This document shows, piece after piece, positions 1 to 64,000 of a stretch of DNA of 64,000 nt. This stretch comes from Bacteroidales bacterium (lineage in GTDB: Bacteria; Bacteroidota; Bacteroidia; Bacteroidales; WCHB1-69): NCBI GenBank assembly GCA_017443175.1, contig JAFSOZ010000003.1, forward strand, positions 62,001-126,000, read 5' to 3'. How positions within the stretch are numbered: the first letter of the stretch is position 1; the number at the start of each line of letters is the position of its first letter. The notes beneath the pieces are model-generated. The model was not told the origin of the DNA. It ran no database searches and worked only from the letters and a program-made list of their open reading frames with translations. The position numbers and the translations under genes were made by a program.

Positions 1-540
1 GTGCATCTCCACGGCCTTGGCAATGAACTCCTCATTGGGCACCTGGCTGCCCATGTTGAGCGCCTCGAACATGTCATATCGCTCAATGCCATAATGCCCG
101 GCATAACCCTTCATGTTCATGATGGCATCTATGCCCACCGTGTGCGCATCGGTGCCCGTGCTGGCCCCCACCACCACGATCTTGCGACCGATATGCTCGC
201 GGATGAATTGGTCGGTTTCTTGCATAGACCACACCGTGGATTCCACCTTGGGCACATGAATCGTGGTATAATCCACCGTATGGGTTGTCGAACCATAACA
301 GTTGACAAACGTAAAGCCGTCGGTCAGCTCCTTGTAGAAGACCACCTGCGGGTTCTCAAAGCCCATTTTCTTAAGCAACTGCTTGGCAGCCTCAACCGCC
401 TCGTCGCCACAAGGCACCGGCAGTGTGAAGCTCAACTGTGTCTTGCCGTCATTCATTGTATCCCCGTAAGGTTTCACACGGGTTAAATCTAACGTCTGAT
501 CAAAATCCTTTTGATCCATTGAATATAATCCACCACTCAT
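1..540 (-). CDS. kamE: D-lysine/beta-lysine 5,6-aminomutase beta subunit, 3' end cut by window edge
   Basis: Cobalamin- and PLP-dependent aminomutase subunit that moves the terminal amino group of D-lysine or beta-lysine in lysine fermentation. The 180 residues visible from the ATG at 540 include the base-off cobalamin motif D-A-H-T-V-G, whose histidine is residue 133. Lys144 follows, matching the number known for the PLP-binding lysine of the Clostridium enzyme. The family is about 260 residues, so roughly the last third lies outside the window. It is last in a minus-strand run with kamD, but two unrelated genes sit between the subunits. Family identification is firm; whether D-lysine or beta-lysine is preferred cannot be read. 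Confidence 0.93.
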   Translation of the reverse strand, partial: MSGGLYSMDQKDFDQTLDLTRVKPYGDTMNDGKTQLSFTLPVPCGDEAVEAAKQLLKKMGFENPQVVFYKELTDGFTFVNCYGSTTHTVDYTTIHVPKVESTVWSMQETDQFIREHIGRKIVVVGASTGTDAHTVGIDAIMNMKGYAGHYGIERYDMFEALNMGSQVPNEEFIAKAVEMH

Positions 541-600
541 ATCTATTTAGTTTTAAAGTTTTAAAGTTTTAAAGTTCGTAAGGTTCTTAAGGTTTATAAG
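541..600. repeat. degenerate word repeat before kamE
   Basis: The gap upstream of kamE is filled by tandem near-copies of the word TTTTAAAG, then AAGGTTCTTAAGGTTTATAAGG. No promoter box is evident. It is one of six similar tracts in the window, each lying directly before a start codon but each using a different word. Confidence 0.6.
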
Positions 601-611
601 GTTCTTTCTGA

Positions 612-1151
612 TTAGCTCTTCATTCCCACAAAATAGTCATCTTTGTCCTCGAAAAGAATGTTAAAAGAGGTCATGCTTCCGTATATGCGGGAAATGTATT
701 GCTGCAGATTCACTTTTTCCTCATCGGACAAACTGGCACTGCTGTTAATATTCTGTTCCAGCACGCGAAGTCTGTCGCGCATCATCACAATCTTATGGAA
801 GAAGGTCTCAACAGGGATCTCCTTGGGTTTTAGGTCCTTGTTGGCAGGCTGCAGGATCATTGTTCCGCCTTGCCATTTGGTTCCCAGTTCCACTCTATGC
901 TCGATGGCGTTGTACTTGCCCAAAATGTGGGTTAACACACGTTCCACTTCCTTCACATTGAGTTTTGGCTGGTTGTCATCAGCTGCAACGGGATCGAGCA
1001 CTTCCAACTCCAGATTAAGTTTCGAGAACTCAATCTCGCCGCCACGCACAAAGATAATCTTATAGCTCAGTGCATTATTTTGACTGATGATACCCTCACC
1101 ATATTTTTCATGCACCACTCGGGTTCCTACCGGAAGATTGTCAATTTCCAT
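612..1151 (-). CDS. small unknown protein with Tudor/SH3-like N-terminus
   Basis: A 179-residue soluble protein with no signal peptide or membrane segment. Residues 8-50 (GTRVVHEKYGEGII, then a stretch of beta character) resemble the small SH3/Tudor fold found at the C-terminus of UvrD-type helicases and in CarD-like proteins, with the typical V-x-H-x-x-[YF]-G-x-G pattern. The C-terminal 70 residues look helical and may form a coiled coil. It lies 9 bases after the DUF362 gene and upstream of kamE, so it is probably co-transcribed with the aminomutase subunits. I do not recognise a function. A role with nucleic acid or with enzyme maintenance is only a guess. Confidence 0.75.
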   Translation of the reverse strand: MEIDNLPVGTRVVHEKYGEGIISQNNALSYKIIFVRGGEIEFSKLNLELEVLDPVAADDNQPKLNVKEVERVLTHILGKYNAIEHRVELGTKWQGGTMILQPANKDLKPKEIPVETFFHKIVMMRDRLRVLEQNINSSASLSDEEKVNLQQYISRIYGSMTSFNILFEDKDDYFVGMKS

Positions 1152-1160
1152 TTTTCTATT

Positions 1161-2324
1161 CTATTTCTCTTTCTCTGTCTGTTTCACTGCCTCTTCAAGA
1201 GAAATCTGCTTGCCGGTAGCCACATCAATCAGGATGTATTTGGTATGGCCCATGCCTAACTTCTCTGCATATTGCAACTGTTCCATCCCGCTGACATGAT
1301 TCACCTCCTGGAAGACATGCTCACAGCCGTAGGCCTTGGATGTCAGGTCCTGACAAGCCTGGTCAATGGCCACAATGTCGGTGGAGGCCACGGCACCGAT
1401 GTCTCGCATGAAGGGCTTCGGCGCACGCGAAGAGCAATCGCACGTGGTTGAGATATTGGCCATCACGTTGATGAAGACCATCGGACGGTGATCCACCAGC
1501 ACTTTGGTATATTCCACCAACTTGTCCAAGAAGCGTGTTTCGTCATAACCCGTATTGTCGGGCGAGAAAAGTTTGAGCGGGCACTCCGCAATACATTTCG
1601 CACATCCGATGCACTTGGTCGTGTCGATCATCGGACCGTGGTCGTCCACATTAATGGCCAAAGCGGGACACTGGTTGGCACAACGGTTGCACTGAAAACA
1701 TTTATCCGGCGTGTTCACCTTGGGATAGTTATTGGCATGGATGGCCATCTTGCCACCCGGCGAAGCCATACCCATGCCCACATTCTTGATGGCACCGCCG
1801 AAACCGGAAGAACCATGTCCTTTGAAATGGGAATAGATGATGTAAAAGTCATAATTCTCAAAATGGTCGCCCGTACGCACGGTCTTGCAATACTGGAAGT
1901 TATCGTCACCCGGATAAATCTTTTCGCCATCGGCATCCAGAATATCGATAGGTGCAAAGGTAAAGCCATGCTCCTCGGCCAAAGCGATGTGGGACTTTGT
2001 GAAACGACGGTCGCTGACATACAGCACATTCGTCTCCACAAACGTGGGATGCACCTGATCCACCAACGGATGCAGCAGCTCTGGATTCAGGAAGTTCTGA
2101 TTGCCGCGTTCGCCAAAATGCACCTTCAGGCCCACTTTCATATCGGGGGCAAGGTCCACGTTCAAGGCATTGTATAGCTTCTGAATATTCTCCGGCGTGA
2201 TCTCACTGCAGAAATAGACCACAGACACGTCCGAAGGAGCTTTCTCCTGCTTGGATTTCTGCGCATGCACAACCGTACACACAGCCAGCAAACAGCACAG
2301 AAGTATAAAAATCTTTCTTTTCAT
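1161..2324 (-). CDS. DUF362 4Fe-4S protein with signal peptide
   Basis: A 387-residue protein. Residues 1-21 form a clear signal peptide ending in V-H-A-Q. The DUF362 domain follows, with two ferredoxin-type 4Fe-4S motifs at about residues 207-247, each C-x2-C-x2-C-x3-C-P. The family is found in anaerobes and is often annotated as an uncharacterised Fe-S protein. The export signal implies periplasmic or envelope location, while the neighbouring aminomutase is cytoplasmic, so the reason for co-location is unclear. It lies 41 bases after kamD and in the same orientation, consistent with an operon. Confidence 0.85.
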   Translation of the reverse strand: MKRKIFILLCCLLAVCTVVHAQKSKQEKAPSDVSVVYFCSEITPENIQKLYNALNVDLAPDMKVGLKVHFGERGNQNFLNPELLHPLVDQVHPTFVETNVLYVSDRRFTKSHIALAEEHGFTFAPIDILDADGEKIYPGDDNFQYCKTVRTGDHFENYDFYIIYSHFKGHGSSGFGGAIKNVGMGMASPGGKMAIHANNYPKVNTPDKCFQCNRCANQCPALAINVDDHGPMIDTTKCIGCAKCIAECPLKLFSPDNTGYDETRFLDKLVEYTKVLVDHRPMVFINVMANISTTCDCSSRAPKPFMRDIGAVASTDIVAIDQACQDLTSKAYGCEHVFQEVNHVSGMEQLQYAEKLGMGHTKYILIDVATGKQISLEEAVKQTEKEK

Positions 2325-2365
2325 ATAATATCTTTGTTAAAAAAATCTCAACTCTAAACTCTCAA

Positions 2366-3922
2366 CTATTTCCTGTTCTTCATCAACTCAATAAACGGGT
2401 TGAAGTAGTTCTCGCCTTTGGTGACCACGCCGGCAAGGCCCTTGCCTCCGTTCATCGGACGTTTCACATCGCCGAAGGTTCCCTTCTCCAATGCGGTAAA
2501 CAAGCCCTCATCCACAATTTGTTTCAGCAGCTCAATAGTGTTGTTGAGCACCGTTTTGGCACGCTCACGGCAGATACCGCCTTCTCTGAACTCCATTTCC
2601 TCGCCAATGCTCTTCATGTCGTTGAAGATATAGCGGGCATTCTCGATAGAGAGATAGCGGTCGCTCATGAAGGGCGTGTGGATGGCTTCGGTGGGCATAC
2701 CGAGCAGCTGAATGCCCTGGTGTGTCCAAATGCCGATGATGTTGAAGAGGGCGTCTTGGATATGGCCACGGAAAATATTGCCGGTCATGAACTTGGTAGG
2801 CGGCATGTATTTGAGGGTAGCTTTCGGGAAGATCTCGCGGGTCATCTGCGCCTGGGCGAGTTCCAGCAGGAAGCCGTTCTCCAGCATCGGATCCATCTCA
2901 AAGGCGTGGCCGAGGCCCATCTGTTCCTCCGGCAGCGCGGCGAGCAAGGCAAGCTGTTCGTTGATAAGGTCGGAAGCGAGCACCGTATGGGCAGCCTCCA
3001 CGGCGTCGGCAGTAGTGAGGTAGTTATCCTCACCGGTATTGATAATCACGCCGGCATAGCCGTTGATGACACGGGAGAAATACTGGTCAATGAGGGTACG
3101 CTGCGGGTTGATGTCGCGGAAAAGGATGCCGTAGAGTGCGTCGTTGAGCATCACATCCAGACGCTCGAGGGCGCCCATGGCGGCGATTTCGGGCATACAG
3201 AGGCCGGAGCAGTAGTTACACAGGCGGATGTAGCGGCCCACTTCCTCGCCAACCTCATCCAGGGCCTTACGCATAATGCGGAAGTTCTCCTGCGTGGCAA
3301 ACGTGCCGCCGAAACCTTCGGTCGTGGCGCCGTAAGGCACATAGTCGAGCAGGCTCTGTCCCGTGGTACGGATCACAGCAATGACATCCGCGCCCTGGCG
3401 CGCGCCGGCCTGTGCTTGCACGACATCCTCGTAGATGTTGCCGGTAGCTACAATAATATAAAGGTATGGTTTCGGGCCCTCGCCTATCGTACTGAGGTAC
3501 TCGTTGCGCTTGGCCACATTGCCTTTGATGCGTGTCAGGCAAGCGTCAATGAAAGGCTGAACGGCAGCTTGTATCTTATCCAATGGATTGAGCTTCAGCG
3601 TGGTGACATCAAGCCCTTCGGAGGCAATCTTCTCTGCAATGCCCTGAGGATCGTTGCCCGTCTCCAAGATGGCATTGCCCATGAAGTAGAGCACGCCCTG
3701 ACCGAGCACGCCTTTCTCCAAGAGGGCGTCCACCACACGGTTGGGCAGCGGCACACCGTTTTCATCCACACCATCAATGCCAATCAGACGGCACAGGGTA
3801 CGCTCCACTGTCACCGTTGTGTAGGCATCCACAAATTCCTGTACTTGGTTGGCGATGTTCTTTGCCAACTGTTTTGCCGCGTCAACTTGCGCGAAATCCA
3901 ATCCGAGTTTGCTTTTTCTCAT
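2366..3922 (-). CDS. kamD: D-lysine/beta-lysine 5,6-aminomutase alpha subunit
   Basis: Catalytic TIM-barrel subunit of the B12/PLP aminomutase, partner of KamE. Its 518 residues match the usual family length, and the whole protein is recognisable from its start (MRKSKLGLDFAQVDAAKQLA) through the central region to the C-terminus. The gene follows the glycosyltransferase in the same orientation after a 66-base spacer of degenerate repeats. In known lysine-fermentation clusters kamD and kamE are adjacent; here two extra genes separate them. The rest of the pathway (kamA, kdd, kce, kal) is not in the window and may lie beyond the left edge. Confidence 0.93.
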   Translation of the reverse strand: MRKSKLGLDFAQVDAAKQLAKNIANQVQEFVDAYTTVTVERTLCRLIGIDGVDENGVPLPNRVVDALLEKGVLGQGVLYFMGNAILETGNDPQGIAEKIASEGLDVTTLKLNPLDKIQAAVQPFIDACLTRIKGNVAKRNEYLSTIGEGPKPYLYIIVATGNIYEDVVQAQAGARQGADVIAVIRTTGQSLLDYVPYGATTEGFGGTFATQENFRIMRKALDEVGEEVGRYIRLCNYCSGLCMPEIAAMGALERLDVMLNDALYGILFRDINPQRTLIDQYFSRVINGYAGVIINTGEDNYLTTADAVEAAHTVLASDLINEQLALLAALPEEQMGLGHAFEMDPMLENGFLLELAQAQMTREIFPKATLKYMPPTKFMTGNIFRGHIQDALFNIIGIWTHQGIQLLGMPTEAIHTPFMSDRYLSIENARYIFNDMKSIGEEMEFREGGICRERAKTVLNNTIELLKQIVDEGLFTALEKGTFGDVKRPMNGGKGLAGVVTKGENYFNPFIELMKNRK

Positions 3923-3930
3923 ATAATCTA

Positions 3931-3988
3931 TGGTTTATAAAGTTCGTAAGGTTATAAAGTTCAAAGTTAATCGCTCATCTTTCATCGA
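3931..3988. repeat. degenerate word repeat before kamD
   Basis: Near-repeats of TTATAAAGTTCGTAAGG and then of ATCGATTATCGTTTATCG fill the gap between the glycosyltransferase stop and the kamD start. This is the same kind of tract as those at 541, 4847, 15891, 32864 and 43736. Confidence 0.55.
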
Positions 3989-4735
3989 TTATCGTTTATC
4001 GAATATGTCAAAGTGCGCGAGATGCCACTTCTGAAGGCGGTATTGGATGGAGGTCCAGAGCACGCCCCAGCCATACTTGCTGCTTCGGCGGAAGTTGATG
4101 GAGGATGCCTCCGGAAAGTACTTCGTGGGGCAGGTAATCTCGGCTATCTCGTAGCCTGCGTAGAAAATCTGCGCCAGCATCTGGTTGTCGAACACGAAGT
4201 CGTCGGAGTCGGCCATGAAGTTGATGGCGCGGAGCACATCCGACGAGAATGCGCGGTAACCCGTGTGGTACTCCGACAGTTTCTGTCCCATCAGCACATT
4301 CTGGATGAAGGTCAGACAGCGGTTGAAGAAGTACTTGTACCGCGGCATACCGCCTTTGCGTGCGCCAGTACCCAGGATGCGAGAGCCCAGCACCACCGGA
4401 TATACCCCGTTGACAATCACGTACGCCATGGACTCGATGAGTCGGGGCGTGTACTGGTAGTCGGGATGCAACATCACCACCACATCGGCACCCAATTCGA
4501 GGGCCTTGGCGTAGCACGATTTCTGGTTGCCGCCGTAGCCTTTATTCTCGTCATGGCAGATAATGTGCCGGATGCCCAACGCGCGCGCCACCTCCACCGT
4601 GCCGTCCGAAGAGTTGTCGTCCACCAGGATCACTTCATCCACGATGTCCTTCGGAACCTCCCCGTACGTCCTCTCCAACGTCAAGGCCGCGTTGTACGCC
4701 GGCAACACCACACAAATCTTCTTGCCTTTCAACAT
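3989..4735 (-). CDS. family 2 glycosyltransferase, dolichyl-phosphate-mannose synthase-like
   Basis: A 248-residue GT-A fold enzyme without transmembrane segments. It has the N-terminal nucleotide-binding pattern V-L-P-A-Y-N-A (residues 10-16), D-D-N-S-S-D-G-T at 39-46, and an acidic H-P-D-Y position near 90-93 where GT2 enzymes bind the metal-sugar nucleotide. It most resembles the DPM1/polyprenyl-phosphate glycosyltransferase branch, which transfers a sugar from a nucleotide donor to a lipid phosphate. It is the first gene of the leftmost minus-strand run, with a -7 box at 4762-4769. A link to the aminomutase is not expected; joint transcription may be incidental. Confidence 0.85.
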
Positions 4736-4761
4736 TTTCCGTTAATCCGAAAAAAAACGGG

Positions 4762-4769
4762 CAAAGATA
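4762..4769 (-). promoter_or_regulatory. -7 box for the glycosyltransferase-kam run
   Basis: On the minus strand the sequence reads TATCTTTG, a perfect TAnnTTTG Bacteroidota -7 element, 26 bases before the glycosyltransferase ATG. No clear -33 TTG at the ideal distance. Confidence 0.65.
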
Positions 4770-4818
4770 CAAAAAAATGGGATATTTCCAAAAACCCAGA
4801 CAACAACGAACATTTTTG

Positions 4819-4826
4819 TATTTTTG
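4819..4826 (+). promoter_or_regulatory. -7 box for the rbfA run
   Basis: TATTTTTG followed by CGGG, a perfect TAnnTTTG match, 88 bases before the rbfA start and divergent from the promoter at 4762. The long leader is mostly the repeat tract at 4847-4914. Confidence 0.65.
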
Positions 4827-4846
4827 CGGGCAGAATTTATTCGGTA

Positions 4847-4914
4847 AACCTTGAACCTTGAACCTTGAACCTTTCAACCTTGAACCTTTTAACCTTATAA
4901 ACTTTTAAACTTAG
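4847..4914. repeat. degenerate word repeat before rbfA
   Basis: At least five tandem near-copies of CCTTGAA, drifting into CCTTTTAA and CTTTTAAA, run straight into the rbfA ATG. This is the clearest example in the window of low-complexity tracts touching start codons. Confidence 0.75.
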
Positions 4915-5250
4915 ATGAACACCACCCGCCAACAGAAAATAGCATCCCTTCTCCAGCGCGAGCTGGCCAACATTTTCCTGCAGGACAGCAAGAGCATATA
5001 CAACTGCATGATCACGGTCACCAAGGCCACCATCACCTCCGACCTCTCCATCGCGCGAGGGTATCTGAGCATCTATATGGCGGACAACAAGGACGCGGTG
5101 ATTGCCGCTGTGCGCGCCAACACCAAAGACATCCGATACAGGCTGGGACAAAGAATCAAAAACCAACTGCGTGTGGTCCCGCAACTGGAGTTTTTCATTG
5201 ACGACACTTTGGACTACATGGAGAACATCGATCGCCTACTGAAACAATAA
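4915..5250 (+). CDS. rbfA: ribosome-binding factor A
   Basis: A 111-residue KH-like protein that binds the 16S rRNA 5' region during late 30S maturation and cold adaptation. The family pattern is clear: N-terminal R-Q-x-K-I-A-S-L-L-Q-R-E-L, central V-T-x-A-x-I-T-S-D-L-S-I-A-R-G-Y-L-S, and C-terminal P-x-L-E-F-F-I-D-D-T-L. The length is normal. The stop is 2 bases before the GTG start of the permease, so the two are surely co-transcribed. Confidence 0.93.
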   Translation: MNTTRQQKIASLLQRELANIFLQDSKSIYNCMITVTKATITSDLSIARGYLSIYMADNKDAVIAAVRANTKDIRYRLGQRIKNQLRVVPQLEFFIDDTLDYMENIDRLLKQ

Positions 5251-5252
5251 CC

Positions 5253-6482
5253 GTGAAACTTGAGCAGCACAAAACGGCCTTTTTCTTTGCATTGAGGTAT
5301 CTGTTCGCCAAGAAACAGCACAACATCATCAATGTCATCTCCCTGATTTCCATGATCGGCATCATGGTCAGCGGCGCGGCACTGGTCATTGTGCTTTCCG
5401 TATTCAACGGCATGGAGCAGATGATCGGCGGCTGGTTCAACGCCTTCAATCCCGACTTCGAGATCACGCTTGCGGAAGGCAAGTCGTTTGCTACGGAGGC
5501 CATCCCGATGGACAAGATCGCGTCACTGCCGGAAGTGTCATCAGTGCACGAGGTGGTCAGCGACCTCACACTGGCCACTTACGGCGAGTGCCAAGAGTTG
5601 GTGAGACTCAAGGGCGTTTCTCCCGATTACCTCAAACGAGAGGGCTACGCCGATATGCTGATCGACGGCAGTTTCGACTTCTACCATGGCAGCCAGCCAT
5701 GCGCCATCGTGGGCAACATCGCCGCAGGCAAGTTGCAAATCAACCTCCTCAGCTACGACCTGATGAAACTGTACTACCCCAAGCGCACCAAGAAAAACCT
5801 GTCCAACCCCGCAGAAGCCTTCAACACTCGTTTTCTGCACCCTTCCGGCGTATTCAACACCAACACCACCCACGACCAGACCGTTGTGTTCTGCCCCATC
5901 GAGTTCGTGCGCGAGCTGATGCAGTACGAAGGGCAATTGACTTCGTTAGAGGTACAGCTGAAAAACAGCAAGGACTATGCAAAAGTGCAACCCCGCATTC
6001 AGGAACTGACCGGCGACAAATTCATCGTGAAGAACAAGTACCAGCAGGAGGAGACCTTGTTCAGGACCATGCAGTCGGAGAAACTCATCATCTACGTCAT
6101 CCTGGCCTTCATTCTTCTGGTGGCTGCCTTCAACATCATAGGTTCCTTGGGAATGCTGATTCTGGAAAAACGGAGCGACACGCGAATTCTGCGCAACATG
6201 GGCGCACCCGACACACTGCTAAGCCGCATCTTCCTCTATGAAGGTGTGCTCATCTCCTGCATCGGCGGATTGGCCGGCATGGTACTCGGCGCAGTCATTT
6301 GCCTGATACAACAAATCTTCCATGTGGTCAAATTAGGCGGCGACCATTATCTGGTTCAGCACTATCCCGTTGCCATGCAATTCACTGATTTTATCTGGGT
6401 TGGCCTCACTATCCTAGCCATCAGCCTCATCACCTCCTGCATACCGGCTCTGGCCATGAGGCGGAACACCTTCAAAAAATAA
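5253..6482 (+). CDS. FtsX/LolC-E family ABC permease subunit
   Basis: A 409-residue inner-membrane protein with the MacB/FtsX layout: one transmembrane helix near residues 22-50, a large periplasmic domain (about 50-270), then three helices near 275-300, 320-350 and 375-400. This is the layout of lipoprotein-releasing LolC/LolE permeases, which hand outer-membrane lipoproteins to LolA. The start is GTG, chosen because it lies 2 bases after the rbfA stop and gives the typical cytoplasmic lead M-K-L-E-Q-H. No ATPase subunit is nearby. Substrate assignment to lipoproteins is by family only. Confidence 0.85.
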   Translation: MKLEQHKTAFFFALRYLFAKKQHNIINVISLISMIGIMVSGAALVIVLSVFNGMEQMIGGWFNAFNPDFEITLAEGKSFATEAIPMDKIASLPEVSSVHEVVSDLTLATYGECQELVRLKGVSPDYLKREGYADMLIDGSFDFYHGSQPCAIVGNIAAGKLQINLLSYDLMKLYYPKRTKKNLSNPAEAFNTRFLHPSGVFNTNTTHDQTVVFCPIEFVRELMQYEGQLTSLEVQLKNSKDYAKVQPRIQELTGDKFIVKNKYQQEETLFRTMQSEKLIIYVILAFILLVAAFNIIGSLGMLILEKRSDTRILRNMGAPDTLLSRIFLYEGVLISCIGGLAGMVLGAVICLIQQIFHVVKLGGDHYLVQHYPVAMQFTDFIWVGLTILAISLITSCIPALAMRRNTFKK

Positions 6483-6488
6483 GCGATT

Positions 6489-8843
6489 ATGAAAAAACAT
6501 ATCCTGTTCCCCATACTATTGCTCACGGTTCTGCACCTGCAAGGACAAATCCCCGTCGGGCAATTCCGCAGTCATATCCCCCTGCACAGTTTCCATTCCG
6601 TGGCGGTAGGCGACGACTACGTGTATGCCGCTGCCAACAACGGGTTGATGCTGTTAGAGAAAAAGACGCTCAACGACGACCAACCCAACCTGTCATCCTG
6701 GACGAAAGTGGAGGGCCTTTCTGACGTGGACATCGCCCACATCCAGTACGACCGGGCGCACCATGTCTTGCTTGTCATCTACAGGAACGGCAATCTGGAT
6801 TTCATCAAAGATGACAAACTGTACAATATCAGCGACATCAAAGACAAGCAGTTGACGGGGTCCAAGGAGGCATCGCACATTCGCATACATGACAACATCG
6901 CCTACATCGTGTACGACTTTGGCGTTGTTCTGCTCAATCTGGACAACCGTCTGATTGAAGACAGCTGGTTCACGAAAGACGAGGACACGCTGCTGACCGC
7001 CCGCGACATTGCCATCAGCGAGAGCCGCTACTATATCAGCACAAACAACGGCATCTACAGCATCTCGCGCAGTCACCCCATCCCGTCAAATTTCCTGGAA
7101 TGGAGCAAGGAGCCTGTGAAGAGCGAAGACTTCGACCAGCTGTTTTACATTGACGGACATCTGTACGCCAACCGGAACGCCGCAAGCGAGCCTTCCAATG
7201 AGGTCAAGGACACCCTCTATGTCCTGTGGCAAGGCGAATGGAGCCCCACTACCCTGACGTACAACAATGTGATGAGCCTCACAGGGCTCGGAAACGAGAT
7301 GGCCGTTTGCAACCAATTTGAGGTGGAGGTGCTGGATGCCGAAGGCACGCTTGCGTTCAAGGCGATCTGGTACAAGGACGACAACGGTTATCCGTACGCC
7401 AGAGAAGCGGTGTTGGATGAAGACATGATCTGGGTGGCCGATGCCAACTACGGGCTCATTGCCGCCAACAGGACTTATTATTACACGAAAGAGCTGACCT
7501 TGAACGGCCCGTATGCTGCCACCGCACACGGCATGTGCAGCCACAACGGGGTACTGGCCGCCGTTCCGGGTGCTACCAGTGCCTCTTTCGGCCCCAGGTA
7601 CCAATATCCCTCTTTAAGCTGGTTCGTCAACAACCGTTGGCACTCCAACTCTTCAGATTTCTACTATTATGACCCTTTGCATATCACAGTTGACTTCATC
7701 AATGTCATCATTAATCCAAACGATGAGTCGGAGTGGTACATCGCATCCTGGAGCAACGGCCTCTTCAAATGCAAGAACCAGAAAGTCACCGCACACTACA
7801 ATGCGGCCAACAGCCCGCTGGACTCCACTATATACGGCAGAACCATGGTGTCAGGGCTTGCATTCGACAAGAAAGGAAATCTATGGATGACCAACAGCCA
7901 ATGCAGCAAAATGCTGAAGATGCTGGAGCCCAATGGCACCTGGCACGCATACAACATCACCTCCGGGGTCATCACCTCCACCGAAGGCGTGGTGGCCCAG
8001 CATCTGCTGGTGGATTCCCGTGGATTCAAGTGGGTCACATTCCCCCGTGACGACAACCTCAACAAATACCATCTGGTGGTGTTCAACGACAACGACACCT
8101 ACGACAATCTCGGCGACGACCAGTTCCAGCGCATCGACATGAACACTGCCGCACGTGTCAATTCGTCCACCGTCTATTGCATCGCAGAGGACAAGGACGG
8201 CGAAATCTGGATCGGCACCGACAAGGGCATCAAAGTCATCTACTACCCTGCAAAAGTGTTTGACGGCACGGCGTTACCCAACAACATCCTGCTGGAGCAG
8301 GACGGCTATGTTTCCGTACTATTTGAATACGAGGAAATCACCGCCATCGCCGTGGACGGTGCCAACCGCAAGTGGGTGGGCACCAACAAGGCTGGCGTGT
8401 TCCTGATGAGTGAAAACGGCCAAGAGCAGCTGCTGCACTTCACAGCGGAAGACCACCCGCTCTTTTCCAACCAGATCACCAGCATCTGCATCGACGACCT
8501 GACTGGAGAAGTCTTCTTCGGAACATCCAAGGGGATAGTCAGTTACCGGGGCGGGGCCACCAAAGGCTCCGACAGCTACGAGGACCTGCTGGTCTATCCC
8601 AACCCCGTGCATCATGACTATCATGGCATGGTGGCTGTGAAAGGACTGAAGACCAACTCTTTGTGCAAAATCACCGACGCCTCGGGCAAACTCGTGTGGC
8701 AAGGTTACAGCGAAGGCGGACAGTTAGTGTGGGACTGCAAAGACCACTTCGGCAACCGTCCCGCCACAGGCGTCTATTTCGTCATGGCCTCCGACGAGGA
8801 CGGGAAAGAGAAGATTGTCACCAAGTTCCTCTTCATCCATTAA
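6489..8843 (+). CDS. porZ: PorZ-like T9SS beta-propeller protein with C-terminal sorting domain
   Basis: A 784-residue secreted protein: signal peptide at residues 1-19, then about 670 residues of propeller repeats of the two-component-regulator type (repeated G-N-L-W-M, G-E-I-W-I-G-T and K-W-V-G-T strands). A type A T9SS sorting domain begins near residue 699 (L-L-V-Y-P-N-P-V). Size, two-propeller layout and sorting domain match PorZ, the surface subunit of the PorU-PorV-PorQ-PorZ attachment complex that transfers T9SS cargo to anionic lipopolysaccharide. Adjacency to recO supports this. A generic propeller protein without the PorZ role remains possible. Confidence 0.75.
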   Translation: MKKHILFPILLLTVLHLQGQIPVGQFRSHIPLHSFHSVAVGDDYVYAAANNGLMLLEKKTLNDDQPNLSSWTKVEGLSDVDIAHIQYDRAHHVLLVIYRNGNLDFIKDDKLYNISDIKDKQLTGSKEASHIRIHDNIAYIVYDFGVVLLNLDNRLIEDSWFTKDEDTLLTARDIAISESRYYISTNNGIYSISRSHPIPSNFLEWSKEPVKSEDFDQLFYIDGHLYANRNAASEPSNEVKDTLYVLWQGEWSPTTLTYNNVMSLTGLGNEMAVCNQFEVEVLDAEGTLAFKAIWYKDDNGYPYAREAVLDEDMIWVADANYGLIAANRTYYYTKELTLNGPYAATAHGMCSHNGVLAAVPGATSASFGPRYQYPSLSWFVNNRWHSNSSDFYYYDPLHITVDFINVIINPNDESEWYIASWSNGLFKCKNQKVTAHYNAANSPLDSTIYGRTMVSGLAFDKKGNLWMTNSQCSKMLKMLEPNGTWHAYNITSGVITSTEGVVAQHLLVDSRGFKWVTFPRDDNLNKYHLVVFNDNDTYDNLGDDQFQRIDMNTAARVNSSTVYCIAEDKDGEIWIGTDKGIKVIYYPAKVFDGTALPNNILLEQDGYVSVLFEYEEITAIAVDGANRKWVGTNKAGVFLMSENGQEQLLHFTAEDHPLFSNQITSICIDDLTGEVFFGTSKGIVSYRGGATKGSDSYEDLLVYPNPVHHDYHGMVAVKGLKTNSLCKITDASGKLVWQGYSEGGQLVWDCKDHFGNRPATGVYFVMASDEDGKEKIVTKFLFIH

Positions 8844-8855
8844 ACAGGTCCCGTC

Positions 8856-9578
8856 ATGAACATCACCACTGCCGGGATTGTGCTGCACAGCACCAAATAC
8901 TCCGACACCTCCCTGATTGTCAAGATATTCACGGAGGCACAGGGCACGCAGTCATTCATCATCAAAGGGGCCTTCGGCAAGAAAAGCCGTGTCAAAGCCG
9001 CGCTCTTTTCCCCCATGGCGTTGGTCAATATCACCTACAACGACCACGGCGGAGAAAAGCTCAAATTCCTCAAAGACATCGTGCGCCGGAGCACGACTGC
9101 CGACATGGGATTCGACCCCGTGAAGAGTTCCATCTTATTATTCTACAATGAATTAATTTACAAACTATTGTTTGACACGGGACCCGACACAGTGCTTTTT
9201 CATTTTCTTGAAGATGAGATTATCAAAGTTTCGGAGACCGAAACCATTCCCGCCGAACTGCCCCTGATTTTCCTCATCCGATTGAGCGTCATACTCGGTT
9301 TCTTCCCGGAAAACAACTATTCGGACAAAACGCCCTACTTCTCGCTGACGGAATGCCGTTTCCAGCCCTGGCAAATTGACGAACAGAGTGAATTGCCCGA
9401 GGCGGAAAGCCTGTATCTTGCCCATCTGCTGCGCGATGAGAACACGCCTGTGCCAGACCGCCAGACGCGCAACAACCTGCTGCGATACCTGATCAAATAC
9501 TTCAAGATCCACAACGAACAGCTGAAAAATGTGGAATCGGTAGAAATACTGGCGACAATCCTCCATGGCAATTCCTGA
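8856..9578 (+). CDS. recO: DNA repair protein RecO
   Basis: A 240-residue RecO with the N-terminal OB fold (residues 1-80: T-A-G-I-V-L-H-S-T-K-Y-S-D-T-S-L-I-V, then K-G-A-F-G-K-K) and the helical C-terminal domain. RecO loads RecA with RecR at gaps. The zinc-binding cysteines of some RecO proteins are not evident, as is common in Bacteroidota. It lies 12 bases after the PorZ-like gene and is the last gene of the rbfA run. Confidence 0.88.
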   Translation: MNITTAGIVLHSTKYSDTSLIVKIFTEAQGTQSFIIKGAFGKKSRVKAALFSPMALVNITYNDHGGEKLKFLKDIVRRSTTADMGFDPVKSSILLFYNELIYKLLFDTGPDTVLFHFLEDEIIKVSETETIPAELPLIFLIRLSVILGFFPENNYSDKTPYFSLTECRFQPWQIDEQSELPEAESLYLAHLLRDENTPVPDRQTRNNLLRYLIKYFKIHNEQLKNVESVEILATILHGNS

Positions 9579-9649
9579 CATCGGGGTCTGATTCTCCAGG
9601 TTCGGCAGACTTAACAATCCATCTTAAAATTTTCAATACATTTTTTTTA

Positions 9650-9657
9650 TATCTTTG
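9650..9657 (+). promoter_or_regulatory. -7 box for the first polyketide block
   Basis: TATCTTTG followed by CGCC, a perfect TAnnTTTG -7 element, 40 bases before the ammonia-lyase ATG and after a T-rich stretch. It separates the polyketide cluster from the recO run. Confidence 0.7.
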
Positions 9658-9696
9658 CGCCTTTAATTATAAAAGGTAAATATTAATTCTTTTTGT

Positions 9697-11208
9697 ATGC
9701 AACTTATTGAAATTGAAGATATTCTATTCAATGGAAAAAGTCTGGAAGTTTCAGAGGAGACCAAAAAACGCCTCCTTGACAGCTTTAATTTCCTCAAAGA
9801 GTTCTCCAAGGACAAAATCATATACGGTATCAACACCGGCTTCGGGCCTATGGCACAATATCGTGTCAACGATGAAGACGTGAAAGCCCTGCAGTACAAC
9901 ATCATCCGCAGCCACTCTTGTGGTGCCGGCGAACCCTTCCCTGAACTGTACGTCAAAGCCGCCATGCTGGCGCGCTACCACACGTTTGTGAGAGGCAAAT
10001 CGGGCGTTGACCCATACGCACTCGAGCTGCTCCGCACGTTCATCAACAAGGGTATCTGCCCGGTAATTCCGCAACATGGCAGCGTGGGTGCGTCCGGCGA
10101 CCTGGTGCAACTGGCGCACATGGCCTTAGCTCTCATCGGCGAAGGCGAAGTGTTCTACCAGGGCAAGCGCAGACCGACCGCCGAGGTAATGAAAGAGCTG
10201 GGTATCACGCCGCTGAAACCGACCATGCGCGAAGGCCTCGCCCTCAACAACGGCACCGCCATGATGACGGGCATGGGCATCGTCAACCTGCACTTCGCCA
10301 AGAAGTTGCTGGACTATGCGCTCATCGCCTCCGTCATGATCAACGAAATCGCCGAATCCTACGACGACTTCATGGCCAAGGAGCTGAACGACCTGAAGAA
10401 CCACGAAGGTCAGTCCATCATTGCCCGCAAAATGCTGGAGATCGCCCAAGGTACCCAATGCATGCGCAAACGCGCCGTAGAGATGTTCCACCACCACGAA
10501 GAGAAAGTTTTCACCCACAAGGTGCAACCCTACTACTCCCTGCGTTGCGTGCCGCAAATACTCGGTCCCATCTACGATGCCTACAAATTCACGGAGAAGA
10601 TCTTGGAAGAAGAGTTCAACGCGGTGGACGACAACCCCGTAGTCGATATGGATACCGAGACCGTCTATCACGGAGGCAACTTCCATGGCGACTATGTCTC
10701 CTTTGAGATGGACAAACTGAAGATTGCCACCACGAAGATTGCGGTACTGATGGAACGCCAACTCAATTACCTGTGCCACGACCGCATCAACGGCATCCTG
10801 CCTCCGTTCCTGAACCTGGGCACGCTGGGACTCACCTACGGTATCCAGGCCATGCAGTTCACGGCATGTTCCACCACCGCCGAGTGCCAGACGCTTTCCA
10901 ACTCCATGTACGTGCACAGCATTCCCAACAACAACGACAATCAGGATGTGGTCAGCATGGGCACCAACTCCGCCATTCTGGCTAAGCGCGTCATCGACAA
11001 CTGCTACCAGGTGATGGCCATCCACTTCATCGCCTTAGTGCAGGCCGTTGACTGCATCAACATTCAGGACAAGCTGTCACCCTTCACGAAAAACATCTAC
11101 CATGAGGTACGCCAGATTGTCCCGAAGTTCATCGAGGACACGCCCAAAGATGCAGACATCCAGCACGTCATTGATTATTTAATCGCAAAGAAAACCAACA
11201 TCTTATAA
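9697..11208 (+). CDS. tyrosine ammonia-lyase of the flexirubin/aryl-polyene type
   Basis: A 503-residue MIO-dependent aromatic ammonia-lyase. The self-cyclising triad is Ala132-Ser133-Gly134 inside G-S-V-G-A-S-G-D-L-V-Q-L-A-H; the catalytic loop tyrosine is Tyr43 in Y-G-I-N-T-G-F-G. The substrate-selectivity pair is Ser72-His73 in I-I-R-S-H-S, which fits histidine lyases, but the surrounding sequence (F-N-F-L-K-E-F, L-Q-Y-N-I-I-R-S-H-S) closely resembles the Flavobacterium johnsoniae tyrosine ammonia-lyase as I recall it. Leading a polyene cluster, it most likely makes p-coumarate as the aryl starter. Histidine ammonia-lyase is the alternative, but no other hut gene is near. Confidence 0.85.
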   Translation: MQLIEIEDILFNGKSLEVSEETKKRLLDSFNFLKEFSKDKIIYGINTGFGPMAQYRVNDEDVKALQYNIIRSHSCGAGEPFPELYVKAAMLARYHTFVRGKSGVDPYALELLRTFINKGICPVIPQHGSVGASGDLVQLAHMALALIGEGEVFYQGKRRPTAEVMKELGITPLKPTMREGLALNNGTAMMTGMGIVNLHFAKKLLDYALIASVMINEIAESYDDFMAKELNDLKNHEGQSIIARKMLEIAQGTQCMRKRAVEMFHHHEEKVFTHKVQPYYSLRCVPQILGPIYDAYKFTEKILEEEFNAVDDNPVVDMDTETVYHGGNFHGDYVSFEMDKLKIATTKIAVLMERQLNYLCHDRINGILPPFLNLGTLGLTYGIQAMQFTACSTTAECQTLSNSMYVHSIPNNNDNQDVVSMGTNSAILAKRVIDNCYQVMAIHFIALVQAVDCINIQDKLSPFTKNIYHEVRQIVPKFIEDTPKDADIQHVIDYLIAKKTNIL

Positions 11209-11209
11209 T

Positions 11210-11938
11210 ATGAAATACGCATTAGTAACTGGTGGTTCCAGAGGCATTGGCAGGGCCATTTGCATCAAACTGTCCTCCATGGGTTTCCCCGTTCTCATCA
11301 ATTACCAATCCAACCAACAAGCCGCCGAAGAAACCCTGCGGCTCATCACAGAAGCTGGCGGCAAAGGCGAGCTCCTGCAATATGACGTAACCGTAGCCGA
11401 AGAGGTGGACAACGCCATTGAGTCTTGGCAGGCTGCCCATCCGGACGACTATATCGGCATCCTCGTCAACAACGCAGGTATCCGCAAGGACACACTCATG
11501 ATCTTCATGCAGAACGAGGACTGGCAGAGCGTTATCAACACCACGCTCAACGGCTTTTTCTACACCACCCGCAGACTTATCAAGGGGATGCTCTCCAAAC
11601 GCGACGGACGCATCATCAACATGGCATCCTTGTCTGGTCTCAAGGGTCAAGGCGGCCAGTCGAACTATTCTGCGGCCAAGGCTGCGCTCATAGGCGCCAC
11701 CAAAGCGCTGGCACAAGAGATCGGTTCCCGCAAGATCACCGTGAACGCCGTGGCGCCCGGTTTCATCGAAACGGACATGACCAAGGATTTCAATGAAGCC
11801 GATTTCAAGAAGATGATCCCTGCCGGACGTTTCGGCAAGCCCGAGGAAGTGGCCGCATTGGTCGGTTTCCTGGCCTCCGACGACGCTGCCTACATTACCG
11901 GCGAGGTGATTTCAATAAATGGAGGGTTGTACACATAA
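11210..11938 (+). CDS. 3-oxoacyl-ACP reductase (FabG/ApeQ-type) of the polyene cluster
   Basis: A 242-residue short-chain dehydrogenase. It has the NADPH-binding T-G-G-S-R-G-I-G at 7-14, N-N-A-G at 87-90, and the catalytic residues Ser140, Tyr153 and Lys157 in N-Y-S-A-A-K. It reduces the beta-keto group after each condensation. It starts 1 base after the ammonia-lyase stop, so it is translationally coupled. As part of a type II polyketide cluster it is probably dedicated to the polyene and separate from the fatty-acid FabG. Confidence 0.9.
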   Translation: MKYALVTGGSRGIGRAICIKLSSMGFPVLINYQSNQQAAEETLRLITEAGGKGELLQYDVTVAEEVDNAIESWQAAHPDDYIGILVNNAGIRKDTLMIFMQNEDWQSVINTTLNGFFYTTRRLIKGMLSKRDGRIINMASLSGLKGQGGQSNYSAAKAALIGATKALAQEIGSRKITVNAVAPGFIETDMTKDFNEADFKKMIPAGRFGKPEEVAALVGFLASDDAAYITGEVISINGGLYT

Positions 11939-11950
11939 ACATATTGGCAG

Positions 11951-11970
11951 AGGCGCATGGCCATGCGCCT
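11951..11970. repeat. 20-bp perfect palindrome, interspersed palindrome family copy 1
   Basis: Half-site AGGCGCATGG followed by its exact reverse complement, between the reductase and ketosynthase genes. The wider context (GCAG before, CTCAAC after) matches the core of the palindrome at 17664-17701, so the two look like members of one family. It contains two ATG triplets in frame with the following gene; I treat these as accidental. Confidence 0.75.
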
Positions 11971-11992
11971 CAACAAACAAAGGCAATACATT

Positions 11993-13213
11993 ATGAGACG
12001 AGTAGTTATTACAGGTATGGGCATCTATTCTTGTCTGGGCAAGAACCTGGACGAGGTGCGCCAGTCTTTATACGCCGGCAAATCCGGCATTGGCATTGAG
12101 CCGATCAGAACCGAATACGGGTATCGTTCCCCGCTCACCGGCATCGTGGAGCGTCCCATGTTGAAAGGCATGCTGGACCGCAGGTCCAGAGTCTGCCTGG
12201 CCGAAGAGGGCGAATACGCCTATATGGCCACGGCAGAGGCATTGCGCAACGCCGGCATTGACATGGACTATCTGGAAAAGAACGAGGTGGGTGTGCTGTT
12301 CGGCAACGACTCCTCCGCCAAGGCGGTCATTGAGGCCCACACCACGGCCATGCAATATAAGGATACTCAGATGATGGGCTCCGGTGCCATATTCCAGAGC
12401 ATGAACTCCACCGTCACCATGAACCTGTCCACCATCTTCAAGCTGCGCGGCATCAACATGACCATCAGTGCAGCCTGCGCCAGCGGCTCGCACGCCATCG
12501 GCCTCGGACTGATGTTCATCCGGAACGGACTGCAGGACATGGTCATCTGCGGCGGCGCACAGGAGACCCACTATCTCTCCATGGGCAGTTTCGACGGCAT
12601 CGGCGCATTCTCCGTTCGGGTGGACGACCCGACCAAAGCATCCCGTCCGTTCGACCGCGACCGTGACGGCCTCGTGCCCGGAGGAGGTGCAGCCGCTGTG
12701 ATTTTGGAAGACTACGACCATGCTGTCAAAAGAGGCGCGCACATCATCGCGGAGGTTGCCGGCTACGGTTTCTCCTCCAATGGTGCCAATATCTCACAGC
12801 CCAGCGACATGGGCTCCGGCATCGCCATGGAACGCGCCCTCAAGGACGCGGGCGTGCAGGCAAGCGACATCGACTACATCAACGCCCACGCCACCTCTAC
12901 CCTCCAGGGTGACGCATTCGAAGCCATGGCCCTAGACCACCTCTTCACCCCGTACCACACCCCGATCAGCTCCACCAAGTCCATGACCGGACACGAATGC
13001 TGGATGGCCGGTGCGAGCGAGATCGTCTATTCCAACCTGATGATGCTCAACTCCTTCATAGCTCCCAATATCAACTTCGAGAATCCCGACGAGTATTCCA
13101 AGAATCTCAACATCGTCAACCAAACCATGGAGAAGAACATTGACACTTACCTTTCCAACTCTTTCGGATTTGGAGGAACAAACAGTGCTTTAGTCATTAA
13201 AAAAATTAAATAA
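11993..13213 (+). CDS. beta-ketoacyl-ACP synthase (KS) of the polyene cluster
   Basis: A 406-residue FabF-like ketosynthase with the full Cys-His-His triad: Cys162 in S-A-A-C-A-S-G, His299 in N-A-H-A-T-S-T, His334 in M-T-G-H. The C-terminus has the N-S-F-G-F-G-G-T-N loop. The ATG at 11993 is preferred over one at 11957 because it gives the standard KS start M-R-R-V-V-I-T-G-M-G, and because the upstream ATG lies in an interspersed palindrome. It resembles FabB/F-type synthases that elongate or initiate the aryl polyene. Confidence 0.9.
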   Translation: MRRVVITGMGIYSCLGKNLDEVRQSLYAGKSGIGIEPIRTEYGYRSPLTGIVERPMLKGMLDRRSRVCLAEEGEYAYMATAEALRNAGIDMDYLEKNEVGVLFGNDSSAKAVIEAHTTAMQYKDTQMMGSGAIFQSMNSTVTMNLSTIFKLRGINMTISAACASGSHAIGLGLMFIRNGLQDMVICGGAQETHYLSMGSFDGIGAFSVRVDDPTKASRPFDRDRDGLVPGGGAAAVILEDYDHAVKRGAHIIAEVAGYGFSSNGANISQPSDMGSGIAMERALKDAGVQASDIDYINAHATSTLQGDAFEAMALDHLFTPYHTPISSTKSMTGHECWMAGASEIVYSNLMMLNSFIAPNINFENPDEYSKNLNIVNQTMEKNIDTYLSNSFGFGGTNSALVIKKIK

Positions 13214-13219
13214 CATATT

Positions 13220-13462
13220 ATGCAAAGAGAAGAAATTATCGAAAAAGTGAACCACTTTTTGGTGGAAGAAATCGAGATTGAAGAAAATCTGTTAAAAGAA
13301 GATGCCTTGTTGAAAGAAGGTCTCGGCATCGACAGCCTTGACTTTGTGGACATCGTGGTCATCGTGGAGAAGAACTTCGGCTTCAAGATCAAGCCTGAAG
13401 AGATGACGAACGTGAAAACGCTGGGACAGTTCTACGATTACATCGCTGGAAAAGTAAACTAA
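13220..13462 (+). CDS. acyl carrier protein 1 of the polyene cluster
   Basis: An 80-residue carrier protein with the phosphopantetheine site G-I-D-S-L-D (Ser39). It differs from the housekeeping AcpP at 42828, whose motif is G-A-D-S-L-D. It starts 6 bases after the ketosynthase stop. Two carrier proteins in one cluster is normal for aryl-polyene systems. Confidence 0.92.
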   Translation: MQREEIIEKVNHFLVEEIEIEENLLKEDALLKEGLGIDSLDFVDIVVIVEKNFGFKIKPEEMTNVKTLGQFYDYIAGKVN

Positions 13463-13470
13463 GCGCATCC

Positions 13471-14364
13471 ATGGCCGATTCGCGACAATGGCAAGGCAAG
13501 ACAAGCGGTGGAAAATTCGGGCAACGCTTTCTCCTCACCTTCCTGAAACACTTCAAGGTGACGGTGTTGTATCCGACGCTACTGCTTATTATTCCTTTTT
13601 GCCTATTGTTTGCCCGAAAGCCCAATCGCGCATTGTACCACTACTTCCATGACATTCGCGGTTACGGCAGATGGAGGTCATTACGTTCCACAGCACGTGC
13701 CGCCTACACCTTCGGCAAAGTGGTCATCGACAAGTTCGCCATCTGGGCGGGGCGCAGCGACCAGTTCCGAATCGACCTGCAGCATCCCGAGATCACCCAA
13801 CAATTATTGGAACAGGACAAGGGCGTGCTCATTGCGGGCTCCCACATCGGCAATTTCGAGTTGCTCGGGCCCACACTCCAGCATAATCAGAAGAAAATCA
13901 ACGTCATCATCTATGGAGGCGAAGCAGAAGCCCTCAGCCGGCAGCGAGACTTCGTGTTCGGAGGAAATAATGTGAATCTCGTGCCCGTGACGCAGGACAT
14001 GTCGCACCTGTTCACCATCAAGAATGCCCTGGACAACGGCGAGGTGGTGGCTATCCTGTGCGACCGTCTTTTCGGCAGTCCCAAGAAGAAGACCGTGGAT
14101 TTCATCGGAAAACCTGCTGATTTCCCCATCGGACCGTTCCGCCTGGCCGCACAAATGGACATCCCCGTTCTCTCCGTCTTCATGATGAAAGAGCGGAAAA
14201 GAAACTATACCGGCTATGTGGTCCCGTTGCACACGGAGGCCGGCATGGCGGTTACCCAGAAGGTGGATGCCCTTGTGGAGCAGTACGTAAAGTCGTTGGA
14301 GGACACGCTTGTCCAGTACCCCTGCCAATGGTTCAACCTATACGATTTTTGGAACATAGAATAA
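13471..14364 (+). CDS. LpxL/HtrB-like lysophospholipid acyltransferase
   Basis: A 297-residue membrane-associated acyltransferase with an N-terminal hydrophobic helix (about residues 30-48) and the LpxL-type catalytic motif H-x4-E (His125, Glu130) in G-S-H-I-G-N-F-E. The family transfers acyl groups from acyl-ACP to lipid A precursors. In aryl-polyene clusters such enzymes are thought to move the polyene acyl chain onto a lipid anchor. It lies 8 bases after the ACP gene, which fits use of an ACP-bound substrate. Its acceptor lipid is not known from sequence. Confidence 0.85.
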   Translation: MADSRQWQGKTSGGKFGQRFLLTFLKHFKVTVLYPTLLLIIPFCLLFARKPNRALYHYFHDIRGYGRWRSLRSTARAAYTFGKVVIDKFAIWAGRSDQFRIDLQHPEITQQLLEQDKGVLIAGSHIGNFELLGPTLQHNQKKINVIIYGGEAEALSRQRDFVFGGNNVNLVPVTQDMSHLFTIKNALDNGEVVAILCDRLFGSPKKKTVDFIGKPADFPIGPFRLAAQMDIPVLSVFMMKERKRNYTGYVVPLHTEAGMAVTQKVDALVEQYVKSLEDTLVQYPCQWFNLYDFWNIE

Positions 14365-14386
14365 TTTTTCACAAACATAGACGAAT

Positions 14387-15472
14387 ATGAAATTAGAATC
14401 ACCGCAAAAGGAAATATACGCCAAAGAACGGTTCACCGCTTTACAGGCACAACGCCTTGCCCAGGAAATCGCCTTCGGCCCCATCGTGTTCCAGGTCTCC
14501 CGCCTGATGGTCAAGTTCGGCATCTTCCGTATGCTGGACGAGCACAAGGATGGCATGACCATGGAGGAAATCGCCGACCAGGCCAAGTTGTCGATTTACA
14601 GCGCGAAAGTGCTGTTGGAGTCATCGCTCACCATCGGCACCATCCTGATGCGGGACGACAAGTTCTTCCTCGCCAAGGCAGGCTGGTTCCTGCTCAACGA
14701 TGAGATGGCCCGCGTCAACATGGACTTCAACCACGATGTCAACTATCTTGGATGGTTCAACTTGGAAGAGGCCTTGCTCAACGGCAAACCGGAAGGCTTG
14801 AAAGTCTTCGGCAACTGGCCCACCGTATATGAGGGGCTGTCGCAGCTCCCGCCGCAAGTGCAGAAGAGCTGGTTCGGATTCGACCATTTCTATTCCGACA
14901 ACTCTTTCCAGCAAGCCTTGGAGATTGTGTTCAAGACGCAGCCCAAGACCCTGCTGGATGTGGGTGGCAACACCGGCCGCTGGGCCACACAGTGCGTGCG
15001 CTACAACGCTGACGTGCAGGTCACCATCATGGACCTGCCGCAGCAACTGGCCATGATGCGCGAACAGACAAAAGGATTGGAAGGTGCCGACCGCATCCAC
15101 GGCCACGGCTGCAACCTGCTTGACAAAACCGTGCCCTTCCCCGAAGGTTTCGACGCCATCTGGATGAGCCAGTTCCTCGATTGTTTCTCCGAAGAGGAGG
15201 TTATCAGCATTTTAAGCCGCGCCGCCAAGTCCATGAATGCGCAGAGCAGACTCTACATCATGGAGACCTTCTGGGACAGACAACGTTTTGAAACGGCTTC
15301 CTACTGTCTGGCACAAATCAGCCTCTACTTTACGGCTATCGCCAACGGCAACAGCAAGATGTACTACTCCGGCGACATGGCCCGCTGCGTGGACGAAGCC
15401 GGACTCAAGATTGACATCATCCACGACGGACTGGGCTTAGGTCACAGCATCATGCAATGTAGTTTGAAATAG
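14387..15472 (+). CDS. SAM-dependent methyltransferase of the O-methyltransferase type
   Basis: A 361-residue class I methyltransferase with a winged-helix dimerisation region (about residues 20-110) and a C-terminal Rossmann domain whose SAM loop is D-V-G-G-N-T-G at 191-197. The layout matches plant-type/polyketide O-methyltransferases. The likely target is the aryl hydroxyl or ring of the polyene head group, as in methylated aryl polyenes. The start is the first ATG 22 bases after the acyltransferase stop. O- versus C-methylation cannot be told from sequence alone. Confidence 0.82.
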   Translation: MKLESPQKEIYAKERFTALQAQRLAQEIAFGPIVFQVSRLMVKFGIFRMLDEHKDGMTMEEIADQAKLSIYSAKVLLESSLTIGTILMRDDKFFLAKAGWFLLNDEMARVNMDFNHDVNYLGWFNLEEALLNGKPEGLKVFGNWPTVYEGLSQLPPQVQKSWFGFDHFYSDNSFQQALEIVFKTQPKTLLDVGGNTGRWATQCVRYNADVQVTIMDLPQQLAMMREQTKGLEGADRIHGHGCNLLDKTVPFPEGFDAIWMSQFLDCFSEEEVISILSRAAKSMNAQSRLYIMETFWDRQRFETASYCLAQISLYFTAIANGNSKMYYSGDMARCVDEAGLKIDIIHDGLGLGHSIMQCSLK

Positions 15473-15479
15473 TGTAACC

Positions 15480-15890
15480 ATGAGTCCCACCCCTGCCCTG
15501 CCTTTTATACCTCAACGCCCGCCATTTGTTTTAGTGGACAACATTCTTTCCTGTGATGAATCAATCGTAATCACAGATTTTCACATTCCCGAGGACCACA
15601 TTTTGGTGGAAAACGGACTTTTGTCCGAAGCCGGGCTGATGGAGAACGTGGCGCAGACCTGTGCTGCCCGCATCGGTTGGCTCAATCAGACACAACCCGT
15701 GCGCCTCGGCGTGATCGGGTCCATCAACAATTTTGAGATTCTCCAACTGCCCCGTGCAGGCAAGCAGCTCGTCACCACCGTCGCTGTCGAGTCCTCCGTA
15801 TTCGAGGCCATCATTGTGAACGCGGAAGTGTCCTGCGACAACCAACCTGCCGCAAGGTGCAAGATGAAGGTGTTTGTTATTGAGAATTGA
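15480..15890 (+). CDS. hotdog dehydratase-like subunit (ApeP type), lacks the canonical His
   Basis: A 136-residue hotdog protein of the FabZ/FabA dehydratase group, with lead P-Q-R-P-P-F-V-L-V-D. In a gapless alignment with FabZ the catalytic glutamate is kept (Glu55 in L-M-E-N-V-A-Q), but the catalytic histidine of the G-H-F-P motif falls on Ile41, with His40 one residue away. The other cluster dehydratase at 21974 keeps the histidine and has lost the glutamate. This complementarity suggests a heterodimer like ApeI:ApeP of aryl-polyene systems. It starts 7 bases after the methyltransferase stop. Confidence 0.82.
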   Translation: MSPTPALPFIPQRPPFVLVDNILSCDESIVITDFHIPEDHILVENGLLSEAGLMENVAQTCAARIGWLNQTQPVRLGVIGSINNFEILQLPRAGKQLVTTVAVESSVFEAIIVNAEVSCDNQPAARCKMKVFVIEN

Positions 15891-15930
15891 GACTGAAGAC
15901 TAGAGACTGAAGACTAGAGACTATAGACTG
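15891..15930. repeat. degenerate word repeat before the thioesterase
   Basis: Near-copies of GACTGAAGACTAGA and GACTATAGACTGATGACTGA fill the whole gap between the dehydratase stop and the thioesterase ATG and run into the coding start. Confidence 0.7.
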
Positions 15931-16356
15931 ATGACTGATAAAACATTACAAGTAGAAAAAATCGTGGATGTCCGTTTCAGCGAAGTTGATTCGATGGGTA
16001 TTGTTTGGCATGGCAACTATGCCCTCTATTTCGAGGATGCGCGGGAGCTGTTCGGCAAGACCTACCAGCTGGAATACATGCACATGTACGAGATGGGTTT
16101 TTTCGCCCCCTTGGTAGAACTAAAGCTCAACTATAAAAAGGCTGTAAAATACGAGGATAGAATTAAAGTACGCTGTACCTACCGCGAAACGGATGCGGCC
16201 AAGCTCATCTTCGACTACGAAATCAGAGATGCAAAGACCGATGACATTATGGTCACCGGACACACGGTGCAAGTATTTTTAGATCTCAACCAGAACCTGA
16301 TCTGGCAGATGCCGGATTTTTATATTGAGTGGAAAAAAATCAACGGGTTGTTGTAA
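15931..16356 (+). CDS. 4HBT-family acyl-CoA/acyl-ACP thioesterase
   Basis: A 141-residue hotdog thioesterase of the YbgC/4-hydroxybenzoyl-CoA type: D-S-M-G-I-V-W-H-G-N-Y with the catalytic Asp at residue 20, followed by F-E at 34-35. Thioesterases (ApeK in characterised clusters) are part of aryl-polyene systems, where they bind the carrier proteins and may release or edit chains. It is the last gene of the first block; a fresh promoter follows. Confidence 0.85.
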   Translation: MTDKTLQVEKIVDVRFSEVDSMGIVWHGNYALYFEDARELFGKTYQLEYMHMYEMGFFAPLVELKLNYKKAVKYEDRIKVRCTYRETDAAKLIFDYEIRDAKTDDIMVTGHTVQVFLDLNQNLIWQMPDFYIEWKKINGLL

Positions 16357-16404
16357 GACAGCCTCAATCCAACACAAAACCAGCAACTACCCTGTCCAAG
16401 CAGG

Positions 16405-16447
16405 CACTTCTTACGAAGTGTTATGTAAGTTATTTTTTATATATTTG
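16405..16447 (+). promoter_or_regulatory. promoter of the second polyketide block with an adjacent inverted repeat
   Basis: TATATTTG at 16440-16447 is a perfect -7 box followed by CGCC, 39 bases before the ketosynthase ATG at 16487. The inverted repeat CACTTC-TTAC-GAAGTG at 16405-16420 lies where a -33 element or operator would sit. It could be a regulator site or a weak terminator of block one; there is no T-run directly after it. Confidence 0.65.
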
Positions 16448-16486
16448 CGCCTCATTTTAAATTGAGTGAAGAATACCCATAACTAT

Positions 16487-18322
16487 ATGATTTTCAGTAT
16501 TGGAGACAGCATTATTTCCCCTTTGGCCATGACGAGTCACGGCAACTTCGAGGCCGTCATGCGGGGCGAGAGCCGTCTGCAATACTACGAGCATGCGTTT
16601 GGACTGCCCGAGCCCTGCTTCATCTCCCTGATGGAGGATGAGCGGATAGACCGTGCGTTTGAAACCATCTACGACTATAGCGTGAAGGATTACACCAAGA
16701 TGGAGAAAGCGGCCATCTTGGCTGTCCATCAAGCCATTGCGGAGGCCAACATTGCAGCCAACCGCAGTGATGTCATCTTCATTCTCTCCACCACCAAAGG
16801 TAATGTGGATTTGCTTGAATCCAACCCATACGAGCCGGAGCGCCCTTACCTGTGGCGTTCAGCGCAACTCATAGCCGAGTTTTTCGGCAATCCAAACACG
16901 CCCATAGTGGTCAGCAATGCCTGCATCTCGGGTTGTGCCGCGCAGATTGCCGCTGCCAACCAATTGCGTTACGGCGGCTACAAATACGCTGTGGTAGTAG
17001 GTGCAGAGACGCTCTCCAAGTTCGTCATTTCCGGATTCCAGTCTTTCAAGGCACTCTCCAAGGAACGCTGCATGCCATTTGACGGCAGCAGATGCGGTCT
17101 CAACCTGGGCGAGGCTGCAGCAGCCATCGTCTATACCATTGACGACGATCCCACACACATACCGGACAATGCACTGATACTGCGCGCCGGAGCCATCAAC
17201 AACGATGCCAACCACATATCCGGACCCTCGCGCACGGGCGAAGGCCTACTGCGGGCGATCAACAAGGTAATAGCAGGCTTCGACAATGCTCAGCCTGCAT
17301 TTGATGTGAATCGGTTGGCGTTCATCAATGCACACGGTACCGCCACGCTGTACAACGACGACATGGAATCCGTGGCCATCAGCCGCGCGAACTTGCAGCA
17401 GGTGCCCGTCAACAGCCTGAAAGGCTATTTCGGCCACACCCTGGGCGCTGCCGGCATCTTAGAGACCATCATGGCTTACCAGGCCATCAAGAACCACACC
17501 ATCATCGGGACCAAGGGTACCGACAATCCCGCACCCGCCTGCCCCATCAACGTGGCAACAAGCACCATGAACACCAATGGGGATGCGTTCATGAAATTGA
17601 TTTCCGGATTCGGTGGCAGCAACGCGGCATTATTGATGGAAATCAACCGAAATGACAATATGTCGGTTGTAGAGACGCACGGCCGTGCGTCTCTACAACC
17701 GGAAAAACCGACAATTTCCGTCATTTCCCAATGCGACATCACCGACGACGCGGTCGTGCTGAACGGGCAAACCATCATCAGCCGAAACGCAGACAGCAAC
17801 ACATGGCTGGCCGACATCTACCGCCACATCGGCATGGCGTACCCCAAATTCTTCAAGATGGACAACCTCTGCAAGGCCGGCACATTAGCGGCGGAACTCC
17901 TGCTCAAGGATGTGGACTTCGACCGCGAAACGGTGAAGCCGGACTGGGCCGTGGTGCTCATGAACAGTGCCTCTTCACTGGACGACGACCGCCACTACCA
18001 GACCACCATCCAGGATGCGGACAACTACTACCCAAGCCCGGCCGTGTTCGTGTACACGTTAGCAAACATCATCACGGGAGAAATCGCCATCCGACACAAG
18101 ATAGGCGGCGAAAGCTCTTTCTATGTCGTCCCTGCTTTTTCACCCGAACAGATGGACACGATGGTGTCGCAATGTTTCTCCGCCAATCCGGAATTGACGC
18201 ACATCATCTGCGGATGGGCCGATTATGACGAGGGAAAGTGTGAAGTGAAGATGCAATTATTGGAGAAAAATGTAGAGACGCACTGCAGTGTGTATCAAAA
18301 TAACGAGAGAATTGAGAATTAA
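16487..18322 (+). CDS. ketosynthase with C-terminal partial KS-like domain
   Basis: A 611-residue protein. Residues 1-388 form a complete ketosynthase with Cys146 (S-N-A-C-I-S-G), His283 (N-A-H-G-T-A-T) and His317 (Y-F-G-H). Residues 389-410 are a linker, and about 410-595 resemble a shortened second KS-fold half (D-W-A-V-V-L-M-N-S, then Y-P-S-P-A-V-F-V-Y-T-L-A-N-I) with no visible triad. The ATG at 16487 is preferred to GTG at 16466 because it gives the usual M-I-F-S-I-G-D start. A 38-bp perfect palindrome lies inside the linker codons (residues 393-405) and a decayed copy encodes part of the C-terminus. It probably elongates the chain with the partner at 18603. Confidence 0.85.
   Translation: MIFSIGDSIISPLAMTSHGNFEAVMRGESRLQYYEHAFGLPEPCFISLMEDERIDRAFETIYDYSVKDYTKMEKAAILAVHQAIAEANIAANRSDVIFILSTTKGNVDLLESNPYEPERPYLWRSAQLIAEFFGNPNTPIVVSNACISGCAAQIAAANQLRYGGYKYAVVVGAETLSKFVISGFQSFKALSKERCMPFDGSRCGLNLGEAAAAIVYTIDDDPTHIPDNALILRAGAINNDANHISGPSRTGEGLLRAINKVIAGFDNAQPAFDVNRLAFINAHGTATLYNDDMESVAISRANLQQVPVNSLKGYFGHTLGAAGILETIMAYQAIKNHTIIGTKGTDNPAPACPINVATSTMNTNGDAFMKLISGFGGSNAALLMEINRNDNMSVVETHGRASLQPEKPTISVISQCDITDDAVVLNGQTIISRNADSNTWLADIYRHIGMAYPKFFKMDNLCKAGTLAAELLLKDVDFDRETVKPDWAVVLMNSASSLDDDRHYQTTIQDADNYYPSPAVFVYTLANIITGEIAIRHKIGGESSFYVVPAFSPEQMDTMVSQCFSANPELTHIICGWADYDEGKCEVKMQLLEKNVETHCSVYQNNERIEN
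17664..17701. repeat. 38-bp perfect palindrome inside a ketosynthase gene, copy 2
   Basis: The left half (from C at 17664, then GGTTGTAGAGACGCACGG) is followed without a gap by its exact reverse complement. The insertion is in frame and encodes V-V-E-T-H-G-R-A-S-L-Q in the linker between the KS domain and its C-terminal extension. The core GTAGAGACGCACGGCC is of a kind widely seen as dispersed palindromes in bacterial intergenic DNA. Confidence 0.85.
18271..18292. repeat. decayed palindrome at the ketosynthase C-terminus, copy 3
   Basis: The left half TGTAGAGACGCACTGCAG is intact and matches the family core; the right half (TGTGTATC) has drifted. It supplies V-E-T-H-C-S-V near the end of the protein, about ten residues before the stop. 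Confidence 0.6.
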
Positions 18323-18341
18323 CAATTTAAATCATTATAAC

Positions 18342-18599
18342 ATGGAAGAACTGATTTTAGAACTGAAGAAAGAAATTATTGATGTTTTGAATTTGGAAGG
18401 CATGACTCCTGCCGACATTGACGAGAACGCTCCTTTGTTTGGCGAAGGTCTCGGGTTGGACTCCATCGATGCGCTGGAGCTCATCGTGCTGATGGAGAAG
18501 AACTATGGTATCAAACTGGCCAACGCTAACGAAGGCAAGGAGATTTTCAAATCCGTGCGCGTGATGGCCGAATACATCAAAGAGCACAGAACGAAATAA
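18342..18599 (+). CDS. acyl carrier protein 2 of the polyene cluster
   Basis: An 85-residue carrier protein with phosphopantetheine site G-L-D-S-I-D (Ser41). The ATG at 18342 gives the typical M-E-E-L-I-L-E-L-K start; an upstream ATG would add an unrelated tail. It lies 19 bases after the ketosynthase and 3 bases before the fused KS-CLF gene. Carrier proteins of this size with L-G-L-D-S-I-D-A-L-E belong to type II polyketide and aryl-polyene systems. Confidence 0.92.
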   Translation: MEELILELKKEIIDVLNLEGMTPADIDENAPLFGEGLGLDSIDALELIVLMEKNYGIKLANANEGKEIFKSVRVMAEYIKEHRTK

Positions 18600-18602
18600 T
18601 TG

Positions 18603-20897
18603 ATGGACAACATAGTCATCACAGGTACCGGCATCATCAGTTCTTTGGGTGCCGGGAAAGAGGAAACGTTGAAAAGACTGCGGTCCGGGCAAAAGGTCAT
18701 CGGGCCCATTCAGCATATCCGCACCAAACATAGCGACTTGCCCGCCGGTGAGGTGGGCTACAGCGACGACCAGCTGAAAGAGCTCATTCACTACCACGAC
18801 GAGGGTATCATTACCCGCACCTCTCTATTGGCTCGGGTAGCCTTGAGAGAGGCCTTGGAGGAGGCTCGTCTAAACGGCACGGGCGGACAACGTATCGTCT
18901 TCATCTCGGGCAATACCGTGGGCGGTATGGAAAAGAGCGAGCAATTCTATTACGATTTCCTCAACAACAACAGCCGGAACGAATACATTGCCATGCATGA
19001 CTGCGGTGCCTGCACCGACGTGATAGCCAAAGAGTTCAACGGACATTTCTCTCTGATTACCACCATCTCCACGGCCTGCTCCTCCGCAGCCAACGCCATC
19101 ATCCTCGGTGCCAACCTCATCAAAGAGAAGCGTGCCGACATAGTGGTCGTTGGTGGCACGGAGTGCATCTCCAAGTTCCACCTCAACGGGTTCAACACCC
19201 TGATGATTCTGGACAAGGAGCCCTGCCGACCGTTCGACGCCGACCGTCACGGGCTCAACCTCGGGGAAGGGGCAGCCTATCTGGTCATGGAAAAGGAAGG
19301 GACGGCGCGACAGCGCAACGTACAGCCCGTATGCAAATTGTCAGGCTATGGCAATGCCTGCGACGCGTTCCACCAAACTGCCACATCGCCCAACGGAGAA
19401 GGCGCGTTCCTGGCCATGAGCAAGGCGCTGGAGTCCAGCGGACTGAAACCGGAAGACATCGACTACATCAACGCGCACGGCACGGGTACCGGCAACAACG
19501 ACGAGTGCGAGGGCATCGCCATGATGCGCGTCTTCGGCGACAAGATGCCCCCTGTATCATCTACCAAGTCATACACCGGTCATACCACCAGCGCAGCGGG
19601 AGGCGTGGAGAGCGTCATCTCCATACTCGCCCTCACCCATGGTTTCATCCCTGCCAACCTCGGCTACAAGACCCCCATTGAAGGGCACAACTTCAAGCCT
19701 GTGGATCACGTCATCGAAAACGTGACCCTCAAACACATACTCACCAACTCGTTCGGGTTCGGAGGCAACGATTCCTCCTGCATTTTCTCCGCCATAGAAG
19801 AGAAGAGTGTGGCACACGCACCAGCCACTGGCACTAAAAACTGCTACATCCAGTCCGCCGCCCACATTTCCATACAGCAGCCCATCACGGACGATTGGTT
19901 CCAAAACCCCATCCTGCCCGCACAGGCATACAACGAGAGCCTGGAGCCAGACTATGGCAAATATTTCTCCCCTATGGCAGCCCGTCGCATGGGGCGGCTG
20001 CTGAAACGTTCCGTTGCGACTGCCGTGGAGGCCCTTGGCCAACATGAAATTCCCGATGCCATCATCACCGGAACCGGACTGGGTTGCATCGCCAATACCG
20101 AGAAGTTCCTGTCTGCCATGATTGACAACGATGAGGATTTCCTGCAACCCACCTATTTCATGCAATCCACCCACAACACCATCAGTTCGCAGGTTGCACA
20201 GCACCTCAAATGCCATGGTTACAACTGTACCTACTCACACCGGGGGACATCCTTCGACAGCAGCCTGTTTGATGCATTCCTGCAAATGCATTCCGGTGAC
20301 ATCCGCAGCGCACTGGTGGGTGGGCACGATGAGATGACGCCCAATTATTTCAAGATGTTAGGCAAAATCGGCTATTGGAAAGACGGCGACATCAGCCCTG
20401 ACACCCTCAGAAAGGCCGACAGTCAGGGAGCCTTCTCGGGAAGTTGTTCCTTGAACATGCTGCTGACCGACCATGCCGACCCCGACACGCTTTGCAAAAT
20501 CGAAGGGATGGAAATGCTCTACGAGCCCGACATCCAAGATCTTCAGGCGGCAGCCAGCCGGATGCTGCAACAAGCCGGACTCACCGTCCAAGACCTGGAC
20601 GCCGTGGTATCCGGATTGAGCGGCGACCATGACAATGATGCCGTTTACAACTCTTTTACAAAACAGATGTGTCCTGAAAAGCCCGTCATTTGGTACAAGC
20701 ACATCTTCGGTGAATCTTTCTGTGCATCCGCCTTTGGTGTTTACGCAGGAGCTTTGTGCCTGCGGCATAATACTATTCCTGCACACCTGTTGTATCATAC
20801 GTCAGGAGACATCAGCGGCGTCAAGCATATTTTAGTACACAATCATTTCCATAATAAAGATCATTCATTAATCCTTATTTCATCATGTTCTTGCTAA
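18603..20897 (+). CDS. fused ketosynthase / chain-length-factor-like protein
   Basis: A 764-residue fusion. Residues 1-405 are a full ketosynthase (Cys159 in S-T-A-C-S-S, His292 in N-A-H-G-T-G-T, His327 in Y-T-G-H). From about 415 to the end lies a second KS-like domain of the Ketoacyl-synt_2 type in which the nucleophile region reads S-H-R-G-T-S-F-D-S-S with no cysteine, as in chain-length factors. In E. coli-type aryl-polyene systems the KS and CLF (ApeO and ApeC) are separate chains that form a heterodimer; here they are one chain. The start is ATG at 18603. Its end overlaps the next gene by 13 bases. Confidence 0.87.
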   Translation: MDNIVITGTGIISSLGAGKEETLKRLRSGQKVIGPIQHIRTKHSDLPAGEVGYSDDQLKELIHYHDEGIITRTSLLARVALREALEEARLNGTGGQRIVFISGNTVGGMEKSEQFYYDFLNNNSRNEYIAMHDCGACTDVIAKEFNGHFSLITTISTACSSAANAIILGANLIKEKRADIVVVGGTECISKFHLNGFNTLMILDKEPCRPFDADRHGLNLGEGAAYLVMEKEGTARQRNVQPVCKLSGYGNACDAFHQTATSPNGEGAFLAMSKALESSGLKPEDIDYINAHGTGTGNNDECEGIAMMRVFGDKMPPVSSTKSYTGHTTSAAGGVESVISILALTHGFIPANLGYKTPIEGHNFKPVDHVIENVTLKHILTNSFGFGGNDSSCIFSAIEEKSVAHAPATGTKNCYIQSAAHISIQQPITDDWFQNPILPAQAYNESLEPDYGKYFSPMAARRMGRLLKRSVATAVEALGQHEIPDAIITGTGLGCIANTEKFLSAMIDNDEDFLQPTYFMQSTHNTISSQVAQHLKCHGYNCTYSHRGTSFDSSLFDAFLQMHSGDIRSALVGGHDEMTPNYFKMLGKIGYWKDGDISPDTLRKADSQGAFSGSCSLNMLLTDHADPDTLCKIEGMEMLYEPDIQDLQAAASRMLQQAGLTVQDLDAVVSGLSGDHDNDAVYNSFTKQMCPEKPVIWYKHIFGESFCASAFGVYAGALCLRHNTIPAHLLYHTSGDISGVKHILVHNHFHNKDHSLILISSCSC

Positions 20898-21241
20898 TTA
20901 TCCTTATTGTTGTTCAATCCATATTGCTTGTAGCAGCACAAAGTCTCCTGAAAATTTCCGTACAACATTTCGGAACCTTTTCCTGGACATGGCAGTACTT
21001 TAAAACTGTGTTCACCACGTGGCAATTTGCTGCATCGGGTATGTGTGCGTTGGCCGCCATGGTGGTCTGGATGTATGTGCTTAAACATTACGATTTCAGT
21101 GTGTCATATCCCCTGCTTTCCATCAGTTACATCATCGGACTCATCGCTGCACAGTTCGTGTTCCACGAAGTCATACCCCTTACCCGCTGGATTGGAGTCG
21201 TCATTGTCATGATCGGCGTATTTCTCATTGCCAGAAGCTAA
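20885..21241 (+). CDS. small four-helix membrane protein of the DMT/EamA-SMR type
   Basis: A 118-residue very hydrophobic protein with four predicted helices (about residues 2-22, 45-67, 72-92 and 97-117), the size and layout of half-EamA/SMR transporters such as ArnE/ArnF. S-Y-P-L-L-S-I-S-Y-I-I-G resembles the conserved EamA helix. It overlaps the KS-CLF gene by 13 bases, so it is part of the cluster. It may flip or export a lipid-linked intermediate, since no MMPL-type exporter gene is present. Confidence 0.78.
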   Translation: MFLLIILIVVQSILLVAAQSLLKISVQHFGTFSWTWQYFKTVFTTWQFAASGMCALAAMVVWMYVLKHYDFSVSYPLLSISYIIGLIAAQFVFHEVIPLTRWIGVVIVMIGVFLIARS

Positions 21242-21338
21242 TCTGTCCCCCTGTTTTTCCTTTTTTTTTGCAACCTCCTTTAAACTACCAGGACTTTTCC
21301 ATCTCTTTACACGCCGGATTCTTAACCCAATCAGCCTT

Positions 21339-21971
21339 ATGAAAAAGCTTACCATCATTTTCCTCGCACTCCTGACTTCAAGCTTTGCATACGCTCAAGG
21401 CAGTTTCGGCACCGAAGTCACCGGAGAGCAAAAAGCAGCCCTTGTCACCACCATCGAGAAAGCACACAAGCAGTTGACCACCCTGTCCGCATCCTTCACT
21501 CAGGAAAAGACATCGGCTCTCCTGACCGACAAGGTAGTGCAAAAGGGAACCCTGAACTACAAGTCTCCCAATCAGCTTCGATGGGAATACACCTCGCCCA
21601 AAGCCATGACTGTCATCTTCAGCAACGGCAAAGTGCTGCTCAAAACCGGCAACGGTTCTACCTCAAGTCCAAACAAGATGCTCAACGAGATGGGGGCAAT
21701 GCTCATCAACACCATCAACGGCAGTTTCCTGAAAGAGAATCCGGACTTCAGCACCCGCTACTATAAGAACAAATCCGGGCAAATCGTGACTGTGCTCACA
21801 CCCATCAACAAGAGAATCCAGAAATACTACAAGAATATCGTCATCACGCTCAATGGCAGCACCCGCCTCGCCGACAAAGTGGTGCTGAACGAAACCAACG
21901 GGGATGCCACAACCATCATTTTCACAGAGAAAAAGACTAACATCACCCTGTCGGATTCCCTTTTCAAATAG
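21339..21971 (+). CDS. LolA-like outer-membrane lipoprotein carrier of the polyene cluster
   Basis: A 210-residue periplasmic protein with signal peptide at residues 1-18 (ending F-A-Y-A-Q) and the LolA half-barrel pattern: L-S-A-S-F-T-Q-E-K, then G-T-L-N-Y-K-S-P-N-Q-L-R-W-E-Y. LolA homologues are a constant of aryl-polyene clusters and probably carry the lipid-anchored product across the periplasm. The ATG at 21339 is chosen because it starts the signal peptide; upstream codons have no such feature. Confidence 0.85.
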   Translation: MKKLTIIFLALLTSSFAYAQGSFGTEVTGEQKAALVTTIEKAHKQLTTLSASFTQEKTSALLTDKVVQKGTLNYKSPNQLRWEYTSPKAMTVIFSNGKVLLKTGNGSTSSPNKMLNEMGAMLINTINGSFLKENPDFSTRYYKNKSGQIVTVLTPINKRIQKYYKNIVITLNGSTRLADKVVLNETNGDATTIIFTEKKTNITLSDSLFK

Positions 21972-21973
21972 AC

Positions 21974-22348
21974 ATGATCATGTTTCTCAACGATTTATTC
22001 TCCATTATCACTGAAGACAAACAGGAAAACCAGGTTACATACACCATTCGGCTGAATAAGGAACACGCCATCTATACCGGCCATTTCCCAGAAAGCCCCA
22101 TTACGCCTGGTGTATGCATCGTGCAAATGGCCGTTGACCTGTTTTCGCACCTCATGGGAAGTGACCTGCATCTGCTGCAAGCCAAAAACGTGAAGTTCCT
22201 GCAGCTCATCCGGCCTGATGAGCATGAGACACTCCAGTACCAGCTCCATTGGGAGGAGATGGAGAACAGCGCCTACACCCTTAAGATCGTGGTTAGCGAC
22301 GGTGACACCATCTTTACCAAAATGAGCATCCAAGTAGGCGAAAAATAA
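21974..22348 (+). CDS. FabZ-like hotdog dehydratase subunit (ApeI type), catalytic Glu replaced by Gln
   Basis: A 124-residue hotdog protein. It keeps the FabZ signature G-H-F-P-E-S-P-I-T-P-G with catalytic His37, but the position of the catalytic Glu (14 residues later) is Gln51 in C-I-V-Q-M-A. Together with the protein at 15480, which keeps the Glu but not the His, it could form a heterodimeric dehydratase with one composite active site. It starts 2 bases after LolA and ends 5 bases before the glycosyltransferase. Confidence 0.82.
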   Translation: MIMFLNDLFSIITEDKQENQVTYTIRLNKEHAIYTGHFPESPITPGVCIVQMAVDLFSHLMGSDLHLLQAKNVKFLQLIRPDEHETLQYQLHWEEMENSAYTLKIVVSDGDTIFTKMSIQVGEK

Positions 22349-22353
22349 GCACT

Positions 22354-23106
22354 ATGGACAAGGCAACACTGAAAGAGCTGGGCATCTGCGTCATCATTCC
22401 CACGTACAACAACGCGGGCACCATCATGCAAGTGATTCAGTCTGTGGCAGAGTACTGTGACGATATCTTCGTGGTATGCGACGGTCCCACCGACGGCACC
22501 GTGGAATTGGTGAAGCAGTCGGCCACACCTGTCAACGTGGTGGAGTACCAGCCCAACAAGGGCAAGGGTACCGCCTTGGTCACCGGGTTCCGAGAAGCTC
22601 GGAAACGGGGTTTTCGCTATGCCATCACCCTCGACTCCGACGGGCAGCACTACGCCAGCGACATACCCGCTTTCGTGGAGGCCATAACCAGGCACCCTGA
22701 CGCACTCATCATCGGCAGTCGCGGGCTCAAGCACGACAACATGCCCCAGAAGAACACCTTTGCCAACAAGTTCTCCAACTTCTGGTTCACCGTGCAAACT
22801 GCCAAAAGGCTTCCTGATACGCAAACAGGCTTCAGGCTCTATCCGCTTCAAAAAATGGGCAAGATGCATATCATCACCTCGCGCTACGAAGCGGAACTTG
22901 AGCTTCTGGTGCGTTCCGCATGGCGCAACATCAGAATCATCCCCATTCCTATCAACGTCTATTATCCGCCGCAAGAAGAGCGTGTCTCGTTTTTCCGTCC
23001 CGGCAAGGATTTCACCCGCATCAGCATACTCAACACCTTCTTCTGCTTCGCCGCTATCCTGTACGGCTATCCCTCCATGCTGATTCGGAAAATTTTCAAT
23101 ATCTAA
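22354..23106 (+). CDS. family 2 glycosyltransferase of the polyene cluster
   Basis: A 250-residue GT2 enzyme with V-I-I-P-T-Y-N-N at 13-20, D-G-P-T-D-G-T at 43-49, and a metal-binding D-S-D-G at 94-97. It resembles DPM1/polyprenyl-phosphate-type enzymes; a hydrophobic C-terminal stretch (about 226-246) may touch the membrane. Glycosyltransferases occur in many aryl-polyene clusters, where they are believed to build the lipid/sugar anchor. It ends the cluster; a repeat-rich spacer and htpG follow. Confidence 0.85.
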   Translation: MDKATLKELGICVIIPTYNNAGTIMQVIQSVAEYCDDIFVVCDGPTDGTVELVKQSATPVNVVEYQPNKGKGTALVTGFREARKRGFRYAITLDSDGQHYASDIPAFVEAITRHPDALIIGSRGLKHDNMPQKNTFANKFSNFWFTVQTAKRLPDTQTGFRLYPLQKMGKMHIITSRYEAELELLVRSAWRNIRIIPIPINVYYPPQEERVSFFRPGKDFTRISILNTFFCFAAILYGYPSMLIRKIFNI

Positions 23107-23125
23107 AATCGGACGCGCCAAAATT

Positions 23126-23220
23126 CCCCTTCTTTTTAAGAAGGGGTGGCCGTAGGCCAGGGTAGTAATATAAAGTATCAGAATTCCATACCAACTACCC
23201 CTCCCTTCGGGCACCCCTTC
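23126..23220. repeat. nested inverted repeats closing the polyketide cluster
   Basis: A 9-bp stem CCCCTTCTT / AAGAAGGGG (23126-23134 and 23138-23146, loop TTT) is followed by a larger imperfect inverted repeat: AAGGGGTGGCC...GGGTAGT on the left and ACTACCCC...GGGCACCCCTT on the right, up to 23220. It looks like a dispersed intergenic element and may also end transcription of the cluster. Confidence 0.6.
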
Positions 23221-23330
23221 AGGATTGAAAAACGCCAAACTGTCAGTCTCAATCTTTGGCATAAATTTTGCAATTAACTGAATGTTTTTTCAATTCTATT
23301 TCTAAAACCAAATTATTAATAACTATATTT

Positions 23331-25241
23331 ATGCAAACAGGAAATATCAATGTAAAGACCGAAAACATTTTCCCCGTAATCAAGAAATTCTTGTACTCCG
23401 ACCATGAGATTTTCCTTCGTGAGCTGATTTCCAACGCCGTGGATGCCACCCAGAAAATCAAAACGCTGGCCACACTGGGCAAGACCGACAGCGAGTTGGG
23501 CGACCTTACCATCGAAGTCAAAGTGAACAAGGATGACAAAACCATCCGCGTCATCGACCACGGCATCGGCATGAGTGCGGAAGAGGTGGACAAATACATC
23601 AACCAGATCGCATTTTCCGGCGCGGAGGATTTTCTCTCCAAATACAAAGGACAGGACGCCGCCAACATCATCGGCCACTTCGGACTGGGTTTCTACTCCT
23701 CCTTCATGGTGGCCGACAGGGTGGATATCCTCACCAAGTCGCACACTGACGCCAAGGCCGTGAAATGGAGCTGCGACGGTTCCACTGAGTTCTCGATGAA
23801 AGAAATCGACAAGAGCGAGCGCGGCACCGAAATCGTGCTGCACATCTCCGACGACGCGCAAGAGTTCCTCGAAGAGAACAAGATTGTTGGACTGCTCAAC
23901 AAATACTGCCGTTTCCTGCCCATCCCCATCCGTTGCGGCAACAAGACCGAATGGCGCAAACCCGAGCCCAAACCCGAGGATGAGACTACGGACAACAAAG
24001 ACGAGAAGAAAGAAGAACCTAAAGAGGAAGCCGTCCAGGTGCCCCGCATCATCAACGATACCGACCCGATTTGGCAGAAATCGCCTTCTTCTCTCACCGA
24101 TGAGGACTACAAAAAGTTCTATCACGAGCTCTACCCGATGAACTTTGAAGATCCGATGTTCCAGATCCACCTCAATGTGGACTATCCCTTCAACCTTACC
24201 GGCGTGCTCTATTTCCCGAAGGTGAAAAACCAGCTCGACCTGAAGAAGAACCGCGTGCAACTCTATTGCAACCAAGTCTATATCACCGACGAGCTGGAAG
24301 GCATCATCCCCGAATTCATGACACTTTTGCATGGTGTCATCGACTCTCCCGACATCCCGCTGAATGTGTCGCGTTCTTACCTCCAATCCGACTCCAATGT
24401 CAAAAAAATCTCCACCTACATCAGCAAGAAGGTGGCCGAAAAGCTGGAATCCATGTTCAAGGAGAACCGCGAAGACTTCGAAAAGAAATGGGATGAATTG
24501 AAAGTTTTCCTGCAATACGGTTCTTTGACGGATGAGAAATTCTATGACAAGATCAAGGATTTCTATCTGCTGAAAAACACGGATGGAAAATACTATACCA
24601 TTGAGGAATATCGCAATTTGGTAAGTGCGCTACAGACCAACAAGGATGACATGGTGATTTTGCTTTATGCCGCCAACACCGACGAGCAACATATCTACAT
24701 CCAGGCCGCCAAGGAAAAAGGCTACGATGTGCTGCTGATGGACGGTTTCCTGGACGCACACGCCATCAACATGCTGGAGCAGAAAAACGAGAAGATGCGC
24801 TTCACCCGCGTGGACGCCGATGTGATTGAGAAGTTGATTGAAAAGAAAGACGAGGTTTCTCCGTCAAAACTGTCAGACGAGCAGCAGAAGAACTTGAAAG
24901 AGTATTTCGACAAGGATGTTGACAAGAGCAAATACACCGTCATGGTAGAGAGTTTGAGTGAAACCGACCTTCCGGTGATCATCACGCAAAACGAGTTCAT
25001 GCGCCGTTTCAAAGACATGGAGAAAGTGTCTGGCCAGCAGGGCATGTACGGCGGTTTCGAGCACTACAACATCGTGGTGAACGGCAACCACCCGTTGGCA
25101 TCGCGCATTTTGGACGAAACAGACGAAGAGAAGCGCGGCAAGCTGGTACAGCAGATGATTGACCTTGCCCTGCTTTCACAGAACATCCTCACCGGCGAGA
25201 AGCTGAGCGAGTTCGTGAAACGGAGCTACGAGATACTGTAA
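23331..25241 (+). CDS. htpG: molecular chaperone HtpG (Hsp90)
   Basis: A 636-residue Hsp90 with the GHKL ATPase N-domain: E-L-I-S-N-A-V-D-A at about 30-38, D-x-G-I-G-M near 82-87, and G-H-F-G-L-G-F-Y-S near 117-125. A charged linker (about 220-248, rich in D, E and K) links it to the middle domain with the catalytic-loop pattern L-N-V-S-R-S-Y-L-Q. The ATG at 23331 gives the normal M-Q-T-G-N-I-N-V-K start; an upstream ATG would add 21 unrelated residues. Monocistronic with its own leader. Confidence 0.96.
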   Translation: MQTGNINVKTENIFPVIKKFLYSDHEIFLRELISNAVDATQKIKTLATLGKTDSELGDLTIEVKVNKDDKTIRVIDHGIGMSAEEVDKYINQIAFSGAEDFLSKYKGQDAANIIGHFGLGFYSSFMVADRVDILTKSHTDAKAVKWSCDGSTEFSMKEIDKSERGTEIVLHISDDAQEFLEENKIVGLLNKYCRFLPIPIRCGNKTEWRKPEPKPEDETTDNKDEKKEEPKEEAVQVPRIINDTDPIWQKSPSSLTDEDYKKFYHELYPMNFEDPMFQIHLNVDYPFNLTGVLYFPKVKNQLDLKKNRVQLYCNQVYITDELEGIIPEFMTLLHGVIDSPDIPLNVSRSYLQSDSNVKKISTYISKKVAEKLESMFKENREDFEKKWDELKVFLQYGSLTDEKFYDKIKDFYLLKNTDGKYYTIEEYRNLVSALQTNKDDMVILLYAANTDEQHIYIQAAKEKGYDVLLMDGFLDAHAINMLEQKNEKMRFTRVDADVIEKLIEKKDEVSPSKLSDEQQKNLKEYFDKDVDKSKYTVMVESLSETDLPVIITQNEFMRRFKDMEKVSGQQGMYGGFEHYNIVVNGNHPLASRILDETDEEKRGKLVQQMIDLALLSQNILTGEKLSEFVKRSYEIL

Positions 25242-25303
25242 CCGTGATGTGTGGTTTATGATTTCTGCGTACTTTTGTGAATAAAACAAAATAAAAGCAG
25301 GTC

Positions 25304-25837
25304 ATGGTAATCTTGTTCAATAAGCCATACGGTGTGCTGAGTCAATTTACACCCGAGGCTGGTCATCGCGCCCTCAACGAGTTCGGCTTTCCTTCCGGAG
25401 TGTATGCTGCCGGGCGGTTGGACCATGACAGTGAGGGCGCCTTGCTTCTGACGGACGACGGAAGGCTGATCAAGCGGCTGCTGGACCCGAAGAACGCTCA
25501 TCCACGCACCTATCTCGCTCAAGTTGACGGCGAGATTACCGATGAGGCCTTGCTGAAGCTGTCCAAAGGTGTCGTCATCAAAGGATACCGCACGCGGCCC
25601 TGCAAGGCGGAGAGGGCACTGCCACCGGAGGACCTCTGGGAGCGCTTGCCACCCATTCGCTATCGTGCCAACATCCCTACCAGTTGGATTCGCCTTACCC
25701 TCACCGAAGGCAAGAACCGCCAAGTGCGCCACATGACCGCAGCGGTGGGTTTCCCAACCTTACGGCTTATTCGTGTGCAAATCGGCGATATCAGTTTAGG
25801 CTCACTCCAGCCAGGAGAGTGGAGAGTTGTTCAATGA
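25304..25837 (+). CDS. 23S rRNA pseudouridine synthase, RluE/RsuA family
   Basis: A 177-residue pseudouridine synthase with catalytic Asp40 in A-G-R-L-D-H-D-S-E-G and the C-terminal R-x-V-R-H-M-T-A-A-V-G motif. It lacks an N-terminal S4 domain, as is typical of the short RluE type that modifies U2457 of 23S rRNA in E. coli. The target base is inferred from family. It ends 33 bases before the converging stop of the M14 peptidase gene. Confidence 0.88.
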   Translation: MVILFNKPYGVLSQFTPEAGHRALNEFGFPSGVYAAGRLDHDSEGALLLTDDGRLIKRLLDPKNAHPRTYLAQVDGEITDEALLKLSKGVVIKGYRTRPCKAERALPPEDLWERLPPIRYRANIPTSWIRLTLTEGKNRQVRHMTAAVGFPTLRLIRVQIGDISLGSLQPGEWRVVQ

Positions 25838-25870
25838 GGGCTGGCAATTGCCCACCATCTTTCGTTTCAT

Positions 25871-28800
25871 TTACTTGCCATCCATCTTCACGAACTTCGC
25901 CCCACGCCAACGACCGTTTGCACACTCTACGCGCAGGAAATAGCTCCCGGGCTTCAATATCGAGACATCCAGAACCGCCGGAGCGGAAGCCCGATTTGTC
26001 AACACCTGCTTTCCACTGGCATCATAGACCGATACTGCGAAAATATCTTCACCACCCGTTTCCACGCTCAAATAATCTCCTGTGGGATTCGGATAAACCT
26101 TCAATTCGGAATATCCATTGTATTCGGAAACAGAAGTGTTACTGAGAACATACACCGTCACGGCGACACGGGGGCTCACGCACAAGAGCGTGTCGTCCTG
26201 ATAGTGCTCTTCCAGATAATAGGTAGTCGTGTCGAAAAGCACCGGCGTGGTGTAGAAATCACCTACGGCTATTGGCTGCGACGCAGTGTCGGAATCGTAC
26301 CAAAACACCTCGTTTTGCGCCAAGGCGACTATGGTCGTCTGCATCCCCGGCAAGATATATTGGTCGAAGGCCACGGGCTCAACAGCCTGCGGCTGGAGCT
26401 CCACATCGTGCCGCACACCCACACCCGGACGGGTGGTGACCGTGAAAGTGGCCGTTTGATAACAGGGAGCAGAAACCTCCACCGTGTAGGTGCCTGCCAT
26501 AATCGGACGATGATAAACCCCTAACGGCAGATGAGAAAAGACTTCGGAGTGAAATTTGTCGTGGTTGAGAACCTTAATCATGGCTTCAACGGGCTCCCCT
26601 GTAGTTGCATCGGCAACCGTGCCCCAGAAACCATAGCTGCACTCCATCGCGTAACTCAGCAGTGCATCCTTGCTCTTGTCCCAGTAGGTAGGCAACAACA
26701 AAGTGTCCGTAATCACCGGTATGTAGCTCATCTCTATGGTCACCTCACGGCAACGCTGGTAGTAGGTCATATAATCCTGCCGACCGCCAACAAGCGGGCT
26801 CCAGTCGGCCCCTTCGATGACCGAACGGCCGCGGTAATCGCCATAGAGATAGGCGGTATCCTGCGCTTGACACAGCGAGGCATAGTTTTGGCCTGTGTAG
26901 CGGAACCAGTCGGCATCGGCATGGGCGCGCTGTGCGGTCGTCCAGGCATCCCACGGGTAGTTCACAATCTCGGCACCACAATGGAAATTAACCGACATCA
27001 CGAAATGTATCGGCGTGACCCAGTCGATGATGGCTTGCGTCTCAGGTTGTATGTTAGCTTCGCCCTCCAATCCAGGCAGGTAGGGATAGTTGCGGTTTAG
27101 TTGCACATCGTTATAGTTATGGTAGATAGAATGGACCCCATCTTTCAAGATCAGGTCGTTGGTTAGATAATAGGTCCCGTCGGGATTCTCAAGCGGGCAG
27201 ATGTACAGATCAACACTGTCTAGCAGTCTCTGAACGGCAGTGTCGGTTGTCGCATTGTTCAAAATATAGTCAGCCAGACGCAGCACCATGTAATAGCACA
27301 CCGTTTCCCACCCATGCATCGTTGACGAATAGAGGAAGGCAGGTTTCGTGGTAGTTTGTCCCAGCGTGCTGCTGATGTGAATGGCGAAGATGGAGTGATG
27401 CAAATCGGGATGCGGCGTATCCTCCAAGATGGTGTCTATCTGGCAAAGATTCGGGAAAGAATCCTGGAAATACTGCAAGAGTTGGGTATAAACCTCGTAT
27501 GTCGGGTATTTGTTCCATCTCAGCATCTCCTCCAGCGTGTTGGCCATGTGGCTGTCGCTGACATCTTTGCTCATGGACGACAATTCATTAGTCACGTCAT
27601 CCCTTTCTTCCGATATGACCGCTGGCATCGCCGCGGAATTGAGATAGACGCACACAGTGTCGGAATGTGCCGACTCCACTCCGCCACAGATATAGGTTAT
27701 CGAATAACAATGCTCTCCTTGAGTGGCGTTACGGTCAACATACACCGAGTCGGTCACTTCTGAGGCAATCAGCATCCCGTCGCGATATATATTACAAGGG
27801 TGTCCGCTCGTCCTTCGGCCGCGTATGGCGAGGTCATCCAGGCAAAACATATATTGGTCGTGCGATACGCAGTGCACCGCCACATATTTGGCAGCCGCAG
27901 GCACCATAAAGGAATATTCAGTCCATTCGGGAATTGTTGTCACAGGACCACTGTGCAAAGGAATGAAACTGCTGGCATTCGTGTCCGTTATCGAATATGC
28001 CGCCACGAATTTCTCGTTCGGAAACCGGTCGGCAAAACTACGGGCGAAAAACGAGAAGGTGAAAGGTTCGGAAAAGTTCAGTTCCGGGCTTATGATCCAG
28101 TCGTCGTTGTCCATGTCCGAATGGAAAGGACTCCCGAAAAACCGGTGCCCGGAATGTGCCATGGTGTTATATTGGTTCCCAACGAGGAGATAATCGTCCA
28201 ACACAACAAAGGCCATAGGCGAGCCCGCGTTGGGGAAACTTAAAACGCCGAAAGGGGCCGTTGGTGCCCCGTCGCCGTCGATATAATGCCATCCCAATGT
28301 TCCGGGTGAATTGACAGCTCCGTATGGATGTCCTTCCACATCATCAAAAAGCAGGATTTCTTCGGCATGGTAGGCGCTACCCCACGAGAGTGTCACTTCG
28401 TTTCCGCTAACCGTGGCTTGCAGCGTCTCCGGTGTCTCGCATGAATCCTGTTGCCATTGTGCTATGATGCCTTCAGGCAGATGTATGTCGTCAATCCAGA
28501 CGCAATCCGATCCTTTGCTTTTCGTCTGGTTCTTTGTATAGCAGAACTTCAGCACATGGTAACCCGAGCTGATGGGGCATTGGAACTCGCTCCACTCCAC
28601 ATATCCTGCCAGCGAGTCGCGAAGCTCCCCGTCCAGCCAAAAGAGAAACCCGCCGCTGCCTTCAGCCGAGAAAACCCTACGAAAATACGAAAGAGTACCG
28701 CTCTCCGTCAGATAGACTCCCAGCTCCATCACCGACTGCGTGTTCAGCGTGTAGTAGTTCCCGCTTCGGGCACAATATCTGCCGCTATGCGCGCCCTCGC

Positions 28801-28975
28801 TCGTGATTTCCCAACGGTACTGCGAACCGGGACGTTCCCATGAAAGGGAGGAAAAATCTCCGGATTCCCAGTCCTCCGCAATCGGATGCGAGACCACCTG
28901 TCCCGACAACGGCAACGCCAAAACAACCAAAATACAAACTATGAAATTCTTTATTCTCATAACACCATTGGACAT
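25871..28975 (-). CDS. secreted M14 zinc carboxypeptidase with T9SS sorting domain
   Basis: A 1034-residue exported protease. Signal peptide at 1-25; two cleaved-adhesin/jelly-roll domains (about 30-140 and 205-385, ending in I-R-G); then a peptidase M14 domain with zinc ligands H-G-W-E near 555-558 and N-F-H near 662-664, and general base E-M-S near 748. A carboxypeptidase regulatory-like domain starts near 783 and a type A sorting domain (L-K-V-Y-P-N-P-T-G) near 958. The architecture resembles Porphyromonas CPG70, which trims C-terminal Lys/Arg. Product should be surface-anchored by T9SS. Monocistronic. Confidence 0.9.
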   Translation of the reverse strand: MSNGVMRIKNFIVCILVVLALPLSGQVVSHPIAEDWESGDFSSLSWERPGSQYRWEITSEGAHSGRYCARSGNYYTLNTQSVMELGVYLTESGTLSYFRRVFSAEGSGGFLFWLDGELRDSLAGYVEWSEFQCPISSGYHVLKFCYTKNQTKSKGSDCVWIDDIHLPEGIIAQWQQDSCETPETLQATVSGNEVTLSWGSAYHAEEILLFDDVEGHPYGAVNSPGTLGWHYIDGDGAPTAPFGVLSFPNAGSPMAFVVLDDYLLVGNQYNTMAHSGHRFFGSPFHSDMDNDDWIISPELNFSEPFTFSFFARSFADRFPNEKFVAAYSITDTNASSFIPLHSGPVTTIPEWTEYSFMVPAAAKYVAVHCVSHDQYMFCLDDLAIRGRRTSGHPCNIYRDGMLIASEVTDSVYVDRNATQGEHCYSITYICGGVESAHSDTVCVYLNSAAMPAVISEERDDVTNELSSMSKDVSDSHMANTLEEMLRWNKYPTYEVYTQLLQYFQDSFPNLCQIDTILEDTPHPDLHHSIFAIHISSTLGQTTTKPAFLYSSTMHGWETVCYYMVLRLADYILNNATTDTAVQRLLDSVDLYICPLENPDGTYYLTNDLILKDGVHSIYHNYNDVQLNRNYPYLPGLEGEANIQPETQAIIDWVTPIHFVMSVNFHCGAEIVNYPWDAWTTAQRAHADADWFRYTGQNYASLCQAQDTAYLYGDYRGRSVIEGADWSPLVGGRQDYMTYYQRCREVTIEMSYIPVITDTLLLPTYWDKSKDALLSYAMECSYGFWGTVADATTGEPVEAMIKVLNHDKFHSEVFSHLPLGVYHRPIMAGTYTVEVSAPCYQTATFTVTTRPGVGVRHDVELQPQAVEPVAFDQYILPGMQTTIVALAQNEVFWYDSDTASQPIAVGDFYTTPVLFDTTTYYLEEHYQDDTLLCVSPRVAVTVYVLSNTSVSEYNGYSELKVYPNPTGDYLSVETGGEDIFAVSVYDASGKQVLTNRASAPAVLDVSILKPGSYFLRVECANGRWRGAKFVKMDGK

Positions 28976-29072
28976 TGATTTAACCCATTCAGAAAATCAG
29001 AGGCAAATGTACATAAATATATTTTTACGCGCAAAAAAATATCTTCAAAAAAAACGGGAAAACATTTTTTAC

Positions 29073-29080
29073 TATCTTCG
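29073..29080 (+). promoter_or_regulatory. -7-like box upstream of the FISUMP gene
   Basis: TATCTTCG after a T-run, one base off the TAnnTTTG consensus and nearly identical in context to the gatE promoter (TTTTTTACTATCTT-CGACTTG style). It leaves a leader of about 180 bases in which I see no gene. Confidence 0.45.
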
Positions 29081-29258
29081 CGACTTGAATATACGACTCC
29101 TGCTGACATCGATGACAATGCCCTATGTTCGGTGAAGAGGGACTGGTGTTGAGTTCCACCGATGTGCACGACTACGGCGCATACATACAAAGACAGAATC
29201 TGCCGGGCTGATTTTTAAGTTTAAGTGAAAGATAAATTCAAACTGATCAAAACAACAT

Positions 29259-30680
29259 ATGAAGAAAATTGCTTTTTTAATGATGTTGACCCTTTTCGTG
29301 GCACTTCCCTCTAAGCCCCAATCAGTGAAATGTTCCTTTTCAGGGCAAGACCACAACGGACATTATCTGCGTCTTGACGGCGTGACTGTCACAAACATCA
29401 CGCAAGGATGGCAGGTTGCTCTGTCTTATCCCGACACAGTGCTTGAATTTCGTGGCGTAACGGGCATTGAAGATTATTGCGACTATGACGGATTAACACT
29501 CTTCCAGAATGTTCCGAATCCCTTTTCGGGGGTGACTGATGTCATGATTCAGGTGGCAGCACCAGGGGAAACACAAATCGAAGTCTTTGATTTGAACGGA
29601 CATCTGGTCGCGAATTGCACACAATTCCTTCTCCCTGGGAGGCATCGCTTTGTTGTGGAACTTTCGTTGCCGCAAACCTACATACTGACAGTCCAAAGTT
29701 CCGGGCACAAGCAGTCGATAAAGATGATAAACAAGGGTACACATCAAGGGAACAATATAGTTTATGCTGGAAAGTCTTCGGCGGAAATGCCTGTGTTGAA
29801 ACTTGAGACCGAAAACCCCTTCTCTCTCCTCGACAGTGTCAGTATCGTGGGGGCCGCCACAATTAACGGTGTGCCGATGGAGAGCGACCCTGTTTCGGGA
29901 GTATTCATTTTCCTGCCTTTCAACCATCAGGTCTTCATGGAATCCCATACGGCACAGTTCACGCTGCTCTTTCATGATATTATAGGTAACGATACAGTTT
30001 CTTATGGACATCCATGCATAGACTTGCCTTCAGTGGTGGATGTAGATGGGAATGTTTATAACACCGTGCAAATCGGCACCCAGTGTTGGATGAAAGAGAA
30101 TCTGCGCACGACACACTACGCTGACGGAACGTTGATACCATTAGCAGGGTCGACTAGTACTATTAGTGAAATAATGCCATATCGCTACTGTCCGAACGGG
30201 GATGCGTCCAATGTATTGACCATGGGATTCCTTTATAACTGGAATTCAGTGATGCACAATTCACCATCAAGCCCATTGGTTCCGAGCGGAGTGCAAGGGA
30301 TATGTCCAGACGGGTGGCATGTGCCGAGCCATGGGGAATGGTCACAGCTGATTAATTACGTGGGTGGTCAGAGCGAATTGACGTGCGGGAACGTCTATCA
30401 GATTCCGAAGTCGTTGGCAAGTGATGTATATTATACGTGCATGTCCCATTGGTGCGACCAAGTGGCTCTGAATGCCACAGGTTTTTCCGCTATACCAGCA
30501 GGTTATATCAAGAATATTGGCTTTGAATTTTTCGGTGAAACGGCTGCCTTTTGGAGTTGTACGGAGAGCGACGCACACCATGCGTATAATTTCGACCTCT
30601 TTTGTGGAAATATGGATGTCAATCAATACGCTGACAATTATAAATTGGGCGGATGGTCGGTACGGTGTCTGAAAGACTAG
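29259..30680 (+). CDS. secreted FISUMP-domain protein with an internal T9SS-sorting-like domain
   Basis: A 473-residue protein. Signal peptide at 1-20; a domain resembling a T9SS sorting domain at about 82-150 (F-Q-N-V-P-N-P-F-S-G...I-E-V-F-D-L-N-G) which is internal; then, from about 258 to the end, a Fibrobacter-paralogous (FISUMP) domain: V-V-D-V-D-G-N-V-Y-N-T-V-Q-I-G-T-Q-C-W-M-K-E-N-L, then G-W-H-V-P, and the end G-G-W-S-V-R-C-L-K-D. FISUMP proteins are surface proteins of unknown function related to lectin-like folds. The buried P-N-P domain cannot act as a C-terminal signal and may be structural. Confidence in domain names is good, in role poor. Confidence 0.85.
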   Translation: MKKIAFLMMLTLFVALPSKPQSVKCSFSGQDHNGHYLRLDGVTVTNITQGWQVALSYPDTVLEFRGVTGIEDYCDYDGLTLFQNVPNPFSGVTDVMIQVAAPGETQIEVFDLNGHLVANCTQFLLPGRHRFVVELSLPQTYILTVQSSGHKQSIKMINKGTHQGNNIVYAGKSSAEMPVLKLETENPFSLLDSVSIVGAATINGVPMESDPVSGVFIFLPFNHQVFMESHTAQFTLLFHDIIGNDTVSYGHPCIDLPSVVDVDGNVYNTVQIGTQCWMKENLRTTHYADGTLIPLAGSTSTISEIMPYRYCPNGDASNVLTMGFLYNWNSVMHNSPSSPLVPSGVQGICPDGWHVPSHGEWSQLINYVGGQSELTCGNVYQIPKSLASDVYYTCMSHWCDQVALNATGFSAIPAGYIKNIGFEFFGETAAFWSCTESDAHHAYNFDLFCGNMDVNQYADNYKLGGWSVRCLKD

Positions 30681-30837
30681 TCAGGATGTCTCCTCACGGG
30701 CAAGTCCGAATCACCTGTCGGATAAATTTCCCATATACGTAGGATCCTGATGTTGCAATAACACATCTTATACACTTATGGAAAAAGCGTTTTTTTCTAT
30801 TGAACTTTTTTTTTAAATTTCCAAAATAGTTTTTTAC

Positions 30838-30845
30838 TATCTTTG
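30838..30845 (+). promoter_or_regulatory. -7 box of the gatE-gatD operon
   Basis: TATCTTTG followed by CGACTTG, a perfect TAnnTTTG element 65 bases before the gatE ATG. A native-looking host promoter in front of archaeal-type genes argues that the pair is expressed and long settled. Confidence 0.7.
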
Positions 30846-30910
30846 CGACTTGTTTTTACGCGCCCAAATCTTGGGGGCGTGGGGAAAGTAAACAGTAAAC
30901 TACAAACGAT

Positions 30911-32860
30911 ATGCAAACCATCAATCCTCAGGAAAATTACGAGAAAAGCCGCAAGGCCATCGGCTATGTTGACCGCAAGCAGGCCACCCAGGCCGACTAC
31001 GACCGCATCGGGTTCATGTCGGGGCTGGAGGTCCACCAGCAACTGGCCACCAAAGAGAAACTCTTCTGCCGCTGTCCCGCCGGCATCTTCCAGAAACCCG
31101 ACGAATACGACGCGGAACTGCTGCGCCACATGCGCCCCACCCTCTCCGAGATGGGCGAGTACGACGGCACCGCGCTCATGGAGTTCAAGACCCGCAAGAA
31201 CATTGTCTATCGCATCGCGCACCGCACCGCCTGTACATACGAGGTGGACGACACTCCGCCGTTTCCCATCAATCCTGAGGCCCTGCAGTACGCTCTTGAA
31301 ATAGCCCTCGCTTCCAAACTGAAAATCGTGGGCGAGGTGCACATCACCCGCAAACAGTACCTCGACGGTTCCATCCCGACCGGTTTCCAGCGTACCGCCA
31401 TTTTGGGTATCGACGGCGAGATCCAACTGAAGAACAAGAAGGTGCGCCTCATCCAGCTCAGTGTGGAGGAGGATGCCTGCCGCGAGGTGTCCGACATCGG
31501 CCACACGCGCGTCTATCGCACCGACCGTCTGGGTATGCCGCTTATCGAAACCGTGACCTACCCTGAGATGGTGAACCCCGATGAGGTGGAAGAGGCCTGT
31601 AACTACATCCGTTTCCTGAACCGAAGCACGGGTCGTGTGCGCACGGGCATCGGCGCGGGCCGCGAGGATGTGAACGTAAGCTGCACCGGCGGCACCCGAA
31701 TCGAGGTGAAGGGCGTGGCCCACACCAAATGGATTCCGGAAGTCACTCACGTGGAGTGCTTCCGCCAGTGGGCTCTGCTCGCCATCCGCGAGCAACTGAA
31801 AGCCCGCATCAGCAAAGAGAATTGGAAAATGAACTATACGGAACTGGATCCTAAACAGTTCCACTTCTATTTCGACCCCATCACCGACGCCATCAAGCGC
31901 GGAGAGAAAGTCTATGCCGTCAACCTGCCGCAATTCGCAGGCCTGCTGTCGCACTTCACCCAGCCCGGACATCCGTTCTACAGCGAGTTCGCCGACAGAT
32001 TGAAAGTCATCGCCTGCTTGGAACGCCCGAACATGGCCACCAGCGAGGATCTGGAGGATGTGGTGAGCCGCAGCGTGTTCGAGAAGGCTGCCAAAGCGCT
32101 GAACGCCGGCGACAACGACGCACAAATCATCTTCTGGGCTCCGGAGGACGATGTGAAGACCGCCTTGGAGGTGATTGAGGAGCGCGCGTTGATGGCCTTC
32201 GACGGTGTCCCGCAAGAGACCCGCAAGGCCCTGCCCGACGGCACCACCATCTTCGAGCGCGTGCTGCCCGGCGCCGACCGTATGTATCCCGACACCGATT
32301 CAGCCCCAATCCCGTTGACCAACGACTACATCGAGGAACTTCGCAAGAACATCCCCGACGCCGTCTCCGACCGCTATGCACAAATGGTGGAATGGGGTGT
32401 GCCGCAGGATTGCTTCAAATACATCTTCACGCACAACTTCTTCCCGCTTATCAAGAAGATAACGGACGAACTCGGCTATTGCCCCAAATACGCAGGCACT
32501 TTCTTCGGCCATCGCCTCAAACATCTGCACGGCCAGTATGGCATGATACCGTTCTGCACCTGCCGGATCTTCGACCTGTTCGCATTCCTGAAACAAGAAG
32601 GTCTCGACAAAGCTATCGCCTACGACCTGCTCAAGCTGATGTTCGAGCATCCGAAGGCTGATTTTGCGGAGTTGCTGGCACTCACCGGCTACCAGAAGAT
32701 GACCAAAGCGGAAATTGAAGAGCAATTGAAAGCCGCAGCCGTCACCTTCAAACCTCGCCGCAAGCGTACTAACGAGAATGACAAGCGCAATAGCATTATA
32801 GGCCATGTTCGTGTTATAGCTATAGGCAATCTTCCTTTTACCGAATTAACAACCAAGTAA
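30911..32860 (+). CDS. gatE: Glu-tRNA(Gln) amidotransferase subunit E, archaeal type
   Basis: A 649-residue GatE, the tRNA-binding and Glu-tRNA-activating subunit of the GatDE enzyme that converts Glu-tRNA(Gln) to Gln-tRNA(Gln). It has the GatB-like cradle start (I-G-F-M-S-G-L-E-V-H-Q-Q-L at 33-45), the archaeal-specific features that separate GatE from GatB (F-C-R-C-P-A-G near 51-58; E-F-K-T-R-K-N near 95-101), an inserted GAD/AspRS-like region in the middle, and a YqeY-like tail. Bacterial GatB is about 470-500 residues, so the length also fits GatE. It is followed by gatD; gatA and gatC are absent. Frame is intact throughout. Confidence 0.92.
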   Translation: MQTINPQENYEKSRKAIGYVDRKQATQADYDRIGFMSGLEVHQQLATKEKLFCRCPAGIFQKPDEYDAELLRHMRPTLSEMGEYDGTALMEFKTRKNIVYRIAHRTACTYEVDDTPPFPINPEALQYALEIALASKLKIVGEVHITRKQYLDGSIPTGFQRTAILGIDGEIQLKNKKVRLIQLSVEEDACREVSDIGHTRVYRTDRLGMPLIETVTYPEMVNPDEVEEACNYIRFLNRSTGRVRTGIGAGREDVNVSCTGGTRIEVKGVAHTKWIPEVTHVECFRQWALLAIREQLKARISKENWKMNYTELDPKQFHFYFDPITDAIKRGEKVYAVNLPQFAGLLSHFTQPGHPFYSEFADRLKVIACLERPNMATSEDLEDVVSRSVFEKAAKALNAGDNDAQIIFWAPEDDVKTALEVIEERALMAFDGVPQETRKALPDGTTIFERVLPGADRMYPDTDSAPIPLTNDYIEELRKNIPDAVSDRYAQMVEWGVPQDCFKYIFTHNFFPLIKKITDELGYCPKYAGTFFGHRLKHLHGQYGMIPFCTCRIFDLFAFLKQEGLDKAIAYDLLKLMFEHPKADFAELLALTGYQKMTKAEIEEQLKAAAVTFKPRRKRTNENDKRNSIIGHVRVIAIGNLPFTELTTK

Positions 32861-32863
32861 TTT

Positions 32864-32896
32864 ACTGATCACTGTTCACTGATCACTAATCACTGT
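32864..32896. repeat. degenerate word repeat before gatD
   Basis: Four near-copies of ACTGATCACTG / TTCACTGATCACTAATCACTG fill the spacer between the gatE stop and gatD start. Confidence 0.6.
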
Positions 32897-32900
32897 AATT

Positions 32901-34382
32901 ATGGAAAATAACGACAAAGTAACATTCCAAGGATATAAAGGACGGGCATTGGAAATGCTCAAAAAACATGACGTTCACGTGTGGGACAAAGCCGAGGTGG
33001 AGACCACCCGCGGACACTTTTCGGGCAAGATTCTGCCCCGCGCCGAGAACACCGACGACATCCACATCGTGATGAAGGTGGCCACGGGCTACAACATCGG
33101 CATCGACATTGAGACAATCACTGACATGAAGGGCGAGCGCGACCCACAGCCCGTGTTCAAGATTCCGGAGAAGGAGTTCCCCTACACACCGGGATTGCCG
33201 CATGTAAAATTGTTGGGTACTGGCGGAACCATCGCCTCCCGGTTGGACTACCGCACCGGAGCCGTGATTCCGGCATTCTCGCCTGGCGAGCTGTATGGTG
33301 CCGTGCCCGAACTGGCCGACATCTGCAACCTGGAGACCGAGAAGGTCTTCGCCGTCTTCTCCGAGAACATGTCGCCTGTGGAGTACAAGGCTCTGGCCAA
33401 CAAGATTGGCGATGAAATCAAGAAAGGCATTGAGGGCATTGTGATTGGCCACGGCACGGACACCTTGGCGCACACCGCCACCGCGTTGACCTACATGTGC
33501 CAGAACCTGCCCATGCCGGTGGTGCTGGTCGGCTCGCAGAGAAGTTCCGACCGTCCGAGTTCCGACGCGGCGCTGAACCTCATGCACGCCATGACCGCTG
33601 CCGGGCACGGCGACATTGCCGAGGTGATGGTCTGCATGTTCGGACCCACCAGCGACGACTACGGTTTCCTGCACCGGGGCACGCGCGTGCGCAAAATGCA
33701 CAGCTCCTACCGCTCCACCTTCCGCACCATCGGCGACACACCGTTAGCCACGGTCAACCGCAAAGACGGTGTTCAGCCCATCAAGGAGGTCTATAACCAC
33801 CGCCGCCACGGTGAGCAGCACCGCCAGGTGGAGGTCATTACCAACTACGAGGACTACAAGAAGAGCATCGCCAAGAACGACCCCAACGTCACGCGCATTG
33901 TGCCCACCTTCGACGACCGTGTGGCCATCCTGTACTACTATCCGGGCATGAAACCCGATGTATTGGACGCATTGATTGACAACGGTTACAAGGGCATTGT
34001 GTGGGACGGCACCGGCCTCGGCCACGTCAACAAGGGCATGTTCGACGCCATACAGCGCGCCACCGACGCTGGCGTGCACCAGTACATGAGCGTGCAGACC
34101 ATCTGGGGTTACACCCACATGTTCGTCTATGACACCGGTCGTGACATGATGGCGCGCGGCATCATCCCCGCCGACAACATGCTGGCGGAGAGTTCCTACA
34201 TCAAACTCGGTTGGGCGTTAGGTCTTACCAAGGACAGCGGTCAAAAGCGGGAGGATGTGAAGAAGCTGATGCTCACCCCCATCAACGACGAAATCACCAA
34301 GCGCGAGCCCTACGACGGCTACCTCGTCTACCAAGGCGGCGTGCCGGAGGTGGAGGAGTTTGTGAAGAAGGTGAGGAAATAG
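32901..34382 (+). CDS. gatD: Glu-tRNA(Gln) amidotransferase subunit D, archaeal type
   Basis: A 493-residue GatD: an N-terminal SH3-like domain (about residues 1-90) and an asparaginase-like amidase domain that supplies ammonia from glutamine or asparagine. Catalytic motifs are intact: G-T-G-G-T-I-A-S (catalytic Thr110), G-H-G-T-D-T (Thr186, Asp187) and the Lys in R-V-R-K-M-H. The strongly GatD-specific S-Q-R-S-S-D-R-P-S-S-D-A-A at 212-224 separates it from L-asparaginases, which are about 330 residues and lack the extra domain. It lies 40 bases after gatE in one operon. Confidence 0.93.
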   Translation: MENNDKVTFQGYKGRALEMLKKHDVHVWDKAEVETTRGHFSGKILPRAENTDDIHIVMKVATGYNIGIDIETITDMKGERDPQPVFKIPEKEFPYTPGLPHVKLLGTGGTIASRLDYRTGAVIPAFSPGELYGAVPELADICNLETEKVFAVFSENMSPVEYKALANKIGDEIKKGIEGIVIGHGTDTLAHTATALTYMCQNLPMPVVLVGSQRSSDRPSSDAALNLMHAMTAAGHGDIAEVMVCMFGPTSDDYGFLHRGTRVRKMHSSYRSTFRTIGDTPLATVNRKDGVQPIKEVYNHRRHGEQHRQVEVITNYEDYKKSIAKNDPNVTRIVPTFDDRVAILYYYPGMKPDVLDALIDNGYKGIVWDGTGLGHVNKGMFDAIQRATDAGVHQYMSVQTIWGYTHMFVYDTGRDMMARGIIPADNMLAESSYIKLGWALGLTKDSGQKREDVKKLMLTPINDEITKREPYDGYLVYQGGVPEVEEFVKKVRK

Positions 34383-34399
34383 ACCGGAGATTTAAGACT

Positions 34400-34427
34400 A
34401 TAGGGCCGCGGCATGCCGCGGCCCTAT
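34400..34427. repeat. 28-bp perfect palindrome after gatD, copy 4
   Basis: Half-site ATAGGGCCGCGGCA with its exact reverse complement and no loop, followed by TTATTT. The TAGGG-C-GCGG pattern resembles the other palindromes at 11951 and 17664 but with a GCATGC centre. It could double as a terminator for gatED, although the T-run is short. Confidence 0.7.
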
Positions 34428-34542
34428 TTATTTGGCGCGCCGCTTGGCAGTCGGCGAATTGGACATCAGCCAATCCAAGACTGTTCACAACCCCTGTTGA
34501 GAATATTTTTTCTTCCTGATACCGAGCATATTATAAAAAATG

Positions 34543-34550
34543 TATATTTG
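34543..34550 (+). promoter_or_regulatory. -7 box of the rplC ribosomal block
   Basis: TATATTTG followed by CAGG, a perfect TAnnTTTG element. It leaves a leader of about 115 bases before rplC, in which rpsJ would normally be found; no rpsJ can be seen. The leader has a partial dyad CATTTTCATTTCGAGAATG, perhaps a binding site for autogenous control by L4. Confidence 0.6.
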
Positions 34551-34670
34551 CAGGCTCGAATTTTAAACCGCAAAGTGTTGATAACATTTTCATTTCGAGA
34601 ATGTTATAACAAAAGGATGGTTTGACTTCGACGCGTAAAAGACACTAAATTTTTTATAAATCAATTAAAA

Positions 34671-35300
34671 ATGTCAGGATTAATAGGAAAAAAAATTGGT
34701 ATGACTAGCATCTACGATGCCTCCGGCAAGATCGTGCCGTGCACAGTGATAGAGGCTGGTCCTTGCGTGGTCACGCAAGTCAAGACCGTCGAGAAAGACG
34801 GCTACAGTGCAATCCAATTGGGTTACGACGAAAAGAAAGAGAAAAACACGACGAAACCTTTGAAGGGTCATTTCGCCAAGGCAGGCACCACGCCGAAAAA
34901 GATCTTACACGAGTTCACCCGTTTCGAGGAAGGACACAAGAAGAGCTTCGGTGAGGTTCTGGACGTCACCGTCTTCGAAGAGGGCGAATATGTGGATGTC
35001 AGCGGAACTTCCAAAGGTAAGGGTTTCCAAGGCGTTGTGAAACGTCACGGATTCGGTGGTGTAGGCGACGCTACGCACGGCCAGCACAACCGTCTGAGAG
35101 CTCCCGGTTCCATGGGTGCATCCTCCTACCCTTCCCGCGTGTTCAAAGGCATGCGCATGGCCGGCCAAATGGGTAACGCAAAGGTCAAGGTCATCAACAT
35201 TCAGATTCTGAAGATTGTCAAGGAAAAGAATTTATTAGTAGTTAAAGGTTCTGTACCCGGAGCCAACGGATCATATTTAATTATTGAAAGATGGAGCTAA
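34671..35300 (+). CDS. rplC: 50S ribosomal protein L3
   Basis: A 209-residue L3, an early-assembly 23S rRNA-binding protein near the peptidyl-transferase centre. Clear family signature: [19 protein letters not shown]. It is first in this block, whereas in bacteria rpsJ normally precedes it. Its last codons overlap the first ten bases of rplD. Confidence 0.97.
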
Positions 35301-35920
35301 CAGTATATAAAATAGACGGCAGTTCAACTGCAAGAACGGTTACCCTGAATGATCAGATCTTCAATGTGGAACCCAACGATCACGCCATCTGGCTTGATGT
35401 GAAACAATATTTGGCCAACCAACGTCAAGGCACACACGACACACTGGAGCGCTCCACCGTTTCCGGTAGTACCCGCAAGCTGAAAAGACAGAAGGGTACG
35501 GGCGGCGCACGTGCCGGTAGTATCAAGAGCCCGACCATCCGTGGCGGTGCAACCGTTTTCGGACCTCACCCGAGAGACTACTCTTTCAAACTGAACAAGA
35601 AAGTGAAGAGACTCGCCCGTTTCTCCGCCTTCACCTACAAGCAGAAAGACGGTAAGATCACAGTGGTGGAAGACTTCAACTTCGAGGCTCCCAAGACCAA
35701 AGCTTACAGCGAGATGCTGAAAAACCTCAAGCTCGACGGTCAGAAGACACTTCTTATCACGGCTGAAAGCAACAAGAACGTGTTCCTCTCCGCACGCAAC
35801 CTGCAACGCACCAACGTGATGTGCGCCCAGAACGCCAACACCTACCACGTGTTGAACGCCGGCCATATCATCCTCTGCGAGAGCAGCCTCAAAGAGCTGG
35901 AGAAAATGTTAGGCGAATAA
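35291..35920 (+). CDS. rplD: 50S ribosomal protein L4
   Basis: A 209-residue L4 with conserved K-G-T-G-x-A-R-A-G-S in the tunnel loop and V-F-G-P-H-P-R-D-Y. Besides its structural role, L4 is the autogenous repressor of S10 operons in Enterobacteria; whether this holds here is unknown. It overlaps rplC by 10 bases. Confidence 0.97.
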
Positions 35921-35948
35921 TTATCAAAAACCTTAAAAAAGAAAAACA

Positions 35949-36239
35949 ATGAGTATCATTATAAAACCCATCATCAGCGAAAAAATGACGCAGACGGCTG
36001 AGAAATACAACCGCTACGGTTTCATGGTGACCCGCGAGGCCACCAAGCCTGAAATCAAACGCGAAATAGAGGCCGTTTATGGTGTTAAAGTAGTCCGCGT
36101 AAATACCCTGATCCAACGCGGTAAAGTCACGAACCGCAATACTAAGGCTGGCGTCATTACAGGTCAGAAGAACAACTTCAAGAAGGCCTACGTGTTCGTG
36201 GACAAGGATCAAAAAATCGATTTTTATAGTAATATTTAA
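35949..36239 (+). CDS. rplW: 50S ribosomal protein L23
   Basis: A 96-residue L23: [11 protein letters not shown] at the start and V-N-T-L-I-Q-R-G-K in the middle. It forms the docking site at the polypeptide exit for signal recognition particle and trigger factor. 28 bases after rplD and 5 before rplB. Confidence 0.96.
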
Positions 36240-36244
36240 AAGAG

Positions 36245-37069
36245 ATGGCACTTAAAAAGTACAAACCAGTAACGCCGGGTCAGCGCTTCAAAGTAATCAG
36301 CGCATTTGATGACATTACCACCAACACACCCGAAAAGAGTTTGTTGAGTCCGATACACCGGACAGGCGGAAGAAACAACAGTGGTAAGATGACGGTACGG
36401 TACCGCGGTGGCGGTCACAAAAGGATGTACCGTATTATTGACTTTAAAAGAGAGAAAGATGGCGTTCCCGCTATCGTGAAGACGATCGAATACGATCCGA
36501 ACCGCTCGGCCCGTATCGCCCTCGTTTACTACGCAGACGGTGAGAAACGCTACATCGTGGCTCCTCACGGTATCAAGGTGGGCCAGGAAATCCTCAGCGG
36601 CGCAGGCGTGTCCCCCGATTTGGGCAACTGCCTCCCTCTTGGTGAGATTCCGTTCGGCTCCATCATCCACAACATCGAGATGCGTCCGGGCCAGGGTGCC
36701 AAAATCGCCCGTAGTGCCGGTTCCTACGCACAACTCATGTCCCGCGAAGGCAAATATGCCATCATCAGAATGCCCTCCGGCGAAACCCGTATGATCCTCT
36801 GCGCTTGCAAGGCTACCATCGGCATCGTCTCCAATGGCGACCACAGCCTCGAGGTTTCCGGTAAGGCCGGTAGATCCCGTTGGTTGGGCAGACGTCCTCG
36901 CAACCGCGGTGTGGTTATGAATCCTGTGGATCACCCGATGGGTGGTGGTGAAGGTCGTGCATCCGGCGGACACCCGCGCTCTCGCAAGGGTATTCCTGCT
37001 AAGGGTTATAAGACCAGACACCCGAAGAAGAATTCCAGCCAGTATATCATCGAAAGAAGAAAGAAATAA
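36245..37069 (+). CDS. rplB: 50S ribosomal protein L2
   Basis: A 274-residue L2 of normal length, needed for subunit association and peptidyl transfer. It has Y-R-G-G-G-H-K-R near residues 45-55 and the C-terminal signature [13 protein letters not shown] with the key histidine. Confidence 0.97.
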
Positions 37070-37086
37070 TCTAAAAGCTTAACATT

Positions 37087-37365
37087 ATGAGTCGTTCATT
37101 AAAAAAAGGTCCGTATATACATTACAAATTGGAACAACGTGTGATCGCCGCTCAGGAATCCGGCAAGAAGACCACTATCAAGACCTGGTCCCGCGCCTCT
37201 ATGATTTCTCCTGACTTCGTAGGCCTTACCATCGCTGTTCACAATGGCAACAAATTCATCCCCGTGTATGTTACCGAAAACATGGTCGGCCACAAACTCG
37301 GCGAATTTGCTCCCACCCGTATTTTCCGCGGACACGCAGGCCAAAAAGACAAAGGTTCCAAATAG
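37087..37365 (+). CDS. rpsS: 30S ribosomal protein S19
   Basis: A 92-residue S19: [10 protein letters not shown] at the start, K-T-W-S-R in the middle, and [11 protein letters not shown] at the end. It is the last gene of the block; rplV (L22) and rpsC, which normally follow, are missing and a strong terminator lies 59 bases downstream. Confidence 0.97.
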
Positions 37366-37423
37366 TTCCCTGTTTCGGAAACCAGCTTCCTTCCTTCGAT
37401 ATTCATTTATCACACTATAACAG

Positions 37424-37455
37424 AAAATCCTTCTCCTGTCGGAGAGGGATTTTTT
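37424..37455 (+). terminator. Rho-independent terminator after rpsS
   Basis: A 13-bp stem AAAATCCTTCTCC / GGAGAGGGATTTT with one G-T pair, loop TGTC, followed by two more Ts. It closes the ribosomal block. Confidence 0.85.
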
Positions 37456-37458
37456 CAT

Positions 37459-37466
37459 TATTTTTG
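37459..37466 (+). promoter_or_regulatory. -7 box of the MBOAT gene
   Basis: TATTTTTG followed by CATCC, 26 bases before the MBOAT ATG and directly after the terminator. Confidence 0.65.
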
Positions 37467-37491
37467 CATCCTCAAAAAAAGCCACCTCACA

Positions 37492-38913
37492 ATGCTTTTC
37501 AATTCTCTGGAATTTGCCATCTTCCTGCCTGTCGTGTTCCTGCTCTACTGGTTCGTGTTCAACCGAAATGTAAAATGGCAGAACCTCTTCGTTGTGGCAG
37601 CTTCATACCTATTCTACGGATGGTGGGACTGGCGGTTCCTCTTTCTTATCGCCTTCACCTCGCTCTGCAGCTGGGGCAGCGGCCTGCTGATTGACCGATA
37701 CCGGCCATACCGCACTGCCAAAATCATTCACATCCTGAATATCGCCTTGAATTTGGGTATTCTGGCCCTTTTCAAATACTACAATTTCTTCGCCGATTCA
37801 TTTGCAAGACTGTTTCTTCATGGGGACAGCGACCGGGTGCTGCTGCATCTCATCCTTCCAGTCGGCATCAGTTTCTACACCTTCCAGGCGCTGAGCTACA
37901 GCATTGACGTTTACCGGAAGAAACTGGAGCCTACCCGCGACATCATCCAGTTCTTCGCCTTCGTGAGTTTCTTCCCGCAACTGGTCGCCGGCCCCATCGA
38001 ACGGGCCACAAACCTGCTTCCCCAATTCGGGAAACCCAGAACCTTTGACTATTCGCAAGGAGTGGATGGAATGAGGCAGATTTTATGGGGCCTCTTCAAA
38101 AAAATAGCAGTGGCCGACACTTGTGCAGTATATGTGGACCATGTCTTCGGGAACTACGAGACCCAAAACGGGACAACACTCATCATCGCCGCCATCTTGT
38201 TCGCGATACAAATTTATGGCGACTTTTCCGGCTACTCCGACATTGCAATCGGCACTGCGAAATTGTTCGGAATCCGATTGATGCGAAACTTCCGGAATCC
38301 CTATTTCAGCCGAGACATCGCCGAATTCTGGCGCAGATGGCACATCTCGCTGACCACCTGGTTTCGCGATTATGTCTATATCCCTCTCGGAGGCAGCCGC
38401 GTGGCAAAAGGAAAGATTATCCGCAATACCTTCATCATCTTCTTATTAAGTGGCTTCTGGCATGGTGCCAACTGGACATTCATCGCTTGGGGCGCCTACC
38501 ACGCCATCCTGTTCCTGCCGCTGATTCTGACTGGGAAGAACCGGAAATACCTGAATGAAGTGGCTGAAGGCAAAATATTACCCTCCCTAAAGGAAACTTG
38601 CCAGATGATACTTACCTTTGCATTGGTCACCATCGGCTGGATTCTGTTCCGTGCCGACTCCATCTCACAAGCAGGACATTATATCATGCTTATTCCGCAT
38701 TTGGGCGTTCCCTATACAGAAGGACTGTTAACCGCCGCAATGCTGGCCGCCGGCATGTTCGTTGTTGAATGGCTGCAACGCGCACGACAGCACGGCCTGG
38801 ATCTTGAATCACTGAAATCCCATGTTTTAAAATTTTGCATCTACTATATTATTGTAATTATCCTCTTCCTCGTCCAAAAAGGGGCTGAATCGTTTATCTA
38901 TTTCCAGTTTTAA
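37492..38913 (+). CDS. MBOAT family O-acyltransferase, AlgI/DltB-like
   Basis: A 473-residue polytopic membrane protein with about ten helices. It has the MBOAT catalytic histidine near residue 323 in L-S-G-F-W-H-G-A-N-W-T, and F-W-R-R-W-H-I-S-L-T-T-W-F-R-D-Y near 280-296. The AlgI branch passes acetyl or other acyl groups across the membrane onto extracellular glycans. Its stop overlaps the start of the SGNH-like gene, the classical partner that does the transfer in the periplasm. The glycan target is unknown; no polysaccharide genes are near. Confidence 0.9.
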   Translation: MLFNSLEFAIFLPVVFLLYWFVFNRNVKWQNLFVVAASYLFYGWWDWRFLFLIAFTSLCSWGSGLLIDRYRPYRTAKIIHILNIALNLGILALFKYYNFFADSFARLFLHGDSDRVLLHLILPVGISFYTFQALSYSIDVYRKKLEPTRDIIQFFAFVSFFPQLVAGPIERATNLLPQFGKPRTFDYSQGVDGMRQILWGLFKKIAVADTCAVYVDHVFGNYETQNGTTLIIAAILFAIQIYGDFSGYSDIAIGTAKLFGIRLMRNFRNPYFSRDIAEFWRRWHISLTTWFRDYVYIPLGGSRVAKGKIIRNTFIIFLLSGFWHGANWTFIAWGAYHAILFLPLILTGKNRKYLNEVAEGKILPSLKETCQMILTFALVTIGWILFRADSISQAGHYIMLIPHLGVPYTEGLLTAAMLAAGMFVVEWLQRARQHGLDLESLKSHVLKFCIYYIIVIILFLVQKGAESFIYFQF

Positions 38914-39899
38914 TGAAAAAATTCCTGTTACGAACCATAATATTTTTCAGCATTCTGTTTCTACTGGCATGGTCGGCGGACATTTGGATTACGCGCCAAT
39001 TCAAGAAACTGGAAGCCTCCCCGTTTGGTAATTGGAACGACATTTACAGTTCCAGCATCCAAAGCGACGTGCTCATCATCGGAAGTTCCAGAGCATACGT
39101 TCAATTCAACCCCCGTATTTTAGACAGTGTTCTGCACATCAACAGTTATAATTTGGGCATGAACGGCAGGGCGGTGGAATCTCAAGTCATCAAATACCAC
39201 ACCTTCCGGCGCAAACATAACGCCAAGCCCAAACTCATTCTTTTTGAAATATATATGGGGACGCTGGACACCAGCAACGGATACGACCGAATACAATTCG
39301 TGCCCTATCTCAGGGATCCTGTATTGTGGAATGATATTCGCAAAGTGGATGATTTCTCATGGGCCGACTGTTTCATTCCCTGTTGGCGATACAGTCACTA
39401 TAAAAAGGATCTGATGGATATCATCAAGGGGGAATCCTACTATTGCAACCCGTCAAACAACCTGTACAAGGGATTTTGCGACTTTGACAAGCCCTGGGAT
39501 GGCAGCAAATTGGCCAAAATCGACACGCTGTATTACAGCAGGATACCTTCCGCCATTCAGGAGCTGGACCAATTCATGCAGGAATGCAAACAAGAAAACA
39601 TACCGGTTGTTTTCGTCATGGCACCCTACTACATCGGTGCCACAAAAAAGATTGAAGACCTTGACGGCATGTACAAACTGTTTTATTCCATCACAGAGCC
39701 CTATCAGATACCGATAATGGACTACACTTACGATCCCATATCCTGTGACACCGCCTATTTTTACAACAATTCCCATCTGAATCGAAAAGGGGCGACACTG
39801 TTCTCATTGAAGTTGGCGCATGACCTTGATTCCCTACACCTGATTCCAGGCAAAGGAAATAACGCACCACCAAAATATGTCAGAAGATACGATCTATAG
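38913..39899 (+). CDS. SGNH/AlgX-like partner of the MBOAT acyltransferase
   Basis: A 328-residue protein with an N-terminal membrane anchor (residues 5-24) and a periplasmic SGNH-like domain. The block I motif reads I-I-G-S-S-R-A near residues 55-61 (Ser in place of the GDS form) and the C-terminal catalytic block reads N-N-S-H-L-N near 287-292 (His). It overlaps the MBOAT stop by one base. It probably takes the acyl group from the MBOAT protein. Its end overlaps by 6 bases the convergent lipid-kinase gene. Confidence 0.78.
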   Translation: MKKFLLRTIIFFSILFLLAWSADIWITRQFKKLEASPFGNWNDIYSSSIQSDVLIIGSSRAYVQFNPRILDSVLHINSYNLGMNGRAVESQVIKYHTFRRKHNAKPKLILFEIYMGTLDTSNGYDRIQFVPYLRDPVLWNDIRKVDDFSWADCFIPCWRYSHYKKDLMDIIKGESYYCNPSNNLYKGFCDFDKPWDGSKLAKIDTLYYSRIPSAIQELDQFMQECKQENIPVVFVMAPYYIGATKKIEDLDGMYKLFYSITEPYQIPIMDYTYDPISCDTAYFYNNSHLNRKGATLFSLKLAHDLDSLHLIPGKGNNAPPKYVRRYDL

Positions 39900-40844
39900 G
39901 TTTGTCAGCACATTCAAAGTCTGAGGCAGCAGCTCCACGCTATAGTCACCCGTGGTCAGCAATTCGCCTTCCACTTCGCTCCGGAGCAACGTGTCAGACT
40001 TCAGCTTCAGACTGTCGGTTCGATAAGTGAGGATGCCTTTGATAGAGTGGATATGTGTACCCTTGAGAATCCTGCCGATATTGGCAACCACTGTGATGCC
40101 GCGCACATTGGGAACCACAACCACATCCAACTTATGGTCGTCGGGCACCGCCATGGGCACTTGGCGCATACCTCCGCCATTGTACTGACAAATGCCGGCC
40201 ACTATCAGGAAAGACTTGTCATTGAAATGAAATTCGGACCCGTTGACATCCACCTGCTGGCTTTTATAACGGAACAGACATCTTATAAGGCTCAGTACAT
40301 AGACCGAAACACCAAGGAAATGGGGCTTATTGTATGTTACATCATGGATAACTTCCGCGTCAAAACCAAAGCCGGCGATGTTGATGAAATAGCGATGAGC
40401 CTTTTCCTCTGCTTTTTCAAACGTTTTCACCACACCGATATCGTGCTGCATGAAATTGCCGTTGAGGAAAATTCCCATGTTCGGTCCGACTTCAGAGAAG
40501 AAGTGGTGCGTGCGGGCCCAATCGTTGCCGCGCCCTACAGGCATCACGGCAAGGAACACTTCATTCAAAGCCACTCCCGACTCACAGATACCGTTGACCA
40601 CCTCATTGATTGTACCATCTCCACCCAGCACCATCAGATGCCGGTGTCCGTCCATACACAGCTGACGGGCAGTCTCAATGCCCTTCAGCCGGGCATCTGC
40701 AAAATGAATGACATACTGGATATTCTTTTCCAGAAGCAGTTTCTCTATATCTTTCCAAATTTTCAGGCAGTTATGTTCCCTCGCATTCGGGTTCAGGATT
40801 ACTTGCCATGTGAACTGAGTTACATTTAAGTGGTTGGTAGCCAT
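39894..40844 (-). CDS. diacylglycerol kinase-family lipid kinase, YegS/DgkB-like
   Basis: A 316-residue soluble lipid kinase with the nucleotide-binding motif L-G-G-D-G-T-I-N-E-V near residues 72-81 and V-G-R-G-N-D-W-A near 103-110. The family phosphorylates diacylglycerol or related lipids. It lies 9 bases after rnc in the acpP-fabF-rnc operon, fitting a lipid role. Confidence 0.87.
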   Translation of the reverse strand: MATNHLNVTQFTWQVILNPNAREHNCLKIWKDIEKLLLEKNIQYVIHFADARLKGIETARQLCMDGHRHLMVLGGDGTINEVVNGICESGVALNEVFLAVMPVGRGNDWARTHHFFSEVGPNMGIFLNGNFMQHDIGVVKTFEKAEEKAHRYFINIAGFGFDAEVIHDVTYNKPHFLGVSVYVLSLIRCLFRYKSQQVDVNGSEFHFNDKSFLIVAGICQYNGGGMRQVPMAVPDDHKLDVVVVPNVRGITVVANIGRILKGTHIHSIKGILTYRTDSLKLKSDTLLRSEVEGELLTTGDYSVELLPQTLNVLTNL

Positions 40845-40853
40845 ATTCAGATA

Positions 40854-41540
40854 TCATTTATTGTCATACAAAGCCAACGCTTTCTCTGCCGCAGCCTGTT
40901 CTGATTTCTTCACCGCAAAGCCCAAGCCTTCAGATACTTCTTCACCATCCAACAGCACTACAGTTTTGTAAATGTGCCCACGGCCATCGGGAACGGACTT
41001 GCAGTTAAACTGCACCTTATGCTTGTTTTTCTGCGCCCATATCAAGAGGCGGCTCTTGTAGTCGTCATCCTCCTCATAAACAGTTTCCATATCCAGATGG
41101 GTCAGGAAGATACGGTTGATGATAACATCGTAGGTCTTCTTGTATCCCAGGTCCAGGTAAATAGCTCCGACCACAGCTTCGAAGGCATTGCCGTTCACAC
41201 TGTCGCCGTTAAGTTTGCATCCCTTTTTGATCATGTCGTGCAAGCCGAGTTTTACGGCCAGGGCATTGAGCCGGGCACGATTGACGAGTTTGGAACGCAT
41301 GCGGGTGAGCACGCCTTCTGATTCCATTGGATATTTATGGAAAAGAAAATCTGCTGTAACCGCGCTTAACATGGCATCGCCGAGGTATTCCAGCCGCTCG
41401 TTGTTGACTTTGCCGACAACTGCGTTGTTTTCAGAACTCGACCGATGGGTAAGGGCTATCCTATAGAGGTCCACATGCCGGATACGCAGACCAAATACAT
41501 TGCGAAAATAGGCACGAAACTCCTTGTTGGTCAGCTCCAT
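40854..41540 (-). CDS. rnc: ribonuclease III
   Basis: A 228-residue RNase III: catalytic signature N-N-E-R-L-E-Y-L-G-D-A near residues 45-55, second acidic cluster N-A-F-E-A-V-V-G-A near 122-130, and a C-terminal double-stranded-RNA-binding domain (about 158-226). It processes rRNA and structured mRNAs. Two bases after fabF; this acpP-fabF-rnc order is widespread. Confidence 0.95.
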   Translation of the reverse strand: MELTNKEFRAYFRNVFGLRIRHVDLYRIALTHRSSSENNAVVGKVNNERLEYLGDAMLSAVTADFLFHKYPMESEGVLTRMRSKLVNRARLNALAVKLGLHDMIKKGCKLNGDSVNGNAFEAVVGAIYLDLGYKKTYDVIINRIFLTHLDMETVYEEDDDYKSRLLIWAQKNKHKVQFNCKSVPDGRGHIYKTVVLLDGEEVSEGLGFAVKKSEQAAAEKALALYDNK

Positions 41541-41542
41541 GG

Positions 41543-42796
41543 CTATTCTTCAAACTTCTTGTAAATGAGGGTAACATTGTGGCCTCCGAACCCGAACGAG
41601 TTGGTGAGGCCCACGCGTACATCGCGGTGGACAGGACCGTTAAGAGCATAGTTCCAATTCTGCGGCAATTTGGGATCCAGATGCTCCACATTGATAGTAG
41701 GATGGATCAGGCTGTCGCGCATGGAAAGCAGGATGGCCACGCTTTCCACTGCCGCACCGGCCCCCATCAGATGTCCAATCATGGACTTGGTGGAGTTGAG
41801 GACCAGCTTTTCGGCATGGTCGCCAAACACCTGTTGTATGGCAAGGCATTCGGAGAGATCGCCCAACGGGGTGGAGGTGCCGTGCATGTTGATGTAATCA
41901 ACATCCTCGGGCCGCATTTCCGCATCCTCCAGAGCTTGGGTCATGGATTCCACAGCGCCGAGGCCGCTAGGGTTAGGGGCTGTGGCGTTGTATGCGTCCG
42001 CGGACATTCCGATACCGGCGACTTCAGCATAGATTTTCGCACCACGCGCGAGTGCATGGTCCAGTTCTTCCAGCACGAGAGTGGCCGCGCCCTCCCCCAT
42101 GACAAAGCCGTCGCGGTCCACGTCAAAAGGACGGGACGCGTGCTTGGGATCATCATTGCGAGTAGAGAGGGCCCTCATGGAATTGAAGCCGCCGATGGCG
42201 GTCTCCACGATGCTGGCTTCCGTGCCGCCGGTGAAAATGACATCTGCCTTGCCCAACTGGATGAGCCGGAGCGCGTCGCCGATGGCGTTGCCAGCAGAGG
42301 CGCACGCAGAACTGGTCACGTATGCAGGTCCACGCAGACCGAATTTCAGAGATATGTAGCCTGTCACCATGTCGGCGAGCACCTTCAGCAGAAGGTAGGG
42401 GCTGAATCTCGGCGTGTAGTCGTTGGAGTAAAACGCATACGCCGACTCCATCATTGCGGTGAAGCCGCCTACGCCCGTGCCACAGATGACACCGACACGC
42501 CGTTTGTCAACACTGTCTAAATCAAGGGCGGAGTCACGCAACGCCTCCATCACGGTGATCATGGCGTACTGCGCGCAGGGGTCCATGCGCTGGGCCTCCT
42601 TCCCCGGCAGATAATCCAATACATTAAATCCCTTGAGCTCACAGGCGAATTTCGTCTGGAACTTTTCGGGATTGAAATGCGTAATGAAATCTGCACCTGA
42701 AACACCCTTCAACAGGGAATCCCAGTAAGTGTTGACATCGTTACCGATTGGAGTTAATGCACCCAAACCGGTAACGACAACTCGTTTGAGTTTCAT
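41543..42796 (-). CDS. fabF: beta-ketoacyl-ACP synthase II
   Basis: A 417-residue housekeeping elongating ketosynthase with the triad Cys in S-S-A-C-A-S-A (near 168), His in N-M-H-G-T-S-T (near 309) and His in M-I-G-H-L (near 345). It sits in the acpP-fabF-rnc operon, so it serves normal fatty-acid synthesis and contrasts with the specialised ketosynthases at 11993-20897. Confidence 0.95.
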   Translation of the reverse strand: MKLKRVVVTGLGALTPIGNDVNTYWDSLLKGVSGADFITHFNPEKFQTKFACELKGFNVLDYLPGKEAQRMDPCAQYAMITVMEALRDSALDLDSVDKRRVGVICGTGVGGFTAMMESAYAFYSNDYTPRFSPYLLLKVLADMVTGYISLKFGLRGPAYVTSSACASAGNAIGDALRLIQLGKADVIFTGGTEASIVETAIGGFNSMRALSTRNDDPKHASRPFDVDRDGFVMGEGAATLVLEELDHALARGAKIYAEVAGIGMSADAYNATAPNPSGLGAVESMTQALEDAEMRPEDVDYINMHGTSTPLGDLSECLAIQQVFGDHAEKLVLNSTKSMIGHLMGAGAAVESVAILLSMRDSLIHPTINVEHLDPKLPQNWNYALNGPVHRDVRVGLTNSFGFGGHNVTLIYKKFEE

Positions 42797-42827
42797 AACT
42801 CAAGGGTATAATTAATATATCTTGATA

Positions 42828-43070
42828 TTATTTGGAAGCTACTTTACTTTCAATGTAGGCAACCGCATCACCGACTGTCATGATTTTCTCTGTCTCCTCA
42901 TCGGGAATCTTAATGCCAAATACGTTTTCGAATTCCATAATCAATTCTACGGTATCCAATGAATCAGCACCGAGATCGTTGGTGAAGCTCTTTTCAGGAG
43001 TTACATCGGCAGCGTCAACGCTGAGTTTCTCTGCAATGATAGACTGTACTTTCTCTAAAATTTCTGACAT
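42828..43070 (-). CDS. acpP: acyl carrier protein (housekeeping)
   Basis: An 80-residue AcpP with [12 protein letters not shown] around the phosphopantetheine serine. The start at 43070 (M-S-E-I-L-E-K-V) is the standard one; the reading frame continues upstream for 24 codons through the promoter, so the longer version is rejected. Confidence 0.97.
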
Positions 43071-43094
43071 AATAATGAATTTTAAAACAGGCTG

Positions 43095-43102
43095 CAAAAA
43101 TA
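43095..43102 (-). promoter_or_regulatory. -7 box of the acpP operon
   Basis: TATTTTTG on the minus strand, 24 bases before the acpP ATG, with an A/T-rich upstream stretch. Confidence 0.7.
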
Positions 43103-43334
43103 CACTTTTTTTTCTTAACACACTTTTTTTTGATTTTTTCAAAAGAAAGTTGACGGCAAGAACGGCTATTTACCATGCAACATTTGTCGCCATCATGCCA
43201 TCTTCACGCCGAAAACTCAACCAAAATATCGTTACCTCAAGCATCCAGACCTGGTTTCTCATACATCATCAAAAAAATATCGTATTGATAATTAGTATCT
43301 TGATTAAAAAAATCAAAAAATCACACATAAGTAG

Positions 43335-43364
43335 TTGGATGGAATAAAAAAAAGACTATTTTTG
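43335..43364 (+). promoter_or_regulatory. full -33/-7 promoter of the tRNA cluster
   Basis: TTG at 43335-43337, exactly 19 bases, then TATTTTTG at 43357-43364: a perfect match to the Bacteroidota TTG-N19-TAnnTTTG promoter. The first tRNA begins 45 bases later. Confidence 0.85.
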
Positions 43365-43409
43365 CGGCCTCAAAACAGAGACAAGTTCTTTGAAAAAAAA
43401 CAATGCAGT

Positions 43410-43482
43410 GCCGATATAGCTCAGTTGGTAGAGCAGCTGATTTGTAATCAGCCGGTCGTGGGTTCAAGTCCCTCTATCGGCT
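43410..43482 (+). tRNA. tRNA-Thr (anticodon TGT)
   Basis: A 73-base cloverleaf: acceptor stem GCCGATA/TATCGGC, D-arm GCTC...GAGC, anticodon stem GCTGA/TCAGC with loop TTTGTAA, and T-arm GTGGGTTCAAGTCCCTC. CCA is not encoded. Confidence 0.95.
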
Positions 43483-43504
43483 CAAAGGCACAAAGAAATA
43501 TGAT

Positions 43505-43586
43505 GGGAGAGTTCCAGAGCGGTCAAATGGGACAGACTGTAAATCTGCTGGCTAAGCCTTCGGAGGTTCGAATCCTTCCTCTCCCA
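43505..43586 (+). tRNA. tRNA-Tyr (anticodon GTA)
   Basis: An 82-base class II tRNA with a long variable arm: acceptor GGGAGAG/CTCTCCC, anticodon loop CTGTAAA, and T-arm with GGTTCGAATCC. CCA is not encoded. Confidence 0.94.
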
Positions 43587-43592
43587 CTCTTT

Positions 43593-43665
43593 GCGGAAGT
43601 AGCTCATTTGGCAGAGCGACAGCCTTCCAAGCTGTAGGTGGCGGGTTCGAGCCCCGTTTTCCGCT
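43593..43665 (+). tRNA. tRNA-Gly (anticodon TCC)
   Basis: A 73-base cloverleaf: acceptor GCGGAAG/TTTCCGC with a closing G-T pair, anticodon loop CTTCCAA, and T-arm GCGGGTTCGAGCCCCG. CCA is not encoded. Confidence 0.94.
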
Positions 43666-43689
43666 CATCTTACAACAAATTACATTTAG

Positions 43690-43717
43690 AGCCGTCACGA
43701 TGTGACGGCTTTTTTTG
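43690..43717 (+). terminator. Rho-independent terminator after the tRNAs
   Basis: Perfect 9-bp stem AGCCGTCAC / GTGACGGCT with loop GAT and seven Ts. Confidence 0.92.
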
Positions 43718-43735
43718 TACCTTTGCCGCCCTGAA

Positions 43736-43786
43736 CGATTATCGACGATGGATTATCGCTGAATTTTGATTTTTGAATTTTGAATC
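43736..43786. repeat. degenerate word repeat before the MurD-like gene
   Basis: Near-copies of CGATTATCGACGATGGATTATCG and of GAATTTTGATTTTTGAATTTTGAAT lead into the ATG. Confidence 0.6.
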
Positions 43787-43788
43787 TC

Positions 43789-45183
43789 ATGGCTGTAGCA
43801 GACTATATTCTTCAAAAGATACAAGGCAAAAAGATTGTGATTCTCGGTTTCGGCAAGGAGGGAGTCTCCACCTACCGCTTCATACGCAAGTATTTCCCAG
43901 ACATGCCGCTCACCATTGCCGACGGCAACGCCAACCTGCGCACCGACGAGTTTGACGACCCCAACATCCGGTTCGTCACAGGCGAAGGCTACGATCAGAA
44001 CCTCAACGACTACGACCTGATTTTCAAAACGCCGGGTATCAGTTTCAACAAGGTGAACTACTGGATCGAGACCGAGCGCATCACCTCGCAGACCAACCTG
44101 TTTCTGGAGGCATACCACCAGCAGGTAATCGGCGTCACGGGCACGAAAGGCAAAAGCACTACTGCGTCGCTCATCTACCACATCCTGCATGAGGCCGGAC
44201 GCGATGTGCTGCTGGCCGGCAACATCGGCGTGCCGTTTTTTGACATCATCGAACAGATGACGGACAAGACTCTCGTGGTGGCTGAACTTTCCGCCCACCA
44301 GCTGGAGTTTGTGCAATGCTCGCCCGACTATGCCGTGCTACTGAATCTTTACCAGGAACATCTCGACCATTTCAACTCCTTCAACAACTACCAAATCGCG
44401 AAGATGAACATCACCAAGTTCCAGAAATACGAGAACTTCTTCGTCTATAACGGGGATGACGAGCACATCCCGGAGTTGATGAAACGGTTTGAATACAACC
44501 GCACGCGCTGCATTTTCGGCACCAAGCCGTACAACGGACTATACGCCTGCTGCAGCGAGCGCGTGATCCACTTTGCCAACAACGGTCATGTGGAGGATGA
44601 ATACGACCTGCGATACTATCAGAACCTGCCTGGCACACACAACTATTATAATATCATGGCGGCCATTGCGATCTGCCGGCAAGTGGGACTTTCGCACGAT
44701 GATATCATGGGCGGCTTGCGCACCTTCAAAGGATTGCCCAACCGCATCGAGTTTGTCGGCCAGTTCAACGGCATCAGCTTCTACAACGACAGCATTTCCA
44801 CCATCCCGGAGGCCACCATTGCCGCGGTGAAAGCCCTGCGCAAAGTGGGCACGCTCATCATCGGCGGTTACGACCGCGGAATTGAATACAGCATTCTCAT
44901 CGACTTTTTGCGCGATAATCCCGTCCCCAACATTGCATTCACCGGCCCTGCCGGCAAGCGCATCTTCGACGAATGGAAACCACAGGGCAACTTGCCCGAG
45001 CAATACATCCTGGAAGACGATTTCAGCAAGATTGTCGATTTCGCCTTCGAGAAAACCGAAGAGAGCCGCATTGTGCTGCTCTCCCCTGCCGCCGCCTCCT
45101 ACGACCAGTTCAAGAATTTCGAAGAACGCGGCCGCGTTTTCAAGCAACTCATCATTGAAAAAAGCAAAACAATACAACAATGA
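43789..45183 (+). CDS. murD: Mur ligase family protein, MurD type
   Basis: A 464-residue three-domain Mur ligase: N-terminal Rossmann UDP-binding domain (I-L-G-F-G-K-E-G near 22-29), central ATPase with P-loop G-T-K-G-K-S-T at about 118-124, and a C-terminal domain with G-G-Y-D-R-G. Closest to MurD, which adds D-Glu to UDP-MurNAc-Ala. The P-loop has Lys where most MurD proteins have Asn. It is not in a division/cell-wall cluster, so it could be a second MurD or the L-Glu-adding MurD2 type. ATG at 43789 is chosen over the in-frame TTG at 43780. Confidence 0.78.
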   Translation: MAVADYILQKIQGKKIVILGFGKEGVSTYRFIRKYFPDMPLTIADGNANLRTDEFDDPNIRFVTGEGYDQNLNDYDLIFKTPGISFNKVNYWIETERITSQTNLFLEAYHQQVIGVTGTKGKSTTASLIYHILHEAGRDVLLAGNIGVPFFDIIEQMTDKTLVVAELSAHQLEFVQCSPDYAVLLNLYQEHLDHFNSFNNYQIAKMNITKFQKYENFFVYNGDDEHIPELMKRFEYNRTRCIFGTKPYNGLYACCSERVIHFANNGHVEDEYDLRYYQNLPGTHNYYNIMAAIAICRQVGLSHDDIMGGLRTFKGLPNRIEFVGQFNGISFYNDSISTIPEATIAAVKALRKVGTLIIGGYDRGIEYSILIDFLRDNPVPNIAFTGPAGKRIFDEWKPQGNLPEQYILEDDFSKIVDFAFEKTEESRIVLLSPAAASYDQFKNFEERGRVFKQLIIEKSKTIQQ

Positions 45184-45713
45184 AAAAAATCCTCCTGCTT
45201 ACCGCCATTGCACTCCCTCTGATTTTCGGGAGCTGCTTCAACAGAACCGACAAAACGGAAAAGCCTGCCACCGAAGAACAGACAGAAAATAGTTCCAACC
45301 TCTACGTTTCGGACGAGGAATCTGACCATGTGAGCTCAATTGACGAAAATCTCTCGGGCAAAGTCATCACGCTCACAGCTTCCGAATTCATCGAAAAAGT
45401 TTGTGATATTGACAATCCCAAAGGTTTTGGATACAAGGGCAAAACACCCTGCTTGGTGGATTTTTATGCCGGATGGTGCGGACCTTGCATGAAGCTGAAA
45501 CCCATTGTCAAGGATTTGGCGAGTGAGTACAAAGGCAAGCTGATCGTATATTCGGTTGACGTGGACCGTGCACCGGATATCTGCGAAGCTTTCGGCATTG
45601 AGAGCATTCCCACCCTTATCTTCTTCAGCCGCACCAAGCAACCCGCAAGATTGGTGGGATATATGGAGAAAGAGGAATTAAAAGACGTCATCAACGACTA
45701 TATTCAGGAATAA
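45180..45713 (+). CDS. thioredoxin-fold lipoprotein
   Basis: A 177-residue exported protein with a lipobox ending in L-I-F-G-S-C (Cys19), an acidic linker (about 25-60), and a thioredoxin domain with active site W-C-G-P-C near residues 100-104 and the cis-proline S-I-P-T near 141-144. It is likely anchored in the envelope facing the periplasm as a thiol reductase or oxidase. ATG overlaps the Mur ligase stop (ATGA), so the two are translationally coupled. Confidence 0.88.
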   Translation: MKKILLLTAIALPLIFGSCFNRTDKTEKPATEEQTENSSNLYVSDEESDHVSSIDENLSGKVITLTASEFIEKVCDIDNPKGFGYKGKTPCLVDFYAGWCGPCMKLKPIVKDLASEYKGKLIVYSVDVDRAPDICEAFGIESIPTLIFFSRTKQPARLVGYMEKEELKDVINDYIQE

Positions 45714-45716
45714 TCC

Positions 45717-46568
45717 TTGCGAAAAGTCCTTCTTATTATCGGCTGCTGCTGTGCGTTTTGCAGCTTGCGGGCGCAGATAGCCTGCGACTCCGTGATGTCC
45801 GTTTTCCGGCAATGGGAATCGCGCATAGCCAGCCTCAATTATGAAGATCCGGAACTCATCAGCCTGCATTATCTGTTTCTGCAAGATATCCAAAAAGAGA
45901 TTCATCGTTTCCAGGAACGGGATCTGCCCAAGCTGCACAATTGCTTGCAAATGGACTATTACGGCACCAAAGCCGAATTTCAGAAAGTGCAATATAAGGC
46001 CAACCAGGCCGAAGCTGTCCTGTCGGAGCGCAAATCACTCGTTGACCGTATTTTCTATGAGAGAGCGAAGGTAGATTTAGCCTTTCTTGACACCAGTAAT
46101 GCCCTGTACAATCTTGACAGAGCCCTGCAATTCAATAAATATCAGCCGGAGGCACTATTGCTGAAGGCCCGCCTGATGTTGAAGCAGAAATCCTATCAGG
46201 AAAGCGTCGATCTCATCCATCTGCTCTACACCGAAGCGACCATAACCGATGAAATGGAGAAATCTGTCTCCGATTTCACGCTTGAGCTATACGAAGAGCT
46301 GTACAATCTGGGAGACGCTTTGGTGAAGAACGACCGATCGGCAGAGGCGTTGGAAGTCTTCTTGGCTTTGGAGCAATTCTGCACCAACATGCCCAGCGGC
46401 TACTGCAATGACGACTACTACCGTGGCATCCTGCGCTCGCGCGAAGGGGTTTACGAGTCCTACCTCTCCATCGCGCGCGAAGCGGAACGCCGCCACAACT
46501 ATGAGATGGCGAGGAAGTTCTTCCAGTACGCGGAGGAGTATAAGAAAAAAGGGGAAGTGGCGGAATAA
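45717..46568 (+). CDS. secreted helical repeat (TPR-like) protein
   Basis: A 283-residue protein with signal peptide at 1-20 (ending L-R-A-Q) and about eight helices with TPR-like spacing, for example A-L-Y-N-L-D-R-A-L-Q-F-N-K-Y-Q-P-E-A near 120-137. Start is TTG at 45717; no ATG would keep the signal peptide, and it lies 3 bases after the thioredoxin stop. Probably periplasmic. Function not recognised. Confidence 0.78.
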   Translation: MRKVLLIIGCCCAFCSLRAQIACDSVMSVFRQWESRIASLNYEDPELISLHYLFLQDIQKEIHRFQERDLPKLHNCLQMDYYGTKAEFQKVQYKANQAEAVLSERKSLVDRIFYERAKVDLAFLDTSNALYNLDRALQFNKYQPEALLLKARLMLKQKSYQESVDLIHLLYTEATITDEMEKSVSDFTLELYEELYNLGDALVKNDRSAEALEVFLALEQFCTNMPSGYCNDDYYRGILRSREGVYESYLSIAREAERRHNYEMARKFFQYAEEYKKKGEVAE

Positions 46569-46571
46569 CGG

Positions 46572-46586
46572 CGTGTCAGAGACACG
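46572..46586. terminator. small hairpin between convergent genes
   Basis: CGTGTC-AGA-GACACG lies between the TPR-like stop and the ORF6N stop. No clear T-run, so termination is only possible. Confidence 0.35.
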
Positions 46587-47183
46587 TCACGGGTTCCTAA
46601 GTTTCTCCAACTCCGCTTCGAGCCGGGCTATCCTTTCCTCATTATCTTTTTCGCGTTTCACAGTATGTCTGAACTTGAGCATCGCAAGATTCAATTCCAC
46701 AGAGGTTTCAGTGCTATGAACGGGAAGAACATCCGACAACAGTTCCCCCGCAAGTTGCCCGCCTCGTTGCAATAGCGATTGTTGTCGCGACTTGTCGTCT
46801 TCGTATTGTGGGACTTCTGAAATTACCCGAGCCATTTCACGCAACCTTGCGTATGCCTCCACAATGGCGATAGTCGTCTCCACTGCTTTGGGACTTTTCA
46901 GGATTGTAGCCAGCATATACAAACCTTTTTCCGTGAAAGCCTTGGGATATTGTGGTGAAAATTTCAATTTTTGGAGGTGGTGGAAATTTTCCACCACCTC
47001 TGATTTTTCCGAGGAATCTAAAACAAAAATATATCCTTCTGGGAATTTTTCGGGATTATTTTTAACTGCTTTATTGATATCCCGCGTATCCACTCCATAC
47101 AACTCAGCCACATCGGCATCAATAATAACTTGTTGGTTTCTAAGAGTGATAATTTTGTCCTCAACTGTTGCTATCTTCGTCAT
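46587..47183 (-). CDS. ORF6N-domain DNA-binding protein
   Basis: A 198-residue protein with an N-terminal ORF6N domain (residues 10-95: I-T-L-R-N-Q-Q-V-I-I-D-A-D-V-A-E-L-Y-G-V and F-T-E-K-G-L-Y-M-L-A-T-I-L) and a C-terminal coiled coil (about 165-196). ORF6N proteins come from phage and mobile DNA, where they act as antirepressors or regulators. AT-rich relative to neighbours. It may be a domesticated cargo gene. Confidence 0.85.
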   Translation of the reverse strand: MTKIATVEDKIITLRNQQVIIDADVAELYGVDTRDINKAVKNNPEKFPEGYIFVLDSSEKSEVVENFHHLQKLKFSPQYPKAFTEKGLYMLATILKSPKAVETTIAIVEAYARLREMARVISEVPQYEDDKSRQQSLLQRGGQLAGELLSDVLPVHSTETSVELNLAMLKFRHTVKREKDNEERIARLEAELEKLRNP

Positions 47184-47383
47184 GTCCTTTTGATTATGTT
47201 TGAATGATTATAACAAGGCAAAGAAACAACAGAAAATTACTATTGTCAAGGGTTTTTGAAAAAATATTTCCACGTTGAAAACCAGTAAATTATAAATTTA
47301 TTTTAACAAATATATTATAGAATAGTTAATTTTTATGTGGCAAATTCGGAAAAATCAGCCATTACAAATACAATATTAAATAG

Positions 47384-47391
47384 TATCTTTA
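47384..47391 (+). promoter_or_regulatory. -7-like box of the alpha-2-macroglobulin gene
   Basis: TATCTTTA followed by CG, one base from TAnnTTTG, 32 bases before the ATG. Confidence 0.5.
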
Positions 47392-47422
47392 CGTTTTCAA
47401 CACGTTTTAACTTTTACAAGCA

Positions 47423-50400
47423 ATGAAAAAACACCTTCTTTGCCTTTTAGCCCTACTCTTGGTTTTTATGACGAACATTTACGCGCAACAAACGCCCAAA
47501 GATATCAAAAGCCTGCTGGATAAGTATGAAAACAATCTGATGCGTTATGACAACGGCTTCGACTCCGTATATCAAGCCATTACAGCGCAGATTGCGCAAC
47601 AGCAGAACAATCCGGCGAATTTGGCGGTATGGCACAGCTGCATGGCCGGAATGCTGGAAAACTACTATCACAGCAACCGCTGGCGCATTCTGGACCGCAC
47701 GCCGGTGGAAGGCCCCGCGCCTGCTGACCCCAATGTATGGGACATCCAGAATTTGGTAAAACAGATTGTGTTCCACTACCAGCAGTCGCTGCGCGACGAG
47801 GATTACCTGATGCGCATTCCCATCCGGGATTGGGCTCCGGTGCTCGACTCCGTGACTTCCGAGGCATATCGCCCCACGCTGTATGACTTTCTGGCTTTCC
47901 GCGCATTGGACTTCCTGAGCCGCCGCATCAGCGAGATGCCCATCCCCACCACCCCGTTTGACATAAACAACGGCAAATACTGGAGCGACAACAGCGTATT
48001 CACCAACATAGTCATCAGTTCTCCTGACGAATACTCGTTTTCTTATCTCTCTTTGGAAATCATGCAAAACCTCACGCAGCTGCACTTGAACGACAACGAC
48101 CCGCACGCGCTGCTGGATGTGACGCTTCGAAGATACGAGTATCTTGCTTCCAACAGCACCATAGAGAACGCTTCCGAAACGTTGTTGAAAGAGTTGCTAA
48201 AGCTGGAACAGCAATATCGCAACCGGACGGGCCATGAGATGGTAGCCTACAGACTGGGACAATATTACCAAAAGAGAGGCTATTCCTACGCCAAGGACAC
48301 GCATCCGGAATACGCCAACGACTACGTTATCGCTGTCGAATGGTTTCAAAAGGCCATAGATGACGATCCCAAATCCCTTGAAGGACGTAACGCTCAAGTG
48401 GAAATCAAACAAATACAGCAATCCAGCATCGGGTTCTCTGTGGTCGACATCATGCCTATTGGCAAGCCAAACCTCATCAATTTCACCTACAAAAACAGCC
48501 GGCACATCTATTTCCGCATCATTCCCATTACAGATGCAGAATACACCCAGCTCTTGAGAAGCGGTCGTTTCTATCACGACCTGATTTCCAAAAAGAGCAT
48601 TTATGAGACCAATTTTGCTGCACCCGACGAGAAAGATTACCGGACGAAAAGTGGCCATTTTCTTCTACCTGCCTTGAAACAAGGCCAATATATTTTGCTG
48701 GCTTCCAACGCGCCGCTTGTCACCAACAACAAGGGAGACTACGCTTATACTAAAGTCCGAATTTCCAATCTGGCGGTCAACTATCGTTCGAACGGCACAT
48801 TGTACGAATTTTTCGCCACCGATCGTTCCACAGGTCGCCCTATTGAGGGAGTGACATTCTCCGCACAAACCTTTTCCGACTACCAGCACAAGAACCAACT
48901 CTCCCATCATAAACTCACCAGCGACAAGAACGGCCGTTGCGAATACAGATTCGCCGACAAAGAAATCGGCCGTCTGCGCGTCATCGTGAGTAAGAGCGGT
49001 GAGGAGTTCACCCTCATTGAAAACGATTGGATGGAGAAGCCCTATTCCGGGAGCCGTGATGATTTACGCACATACATTTTCACAGACCGTACCATTTACC
49101 GGCCAGGTCAGACCGTTTATTACAAAGGCATTGTGGTGAAAGAATCGTCCGAATCAGGCCACTACCGCACGGTCAGCAAGGATGTGGCCGTCGCTTTAAT
49201 CGAGAATATCATTTTGAAAGATGCCAACTGGCAGGACATTGAAAAGGTCATTGTAACCACCAACGAATACGGTTCCTTCTCCGGCAGTTTTGTATTGCCC
49301 ACATCGGGATTGAACGGCACCTATCACATCCATTGCAACCATGGTTCAGCCGACATTCGGGTGGAAGAATACAAGCGCCCCACATTTGAGGTAGCGATGG
49401 AGCAGCCCAAGGAGCAGTTCAAAATCGACCAGGAGGTGAAGGTAAGCGGTATCGTGAAGGCCTACGCCGGCTACGCGTTGGAAGGAGCAACGGTCAAGTA
49501 CAATGTCGTGCGCGAGGCCAGCTTCCCATGGTGGCGTTGGTGGTGGTATTCGCCCAGCAGTCCATCTCAGCAGATAGCCTCCGGCGAAGTGACGACCGAC
49601 GCCGAGGGCAAGTTCCTCATCCAATTCACCGCACAGCCCGATTTAGAGTCGCAACGCTACAACCCGCTGTATCGTTACAAAATCACCGCTGATGTAACCG
49701 ACATAACAGGCGAGACGCACTCCGCCAACACCACCGTGCTGGTCAGCAAAAACAGCCTGATGATTGACAGTGACCTGCCTGAACATCTGTTTACCAGCGA
49801 CAAAAACGCCTTCTCCGTAAAGGCCACCAATCTGGCTGGCGAACCGCAAAAGGCCATGCTGCACTATGAGATTACGGCCTTGCAGACCCCGACAGAATAC
49901 CTCAACGAGTGCCCCAAGCACGATTACTTTCTCTCCGACTCCACGGTCTTGAAAAAGGCCCTGCCTTATCTGGACTTCCAAAACAAACGGCGTATCCAGG
50001 ATTGGGACATTCTCAAAACCATCGCCAGTGGCAATTTCGAGGCTGACGGGAAGCAGCTCTTCTCCATCCCCAACATGGAAACTTTAGCCGAAGGCTCTTA
50101 CAAAATCACCTTTACCACCCGCGACCGCGACGACAATGAAATTATTGAAGAGAATTTCTTCACCCTTCATAACGCAAAAAGCAAGAAATCCGTTGCCTAT
50201 AAACCTCTGTGGATACATCAGCAAAATGGGGAGACCAGCGAAGTTGGCGAAACCATCCACGTAACCATCGAAACGTACCTGAAGGACGCTTCCGTGCTTT
50301 GCGAAATATTCTCCAACGACAAATTGGTGGAATCCAAATGGGTGAATCTGGATCGTGGCAAGGCCACCTTCACTTATTCGCTCACGGAGCGCGATCTCGG

Positions 50401-53377
50401 CACAGTAGTGTTCCGGGCATACACCGCACAAAACAACCGACAATACGAGGATGCTTTGAGCATCTATGTGCCCTATTCTCACAAAAAGATCGATTTCGAC
50501 TTCCTAACCTTCCGCGACAAGACGGAACCGGGCAGTGCTGAGCAATATCAAATACGACTGAAAGACAAAAACGGCGACAAGGTAGCTGCCGAGCTGCTTT
50601 GTTCCATGTACGATGCCTCATTGGACGCTTTTGCCTCGCCCAACACATTCAACCGCTCCATCTTCAGCCGCTGGCACAGTCTGTACGATTATTCTTTCTC
50701 CAGCAACCAAAAAGGGAACGGGTTTTCAACATCATACAGCAACTCGTTGTCAAATGCCAGCATAGGTGGAATCCTGGAACGTATTTACCCACACTTGCAA
50801 TTCCTGAGCAGAGGCTACTATGGCTACAGTAGAGGAGCCGGAAGACTCTATAAAACTGCGGGAGCAGTACCAGCAGTACCGCATGAAGAAGAAGTGGTTT
50901 TGAATGTGGTAGAAGATAATATCAGCGTCAATACATCCTTTGACTTTGATGCAGATGTGATGGAAGATGCAGAAGTGGCGGAGGTCGCTGTGATGTTGGA
51001 CGAAAACATTCTCAATGCGGGATCCCGTCAAGAAGATCCGGAGCAAACCCAAGTGCGCACCAACTTCAACGAAACAGCCTTCTTCTACCCCAACCTGCGC
51101 ACCGACAAAGATGGCAATGTGCTGATAACCTTCACGATGCCCGAATCGCTGACCAAATGGAAACTGTTGGGGTTTGCGCACAACACGGACCTGATGTCCG
51201 GCTACTTTGAGAAATATGTGCAGACCAGCAAGAAACTGATGGTGGTACCCAACATACCGCGTTTCATGCGCGAGGGCGACACGCTGCTCCTCTCGGCCAA
51301 GGTGGTCAACATGGACAGCGTCACCCAATGCGGCAATGTCACCCTGTCGTTCCGCAACCCGTTCAACAATGCCGATTTGCACATGGTGGATGGTGCAGAT
51401 ACCCAGCCGTTTGAGGTGAAACCCGGCGCATCGCAGGAGATGCGTTTCAGGGTGATAGCACCTTATAACCTCGGGGCTGTCACCTGCCGCATCGAAGCCC
51501 GCAATATGGAGATCCCGGCCTTTGCCGACGGCGAGGAGCACACCCTGCCCGTGCTCACCAACCGCATCCTGATTACGGAGAGCCTGCCGCTGCACATCTC
51601 CGGCAAGGGCAACAAGACCTTCACCTTCGACCGGTTGAAGAAGAGTTTCGCTGCAGGCGCCTCCACCACGCTCACCACGCAGTCGCTGACCTTGGAATTC
51701 ACGCCGAATCCCATCTGGTACGCCATCCAGGCCATGCCCTACCTGATGGAATATCCCTACGAATGCAACGAGCAGATTTTCAGCCGATACTATGCCAACA
51801 CACTGGCCACAAATATTGTAAACAGTCATCCGCGAGTCAAAGAGGTTTTCAATGAATGGCTCAACTCTACACCTGATGCATTTTGCTCGCAGTTGGAAAA
51901 GAATCCCGAGCTCAAGTCCGTCCTCTTGGAAGAGACCCCGTGGGTGCTGGATGCACAGAAAGAGTCGGCACGCAAGCAGAACATCGCGTTGCTGTTTGAC
52001 CTGCAGCGCATGGCCAGAGAGAACAAGAGCGCCTGCAAGAAGTTGGAAGACAGACAGAACAGTGATGGAGGCTGGTCTTGGTTCTCCGGCGGTCAGAGCA
52101 GTGCCTACATCACCGAGCATATCGTGGCGGGCAGCGGCCACCTCAACGCGCTGGGCGTCAAATCGGAGCTGAAATCCACCACCCTCAGAAAGGCCATCAA
52201 CTACATGGACCGCGAGATGTACGACTTCTACCAGCGTTGGCAGAAGAAGGAGCATTCCTGCTCCTGGGGCGACATCCATTATTTGTACGCCCGCAGCTTC
52301 TTCCTCGACCAGAAAGTCGGCACCTCCCACCAAGAAGCGTACAATTACAACTACAACAACATCAAGAAGAATTGGAAGAATCAGTCCATTTACATGCAAG
52401 GCATGATCGCGCTCATCTGCCATCGCAACGGCGACACGCAATTGGCACAGCAAATCATAGCGAACATCAAATCCATGGCGCAATATTCGGAGGAGATGGG
52501 CATGTTCTGGAAGAAGTCGGGCTACGGCTGGTTCTGGTACGAAGCGCCCATCGAGCGGCAAGCACTTCTTATCGAGGCCTTTAACACCATCACGCACGAT
52601 GCAGAGTCCGTGGAGAAGATGCAGTTGTGGCTGCTCAAGCAGAAGCAGACACAGAGCTGGCCCACCACCAAATCCACCACGGAAGCCATCTATGCCCTGT
52701 TGCTGAACAACACGCAGTTGGAGAACGAAAACGGTGTCACCCTGACATTGGGCGACCACTGGACCTACACCGAGGGCGACGGTTCCATACAGGCGGAGGC
52801 CGGAACCGGCTACATCAAGAAGAGTTGGAAGGGCGGCGATGTGACCGCGGACATGAGCACCTTGAAAATTGACAAGCAGACCCCCGGGCCCGCGTGGGGC
52901 GGCCTTTACTGGCAATATCTGGAGAATCTGGATAAGGTGGAGCACAGCCAGGACGGCAACTTCAGCATACAGAAACAATTGTACAAAGTGGAAACTGGCG
53001 AGCGCGGCGAGGTGCTTACCCGTATCACGGAGGAGTCACCGCTGAAAGTGGGCGACAAGGTGCGCGTGCGGGTGGAAATCCGCACTGACCGCGACATGGA
53101 GTATGTGCATCTGAAGGACATGCGTGCTTCCTGCTTCGAACCGACCAATGTGTTGTCGGGCTACCGCCACCAGGACGGCTTGTGGTACTACGAATGCACG
53201 AAAGATGCCTCCACCAACTTCTTCATAGACTACCTGCCGAAGGGTACCTACGTATTTGAGTACACGCTGGTAGCCACCATGACGGGTGCTTACAGCAACG
53301 GTCTCACCACCATCCAGTGCATGTACGCGCCGGAGTTCACTTCCCACAGCGAGGGAATAAGGGTGAATGTGAAATGA
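47423..53377 (+). CDS. giant alpha-2-macroglobulin family protein
   Basis: A 1984-residue secreted protein. Signal peptide at 1-21; N-terminal helical region to about 330; MG-type beta domains including MG2 (Y-I-F-T-D-R-T-I-Y-R-P-G-Q-T near 550); bait-like linker region near 1100-1200 rich in acidic residues; then the C-terminal A2M and thioester domains with an intact C-N-E-Q thioester near 1447-1450 in Y-P-Y-E-C-N-E-Q. It lacks a lipobox and a T9SS sorting domain. The thioester would trap attacking proteases. No PBP1C gene is adjacent, unlike the E. coli pair. Confidence 0.92.
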   Translation: MKKHLLCLLALLLVFMTNIYAQQTPKDIKSLLDKYENNLMRYDNGFDSVYQAITAQIAQQQNNPANLAVWHSCMAGMLENYYHSNRWRILDRTPVEGPAPADPNVWDIQNLVKQIVFHYQQSLRDEDYLMRIPIRDWAPVLDSVTSEAYRPTLYDFLAFRALDFLSRRISEMPIPTTPFDINNGKYWSDNSVFTNIVISSPDEYSFSYLSLEIMQNLTQLHLNDNDPHALLDVTLRRYEYLASNSTIENASETLLKELLKLEQQYRNRTGHEMVAYRLGQYYQKRGYSYAKDTHPEYANDYVIAVEWFQKAIDDDPKSLEGRNAQVEIKQIQQSSIGFSVVDIMPIGKPNLINFTYKNSRHIYFRIIPITDAEYTQLLRSGRFYHDLISKKSIYETNFAAPDEKDYRTKSGHFLLPALKQGQYILLASNAPLVTNNKGDYAYTKVRISNLAVNYRSNGTLYEFFATDRSTGRPIEGVTFSAQTFSDYQHKNQLSHHKLTSDKNGRCEYRFADKEIGRLRVIVSKSGEEFTLIENDWMEKPYSGSRDDLRTYIFTDRTIYRPGQTVYYKGIVVKESSESGHYRTVSKDVAVALIENIILKDANWQDIEKVIVTTNEYGSFSGSFVLPTSGLNGTYHIHCNHGSADIRVEEYKRPTFEVAMEQPKEQFKIDQEVKVSGIVKAYAGYALEGATVKYNVVREASFPWWRWWWYSPSSPSQQIASGEVTTDAEGKFLIQFTAQPDLESQRYNPLYRYKITADVTDITGETHSANTTVLVSKNSLMIDSDLPEHLFTSDKNAFSVKATNLAGEPQKAMLHYEITALQTPTEYLNECPKHDYFLSDSTVLKKALPYLDFQNKRRIQDWDILKTIASGNFEADGKQLFSIPNMETLAEGSYKITFTTRDRDDNEIIEENFFTLHNAKSKKSVAYKPLWIHQQNGETSEVGETIHVTIETYLKDASVLCEIFSNDKLVESKWVNLDRGKATFTYSLTERDLGTVVFRAYTAQNNRQYEDALSIYVPYSHKKIDFDFLTFRDKTEPGSAEQYQIRLKDKNGDKVAAELLCSMYDASLDAFASPNTFNRSIFSRWHSLYDYSFSSNQKGNGFSTSYSNSLSNASIGGILERIYPHLQFLSRGYYGYSRGAGRLYKTAGAVPAVPHEEEVVLNVVEDNISVNTSFDFDADVMEDAEVAEVAVMLDENILNAGSRQEDPEQTQVRTNFNETAFFYPNLRTDKDGNVLITFTMPESLTKWKLLGFAHNTDLMSGYFEKYVQTSKKLMVVPNIPRFMREGDTLLLSAKVVNMDSVTQCGNVTLSFRNPFNNADLHMVDGADTQPFEVKPGASQEMRFRVIAPYNLGAVTCRIEARNMEIPAFADGEEHTLPVLTNRILITESLPLHISGKGNKTFTFDRLKKSFAAGASTTLTTQSLTLEFTPNPIWYAIQAMPYLMEYPYECNEQIFSRYYANTLATNIVNSHPRVKEVFNEWLNSTPDAFCSQLEKNPELKSVLLEETPWVLDAQKESARKQNIALLFDLQRMARENKSACKKLEDRQNSDGGWSWFSGGQSSAYITEHIVAGSGHLNALGVKSELKSTTLRKAINYMDREMYDFYQRWQKKEHSCSWGDIHYLYARSFFLDQKVGTSHQEAYNYNYNNIKKNWKNQSIYMQGMIALICHRNGDTQLAQQIIANIKSMAQYSEEMGMFWKKSGYGWFWYEAPIERQALLIEAFNTITHDAESVEKMQLWLLKQKQTQSWPTTKSTTEAIYALLLNNTQLENENGVTLTLGDHWTYTEGDGSIQAEAGTGYIKKSWKGGDVTADMSTLKIDKQTPGPAWGGLYWQYLENLDKVEHSQDGNFSIQKQLYKVETGERGEVLTRITEESPLKVGDKVRVRVEIRTDRDMEYVHLKDMRASCFEPTNVLSGYRHQDGLWYYECTKDASTNFFIDYLPKGTYVFEYTLVATMTGAYSNGLTTIQCMYAPEFTSHSEGIRVNVK

Positions 53378-53426
53378 TAATCATCGTATAGAGAAGGCAA
53401 TATGAAAAATTGTGTTGTTCCAGGTT

Positions 53427-53735
53427 TTAGTTTCCACTCATTTCAAGCACCTTTCTGAAACTGGCTATTCCTTCTTCCATGTTTTCGATAATCTCGGCTG
53501 CAATCTCATCAGGCTCTGGCATTCGGGGATTTCCTTACCTTCGGCATCCTTCAGGTGCGGGAATTTCAGCCCCTTATTATAAGGCGGTTTTTTCATTTCG
53601 TCGGCCATTTTCAAGAAAAGCAGATAGGTAATCTGCTCCAGATAGTCGCCATAGCTCACGCCATCGTCGCGAAGAACGTTGGCCATATTCCAGATTTTCG
53701 ATATGATGGTTGATTCAGTCAGTCATAAATTCCTA
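53427..53735 (-). pseudogene. hsdM: remnant of type I restriction-modification methylase hsdM
   Basis: The 5' part encodes I-W-N-M-A-N-V-L-R-D-D-G-V-S-Y-G and continues to G-L-K-F-P-H-L-K-D, the typical HsdM N-terminus. After about 55 codons it jumps in another frame to the typical C-terminus P-E-P-D-E-I-A-A-E-I-I-E-N, ending at 53427. The methylase core is deleted. Upstream, a duplicated ACTG (ATGACTGACTG) pushes the original ATG out of frame. It lies beside an intact gene pair and an HsdS fragment at 55285. Confidence 0.8.
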
Positions 53736-53742
53736 TCTGTTT

Positions 53743-54444
53743 TTACAATCCATAATACAATTTGATGGCGACACCGACAAAAATTGCTATTGAAAAACTC
53801 AACAATGTGCCTATCAATACATATTCCGATTTTGCCTTGTCGCCTTCGGCAAAGCGTAAAAGTGATTTTGCGGCTATGATAAATCCAACAGCTTCATATT
53901 GTCCTAATAGCACAAACACAAACGAAAGAAGTCGTTCCACAACACCTATCAGTTTTCCTGCATTGGGCAAATCTCCAGTATTATCCTCACTTCCTTTGTT
54001 CACCTTAATATTTGCAGCCTTGAAAATTTCTTTGATTATTATGTTAGATGGTTTTATGCAAACAAGCACTCCCAACAGCAATGCAATATACTTTTCGTCC
54101 AAGCAGCAAAAACATTCCGGCAAACCACCTTTCCAAAAGTAGCAAGCAGCAACTATAACAACTATATGTATTATTTGGTCGATAAAGAAAATAAATTTAC
54201 ACTTGGAAGCATAGCTTTTCATGGCATCGACAAGCAAATGAGTGGTGGCAATAATCAACGCCACCCACCAAAAATTGAATGAAAATGACAAGAGCCATGC
54301 GCACACAAAGGTTATCAAAGCATGTATATACAGTTTCGGCGACTTAAAGCCATTTTTTGCCTTATCTGCACACGATTTGCCGGTCTGCAAATAGAAATCG
54401 CTGATAGTGTGTGCGAGTATCTGTAGTAATACAAAGCGTACCAT
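53743..54444 (-). CDS. DUF3307 membrane protein
   Basis: A 233-residue polytopic protein with about six helices. The N-terminal motif L-A-H-T-I-S-D-F-Y-L-Q-T-G-K is the DUF3307 signature, and H-L-L-V-D near residues 67-71 adds a second conserved histidine-aspartate. The codons are AT-rich, unlike the core genes. It lies 2 bases after the cyclase-like gene, so the two form a unit. By analogy with cyclase-plus-membrane-effector systems it might be an effector or transporter, but nothing in sequence proves this. Confidence 0.82.
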   Translation of the reverse strand: MVRFVLLQILAHTISDFYLQTGKSCADKAKNGFKSPKLYIHALITFVCAWLLSFSFNFWWVALIIATTHLLVDAMKSYASKCKFIFFIDQIIHIVVIVAACYFWKGGLPECFCCLDEKYIALLLGVLVCIKPSNIIIKEIFKAANIKVNKGSEDNTGDLPNAGKLIGVVERLLSFVFVLLGQYEAVGFIIAAKSLLRFAEGDKAKSEYVLIGTLLSFSIAIFVGVAIKLYYGL

Positions 54445-54446
54445 AT

Positions 54447-55139
54447 TTAGAATTCCATTTGTTCGTAATACTTCAGCAACTGCTCAACAGCATTCCAGCC
54501 GAATGTTGTAGAATGTTGATTTACAACCGATTGTTTTATACCTAATTGCTCAGATATTTCGTTTTCACTTTTGCCCGACAAACGATAATAAACTACCTCG
54601 CACTGCCGCTCTGTTGCTCGCTTAAATAGCACATCCAAGAAACCCAAATACGCATTTATCTGCTGCGTCAATTTTGAATCCGAGGAATCAAAAAACAAGG
54701 TGTTTTTTATCACTATTTTCGATTTGTTCGAAGTCCGCTGTCGCTCAATTGCCCTTCCTGAGGCATAGATGGCCTCGCCATCCAACATATTTGTCCTTTT
54801 ATTGGCAATCCGCATTTCGCCTACACCAATAGCAATTCTAATACCATAGGTCTTGAACATATCCAAACGCTTCTTGTCCGTGTCATTTCCTACACATTCC
54901 GTGTCAATCTTGAACTTTTTTACCAATGTTTTTAAGAGCAGGGCAATCCGCAATGAGTCCTGTGGGTTGTCAATATAAATCTCCACGCTATCACCTTTGC
55001 TTAATCGTCCCCAAGAACCTTTGTACTCAATTCCTATTTGCTTGACAAAAGCCTTCATTTCGCTCTGCAATTGACTTAACGCGCCTTGTGTCAACTCAGT
55101 AGAAGAGACTATGTCCGCTGAAATTGTAGCTTTATTCAT
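54447..55139 (-). CDS. class III nucleotide-cyclase-like protein with C-terminal HTH (SatD-like)
   Basis: A 230-residue protein. Residues 1-135 follow the class III cyclase pattern: A-D-I-V-S-S-T with metal-ligand Asp9, K-G-D-S-V with Asp50, and I-R-I-A-I-G-V-G-E-M. The catalytic-site region reads A-I-Y-A-S-G-R, so Tyr stands where active enzymes have Asn; Arg is kept. Residues 184-212 form a LuxR/sigma-type HTH (S-E-N-E-I-S-E-Q-L-G-I-K-Q-S-V-V-N). The ATG at 55139 is preferred because an upstream one overlaps the -7 box. Resembles SatD-family proteins. It could be a signal-sensing regulator rather than a working cyclase. Confidence 0.75.
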   Translation of the reverse strand: MNKATISADIVSSTELTQGALSQLQSEMKAFVKQIGIEYKGSWGRLSKGDSVEIYIDNPQDSLRIALLLKTLVKKFKIDTECVGNDTDKKRLDMFKTYGIRIAIGVGEMRIANKRTNMLDGEAIYASGRAIERQRTSNKSKIVIKNTLFFDSSDSKLTQQINAYLGFLDVLFKRATERQCEVVYYRLSGKSENEISEQLGIKQSVVNQHSTTFGWNAVEQLLKYYEQMEF

Positions 55140-55154
55140 ACTTTTAATTTTTTG

Positions 55155-55184
55155 CAAAGATACTAAATTTTATAAGTCAAACAA
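55155..55184 (-). promoter_or_regulatory. full -33/-7 promoter of the cyclase-DUF3307 pair
   Basis: On the minus strand: TTG at 55184-55182, 19 bases, TATCTTTG at 55162-55155, a perfect Bacteroidota promoter. The first 22-bp operator-like motif (55170-55191) covers the -33 box. Confidence 0.85.
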
Positions 55185-55278
55185 CCTATAAACACAATTT
55201 ATCGGCTAAATAACCTATAAACACAATTTATCGGCTAATCAGCCTATAAATACGATGTATAAGACAAACGACTTATAA
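55170..55278. repeat. four operator-like motifs at exact 29-bp spacing
   Basis: A 22-bp pseudo-palindrome beginning TTAT and ending CTATAA or TTATAA occurs at 55170-55191, 55199-55220, 55228-55249 and 55257-55278. The third copy carries the dyad GGCT-AATC-AGCC. Spacers are 7 bases (ACACAAT, ACACAAT, ATACGAT). The first covers the -33 box. This spacing puts the motifs on nearly the same face at every third helical turn, a layout for cooperative binding of a repressor or activator, perhaps the HTH protein itself. Confidence 0.8.
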
Positions 55279-55284
55279 AATGCA

Positions 55285-55400
55285 TTACACCAACTCCCCG
55301 CTAAACGCCTTTTTGAGTATGCTTTGCCGCAGTGCCTCTGTCTTTTGCAACGATTCGGTACTTTCACAAAGTTTCCGCAAAAACACAAAATATCGAAGAG
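55285..55400 (-). pseudogene. hsdS: remnant of type I restriction specificity subunit hsdS
   Basis: The minus strand encodes L-C-E-S-T-E-S-L-Q-K-T-E-A-L-R-Q-S-I-L-K-K-A-F-S-G-E-L-V and stops. This coiled-coil tail followed by K-A-F-x-G-E-L-V is the standard HsdS C-terminus. The rest of the gene is gone. Confidence 0.7.
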
Positions 55401-55629
55401 GAGAATCTTTTGCGCTACGTTCAATAGGATGAATCGACGTATGACCAACCATTTTATCTGTTATAGTTATTTTTGTCAATAAATCCGTTAACATTATTTT
55501 GTATTTTTGCGCAGTCTTACTGGTATAATGAGACAAAAAAAGAAAAAGAATCAAAAATTTAAAATCAAACAGCTGAAACACACCATTTTTTTGCTGGCCG
55601 GAACAGATCTCATTTAATTTTTGCTCAAT
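55401..55629. other. AT-rich spacer with the symporter promoter
   Basis: It holds TATTTTTG at 55502-55509 (followed by CGCAG), a perfect -7 box, and a leader of about 120 bases to the symporter. No further gene is seen. Confidence 0.55.
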
Positions 55630-56841
55630 ATGAAAAAAATCTCCCTTACCGCCCAAATCGGCATCGCCCTTGTGTTGGCCGTGATTGCCGGCATCCTGCT
55701 TCGCAACCAGGCCGACTTTGTCAACACCTACATCCAGCCCATCGGCATCATCTTCCTGAATCTGCTGAAATTCATCGTGGTGCCGCTGGTGCTTTTTTCC
55801 ATCATGGCGGGTATCCTGTCGATGAACGATGTCTCAAAAGTGGGCAAATTAGGACTCCGTGCCTTGATTTATTTCATGACGACAACTCTTTTTGCCGTAA
55901 CGCTGGGTCTGGTGGTGCCCTCCCTGTTGAAGGGCATCCTCCCGCTCATCCACATCAACACGGAGGCGGCAGCGGAGGTTGTTGAAACACCGCATTTGTC
56001 GGTAATGGACCAGATTGTCAACATGTTCCCGAACAACATCCTCGAACCTGTGAGTTCCATGGCGATGATGCAGATCATTGTGATTGCCCTCTTTTTCGGC
56101 ATCGCGATGGTTCATGTGGGCGAGAAGGGTGAGATGGCTCGCAAGGTGACGCTCAGCTTCAATGAAGTAGTAGGCAAAATCTTGGGATACATCATGGCGT
56201 TGGCGCCCATCGGCGTGTTCTGTATGCTCACGCCCGTGGTAGTGGAGAACGGTCCGGCGGTACTCGGCTCCTACGCTGCGCTGTTGGCCTTGGCCTACTT
56301 CTGCTTCGCCGTGCATGCAGGGGTGGTCTATGCCTCCGCAGTGGGATTGCTGGGCAGGATTTCCCCGCTCAAATTCTTCAAGGAGATGCAGCCGGCCATG
56401 CTGTTCGCTTTCTCCAGCGACTCGTCGGTGGCCACGTTGCCTTATACAATGCAGTGTACGGAAAAATTGGGTGTGAACAAGGACATCGGCCGGTTTGTGC
56501 TGTCGTTGGGCGCGACCATCAACATGGACGGTGTCGCCATCTACTTGGGAGTGGCCTCGGTGTTCATGGCGGCTTGCTGTGGTATTGACCTTACGATGAG
56601 CCAATACATGGCCATAGCATTTGCTTCAACCGTAGCCTCCATCGGCACGCCGGGCATCCCGGGCGGTAGCTTGGCGTTGATGGCGATGGTATTCGCCTCT
56701 GCGGGCATCCCCGTGGAGTGTGTGGCTGTGGCCGCCGGCATCGACCGTATTATTGACATGGGCCGCACGGTCATGTCAATCACCGGCGACGCCTCCTGCG
56801 CCGTTGTGATGCAGCGGATTTTAGGAAAAAAATTACAATAA
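55630..56841 (+). CDS. dicarboxylate/amino-acid:cation symporter (DAACS family)
   Basis: A 403-residue transporter with eight helices and two re-entrant loops. Serine-rich loop F-S-S-D-S-S-V-A-T-L-P near 259-269 and the substrate/ion motif G-A-T-I-N-M-D-G near 294-301 are typical of GltP/DctA. It imports glutamate, aspartate or C4-dicarboxylates with Na+ or H+. ATG at 55630 is chosen over an in-frame TTG. 8 bases before the flavoprotein gene. Confidence 0.92.
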   Translation: MKKISLTAQIGIALVLAVIAGILLRNQADFVNTYIQPIGIIFLNLLKFIVVPLVLFSIMAGILSMNDVSKVGKLGLRALIYFMTTTLFAVTLGLVVPSLLKGILPLIHINTEAAAEVVETPHLSVMDQIVNMFPNNILEPVSSMAMMQIIVIALFFGIAMVHVGEKGEMARKVTLSFNEVVGKILGYIMALAPIGVFCMLTPVVVENGPAVLGSYAALLALAYFCFAVHAGVVYASAVGLLGRISPLKFFKEMQPAMLFAFSSDSSVATLPYTMQCTEKLGVNKDIGRFVLSLGATINMDGVAIYLGVASVFMAACCGIDLTMSQYMAIAFASTVASIGTPGIPGGSLALMAMVFASAGIPVECVAVAAGIDRIIDMGRTVMSITGDASCAVVMQRILGKKLQ

Positions 56842-56849
56842 TTACTGTT

Positions 56850-57470
56850 ATGAGCAATCCACTTTTCAACATCCAATACGGCCTGTACGTCATCACGACT
56901 TGTGATGGCGGCCGTGACAATGGCTGCATCTGCAACACCGTAGTACAGGTGACGGCACAGCCCAACCGCTTATCCGTGGCCTTGAACAAGGAGAACTACA
57001 CGACCGAGCTTATCCAACGTTCAGGACGTTTCACGGTCTCTATCATCAGCGAGAAAGCGGACTTTGAACTGTTCAAACACTTTGGCTTCCAAAGCGGGCG
57101 CACGGTCGATAAGTTTGCCAACTTCACCGACTGTCGTCGTGTCAGCAATGGCACGCTGGCTGTCACTCGCGGCACGAACACGTACCTTTCGGTTGATGTG
57201 GAGCAAACCATCGATTTGGGCACGCATATTCTTTTCATAGGTATCATCACCGAGATGGAGACGCTCTCCGACGCACCATCGGCCACCTACAATTTCTATC
57301 AGGAGAACATCAAGCCGAAGCCCCAAGCTGTCGGCCAGACCAAAGAGGGCAAAACCATCTGGAGATGCGCCATCTGCGGTTATGAGTATGAAGGAGAGGA
57401 ACTGCCAGCAGACTTCATCTGTCCGCTCTGCAAGCATCCCGCATCAGACTTTGAGAAGATTATTATGTAA
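56850..57470 (+). CDS. flavin reductase-rubredoxin fusion (high-molecular-weight rubredoxin)
   Basis: A 206-residue fusion: an FMN-binding flavin reductase-like domain (about 1-155) and a C-terminal rubredoxin with Cys173, Cys176, Cys191 and Cys194 binding iron (C-A-I-C-G-Y...C-P-L-C). Such proteins (Hrb of acetogens) pass electrons from NAD(P)H to oxygen- or NO-reducing flavodiiron proteins in anaerobes. A protective role is likely; no flavodiiron gene is adjacent. Confidence 0.88.
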   Translation: MSNPLFNIQYGLYVITTCDGGRDNGCICNTVVQVTAQPNRLSVALNKENYTTELIQRSGRFTVSIISEKADFELFKHFGFQSGRTVDKFANFTDCRRVSNGTLAVTRGTNTYLSVDVEQTIDLGTHILFIGIITEMETLSDAPSATYNFYQENIKPKPQAVGQTKEGKTIWRCAICGYEYEGEELPADFICPLCKHPASDFEKIIM

Positions 57471-57499
57471 ATAACTGCAGGAAAAAACTTTAATTCAAA

Positions 57500-58174
57500 A
57501 TGAGTATGACCACACAAGAAGCTATCGTTACCCGCCACAGCGTGCGGCAATACATCGAAAAGCCCATTGAGGCTGAAAAAATCGAAGAACTGAGAGCCCT
57601 CATCGAGGAGTGCAACCGCGAGGGCGGCACCCACCTGCAATTGGTGACCGACGAGCCCAAGGCCTTCGCTGGCGGTATGGCCAAGTACGGCAAGTTCAGC
57701 AGCATCAGCAACTACATCGCGGTCGTCGGCAAGAAAGGCGACGACACCCTGCTCGGCTACTACGGCGAAAAGGTGGTCATCCGCGCCCAAATGATTGGAC
57801 TGAACACCTGCTGGGTAGGCCTCTCTTTCAGCAAGCAGCCCGACTCCTATCAGGTGCTGGACGGCGAGAAGTTGTTCTGTGTCATCTCGTTAGGCTACGG
57901 TGCCAACCAAGGGGTACAGCACAAGCTGAAACCTGTCGAAAACTTTGCAGAGGCAAACGGTGCGATGCCCGAATGGTTCCGTCAGGGCGTGGAAGCGGCC
58001 ATCCTGGCACCCACCGCTGTCAACCAGCAGAAATTCAAGTTCGTGCTCCGCGACGGCAACCGCGTGGAGGCCAAGGCGAAGTTCTCCCTCATCGGCTATG
58101 CCCAACTCGACCTCGGCATCGCCAAGTACCACTTTGAGGTGGGCGCAGGGAAAGAGAACTTCGAGTGGGCGTAA
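57500..58174 (+). CDS. nitroreductase family flavoprotein
   Basis: A 224-residue FMN enzyme with R-H-S-V-R-Q-Y near residues 12-18, the family's flavin-binding start, and A-P-T-A-V-N-Q-Q near 171-178. It reduces nitro compounds, quinones or other electrophiles with NAD(P)H; the natural substrate is not known. It follows the rubredoxin fusion by 29 bases and may share its transcript, pointing to redox protection. Confidence 0.88.
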   Translation: MSMTTQEAIVTRHSVRQYIEKPIEAEKIEELRALIEECNREGGTHLQLVTDEPKAFAGGMAKYGKFSSISNYIAVVGKKGDDTLLGYYGEKVVIRAQMIGLNTCWVGLSFSKQPDSYQVLDGEKLFCVISLGYGANQGVQHKLKPVENFAEANGAMPEWFRQGVEAAILAPTAVNQQKFKFVLRDGNRVEAKAKFSLIGYAQLDLGIAKYHFEVGAGKENFEWA

Positions 58175-58197
58175 GATTTTTATGCAATAAACATTCT

Positions 58198-58231
58198 GTA
58201 CTGCATAAAAAAGTACAATTTTATGCAGTAC
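58198..58231. repeat. 13-bp inverted repeat between nitroreductase and CDF genes
   Basis: Arms GTACTGCATAAAA and TTTTATGCAGTAC around an 8-base loop. There is no T-run on either side, so it may be an operator or a small RNA hairpin rather than a terminator. A partial extra copy (TTTTTATGCAATAA) lies just before it. Confidence 0.6.
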
Positions 58232-58344
58232 GGGAGGCTGATGGAATAAAATTTCATTAGAAAAATGCACCAACCCATTTGAATGTCCATTCGCAACTTG
58301 GAAATATAAAAAACTAAATCGTTACGGAGGAAAATAATAACAAA

Positions 58345-59451
58345 ATGATGGATCGTAGTACCCAAATCATCCGCACCAGTTGGATCGGCATCGCCGCCAA
58401 CGTGCTTTTGGCGGCTTTCAAGGCCGGCGTCGGCATCGTGGCCAGCAGCGTGGCCATCGTGATGGACGCCGTCAACAACCTCAGCGACGCGCTGTCGAGC
58501 GTCATCACCATCGTGGGCACGAAGCTCTCGCAGCGTCCAGCCGACCGCAAGCATCCCTTCGGATTCGGGCGCATCGAGTATTTCAGCGCCATCATCATCG
58601 CCGTCATCGTGCTCTCGGCGGGCATCACCTCGCTGATTGAGTCGGTGAAGAAGATCTTCAACCCCACGGAGCCGAGCTACACGACGGTGACGCTCGTGGT
58701 CATCGTGGTGGCCATCGCGGTGAAGATCCTGTTGGGTCTGTATGTGAAACGCAAGGGCACGCAACTGAAGAGCGATGCGCTGATTGCCTCCGGCTCCGAC
58801 GCGCTGTTCGATGCCATCATCACGCTGGCCACCCTCGTGTCGGCAGGCATTATGCTGCTGTGGAACGTCTCCATCGACGGCTACCTCGGCGCGCTCATCT
58901 CGCTGGTCATCATCAAGGCCGGTATCGAGATGCTCGCCTCGCCCGTCAACGAGCTGTTGGGCACCAGCATCCCGGCGGAGCTCACTTCCCAGATCAAGCA
59001 GGAGGTCGGCGAGTTCGAGGGCGTGCACGGGGTGTATGACCTCATCCTCCACAACTATGGTCCCGACGTGAAGATCGGCTCGCTGCACATCTGCGTCTAT
59101 GACACGATGTCGGCGAACGAGATCCACGGACTCACGCGCAAGATCTCCACGCAGATGTTTGTGCGGCACGGCATCATCATGACCGTTGGGGTCTATGCCA
59201 TCGCCACCGGTGAAAACAAGATGTCCGAGTTGCAGACGCAGGTGATACAGACGTTGTCCGCCCACCAAGAGATTGTGCAGGTTCACGGTTTCTACTATTC
59301 GGAGCGCGACAAGATGCTCTCCGTCGATGTGGTCCCCGACATCTCCGTCCACGATGACGCCGCCCTCATCGCGCAACTCACCGCCGAGATACAGCCCTTA
59401 GTGCCGGAGATGCAGGTAGTGGTCGTGGTGGACCACAACTACAGTGAGTGA
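58345..59451 (+). CDS. cation diffusion facilitator (CDF) metal transporter
   Basis: A 368-residue zinc/iron/manganese exporter: six helices in the first 210 residues with metal-site acidic residues in V-M-D-A-V-N-N-L-S-D near 42-51 and A-S-G-S-D-A-L-F-D near 149-157, and a cytoplasmic ferredoxin-like C-domain. The typical first D-x-x-x-D reads D-A-V-N-N-L-S-D, so Asn replaces one common ligand and suggests Mn or Fe rather than Zn. GGAGG at 58326-58330, 14 bases before ATG, is a rare but loosely spaced Shine-Dalgarno match here. Confidence 0.9.
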   Translation: MMDRSTQIIRTSWIGIAANVLLAAFKAGVGIVASSVAIVMDAVNNLSDALSSVITIVGTKLSQRPADRKHPFGFGRIEYFSAIIIAVIVLSAGITSLIESVKKIFNPTEPSYTTVTLVVIVVAIAVKILLGLYVKRKGTQLKSDALIASGSDALFDAIITLATLVSAGIMLLWNVSIDGYLGALISLVIIKAGIEMLASPVNELLGTSIPAELTSQIKQEVGEFEGVHGVYDLILHNYGPDVKIGSLHICVYDTMSANEIHGLTRKISTQMFVRHGIIMTVGVYAIATGENKMSELQTQVIQTLSAHQEIVQVHGFYYSERDKMLSVDVVPDISVHDDAALIAQLTAEIQPLVPEMQVVVVVDHNYSE

Positions 59452-59639
59452 GGGGGCGGGATTTCTTTGCGCAATTTACACCACACTGCGCTACGCTTGT
59501 ATGGTATTACTTGCACTGCGTGCATATCGCATCTCCGAGGCGAAATGGCTTTATGTCTGGTAACCTTGAATTATATTAAAACTTAATATGTCGCCCAAAT
59601 AATACATTTTTTTTTAAATCACCACTTTCCTGTTATTGA

Positions 59640-59647
59640 TATTTTTG
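59640..59647 (+). promoter_or_regulatory. -7 box of the orphan lipoprotein gene
   Basis: TATTTTTG, 18 bases before the ATG at 59665. The upstream GTG at 59647 overlaps it and is therefore rejected as a start. Confidence 0.6.
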
Positions 59648-59664
59648 TGGCTAAAAAAAACACT

Positions 59665-60156
59665 ATGCTAAAAAAAACATCAATAATTTCAACCCTCATT
59701 ATTTTAGTGATAATATTGACAATATCATGCAAAAAGAATAATGCACTTTTATTTACCGAATGGGAAGCTGAAACTTCATATGATGAAGCTGCTGCAGGTT
59801 CAGATGATATTTTCAATTGTGTTATCACAGGAACATTACATTACAGATTAAGGTTTGATGATGAAAAATGTCATATCGTTGGAACAAATCATGCTTCAGT
59901 AACAGATCAAAATAATCAGACAAATGTCGAAAATATAGCGGATGATTATTATTTGGAGTATGGGAATCATGGAAGAAGAAACAGTGAAGTATTTCTTTGG
60001 AGTTCTGGAACAGGATCTGAGTCGTTGTTATTCAGTCAACAACGCATAAAGCAAAATAAAGGGAAAATGACATTACGGGTAAAAATACAAAATCACACCA
60101 TAGATGGTCGAACCGTCAAATCTGAGTGGATTGATTTAGAGTTTGTAAAAAAATGA
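59665..60156 (+). CDS. orphan AT-rich lipoprotein
   Basis: A 163-residue protein with an N-terminal hydrophobic segment and lipobox L-T-I-S-C (Cys near 21). The rest is predicted beta-rich, with no family I recognise. Codons are much more AT-rich than in adjacent genes, suggesting recent gain. A strong terminator overlaps its stop, so it is a single-gene unit. Confidence 0.7.
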   Translation: MLKKTSIISTLIILVIILTISCKKNNALLFTEWEAETSYDEAAAGSDDIFNCVITGTLHYRLRFDDEKCHIVGTNHASVTDQNNQTNVENIADDYYLEYGNHGRRNSEVFLWSSGTGSESLLFSQQRIKQNKGKMTLRVKIQNHTIDGRTVKSEWIDLEFVKK

Positions 60157-60174
60157 TTTGTAAAATCATTTTTT
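60148..60174 (+). terminator. terminator overlapping the lipoprotein stop
   Basis: A 12-bp stem AAAAAATGATTT / AAATCATTTTTT with a 3-base loop; the stop codon lies inside the left arm. The A-run before and T-run after make it work on either strand. Confidence 0.8.
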
Positions 60175-60622
60175 ATATATACAAAAAGGGATGTTGACAT
60201 CTGGAAAAGTCTTTTCTCTTCTGCTGAAAACAAACACATTTGGGGTAGATGTCTTCTTTATCTCCATAAATAGCAATGCCTTTCAACAAAGCTGATTCGG
60301 TGCATTCCATAATCGTTTTTCCAGCAAAAATAATCCCGTTTGAGTGAACGGGTTGGCACAAAAAACGCCCCTGGGTGGAACTAACACCACACAAGTCGTT
60401 AGGCGCAGTGTGGTGTTAGTTCCACTGCGTGCGTATCGCCCCTACGAGGCTTGATATGCCTACCACCCATCGTTTGCAGGGCTTGAAGTACCTGCCTATG
60501 GTCTTTGCGCCCCTAACGGGGCTAAACCTAATGTACGAACATCTATTATTGTTAGAAAATTGTATTTTGAAAAAAACTTTTGGATATTTTCTATTTTTGC
60601 ACAAAAAAATTGAGCAACTACT
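60157..60622. other. 466-base gap with a large hairpin and dispersed repeats
   Basis: It includes the terminator end, a short minus-strand frame (60173-60394) of unclear status, an 18-bp perfect inverted repeat at 60375-60425, words also seen at 59480-59560 (ACACCACACTGCG, GCACTGCGTGC, TATCGC, CGAGGC), then CGCCCCTAACGGGGC at about 60508-60522, and TATTTTTG at 60592-60599 for the next gene. Confidence 0.6.
60375..60425. repeat. 18-bp perfect inverted repeat hairpin
   Basis: Arms GTGGAACTAACACCACAC and its exact reverse complement, loop of 15 bases. Parts of its flank recur in the CDF-lipoprotein gap at 59480-59560, marking a dispersed intergenic element separate from the palindrome family at 17664. 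Confidence 0.75.
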
Positions 60623-61072
60623 ATGCCCACCCTCACCATCCGACATAAACGACACTGGTACGAGCCGAAGCTGCAGCACGCGGTCTTCCTGAACGGCTAC
60701 TACGCCGGCACGCTGAAGGATGGCCAACTGCAAGGAAAAGTGCCGCCGGGGAACTATGCATTGCGGGTGCAGTTCGGCGGGCAGGTTCCAATCGGCAAGA
60801 AAGGCAAGCGCATCGACTTGTCGGTGTCATCGACCGAGCAAATTGAAGTTCCCATGGCTGGCGAGGTGGTCTGCGAATTTCATGACCGCGAACGGCTGTG
60901 GAACATCCTTTTCGATATTGACCTTATCCTTTGGATCGTTTCGTGGTTCGTGCAGATGCCGCCACTTTACAAGATTCTGTCAAATGCGTTTTTCGTCATC
61001 TGGTTGGTGCGTTTAATTCTGATTCGGAAGAAATATTACAAAATTATGACAATGAATATGTTTCACCCCTAA
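60623..61072 (+). CDS. orphan protein with beta N-domain and membrane segment
   Basis: A 149-residue protein. Residues 1-75 look like a small beta fold of the PEGA kind (V-F-L-N-G-Y-Y-A-G-T-L, then V-P-P-G-N-Y-A-L-R-V). A hydrophobic region (about 95-135) would make one or two membrane helices, leaving a short basic tail. Promoter TATTTTTG is 24 bases upstream. I do not recognise a family beyond this. Confidence 0.65.
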   Translation: MPTLTIRHKRHWYEPKLQHAVFLNGYYAGTLKDGQLQGKVPPGNYALRVQFGGQVPIGKKGKRIDLSVSSTEQIEVPMAGEVVCEFHDRERLWNILFDIDLILWIVSWFVQMPPLYKILSNAFFVIWLVRLILIRKKYYKIMTMNMFHP

Positions 61073-61123
61073 AAAATCCTGAAAATAGTTAAAAATAAGA
61101 TAATTATCAAAAACAATAAAGTT

Positions 61124-62011
61124 ATGAAACAAACCATTTTTCTGCTGGCCGTAACCATAGTTCTGGTCACCTCCTGCCGCAATGGCAACACACAAACGAC
61201 GGACACCCCTCAAGAGCCTGCCATCACCATATCCACAGAGGATGGGACCTCGCTGCTTATGAAGGACGACAAACCCATGATTTTCGGACTGGTGGATAAG
61301 GAGAACGAGATGTCCAAAGAGCTCTTCCTCGGCTCCTACAACGACAGTCTGCTCACCACCCTGATGCCCTCAGGAGCCTCACGCTCGGCGATCAACGCAT
61401 ACATAGTCGTCGATTCATTAAACACGATACTCTTTGACGCCGGACTGGGCTCCGACAATGGCGGCCGTCTGCTGGAAAGTATGAAGGAAGCGAATTTTGA
61501 CCCCTCGAAAGTCACTGCCGTGTGTCTCACGCACCTGCACTTCGACCATATCAGCGGCCTGCTGCTCAACGGAAGTGCGGCGTTCCCCAACGCCACCCTC
61601 TACCTCTCACAAGAGGAGTATGATGCTTGGAGTGACGCCGGCCCGTTAGCGAAAAACAACGGTATGTGGAAAAAAGTGATGGAAGCCTACAAGGGACATA
61701 TCAAGACCATACACGATGGTGAAGAACTCTTTGACGGCATGATCGTCGCCCAGCTTGCGCCAGGGCACACCCCGGGCCATACCGTTTATGAGGTGGCTGG
61801 AACATGTCTCATTGCAGGCGACCTGCTCCACGCCCAAGACATCCAGCTGGACCATCCGCAGTTCTGCGCTCGCTATGACGCGGACCCGGCACAGGCCGTC
61901 GCCACGCGCACACGCATCTTCAAAAGCCTCCGCGACAACGGACAATATCTTGCAGGAGCCCACTGCTACGAACATTTCATCAATCTTCGTGACCGCAGCA
62001 AGAAACAATAA
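61124..62011 (+). CDS. MBL-fold metallohydrolase lipoprotein
   Basis: A 295-residue exported protein with a lipobox L-V-T-S-C (Cys18) and a metallo-beta-lactamase fold. Metal-binding T-H-L-H-F-D-H lies at about 136-142, with A-P-G-H-T-P-G-H near 210-217 and G-D-L near 229-231. It resembles N-acyl-homoserine-lactonase-like enzymes. Envelope-anchored. Substrate unknown. Confidence 0.87.
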   Translation: MKQTIFLLAVTIVLVTSCRNGNTQTTDTPQEPAITISTEDGTSLLMKDDKPMIFGLVDKENEMSKELFLGSYNDSLLTTLMPSGASRSAINAYIVVDSLNTILFDAGLGSDNGGRLLESMKEANFDPSKVTAVCLTHLHFDHISGLLLNGSAAFPNATLYLSQEEYDAWSDAGPLAKNNGMWKKVMEAYKGHIKTIHDGEELFDGMIVAQLAPGHTPGHTVYEVAGTCLIAGDLLHAQDIQLDHPQFCARYDADPAQAVATRTRIFKSLRDNGQYLAGAHCYEHFINLRDRSKKQ

Positions 62012-62111
62012 TTTGCATTATTAATGCAAACACCAACCTGTTAGAATATTCCTTTTCACTACTATCTCTACAAAAAGATTCCTCGAAGTAAATTCGCTGG
62101 AATTTTTTTTG

Positions 62112-62119
62112 TACTTTCG
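62112..62119 (+). promoter_or_regulatory. -7-like box of the mmdA gene
   Basis: TACTTTCG followed by CGC, one base off TAnnTTTG, 67 bases before the ATG and after a T-run. Confidence 0.5.
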
Positions 62120-62186
62120 CGCTTTGTTATTATTTACTGATATATATATATTCTTTAAAATATAAATAATTAAATACCAATATCTT

Positions 62187-63746
62187 ATGACAATGCAAGA
62201 TAAAATCAACGAGTTGCTTGCCCTGCGCGAGAAAGCTCGTTTAGGCGGAGGTCAGGATAGAATCGAGAAGCAGCATGCCAAAGGCAAGTATTCTGCACGC
62301 GAGCGTATCCTGATGTTCCTCGACGAAGGTAGCTTCGAAGAATTCGACATGTTTGTGCAACACCGCTGCCAGAACTTCGGCCTGGAGAAGGAAAAATACC
62401 TCTCCGACGGCGTGGTTACTGGCTACGGTACCGTAAACGGCCGTCTGGTCTATGTTTTCTCCCAAGATTTCACCGTGTTCGGCGGTTCCCTGTCCGAAAC
62501 ATTCGCCCTGAAAATCTGTAAGGTGATGGACCAGGCCATGAAGGTCGGTGCTCCGGTGGTCGGTTTCAACGATTCCGGCGGTGCCCGTATCCAAGAGGGT
62601 GTGAACAGTCTGGCCGGCTATGCCGAGATTTTCCAGCGCAACATTCTTGCTTCCGGTGTCATCCCGCAAATCTCCGCCATCTTCGGCCCTTGCGCCGGCG
62701 GCGCAGTCTATTCTCCGGCCCTCACTGATTTTATCATGATGACCAAGAACACGAGCTACATGTTTGTGACCGGCCCCAAAGTGGTGAAAACAGTCACCAA
62801 CGAGGACGTGACCACCGAAGACCTTGGCGGTGCCATGGTGCACTCCAAGAAATCCGGTGTGGCTTCCTTCGCCGTGGAGAACGAGGAGGAGGGTATCGCC
62901 CTGCTTCGTGAACTCATCAGCTATATTCCTTCCAACAACATGGAGGAACCGCCGTATGAGCCCACCCAAGATCCTATCAACCGTCTGGAAGACAGCCTCA
63001 ACTCCATCATCCCCGACAACCCCAACATGCCTTACGACGTGAAGGATGTGATCAACGGCATTGTGGATGACGGCAAGTTTTTGGAAATCCAGCCGCTCTA
63101 TGCGCCCAACATTGTCATCGGTTTTGCCCGTTTCAACGGTATGTCTGTCGGTATCGTGGCCAACCAGCCCAAGTATCTGGCCGGCGTACTCGACATCAAC
63201 GCTTCCCGCAAGGGTGCGCGCTTTGTGCGCTTCTGCGACGCCTTCAACATCCCCATCGTGACGCTGGTGGATGTGCCCGGCTTCCTGCCTGGCACGGGCC
63301 AAGAGTACGGCGGCATCATCCTGCACGGTGCCAAGTTGCTCTACGCATACGGCGAGTGCACGGTGCCCAAGGTTACCGTCACCCTGCGCAAGAACTACGG
63401 CGGCGCTTACTGCGTGATGAGTTCCAAGCATCTGCGTGGCGACATCAACTACGCATGGCCTACGGCAGAAATCGCCGTCATGGGTGGCAGCGGTGCAGCT
63501 GAAATCCTCTACGGTTCCCAGATGAAGAAAATCGAGAATCCTGAAGAGAAGGCTGCTTTCCTCAACGAGAAAGTGGAAGATTACCGCAACAAGTTCTCCA
63601 ACCCGTATGTGGCCGCCCAGTACGGCTACATGGATGATGTGATTGAGCCGCGCAACACCCGCTTCCGCGTGATCCGCGCCCTCGAATCCCTCAAGAACAA
63701 ACGCCTGGAGAACCCGGCCAAAAAACACGACAACCTGCCATTGTAA
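62187..63746 (+). CDS. mmdA: acyl-CoA carboxylase beta / methylmalonyl-CoA decarboxylase alpha subunit
   Basis: A 519-residue carboxyltransferase with two crotonase-fold halves. Acyl-CoA and biotin-site motifs: G-G-A-R-I-Q-E-G near 131-138, [10 protein letters not shown] near 168-177, and [11 protein letters not shown] near 367-377. It either makes methylmalonyl-CoA from propionyl-CoA or, as in the Na+-pumping decarboxylase, runs the reverse step to give propionate. The following lamin-tail gene is the usual neighbour in the Bacteroides decarboxylase cluster, which favours the decarboxylase. Confidence 0.92.
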
Positions 63747-63759
63747 TAATATTTCGTAA

Positions 63760-63779
63760 GGGCGAATAATAATTCGCCC
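63760..63779. repeat. near-perfect palindrome after mmdA, copy 5
   Basis: Arms GGGCGAAT and ATTCGCCC around a 4-base centre with one mismatched pair, in the context GTAAGGGCG...CGCCCCAAC. The flanking pattern matches the dispersed GTAGGGGCG-type palindromes and sits between mmdA and the next gene. Confidence 0.6.
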
Positions 63780-63793
63780 CAACACTAAATAGA

Positions 63794-64000
63794 ATGAAAT
63801 TTATGAAATCATGTACTAAATATCTGGTCTTGTTGGCCGCACTGCTCATCACCGCCTCCACATTCGGACAATCGGTGCGCGACTTGCGCTTCAACGAGAT
63901 TCTGATCAACAATAAAGACAATTTTGACGATGAATATGGTCGTCATGTGCCTTGGGTTGAGATTTTCAATACGGCCTACAACTCGGTCAACCTCGCCGGC
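63794..64000 (+). CDS. start of a lamin-tail-domain protein, cut by window edge
   Basis: The first 69 residues are visible: a signal peptide (1-25, ending T-F-G-Q) followed by L-R-F-N-E-I-L-I-N-N-K-D-N and W-V-E-I-F-N-T-A-Y-N-S-V-N-L-A-G, the start of a lamin-tail domain. In Bacteroides relatives such a protein with an OadG-like end follows mmdA and precedes the biotin carrier and membrane subunit. Whether that is so here lies beyond the window. A second ATG at 63803 is an alternative start. Confidence 0.78.
   Translation, partial: MKFMKSCTKYLVLLAALLITASTFGQSVRDLRFNEILINNKDNFDDEYGRHVPWVEIFNTAYNSVNLAG

Follow-up and report, generated by a model that had tools for sequence, protein, structure and literature searches.

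The window (the whole 64,000-nucleotide stretch of a Bacteroidales contig analyzed here) carries adjoining gatE and gatD genes, and the family models confirm that they encode what is, by sequence, a complete archaeal-type GatDE amidotransferase in a Bacteroidota chromosome, as the initial annotation had claimed. The bacterial pair would serve as an accessory Glu-tRNA(Gln) amidotransferase beside glutaminyl-tRNA synthetase (GlnRS) and not as the main route to Gln-tRNA, a reading to which we give a probability of about 0.5.

The gatE product exceeds the cut-offs of both GatE equivalog models (404.4 against 319.55 bits for TIGR00134 and 463.9 against 456 bits for NF003107) and contains the AspRS-like insertion and helical tail expected of GatE. 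GatB was rejected as its identity, as all GatB cut-offs were failed (119.1 against 338 bits and 105 against 314.8 bits) and the trees, proposed in the initial annotation as a means of refutation, place the window GatE outside the GatB clade. The gatD product scores 458.8 bits against the GatD equivalog TIGR02153 (cut-off 324) and 40.2 against the GatD_N domain PF18195 (cut-off 25.7). It also passes the type I asparaginase subfamily model TIGR00519 (337.5 against 260.5 bits); the higher score of the more specific GatD model, together with the GatD_N domain, makes GatD a better assignment than a plain asparaginase. Residues T101, T177, D178 and K254 of M. thermautotrophicus GatD, which we take to be the catalytic Thr, Thr-Asp and Lys, align with T110, T186, D187 and K265 in the window.

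Features of the gatE-gatD locus in the window
Feature	Position	Strand	Description
Promoter-like box TATCTTTG	30838..30845	+	TAnnTTTG-type, 5' of gatE; consensus match only
gatE	30911..32860	+	649 aa; gene intact
GatE domains	residues ~302-435 and ~470-649		Kinase/transamidase core, AspRS-like (GAD) insertion (~302-435) and helical tail (~470-649), by model/fold match and conserved columns
gatD	32901..34382	+	493 aa; intact, adjoins gatE
GatD domains			GatD_N domain, then asparaginase-type amidase with T110, T186, D187 and K265
Terminator-like hairpin	34400..34433	+	T-rich tail, 3' of gatD; read directly

In the alignment, the GatE core is near-invariant with its motifs intact, and the tail shows little conservation from one bacterial group to the next; a structure model predicts that the tail retains a GatB/GatE-like fold to residue 649. 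GatD has an insertion of about 25 residues near positions 304-329, found only in the three same-genus rows of the 24 aligned. Both genes are under strong purifying selection, with dN/dS values against six genus mates of 0.055-0.121 for gatE and 0.022-0.042 for gatD, which argue for a current function of the pair. Farther downstream, the ribosomal cluster seems on reading to stop at rpsS, with an MBOAT-like gene next in line, an unusual order. A weak motif search for the remainder of the cluster, run over 400 kb of the contig as well as the window, gave no hit.

GatE is frequent among the relatives of this genome. A GatB_N-family match occurs in 27 of the 36 same-genus genomes, the window's own included (two as short fragments only), and all 24 same-genus matches compared by sequence are GatE. 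Sixteen of the 20 same-genus genomes that are at least 90% complete have a GatE match and four have none. Other families of the order hold a GatE-type match in 7 of 24 genomes, six of them confirmed by sequence. Across the phylum, GatE exceeds the cut-off in 31 of the 392 genomes sampled, with the window's genome counted in (388 of the 392 have a completeness of 90% or more and a contamination of 5% or less), and the majority of the families sampled from the order and phylum gave no GatE match. A scan with a degenerate GatE motif, one genome per species, returned at least 115 stretches, at least 36 of them bacterial and at least 79 archaeal (two of the 79 assigned to archaea by title alone), and located GatE in at least 12 named bacterial phyla. 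These comprise Bacteroidota (at least 18 stretches), Fermentibacterota (at least three), Acidobacteriota (at least two) and, with at least one each, Chlorobiota, Myxococcota, Planctomycetota, Caldifarciminota (WOR-3), Coatesiibacteriota, Gemmatimonadota, Cloacimonadota, Krumholzibacteriota and Zixiibacteriota; at least four further bacterial stretches carry no phylum label. The GatE-bearing bacterial genomes are mostly metagenome bins, and three (G191, G353 and G183) are single-contig genomes. A GatD so named by NCBI lies on a 3.2 Mb contig of Tenuifilum thalassicum, and another is found in Tenuifilum osseticum, likewise among the close relatives; the named Tenuifilum species are cultured.

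Two GatE trees were built, one of 110 rows with three GatB rows as outgroup and one of 97 rows with bootstrap and 12 bacterial and archaeal GatB rows as outgroup. Rows with a GatE shorter than 560 aa were left out, which reduced the bacterial loci from 36 to 30 and the archaeal ones from 79 to 55. The 97-row tree also omits L245, L278, L286, L310, the truncated L003 GatB and 18 further GatE rows removed by thinning; L324, L325 and L333, being GatA and not GatB, were unused as outgroup. All 44 bacterial GatE rows of the 97-row tree form one clade (100/99) beside a single clade of all 41 archaeal rows (100/98), and the 110-row tree likewise has one bacterial clade next to one archaeal clade. The window GatE belongs to a Bacteroidales subclade, and the rows that come closest to it from outside are those of Zixibacteria, Acidobacteriota and WOR-3. 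Thirteen of the 14 other phylum-sample carriers in the tree share a separate subclade with rows from Cloacimonadota, Planctomycetota and Gemmatimonadota. The remaining one (G215) groups with Bacteroidales; this split of the phylum's carriers across subclades suggests transfer among bacteria. AU tests on the 97-row tree rejected placing the bacteria together with DPANN (p 0.019) or with Thermoplasmata-type rows (p <0.001); for TACK/Asgard (p 0.062) and for methanogens (p 0.074) such nesting was not rejected. Bacterial GatD also forms one clade (SH-aLRT 100); the root of the GatD tree lies inside the archaea, against a sister position, with a single very long and too distant asparaginase as outgroup. 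Gene order agrees with the deep GatE split: among the matches listed, all 26 bacterial loci with both genes read gatE-gatD, whereas gatD-gatE was called in 48 of 50 archaeal loci. In archaeal locus L248 the two genes lie on opposite strands; for L278 a fragment gave a gatE-gatD call, yet its alignment coordinates place gatD upstream.

We conclude that the window pair probably belongs to one old bacterial GatDE lineage rather than having been acquired recently by this genome. The initial annotation had proposed an inter-domain transfer into this chromosome. That proposal finds no support in a GatE common within the genus and also occurring in other families and phyla, nor in a bacterial clade beside, and not inside, the archaeal one. 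An old transfer from the archaeal stem, or from an archaeal group, into bacteria may account for the lineage. A rather unlikely alternative is a bacterial GatED lineage that is primary and equal in age to the archaeal one; GatDE would then predate the split of Bacteria and Archaea, have persisted in several bacterial phyla and have adapted there to bacterial tRNA(Gln) and to coexistence with GlnRS. If true, such an age would contradict the view of GatDE as an archaeal signature whose tRNA(Gln) excluded GlnRS. The position of the bacterial GatE clade beside the archaeal one provides new data on whether the common ancestor already had GatDE.

The arrangement of the two genes is well conserved. 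All 20 neighborhoods from relatives and 28 of 29 phylum loci have gatE followed by gatD on one strand; the single exception among the 49 is cut by a contig end, and in three of the 48 paired loci the genes are 0.6-1.0 kb apart. No third gene conserved beside gatE-gatD was found in the loci compared, and no GlnRS or GluRS gene matched beside gatDE in 85 loci and the window; in G073 only, glnS lies about 26 bp past gatD in convergent orientation. A tRNA-Glu and a gene of 224 aa occur near gatDE in 4 of 14 same-genus neighborhoods. The 224-aa gene was considered as a partner and rejected as an ordinary neighbor, since 44 of 60 relatives match it with or without GatDE.

The tRNA(Gln) of the hosts differs from the archaeal type. 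The CTG tRNA-Gln of the window's own assembly and both tRNA-Gln genes of the Bacteroidales genome G020 have U1-A72 and A73, and the archaeal-type A1-U72 is absent from all three. Specialization of this tRNA for GatDE was considered and rejected because U1-A72 and A73 also occur in the one GatDE-negative tRNA(Gln) compared, that of a Bacteroidales genome without a GatB_N match (G040). In archaea, according to a 2022 review (PMC9499178), GatDE recognizes tRNA(Gln) by A1-U72 and the D-loop. As A1-U72 is missing in the host, the bacterial enzyme presumably reads other features, which fits its diverged tail, and the poorly conserved tail together with the host U1-A72 means that its substrate could differ from the archaeal one. 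The partner expected for GatDE in archaea is a non-discriminating GluRS. All 20 Bacteroidales GluRS checked, those of two GatB-positive controls without a detected GlnRS among them, have Arg at the position of Thermus Arg358, which we take as the marker for discriminating versus non-discriminating enzymes; the marker is thus uninformative in this group.

A possible scheme for the bacterial enzyme follows the archaeal chemistry. GatD would free ammonia from glutamine or asparagine, and GatE would use ATP to activate the tRNA-bound glutamate and then amidate Glu-tRNA(Gln) to Gln-tRNA(Gln), with the helical tail helping to pick tRNA(Gln). GatDE would in this way rescue tRNA(Gln) mischarged with glutamate by GluRS, limiting Glu-for-Gln errors and giving a second source of Gln-tRNA. 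Profile membership, the GatD catalytic residues, purifying selection, the gene order, the single bacterial GatE clade and co-residence with GlnRS in most carriers are observed here, and it is the activity, substrate, rescue role and age of the lineage that we infer. Counting against the accessory reading, the four near-complete same-genus genomes lacking GatE manage without GatDE.

The initial annotation had GatDE now running glutamine decoding, possibly alongside GlnRS, and it is the second half of that statement which fits the relatives. In the phylum sample, GlnRS exceeds the cut-off in 27 of 30 GatE carriers besides the window's genome and in 181 of the 361 non-carriers, a comparison uncorrected for kinship, and large families without GlnRS (e.g. 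f43 and f49) are also without GatE above cut-off. Two of the remaining three carriers (G372 and G346) have GatB-type matches, and the third (G310) likely has an assembly gap, since only a fragment of its GluRS is seen too. Among the near-complete same-genus genomes, GlnRS passes in 19 of 20 and is in pieces in the other. In the multi-phylum set GlnRS passes in 30 of 36 carriers among the matches listed, and GatB in 7 of the 28 tested; three of the six carriers where it does not pass (G452, G479 and G484) are probably incomplete, as they yield no match whatever, whereas in other genomes GluRS itself matches weakly. Since most carriers have GlnRS, GatDE would rarely be the only route to Gln-tRNA and is, on these gene contents, usually redundant for its synthesis. 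That Gln-tRNA(Gln) comes mainly or solely from GatDE, the archaeal pathway having replaced GlnRS, is accordingly improbable at large; no glnS passes the cut-off in the window's own assembly, which at 59% completeness says little. Such a replacement could nevertheless hold in some lineages, as the draft genomes of one Coatesbacteria (G468) and one Fermentibacteria (G475) have GatE and neither GlnRS nor GatB above cut-off. We also consider it quite unlikely that GatDE is a relic, an older route now being lost after GlnRS came later. The patchy presence of GatE within the genus and across the order and phylum would be expected of a relic, but the strong purifying selection on both genes and the same-strand arrangement in 48 of 49 relative loci speak against decay.

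The main rival to the accessory role is repurposing to another acyl-tRNA. The amidotransferase would keep its core while the tail selects another tRNA or a non-tRNA carrier, outside ordinary glutamine decoding. We regard this as unlikely. In its favor are the contrast of a variable tail with a near-invariant core, the host tRNA(Gln) without the archaeal A1-U72 pair, the redundancy with GlnRS and the genus-specific GatD insertion. Against it, the compared loci share no conserved third gene, the core motifs are intact and the modeled tail appears to keep its fold to the last residue. Asparagine in particular is disfavored as a target by the G1-C72 pair of the window's own tRNA-Asn, and AsnRS exceeds the cut-off in 56 of 60 relatives. 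An assembly chimera, which the initial annotation had named as a refuting outcome, or archaeal contamination is hardly credible: the odd order at the end of the ribosomal cluster might hint at a join, but independent genus-mate assemblies hold the same pair, one of them (G029) with five genes up to gatD in the window's order at 90-98% identity, and both the bacterial clade and the bacterial gene order speak against it. The accessory role beside GlnRS is thus the simplest account of a core that is intact and selected, a conserved chemistry and a direct route that is usually present.

What is already known of these genes is the automatic naming of GatE and GatD by NCBI on close relatives; among the titles listed by full-text literature searches, none has bacterial GatDE as its subject. 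The 2022 review holds that GatDE is now found only in archaea and that co-evolution of GatDE and archaeal tRNA(Gln) explains the absence of GlnRS from archaea (PMC9499178). Bacteria encoding both routes to Gln-tRNA(Gln) were not known, according to a 2014 paper (PMC4206432). Bacteria with GatDE and GlnRS make both statements directly testable. If the accessory role is true, GatDE would act before the ribosome to keep out Glu-for-Gln errors, a safeguard that has so far gone unrecorded.

Compared with archaeal GatDE (M. thermautotrophicus 2d6f and P. abyssi 1zq1), the window pair has both subunits, the same domain set, adjoining genes, and in common the GatD catalytic residues and the core GatE motifs. 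It differs in that its GatE lies in a bacterial clade apart from all archaeal GatE sampled, the gene order is gatE-gatD instead of gatD-gatE, and the bacterial pair is mostly accompanied by GlnRS, with a host tRNA(Gln) of U1-A72 and a strongly diverged tail sequence. While GatB of the bacterial GatCAB is a homolog of GatE and the chemistry is of the same type, the partner of the window GatE is an asparaginase-type subunit instead of GatA and GatC, and to our knowledge a GAD-type insertion is absent from GatB. The Bacteroidales and Tenuifilum proteins auto-annotated as GatE and GatD by NCBI are close by sequence and carry names only, with no title among those listed that treats their function or phylogeny. 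A functional parallel is offered by Bdellovibrio, Deinococcus and Thermus, where an amidotransferase is likewise retained with the direct synthetases GlnRS and AsnRS; the extra enzyme there is GatCAB, thought to make Asn-tRNA(Asn) in the account of the 2014 paper (PMC4206432), whereas here it is GatDE, which in archaea produces Gln-tRNA(Gln).

The glnS gene lies ~26 bp past gatD and convergent to it at L203, the gatED locus on contig C45 of G073 (a GatE carrier from the phylum sample); nowhere else did we observe the genes for GlnRS and GatDE physically linked. GatED and GatB are both present in the chromosome record of G461 (L237, Phycisphaerales), a carrier from the multi-phylum motif scan, in which the GlnRS-like match is a C-terminal piece only (profile 428-524, 91 bits).

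The GatD of the window carries an insertion of ~25 residues (~304-329) where one half of the asparaginase domain meets the other; in an alignment of 24 rows, it is limited to the three same-genus rows. Close to gatED in four same-genus genomes, tRNA-Glu(TTC) adjoins the gene for a conserved 224-aa Bacteroidales protein, in varying order. A Pfam search with this protein gave no match over the cut-off; it was matched in 44 of 60 relatives, with or without GatDE.

Features in the window and near gatED in same-genus genomes
Feature	Location	Remark
Ammonia-lyase-, several ketoacyl-synthase-, acyltransferase-, SDR- and methyltransferase-like genes	9697-20897	consecutive; by resemblance
Ribosomal cluster, reads as rplC-rplD-rplW-rplB-rpsS	34671-37365	names by eye
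tRNA-Glu(TTC) and 224-aa protein gene	L063:14178-15001	near gatED
tRNA-Glu(TTC) and 224-aa protein gene	L065:2032-2856	near gatED
tRNA-Glu(TTC) and 224-aa protein gene	L070:6004-6827	near gatED
tRNA-Glu(TTC) and 224-aa protein gene	L081:13226-14053	near gatED

The ribosomal cluster starts immediately 3' of gatD, without rpsJ. An MBOAT-like gene (37492) and SGNH-like genes, named by eye, follow rpsS, where rplV and rpsC are absent; this order reflects either a real break in the cluster or an assembly join there. Upstream in the window, the row of ammonia-lyase-like and neighboring genes resembles a pigment cluster, either aryl polyene or dialkylresorcinol-type (flexirubin-like).
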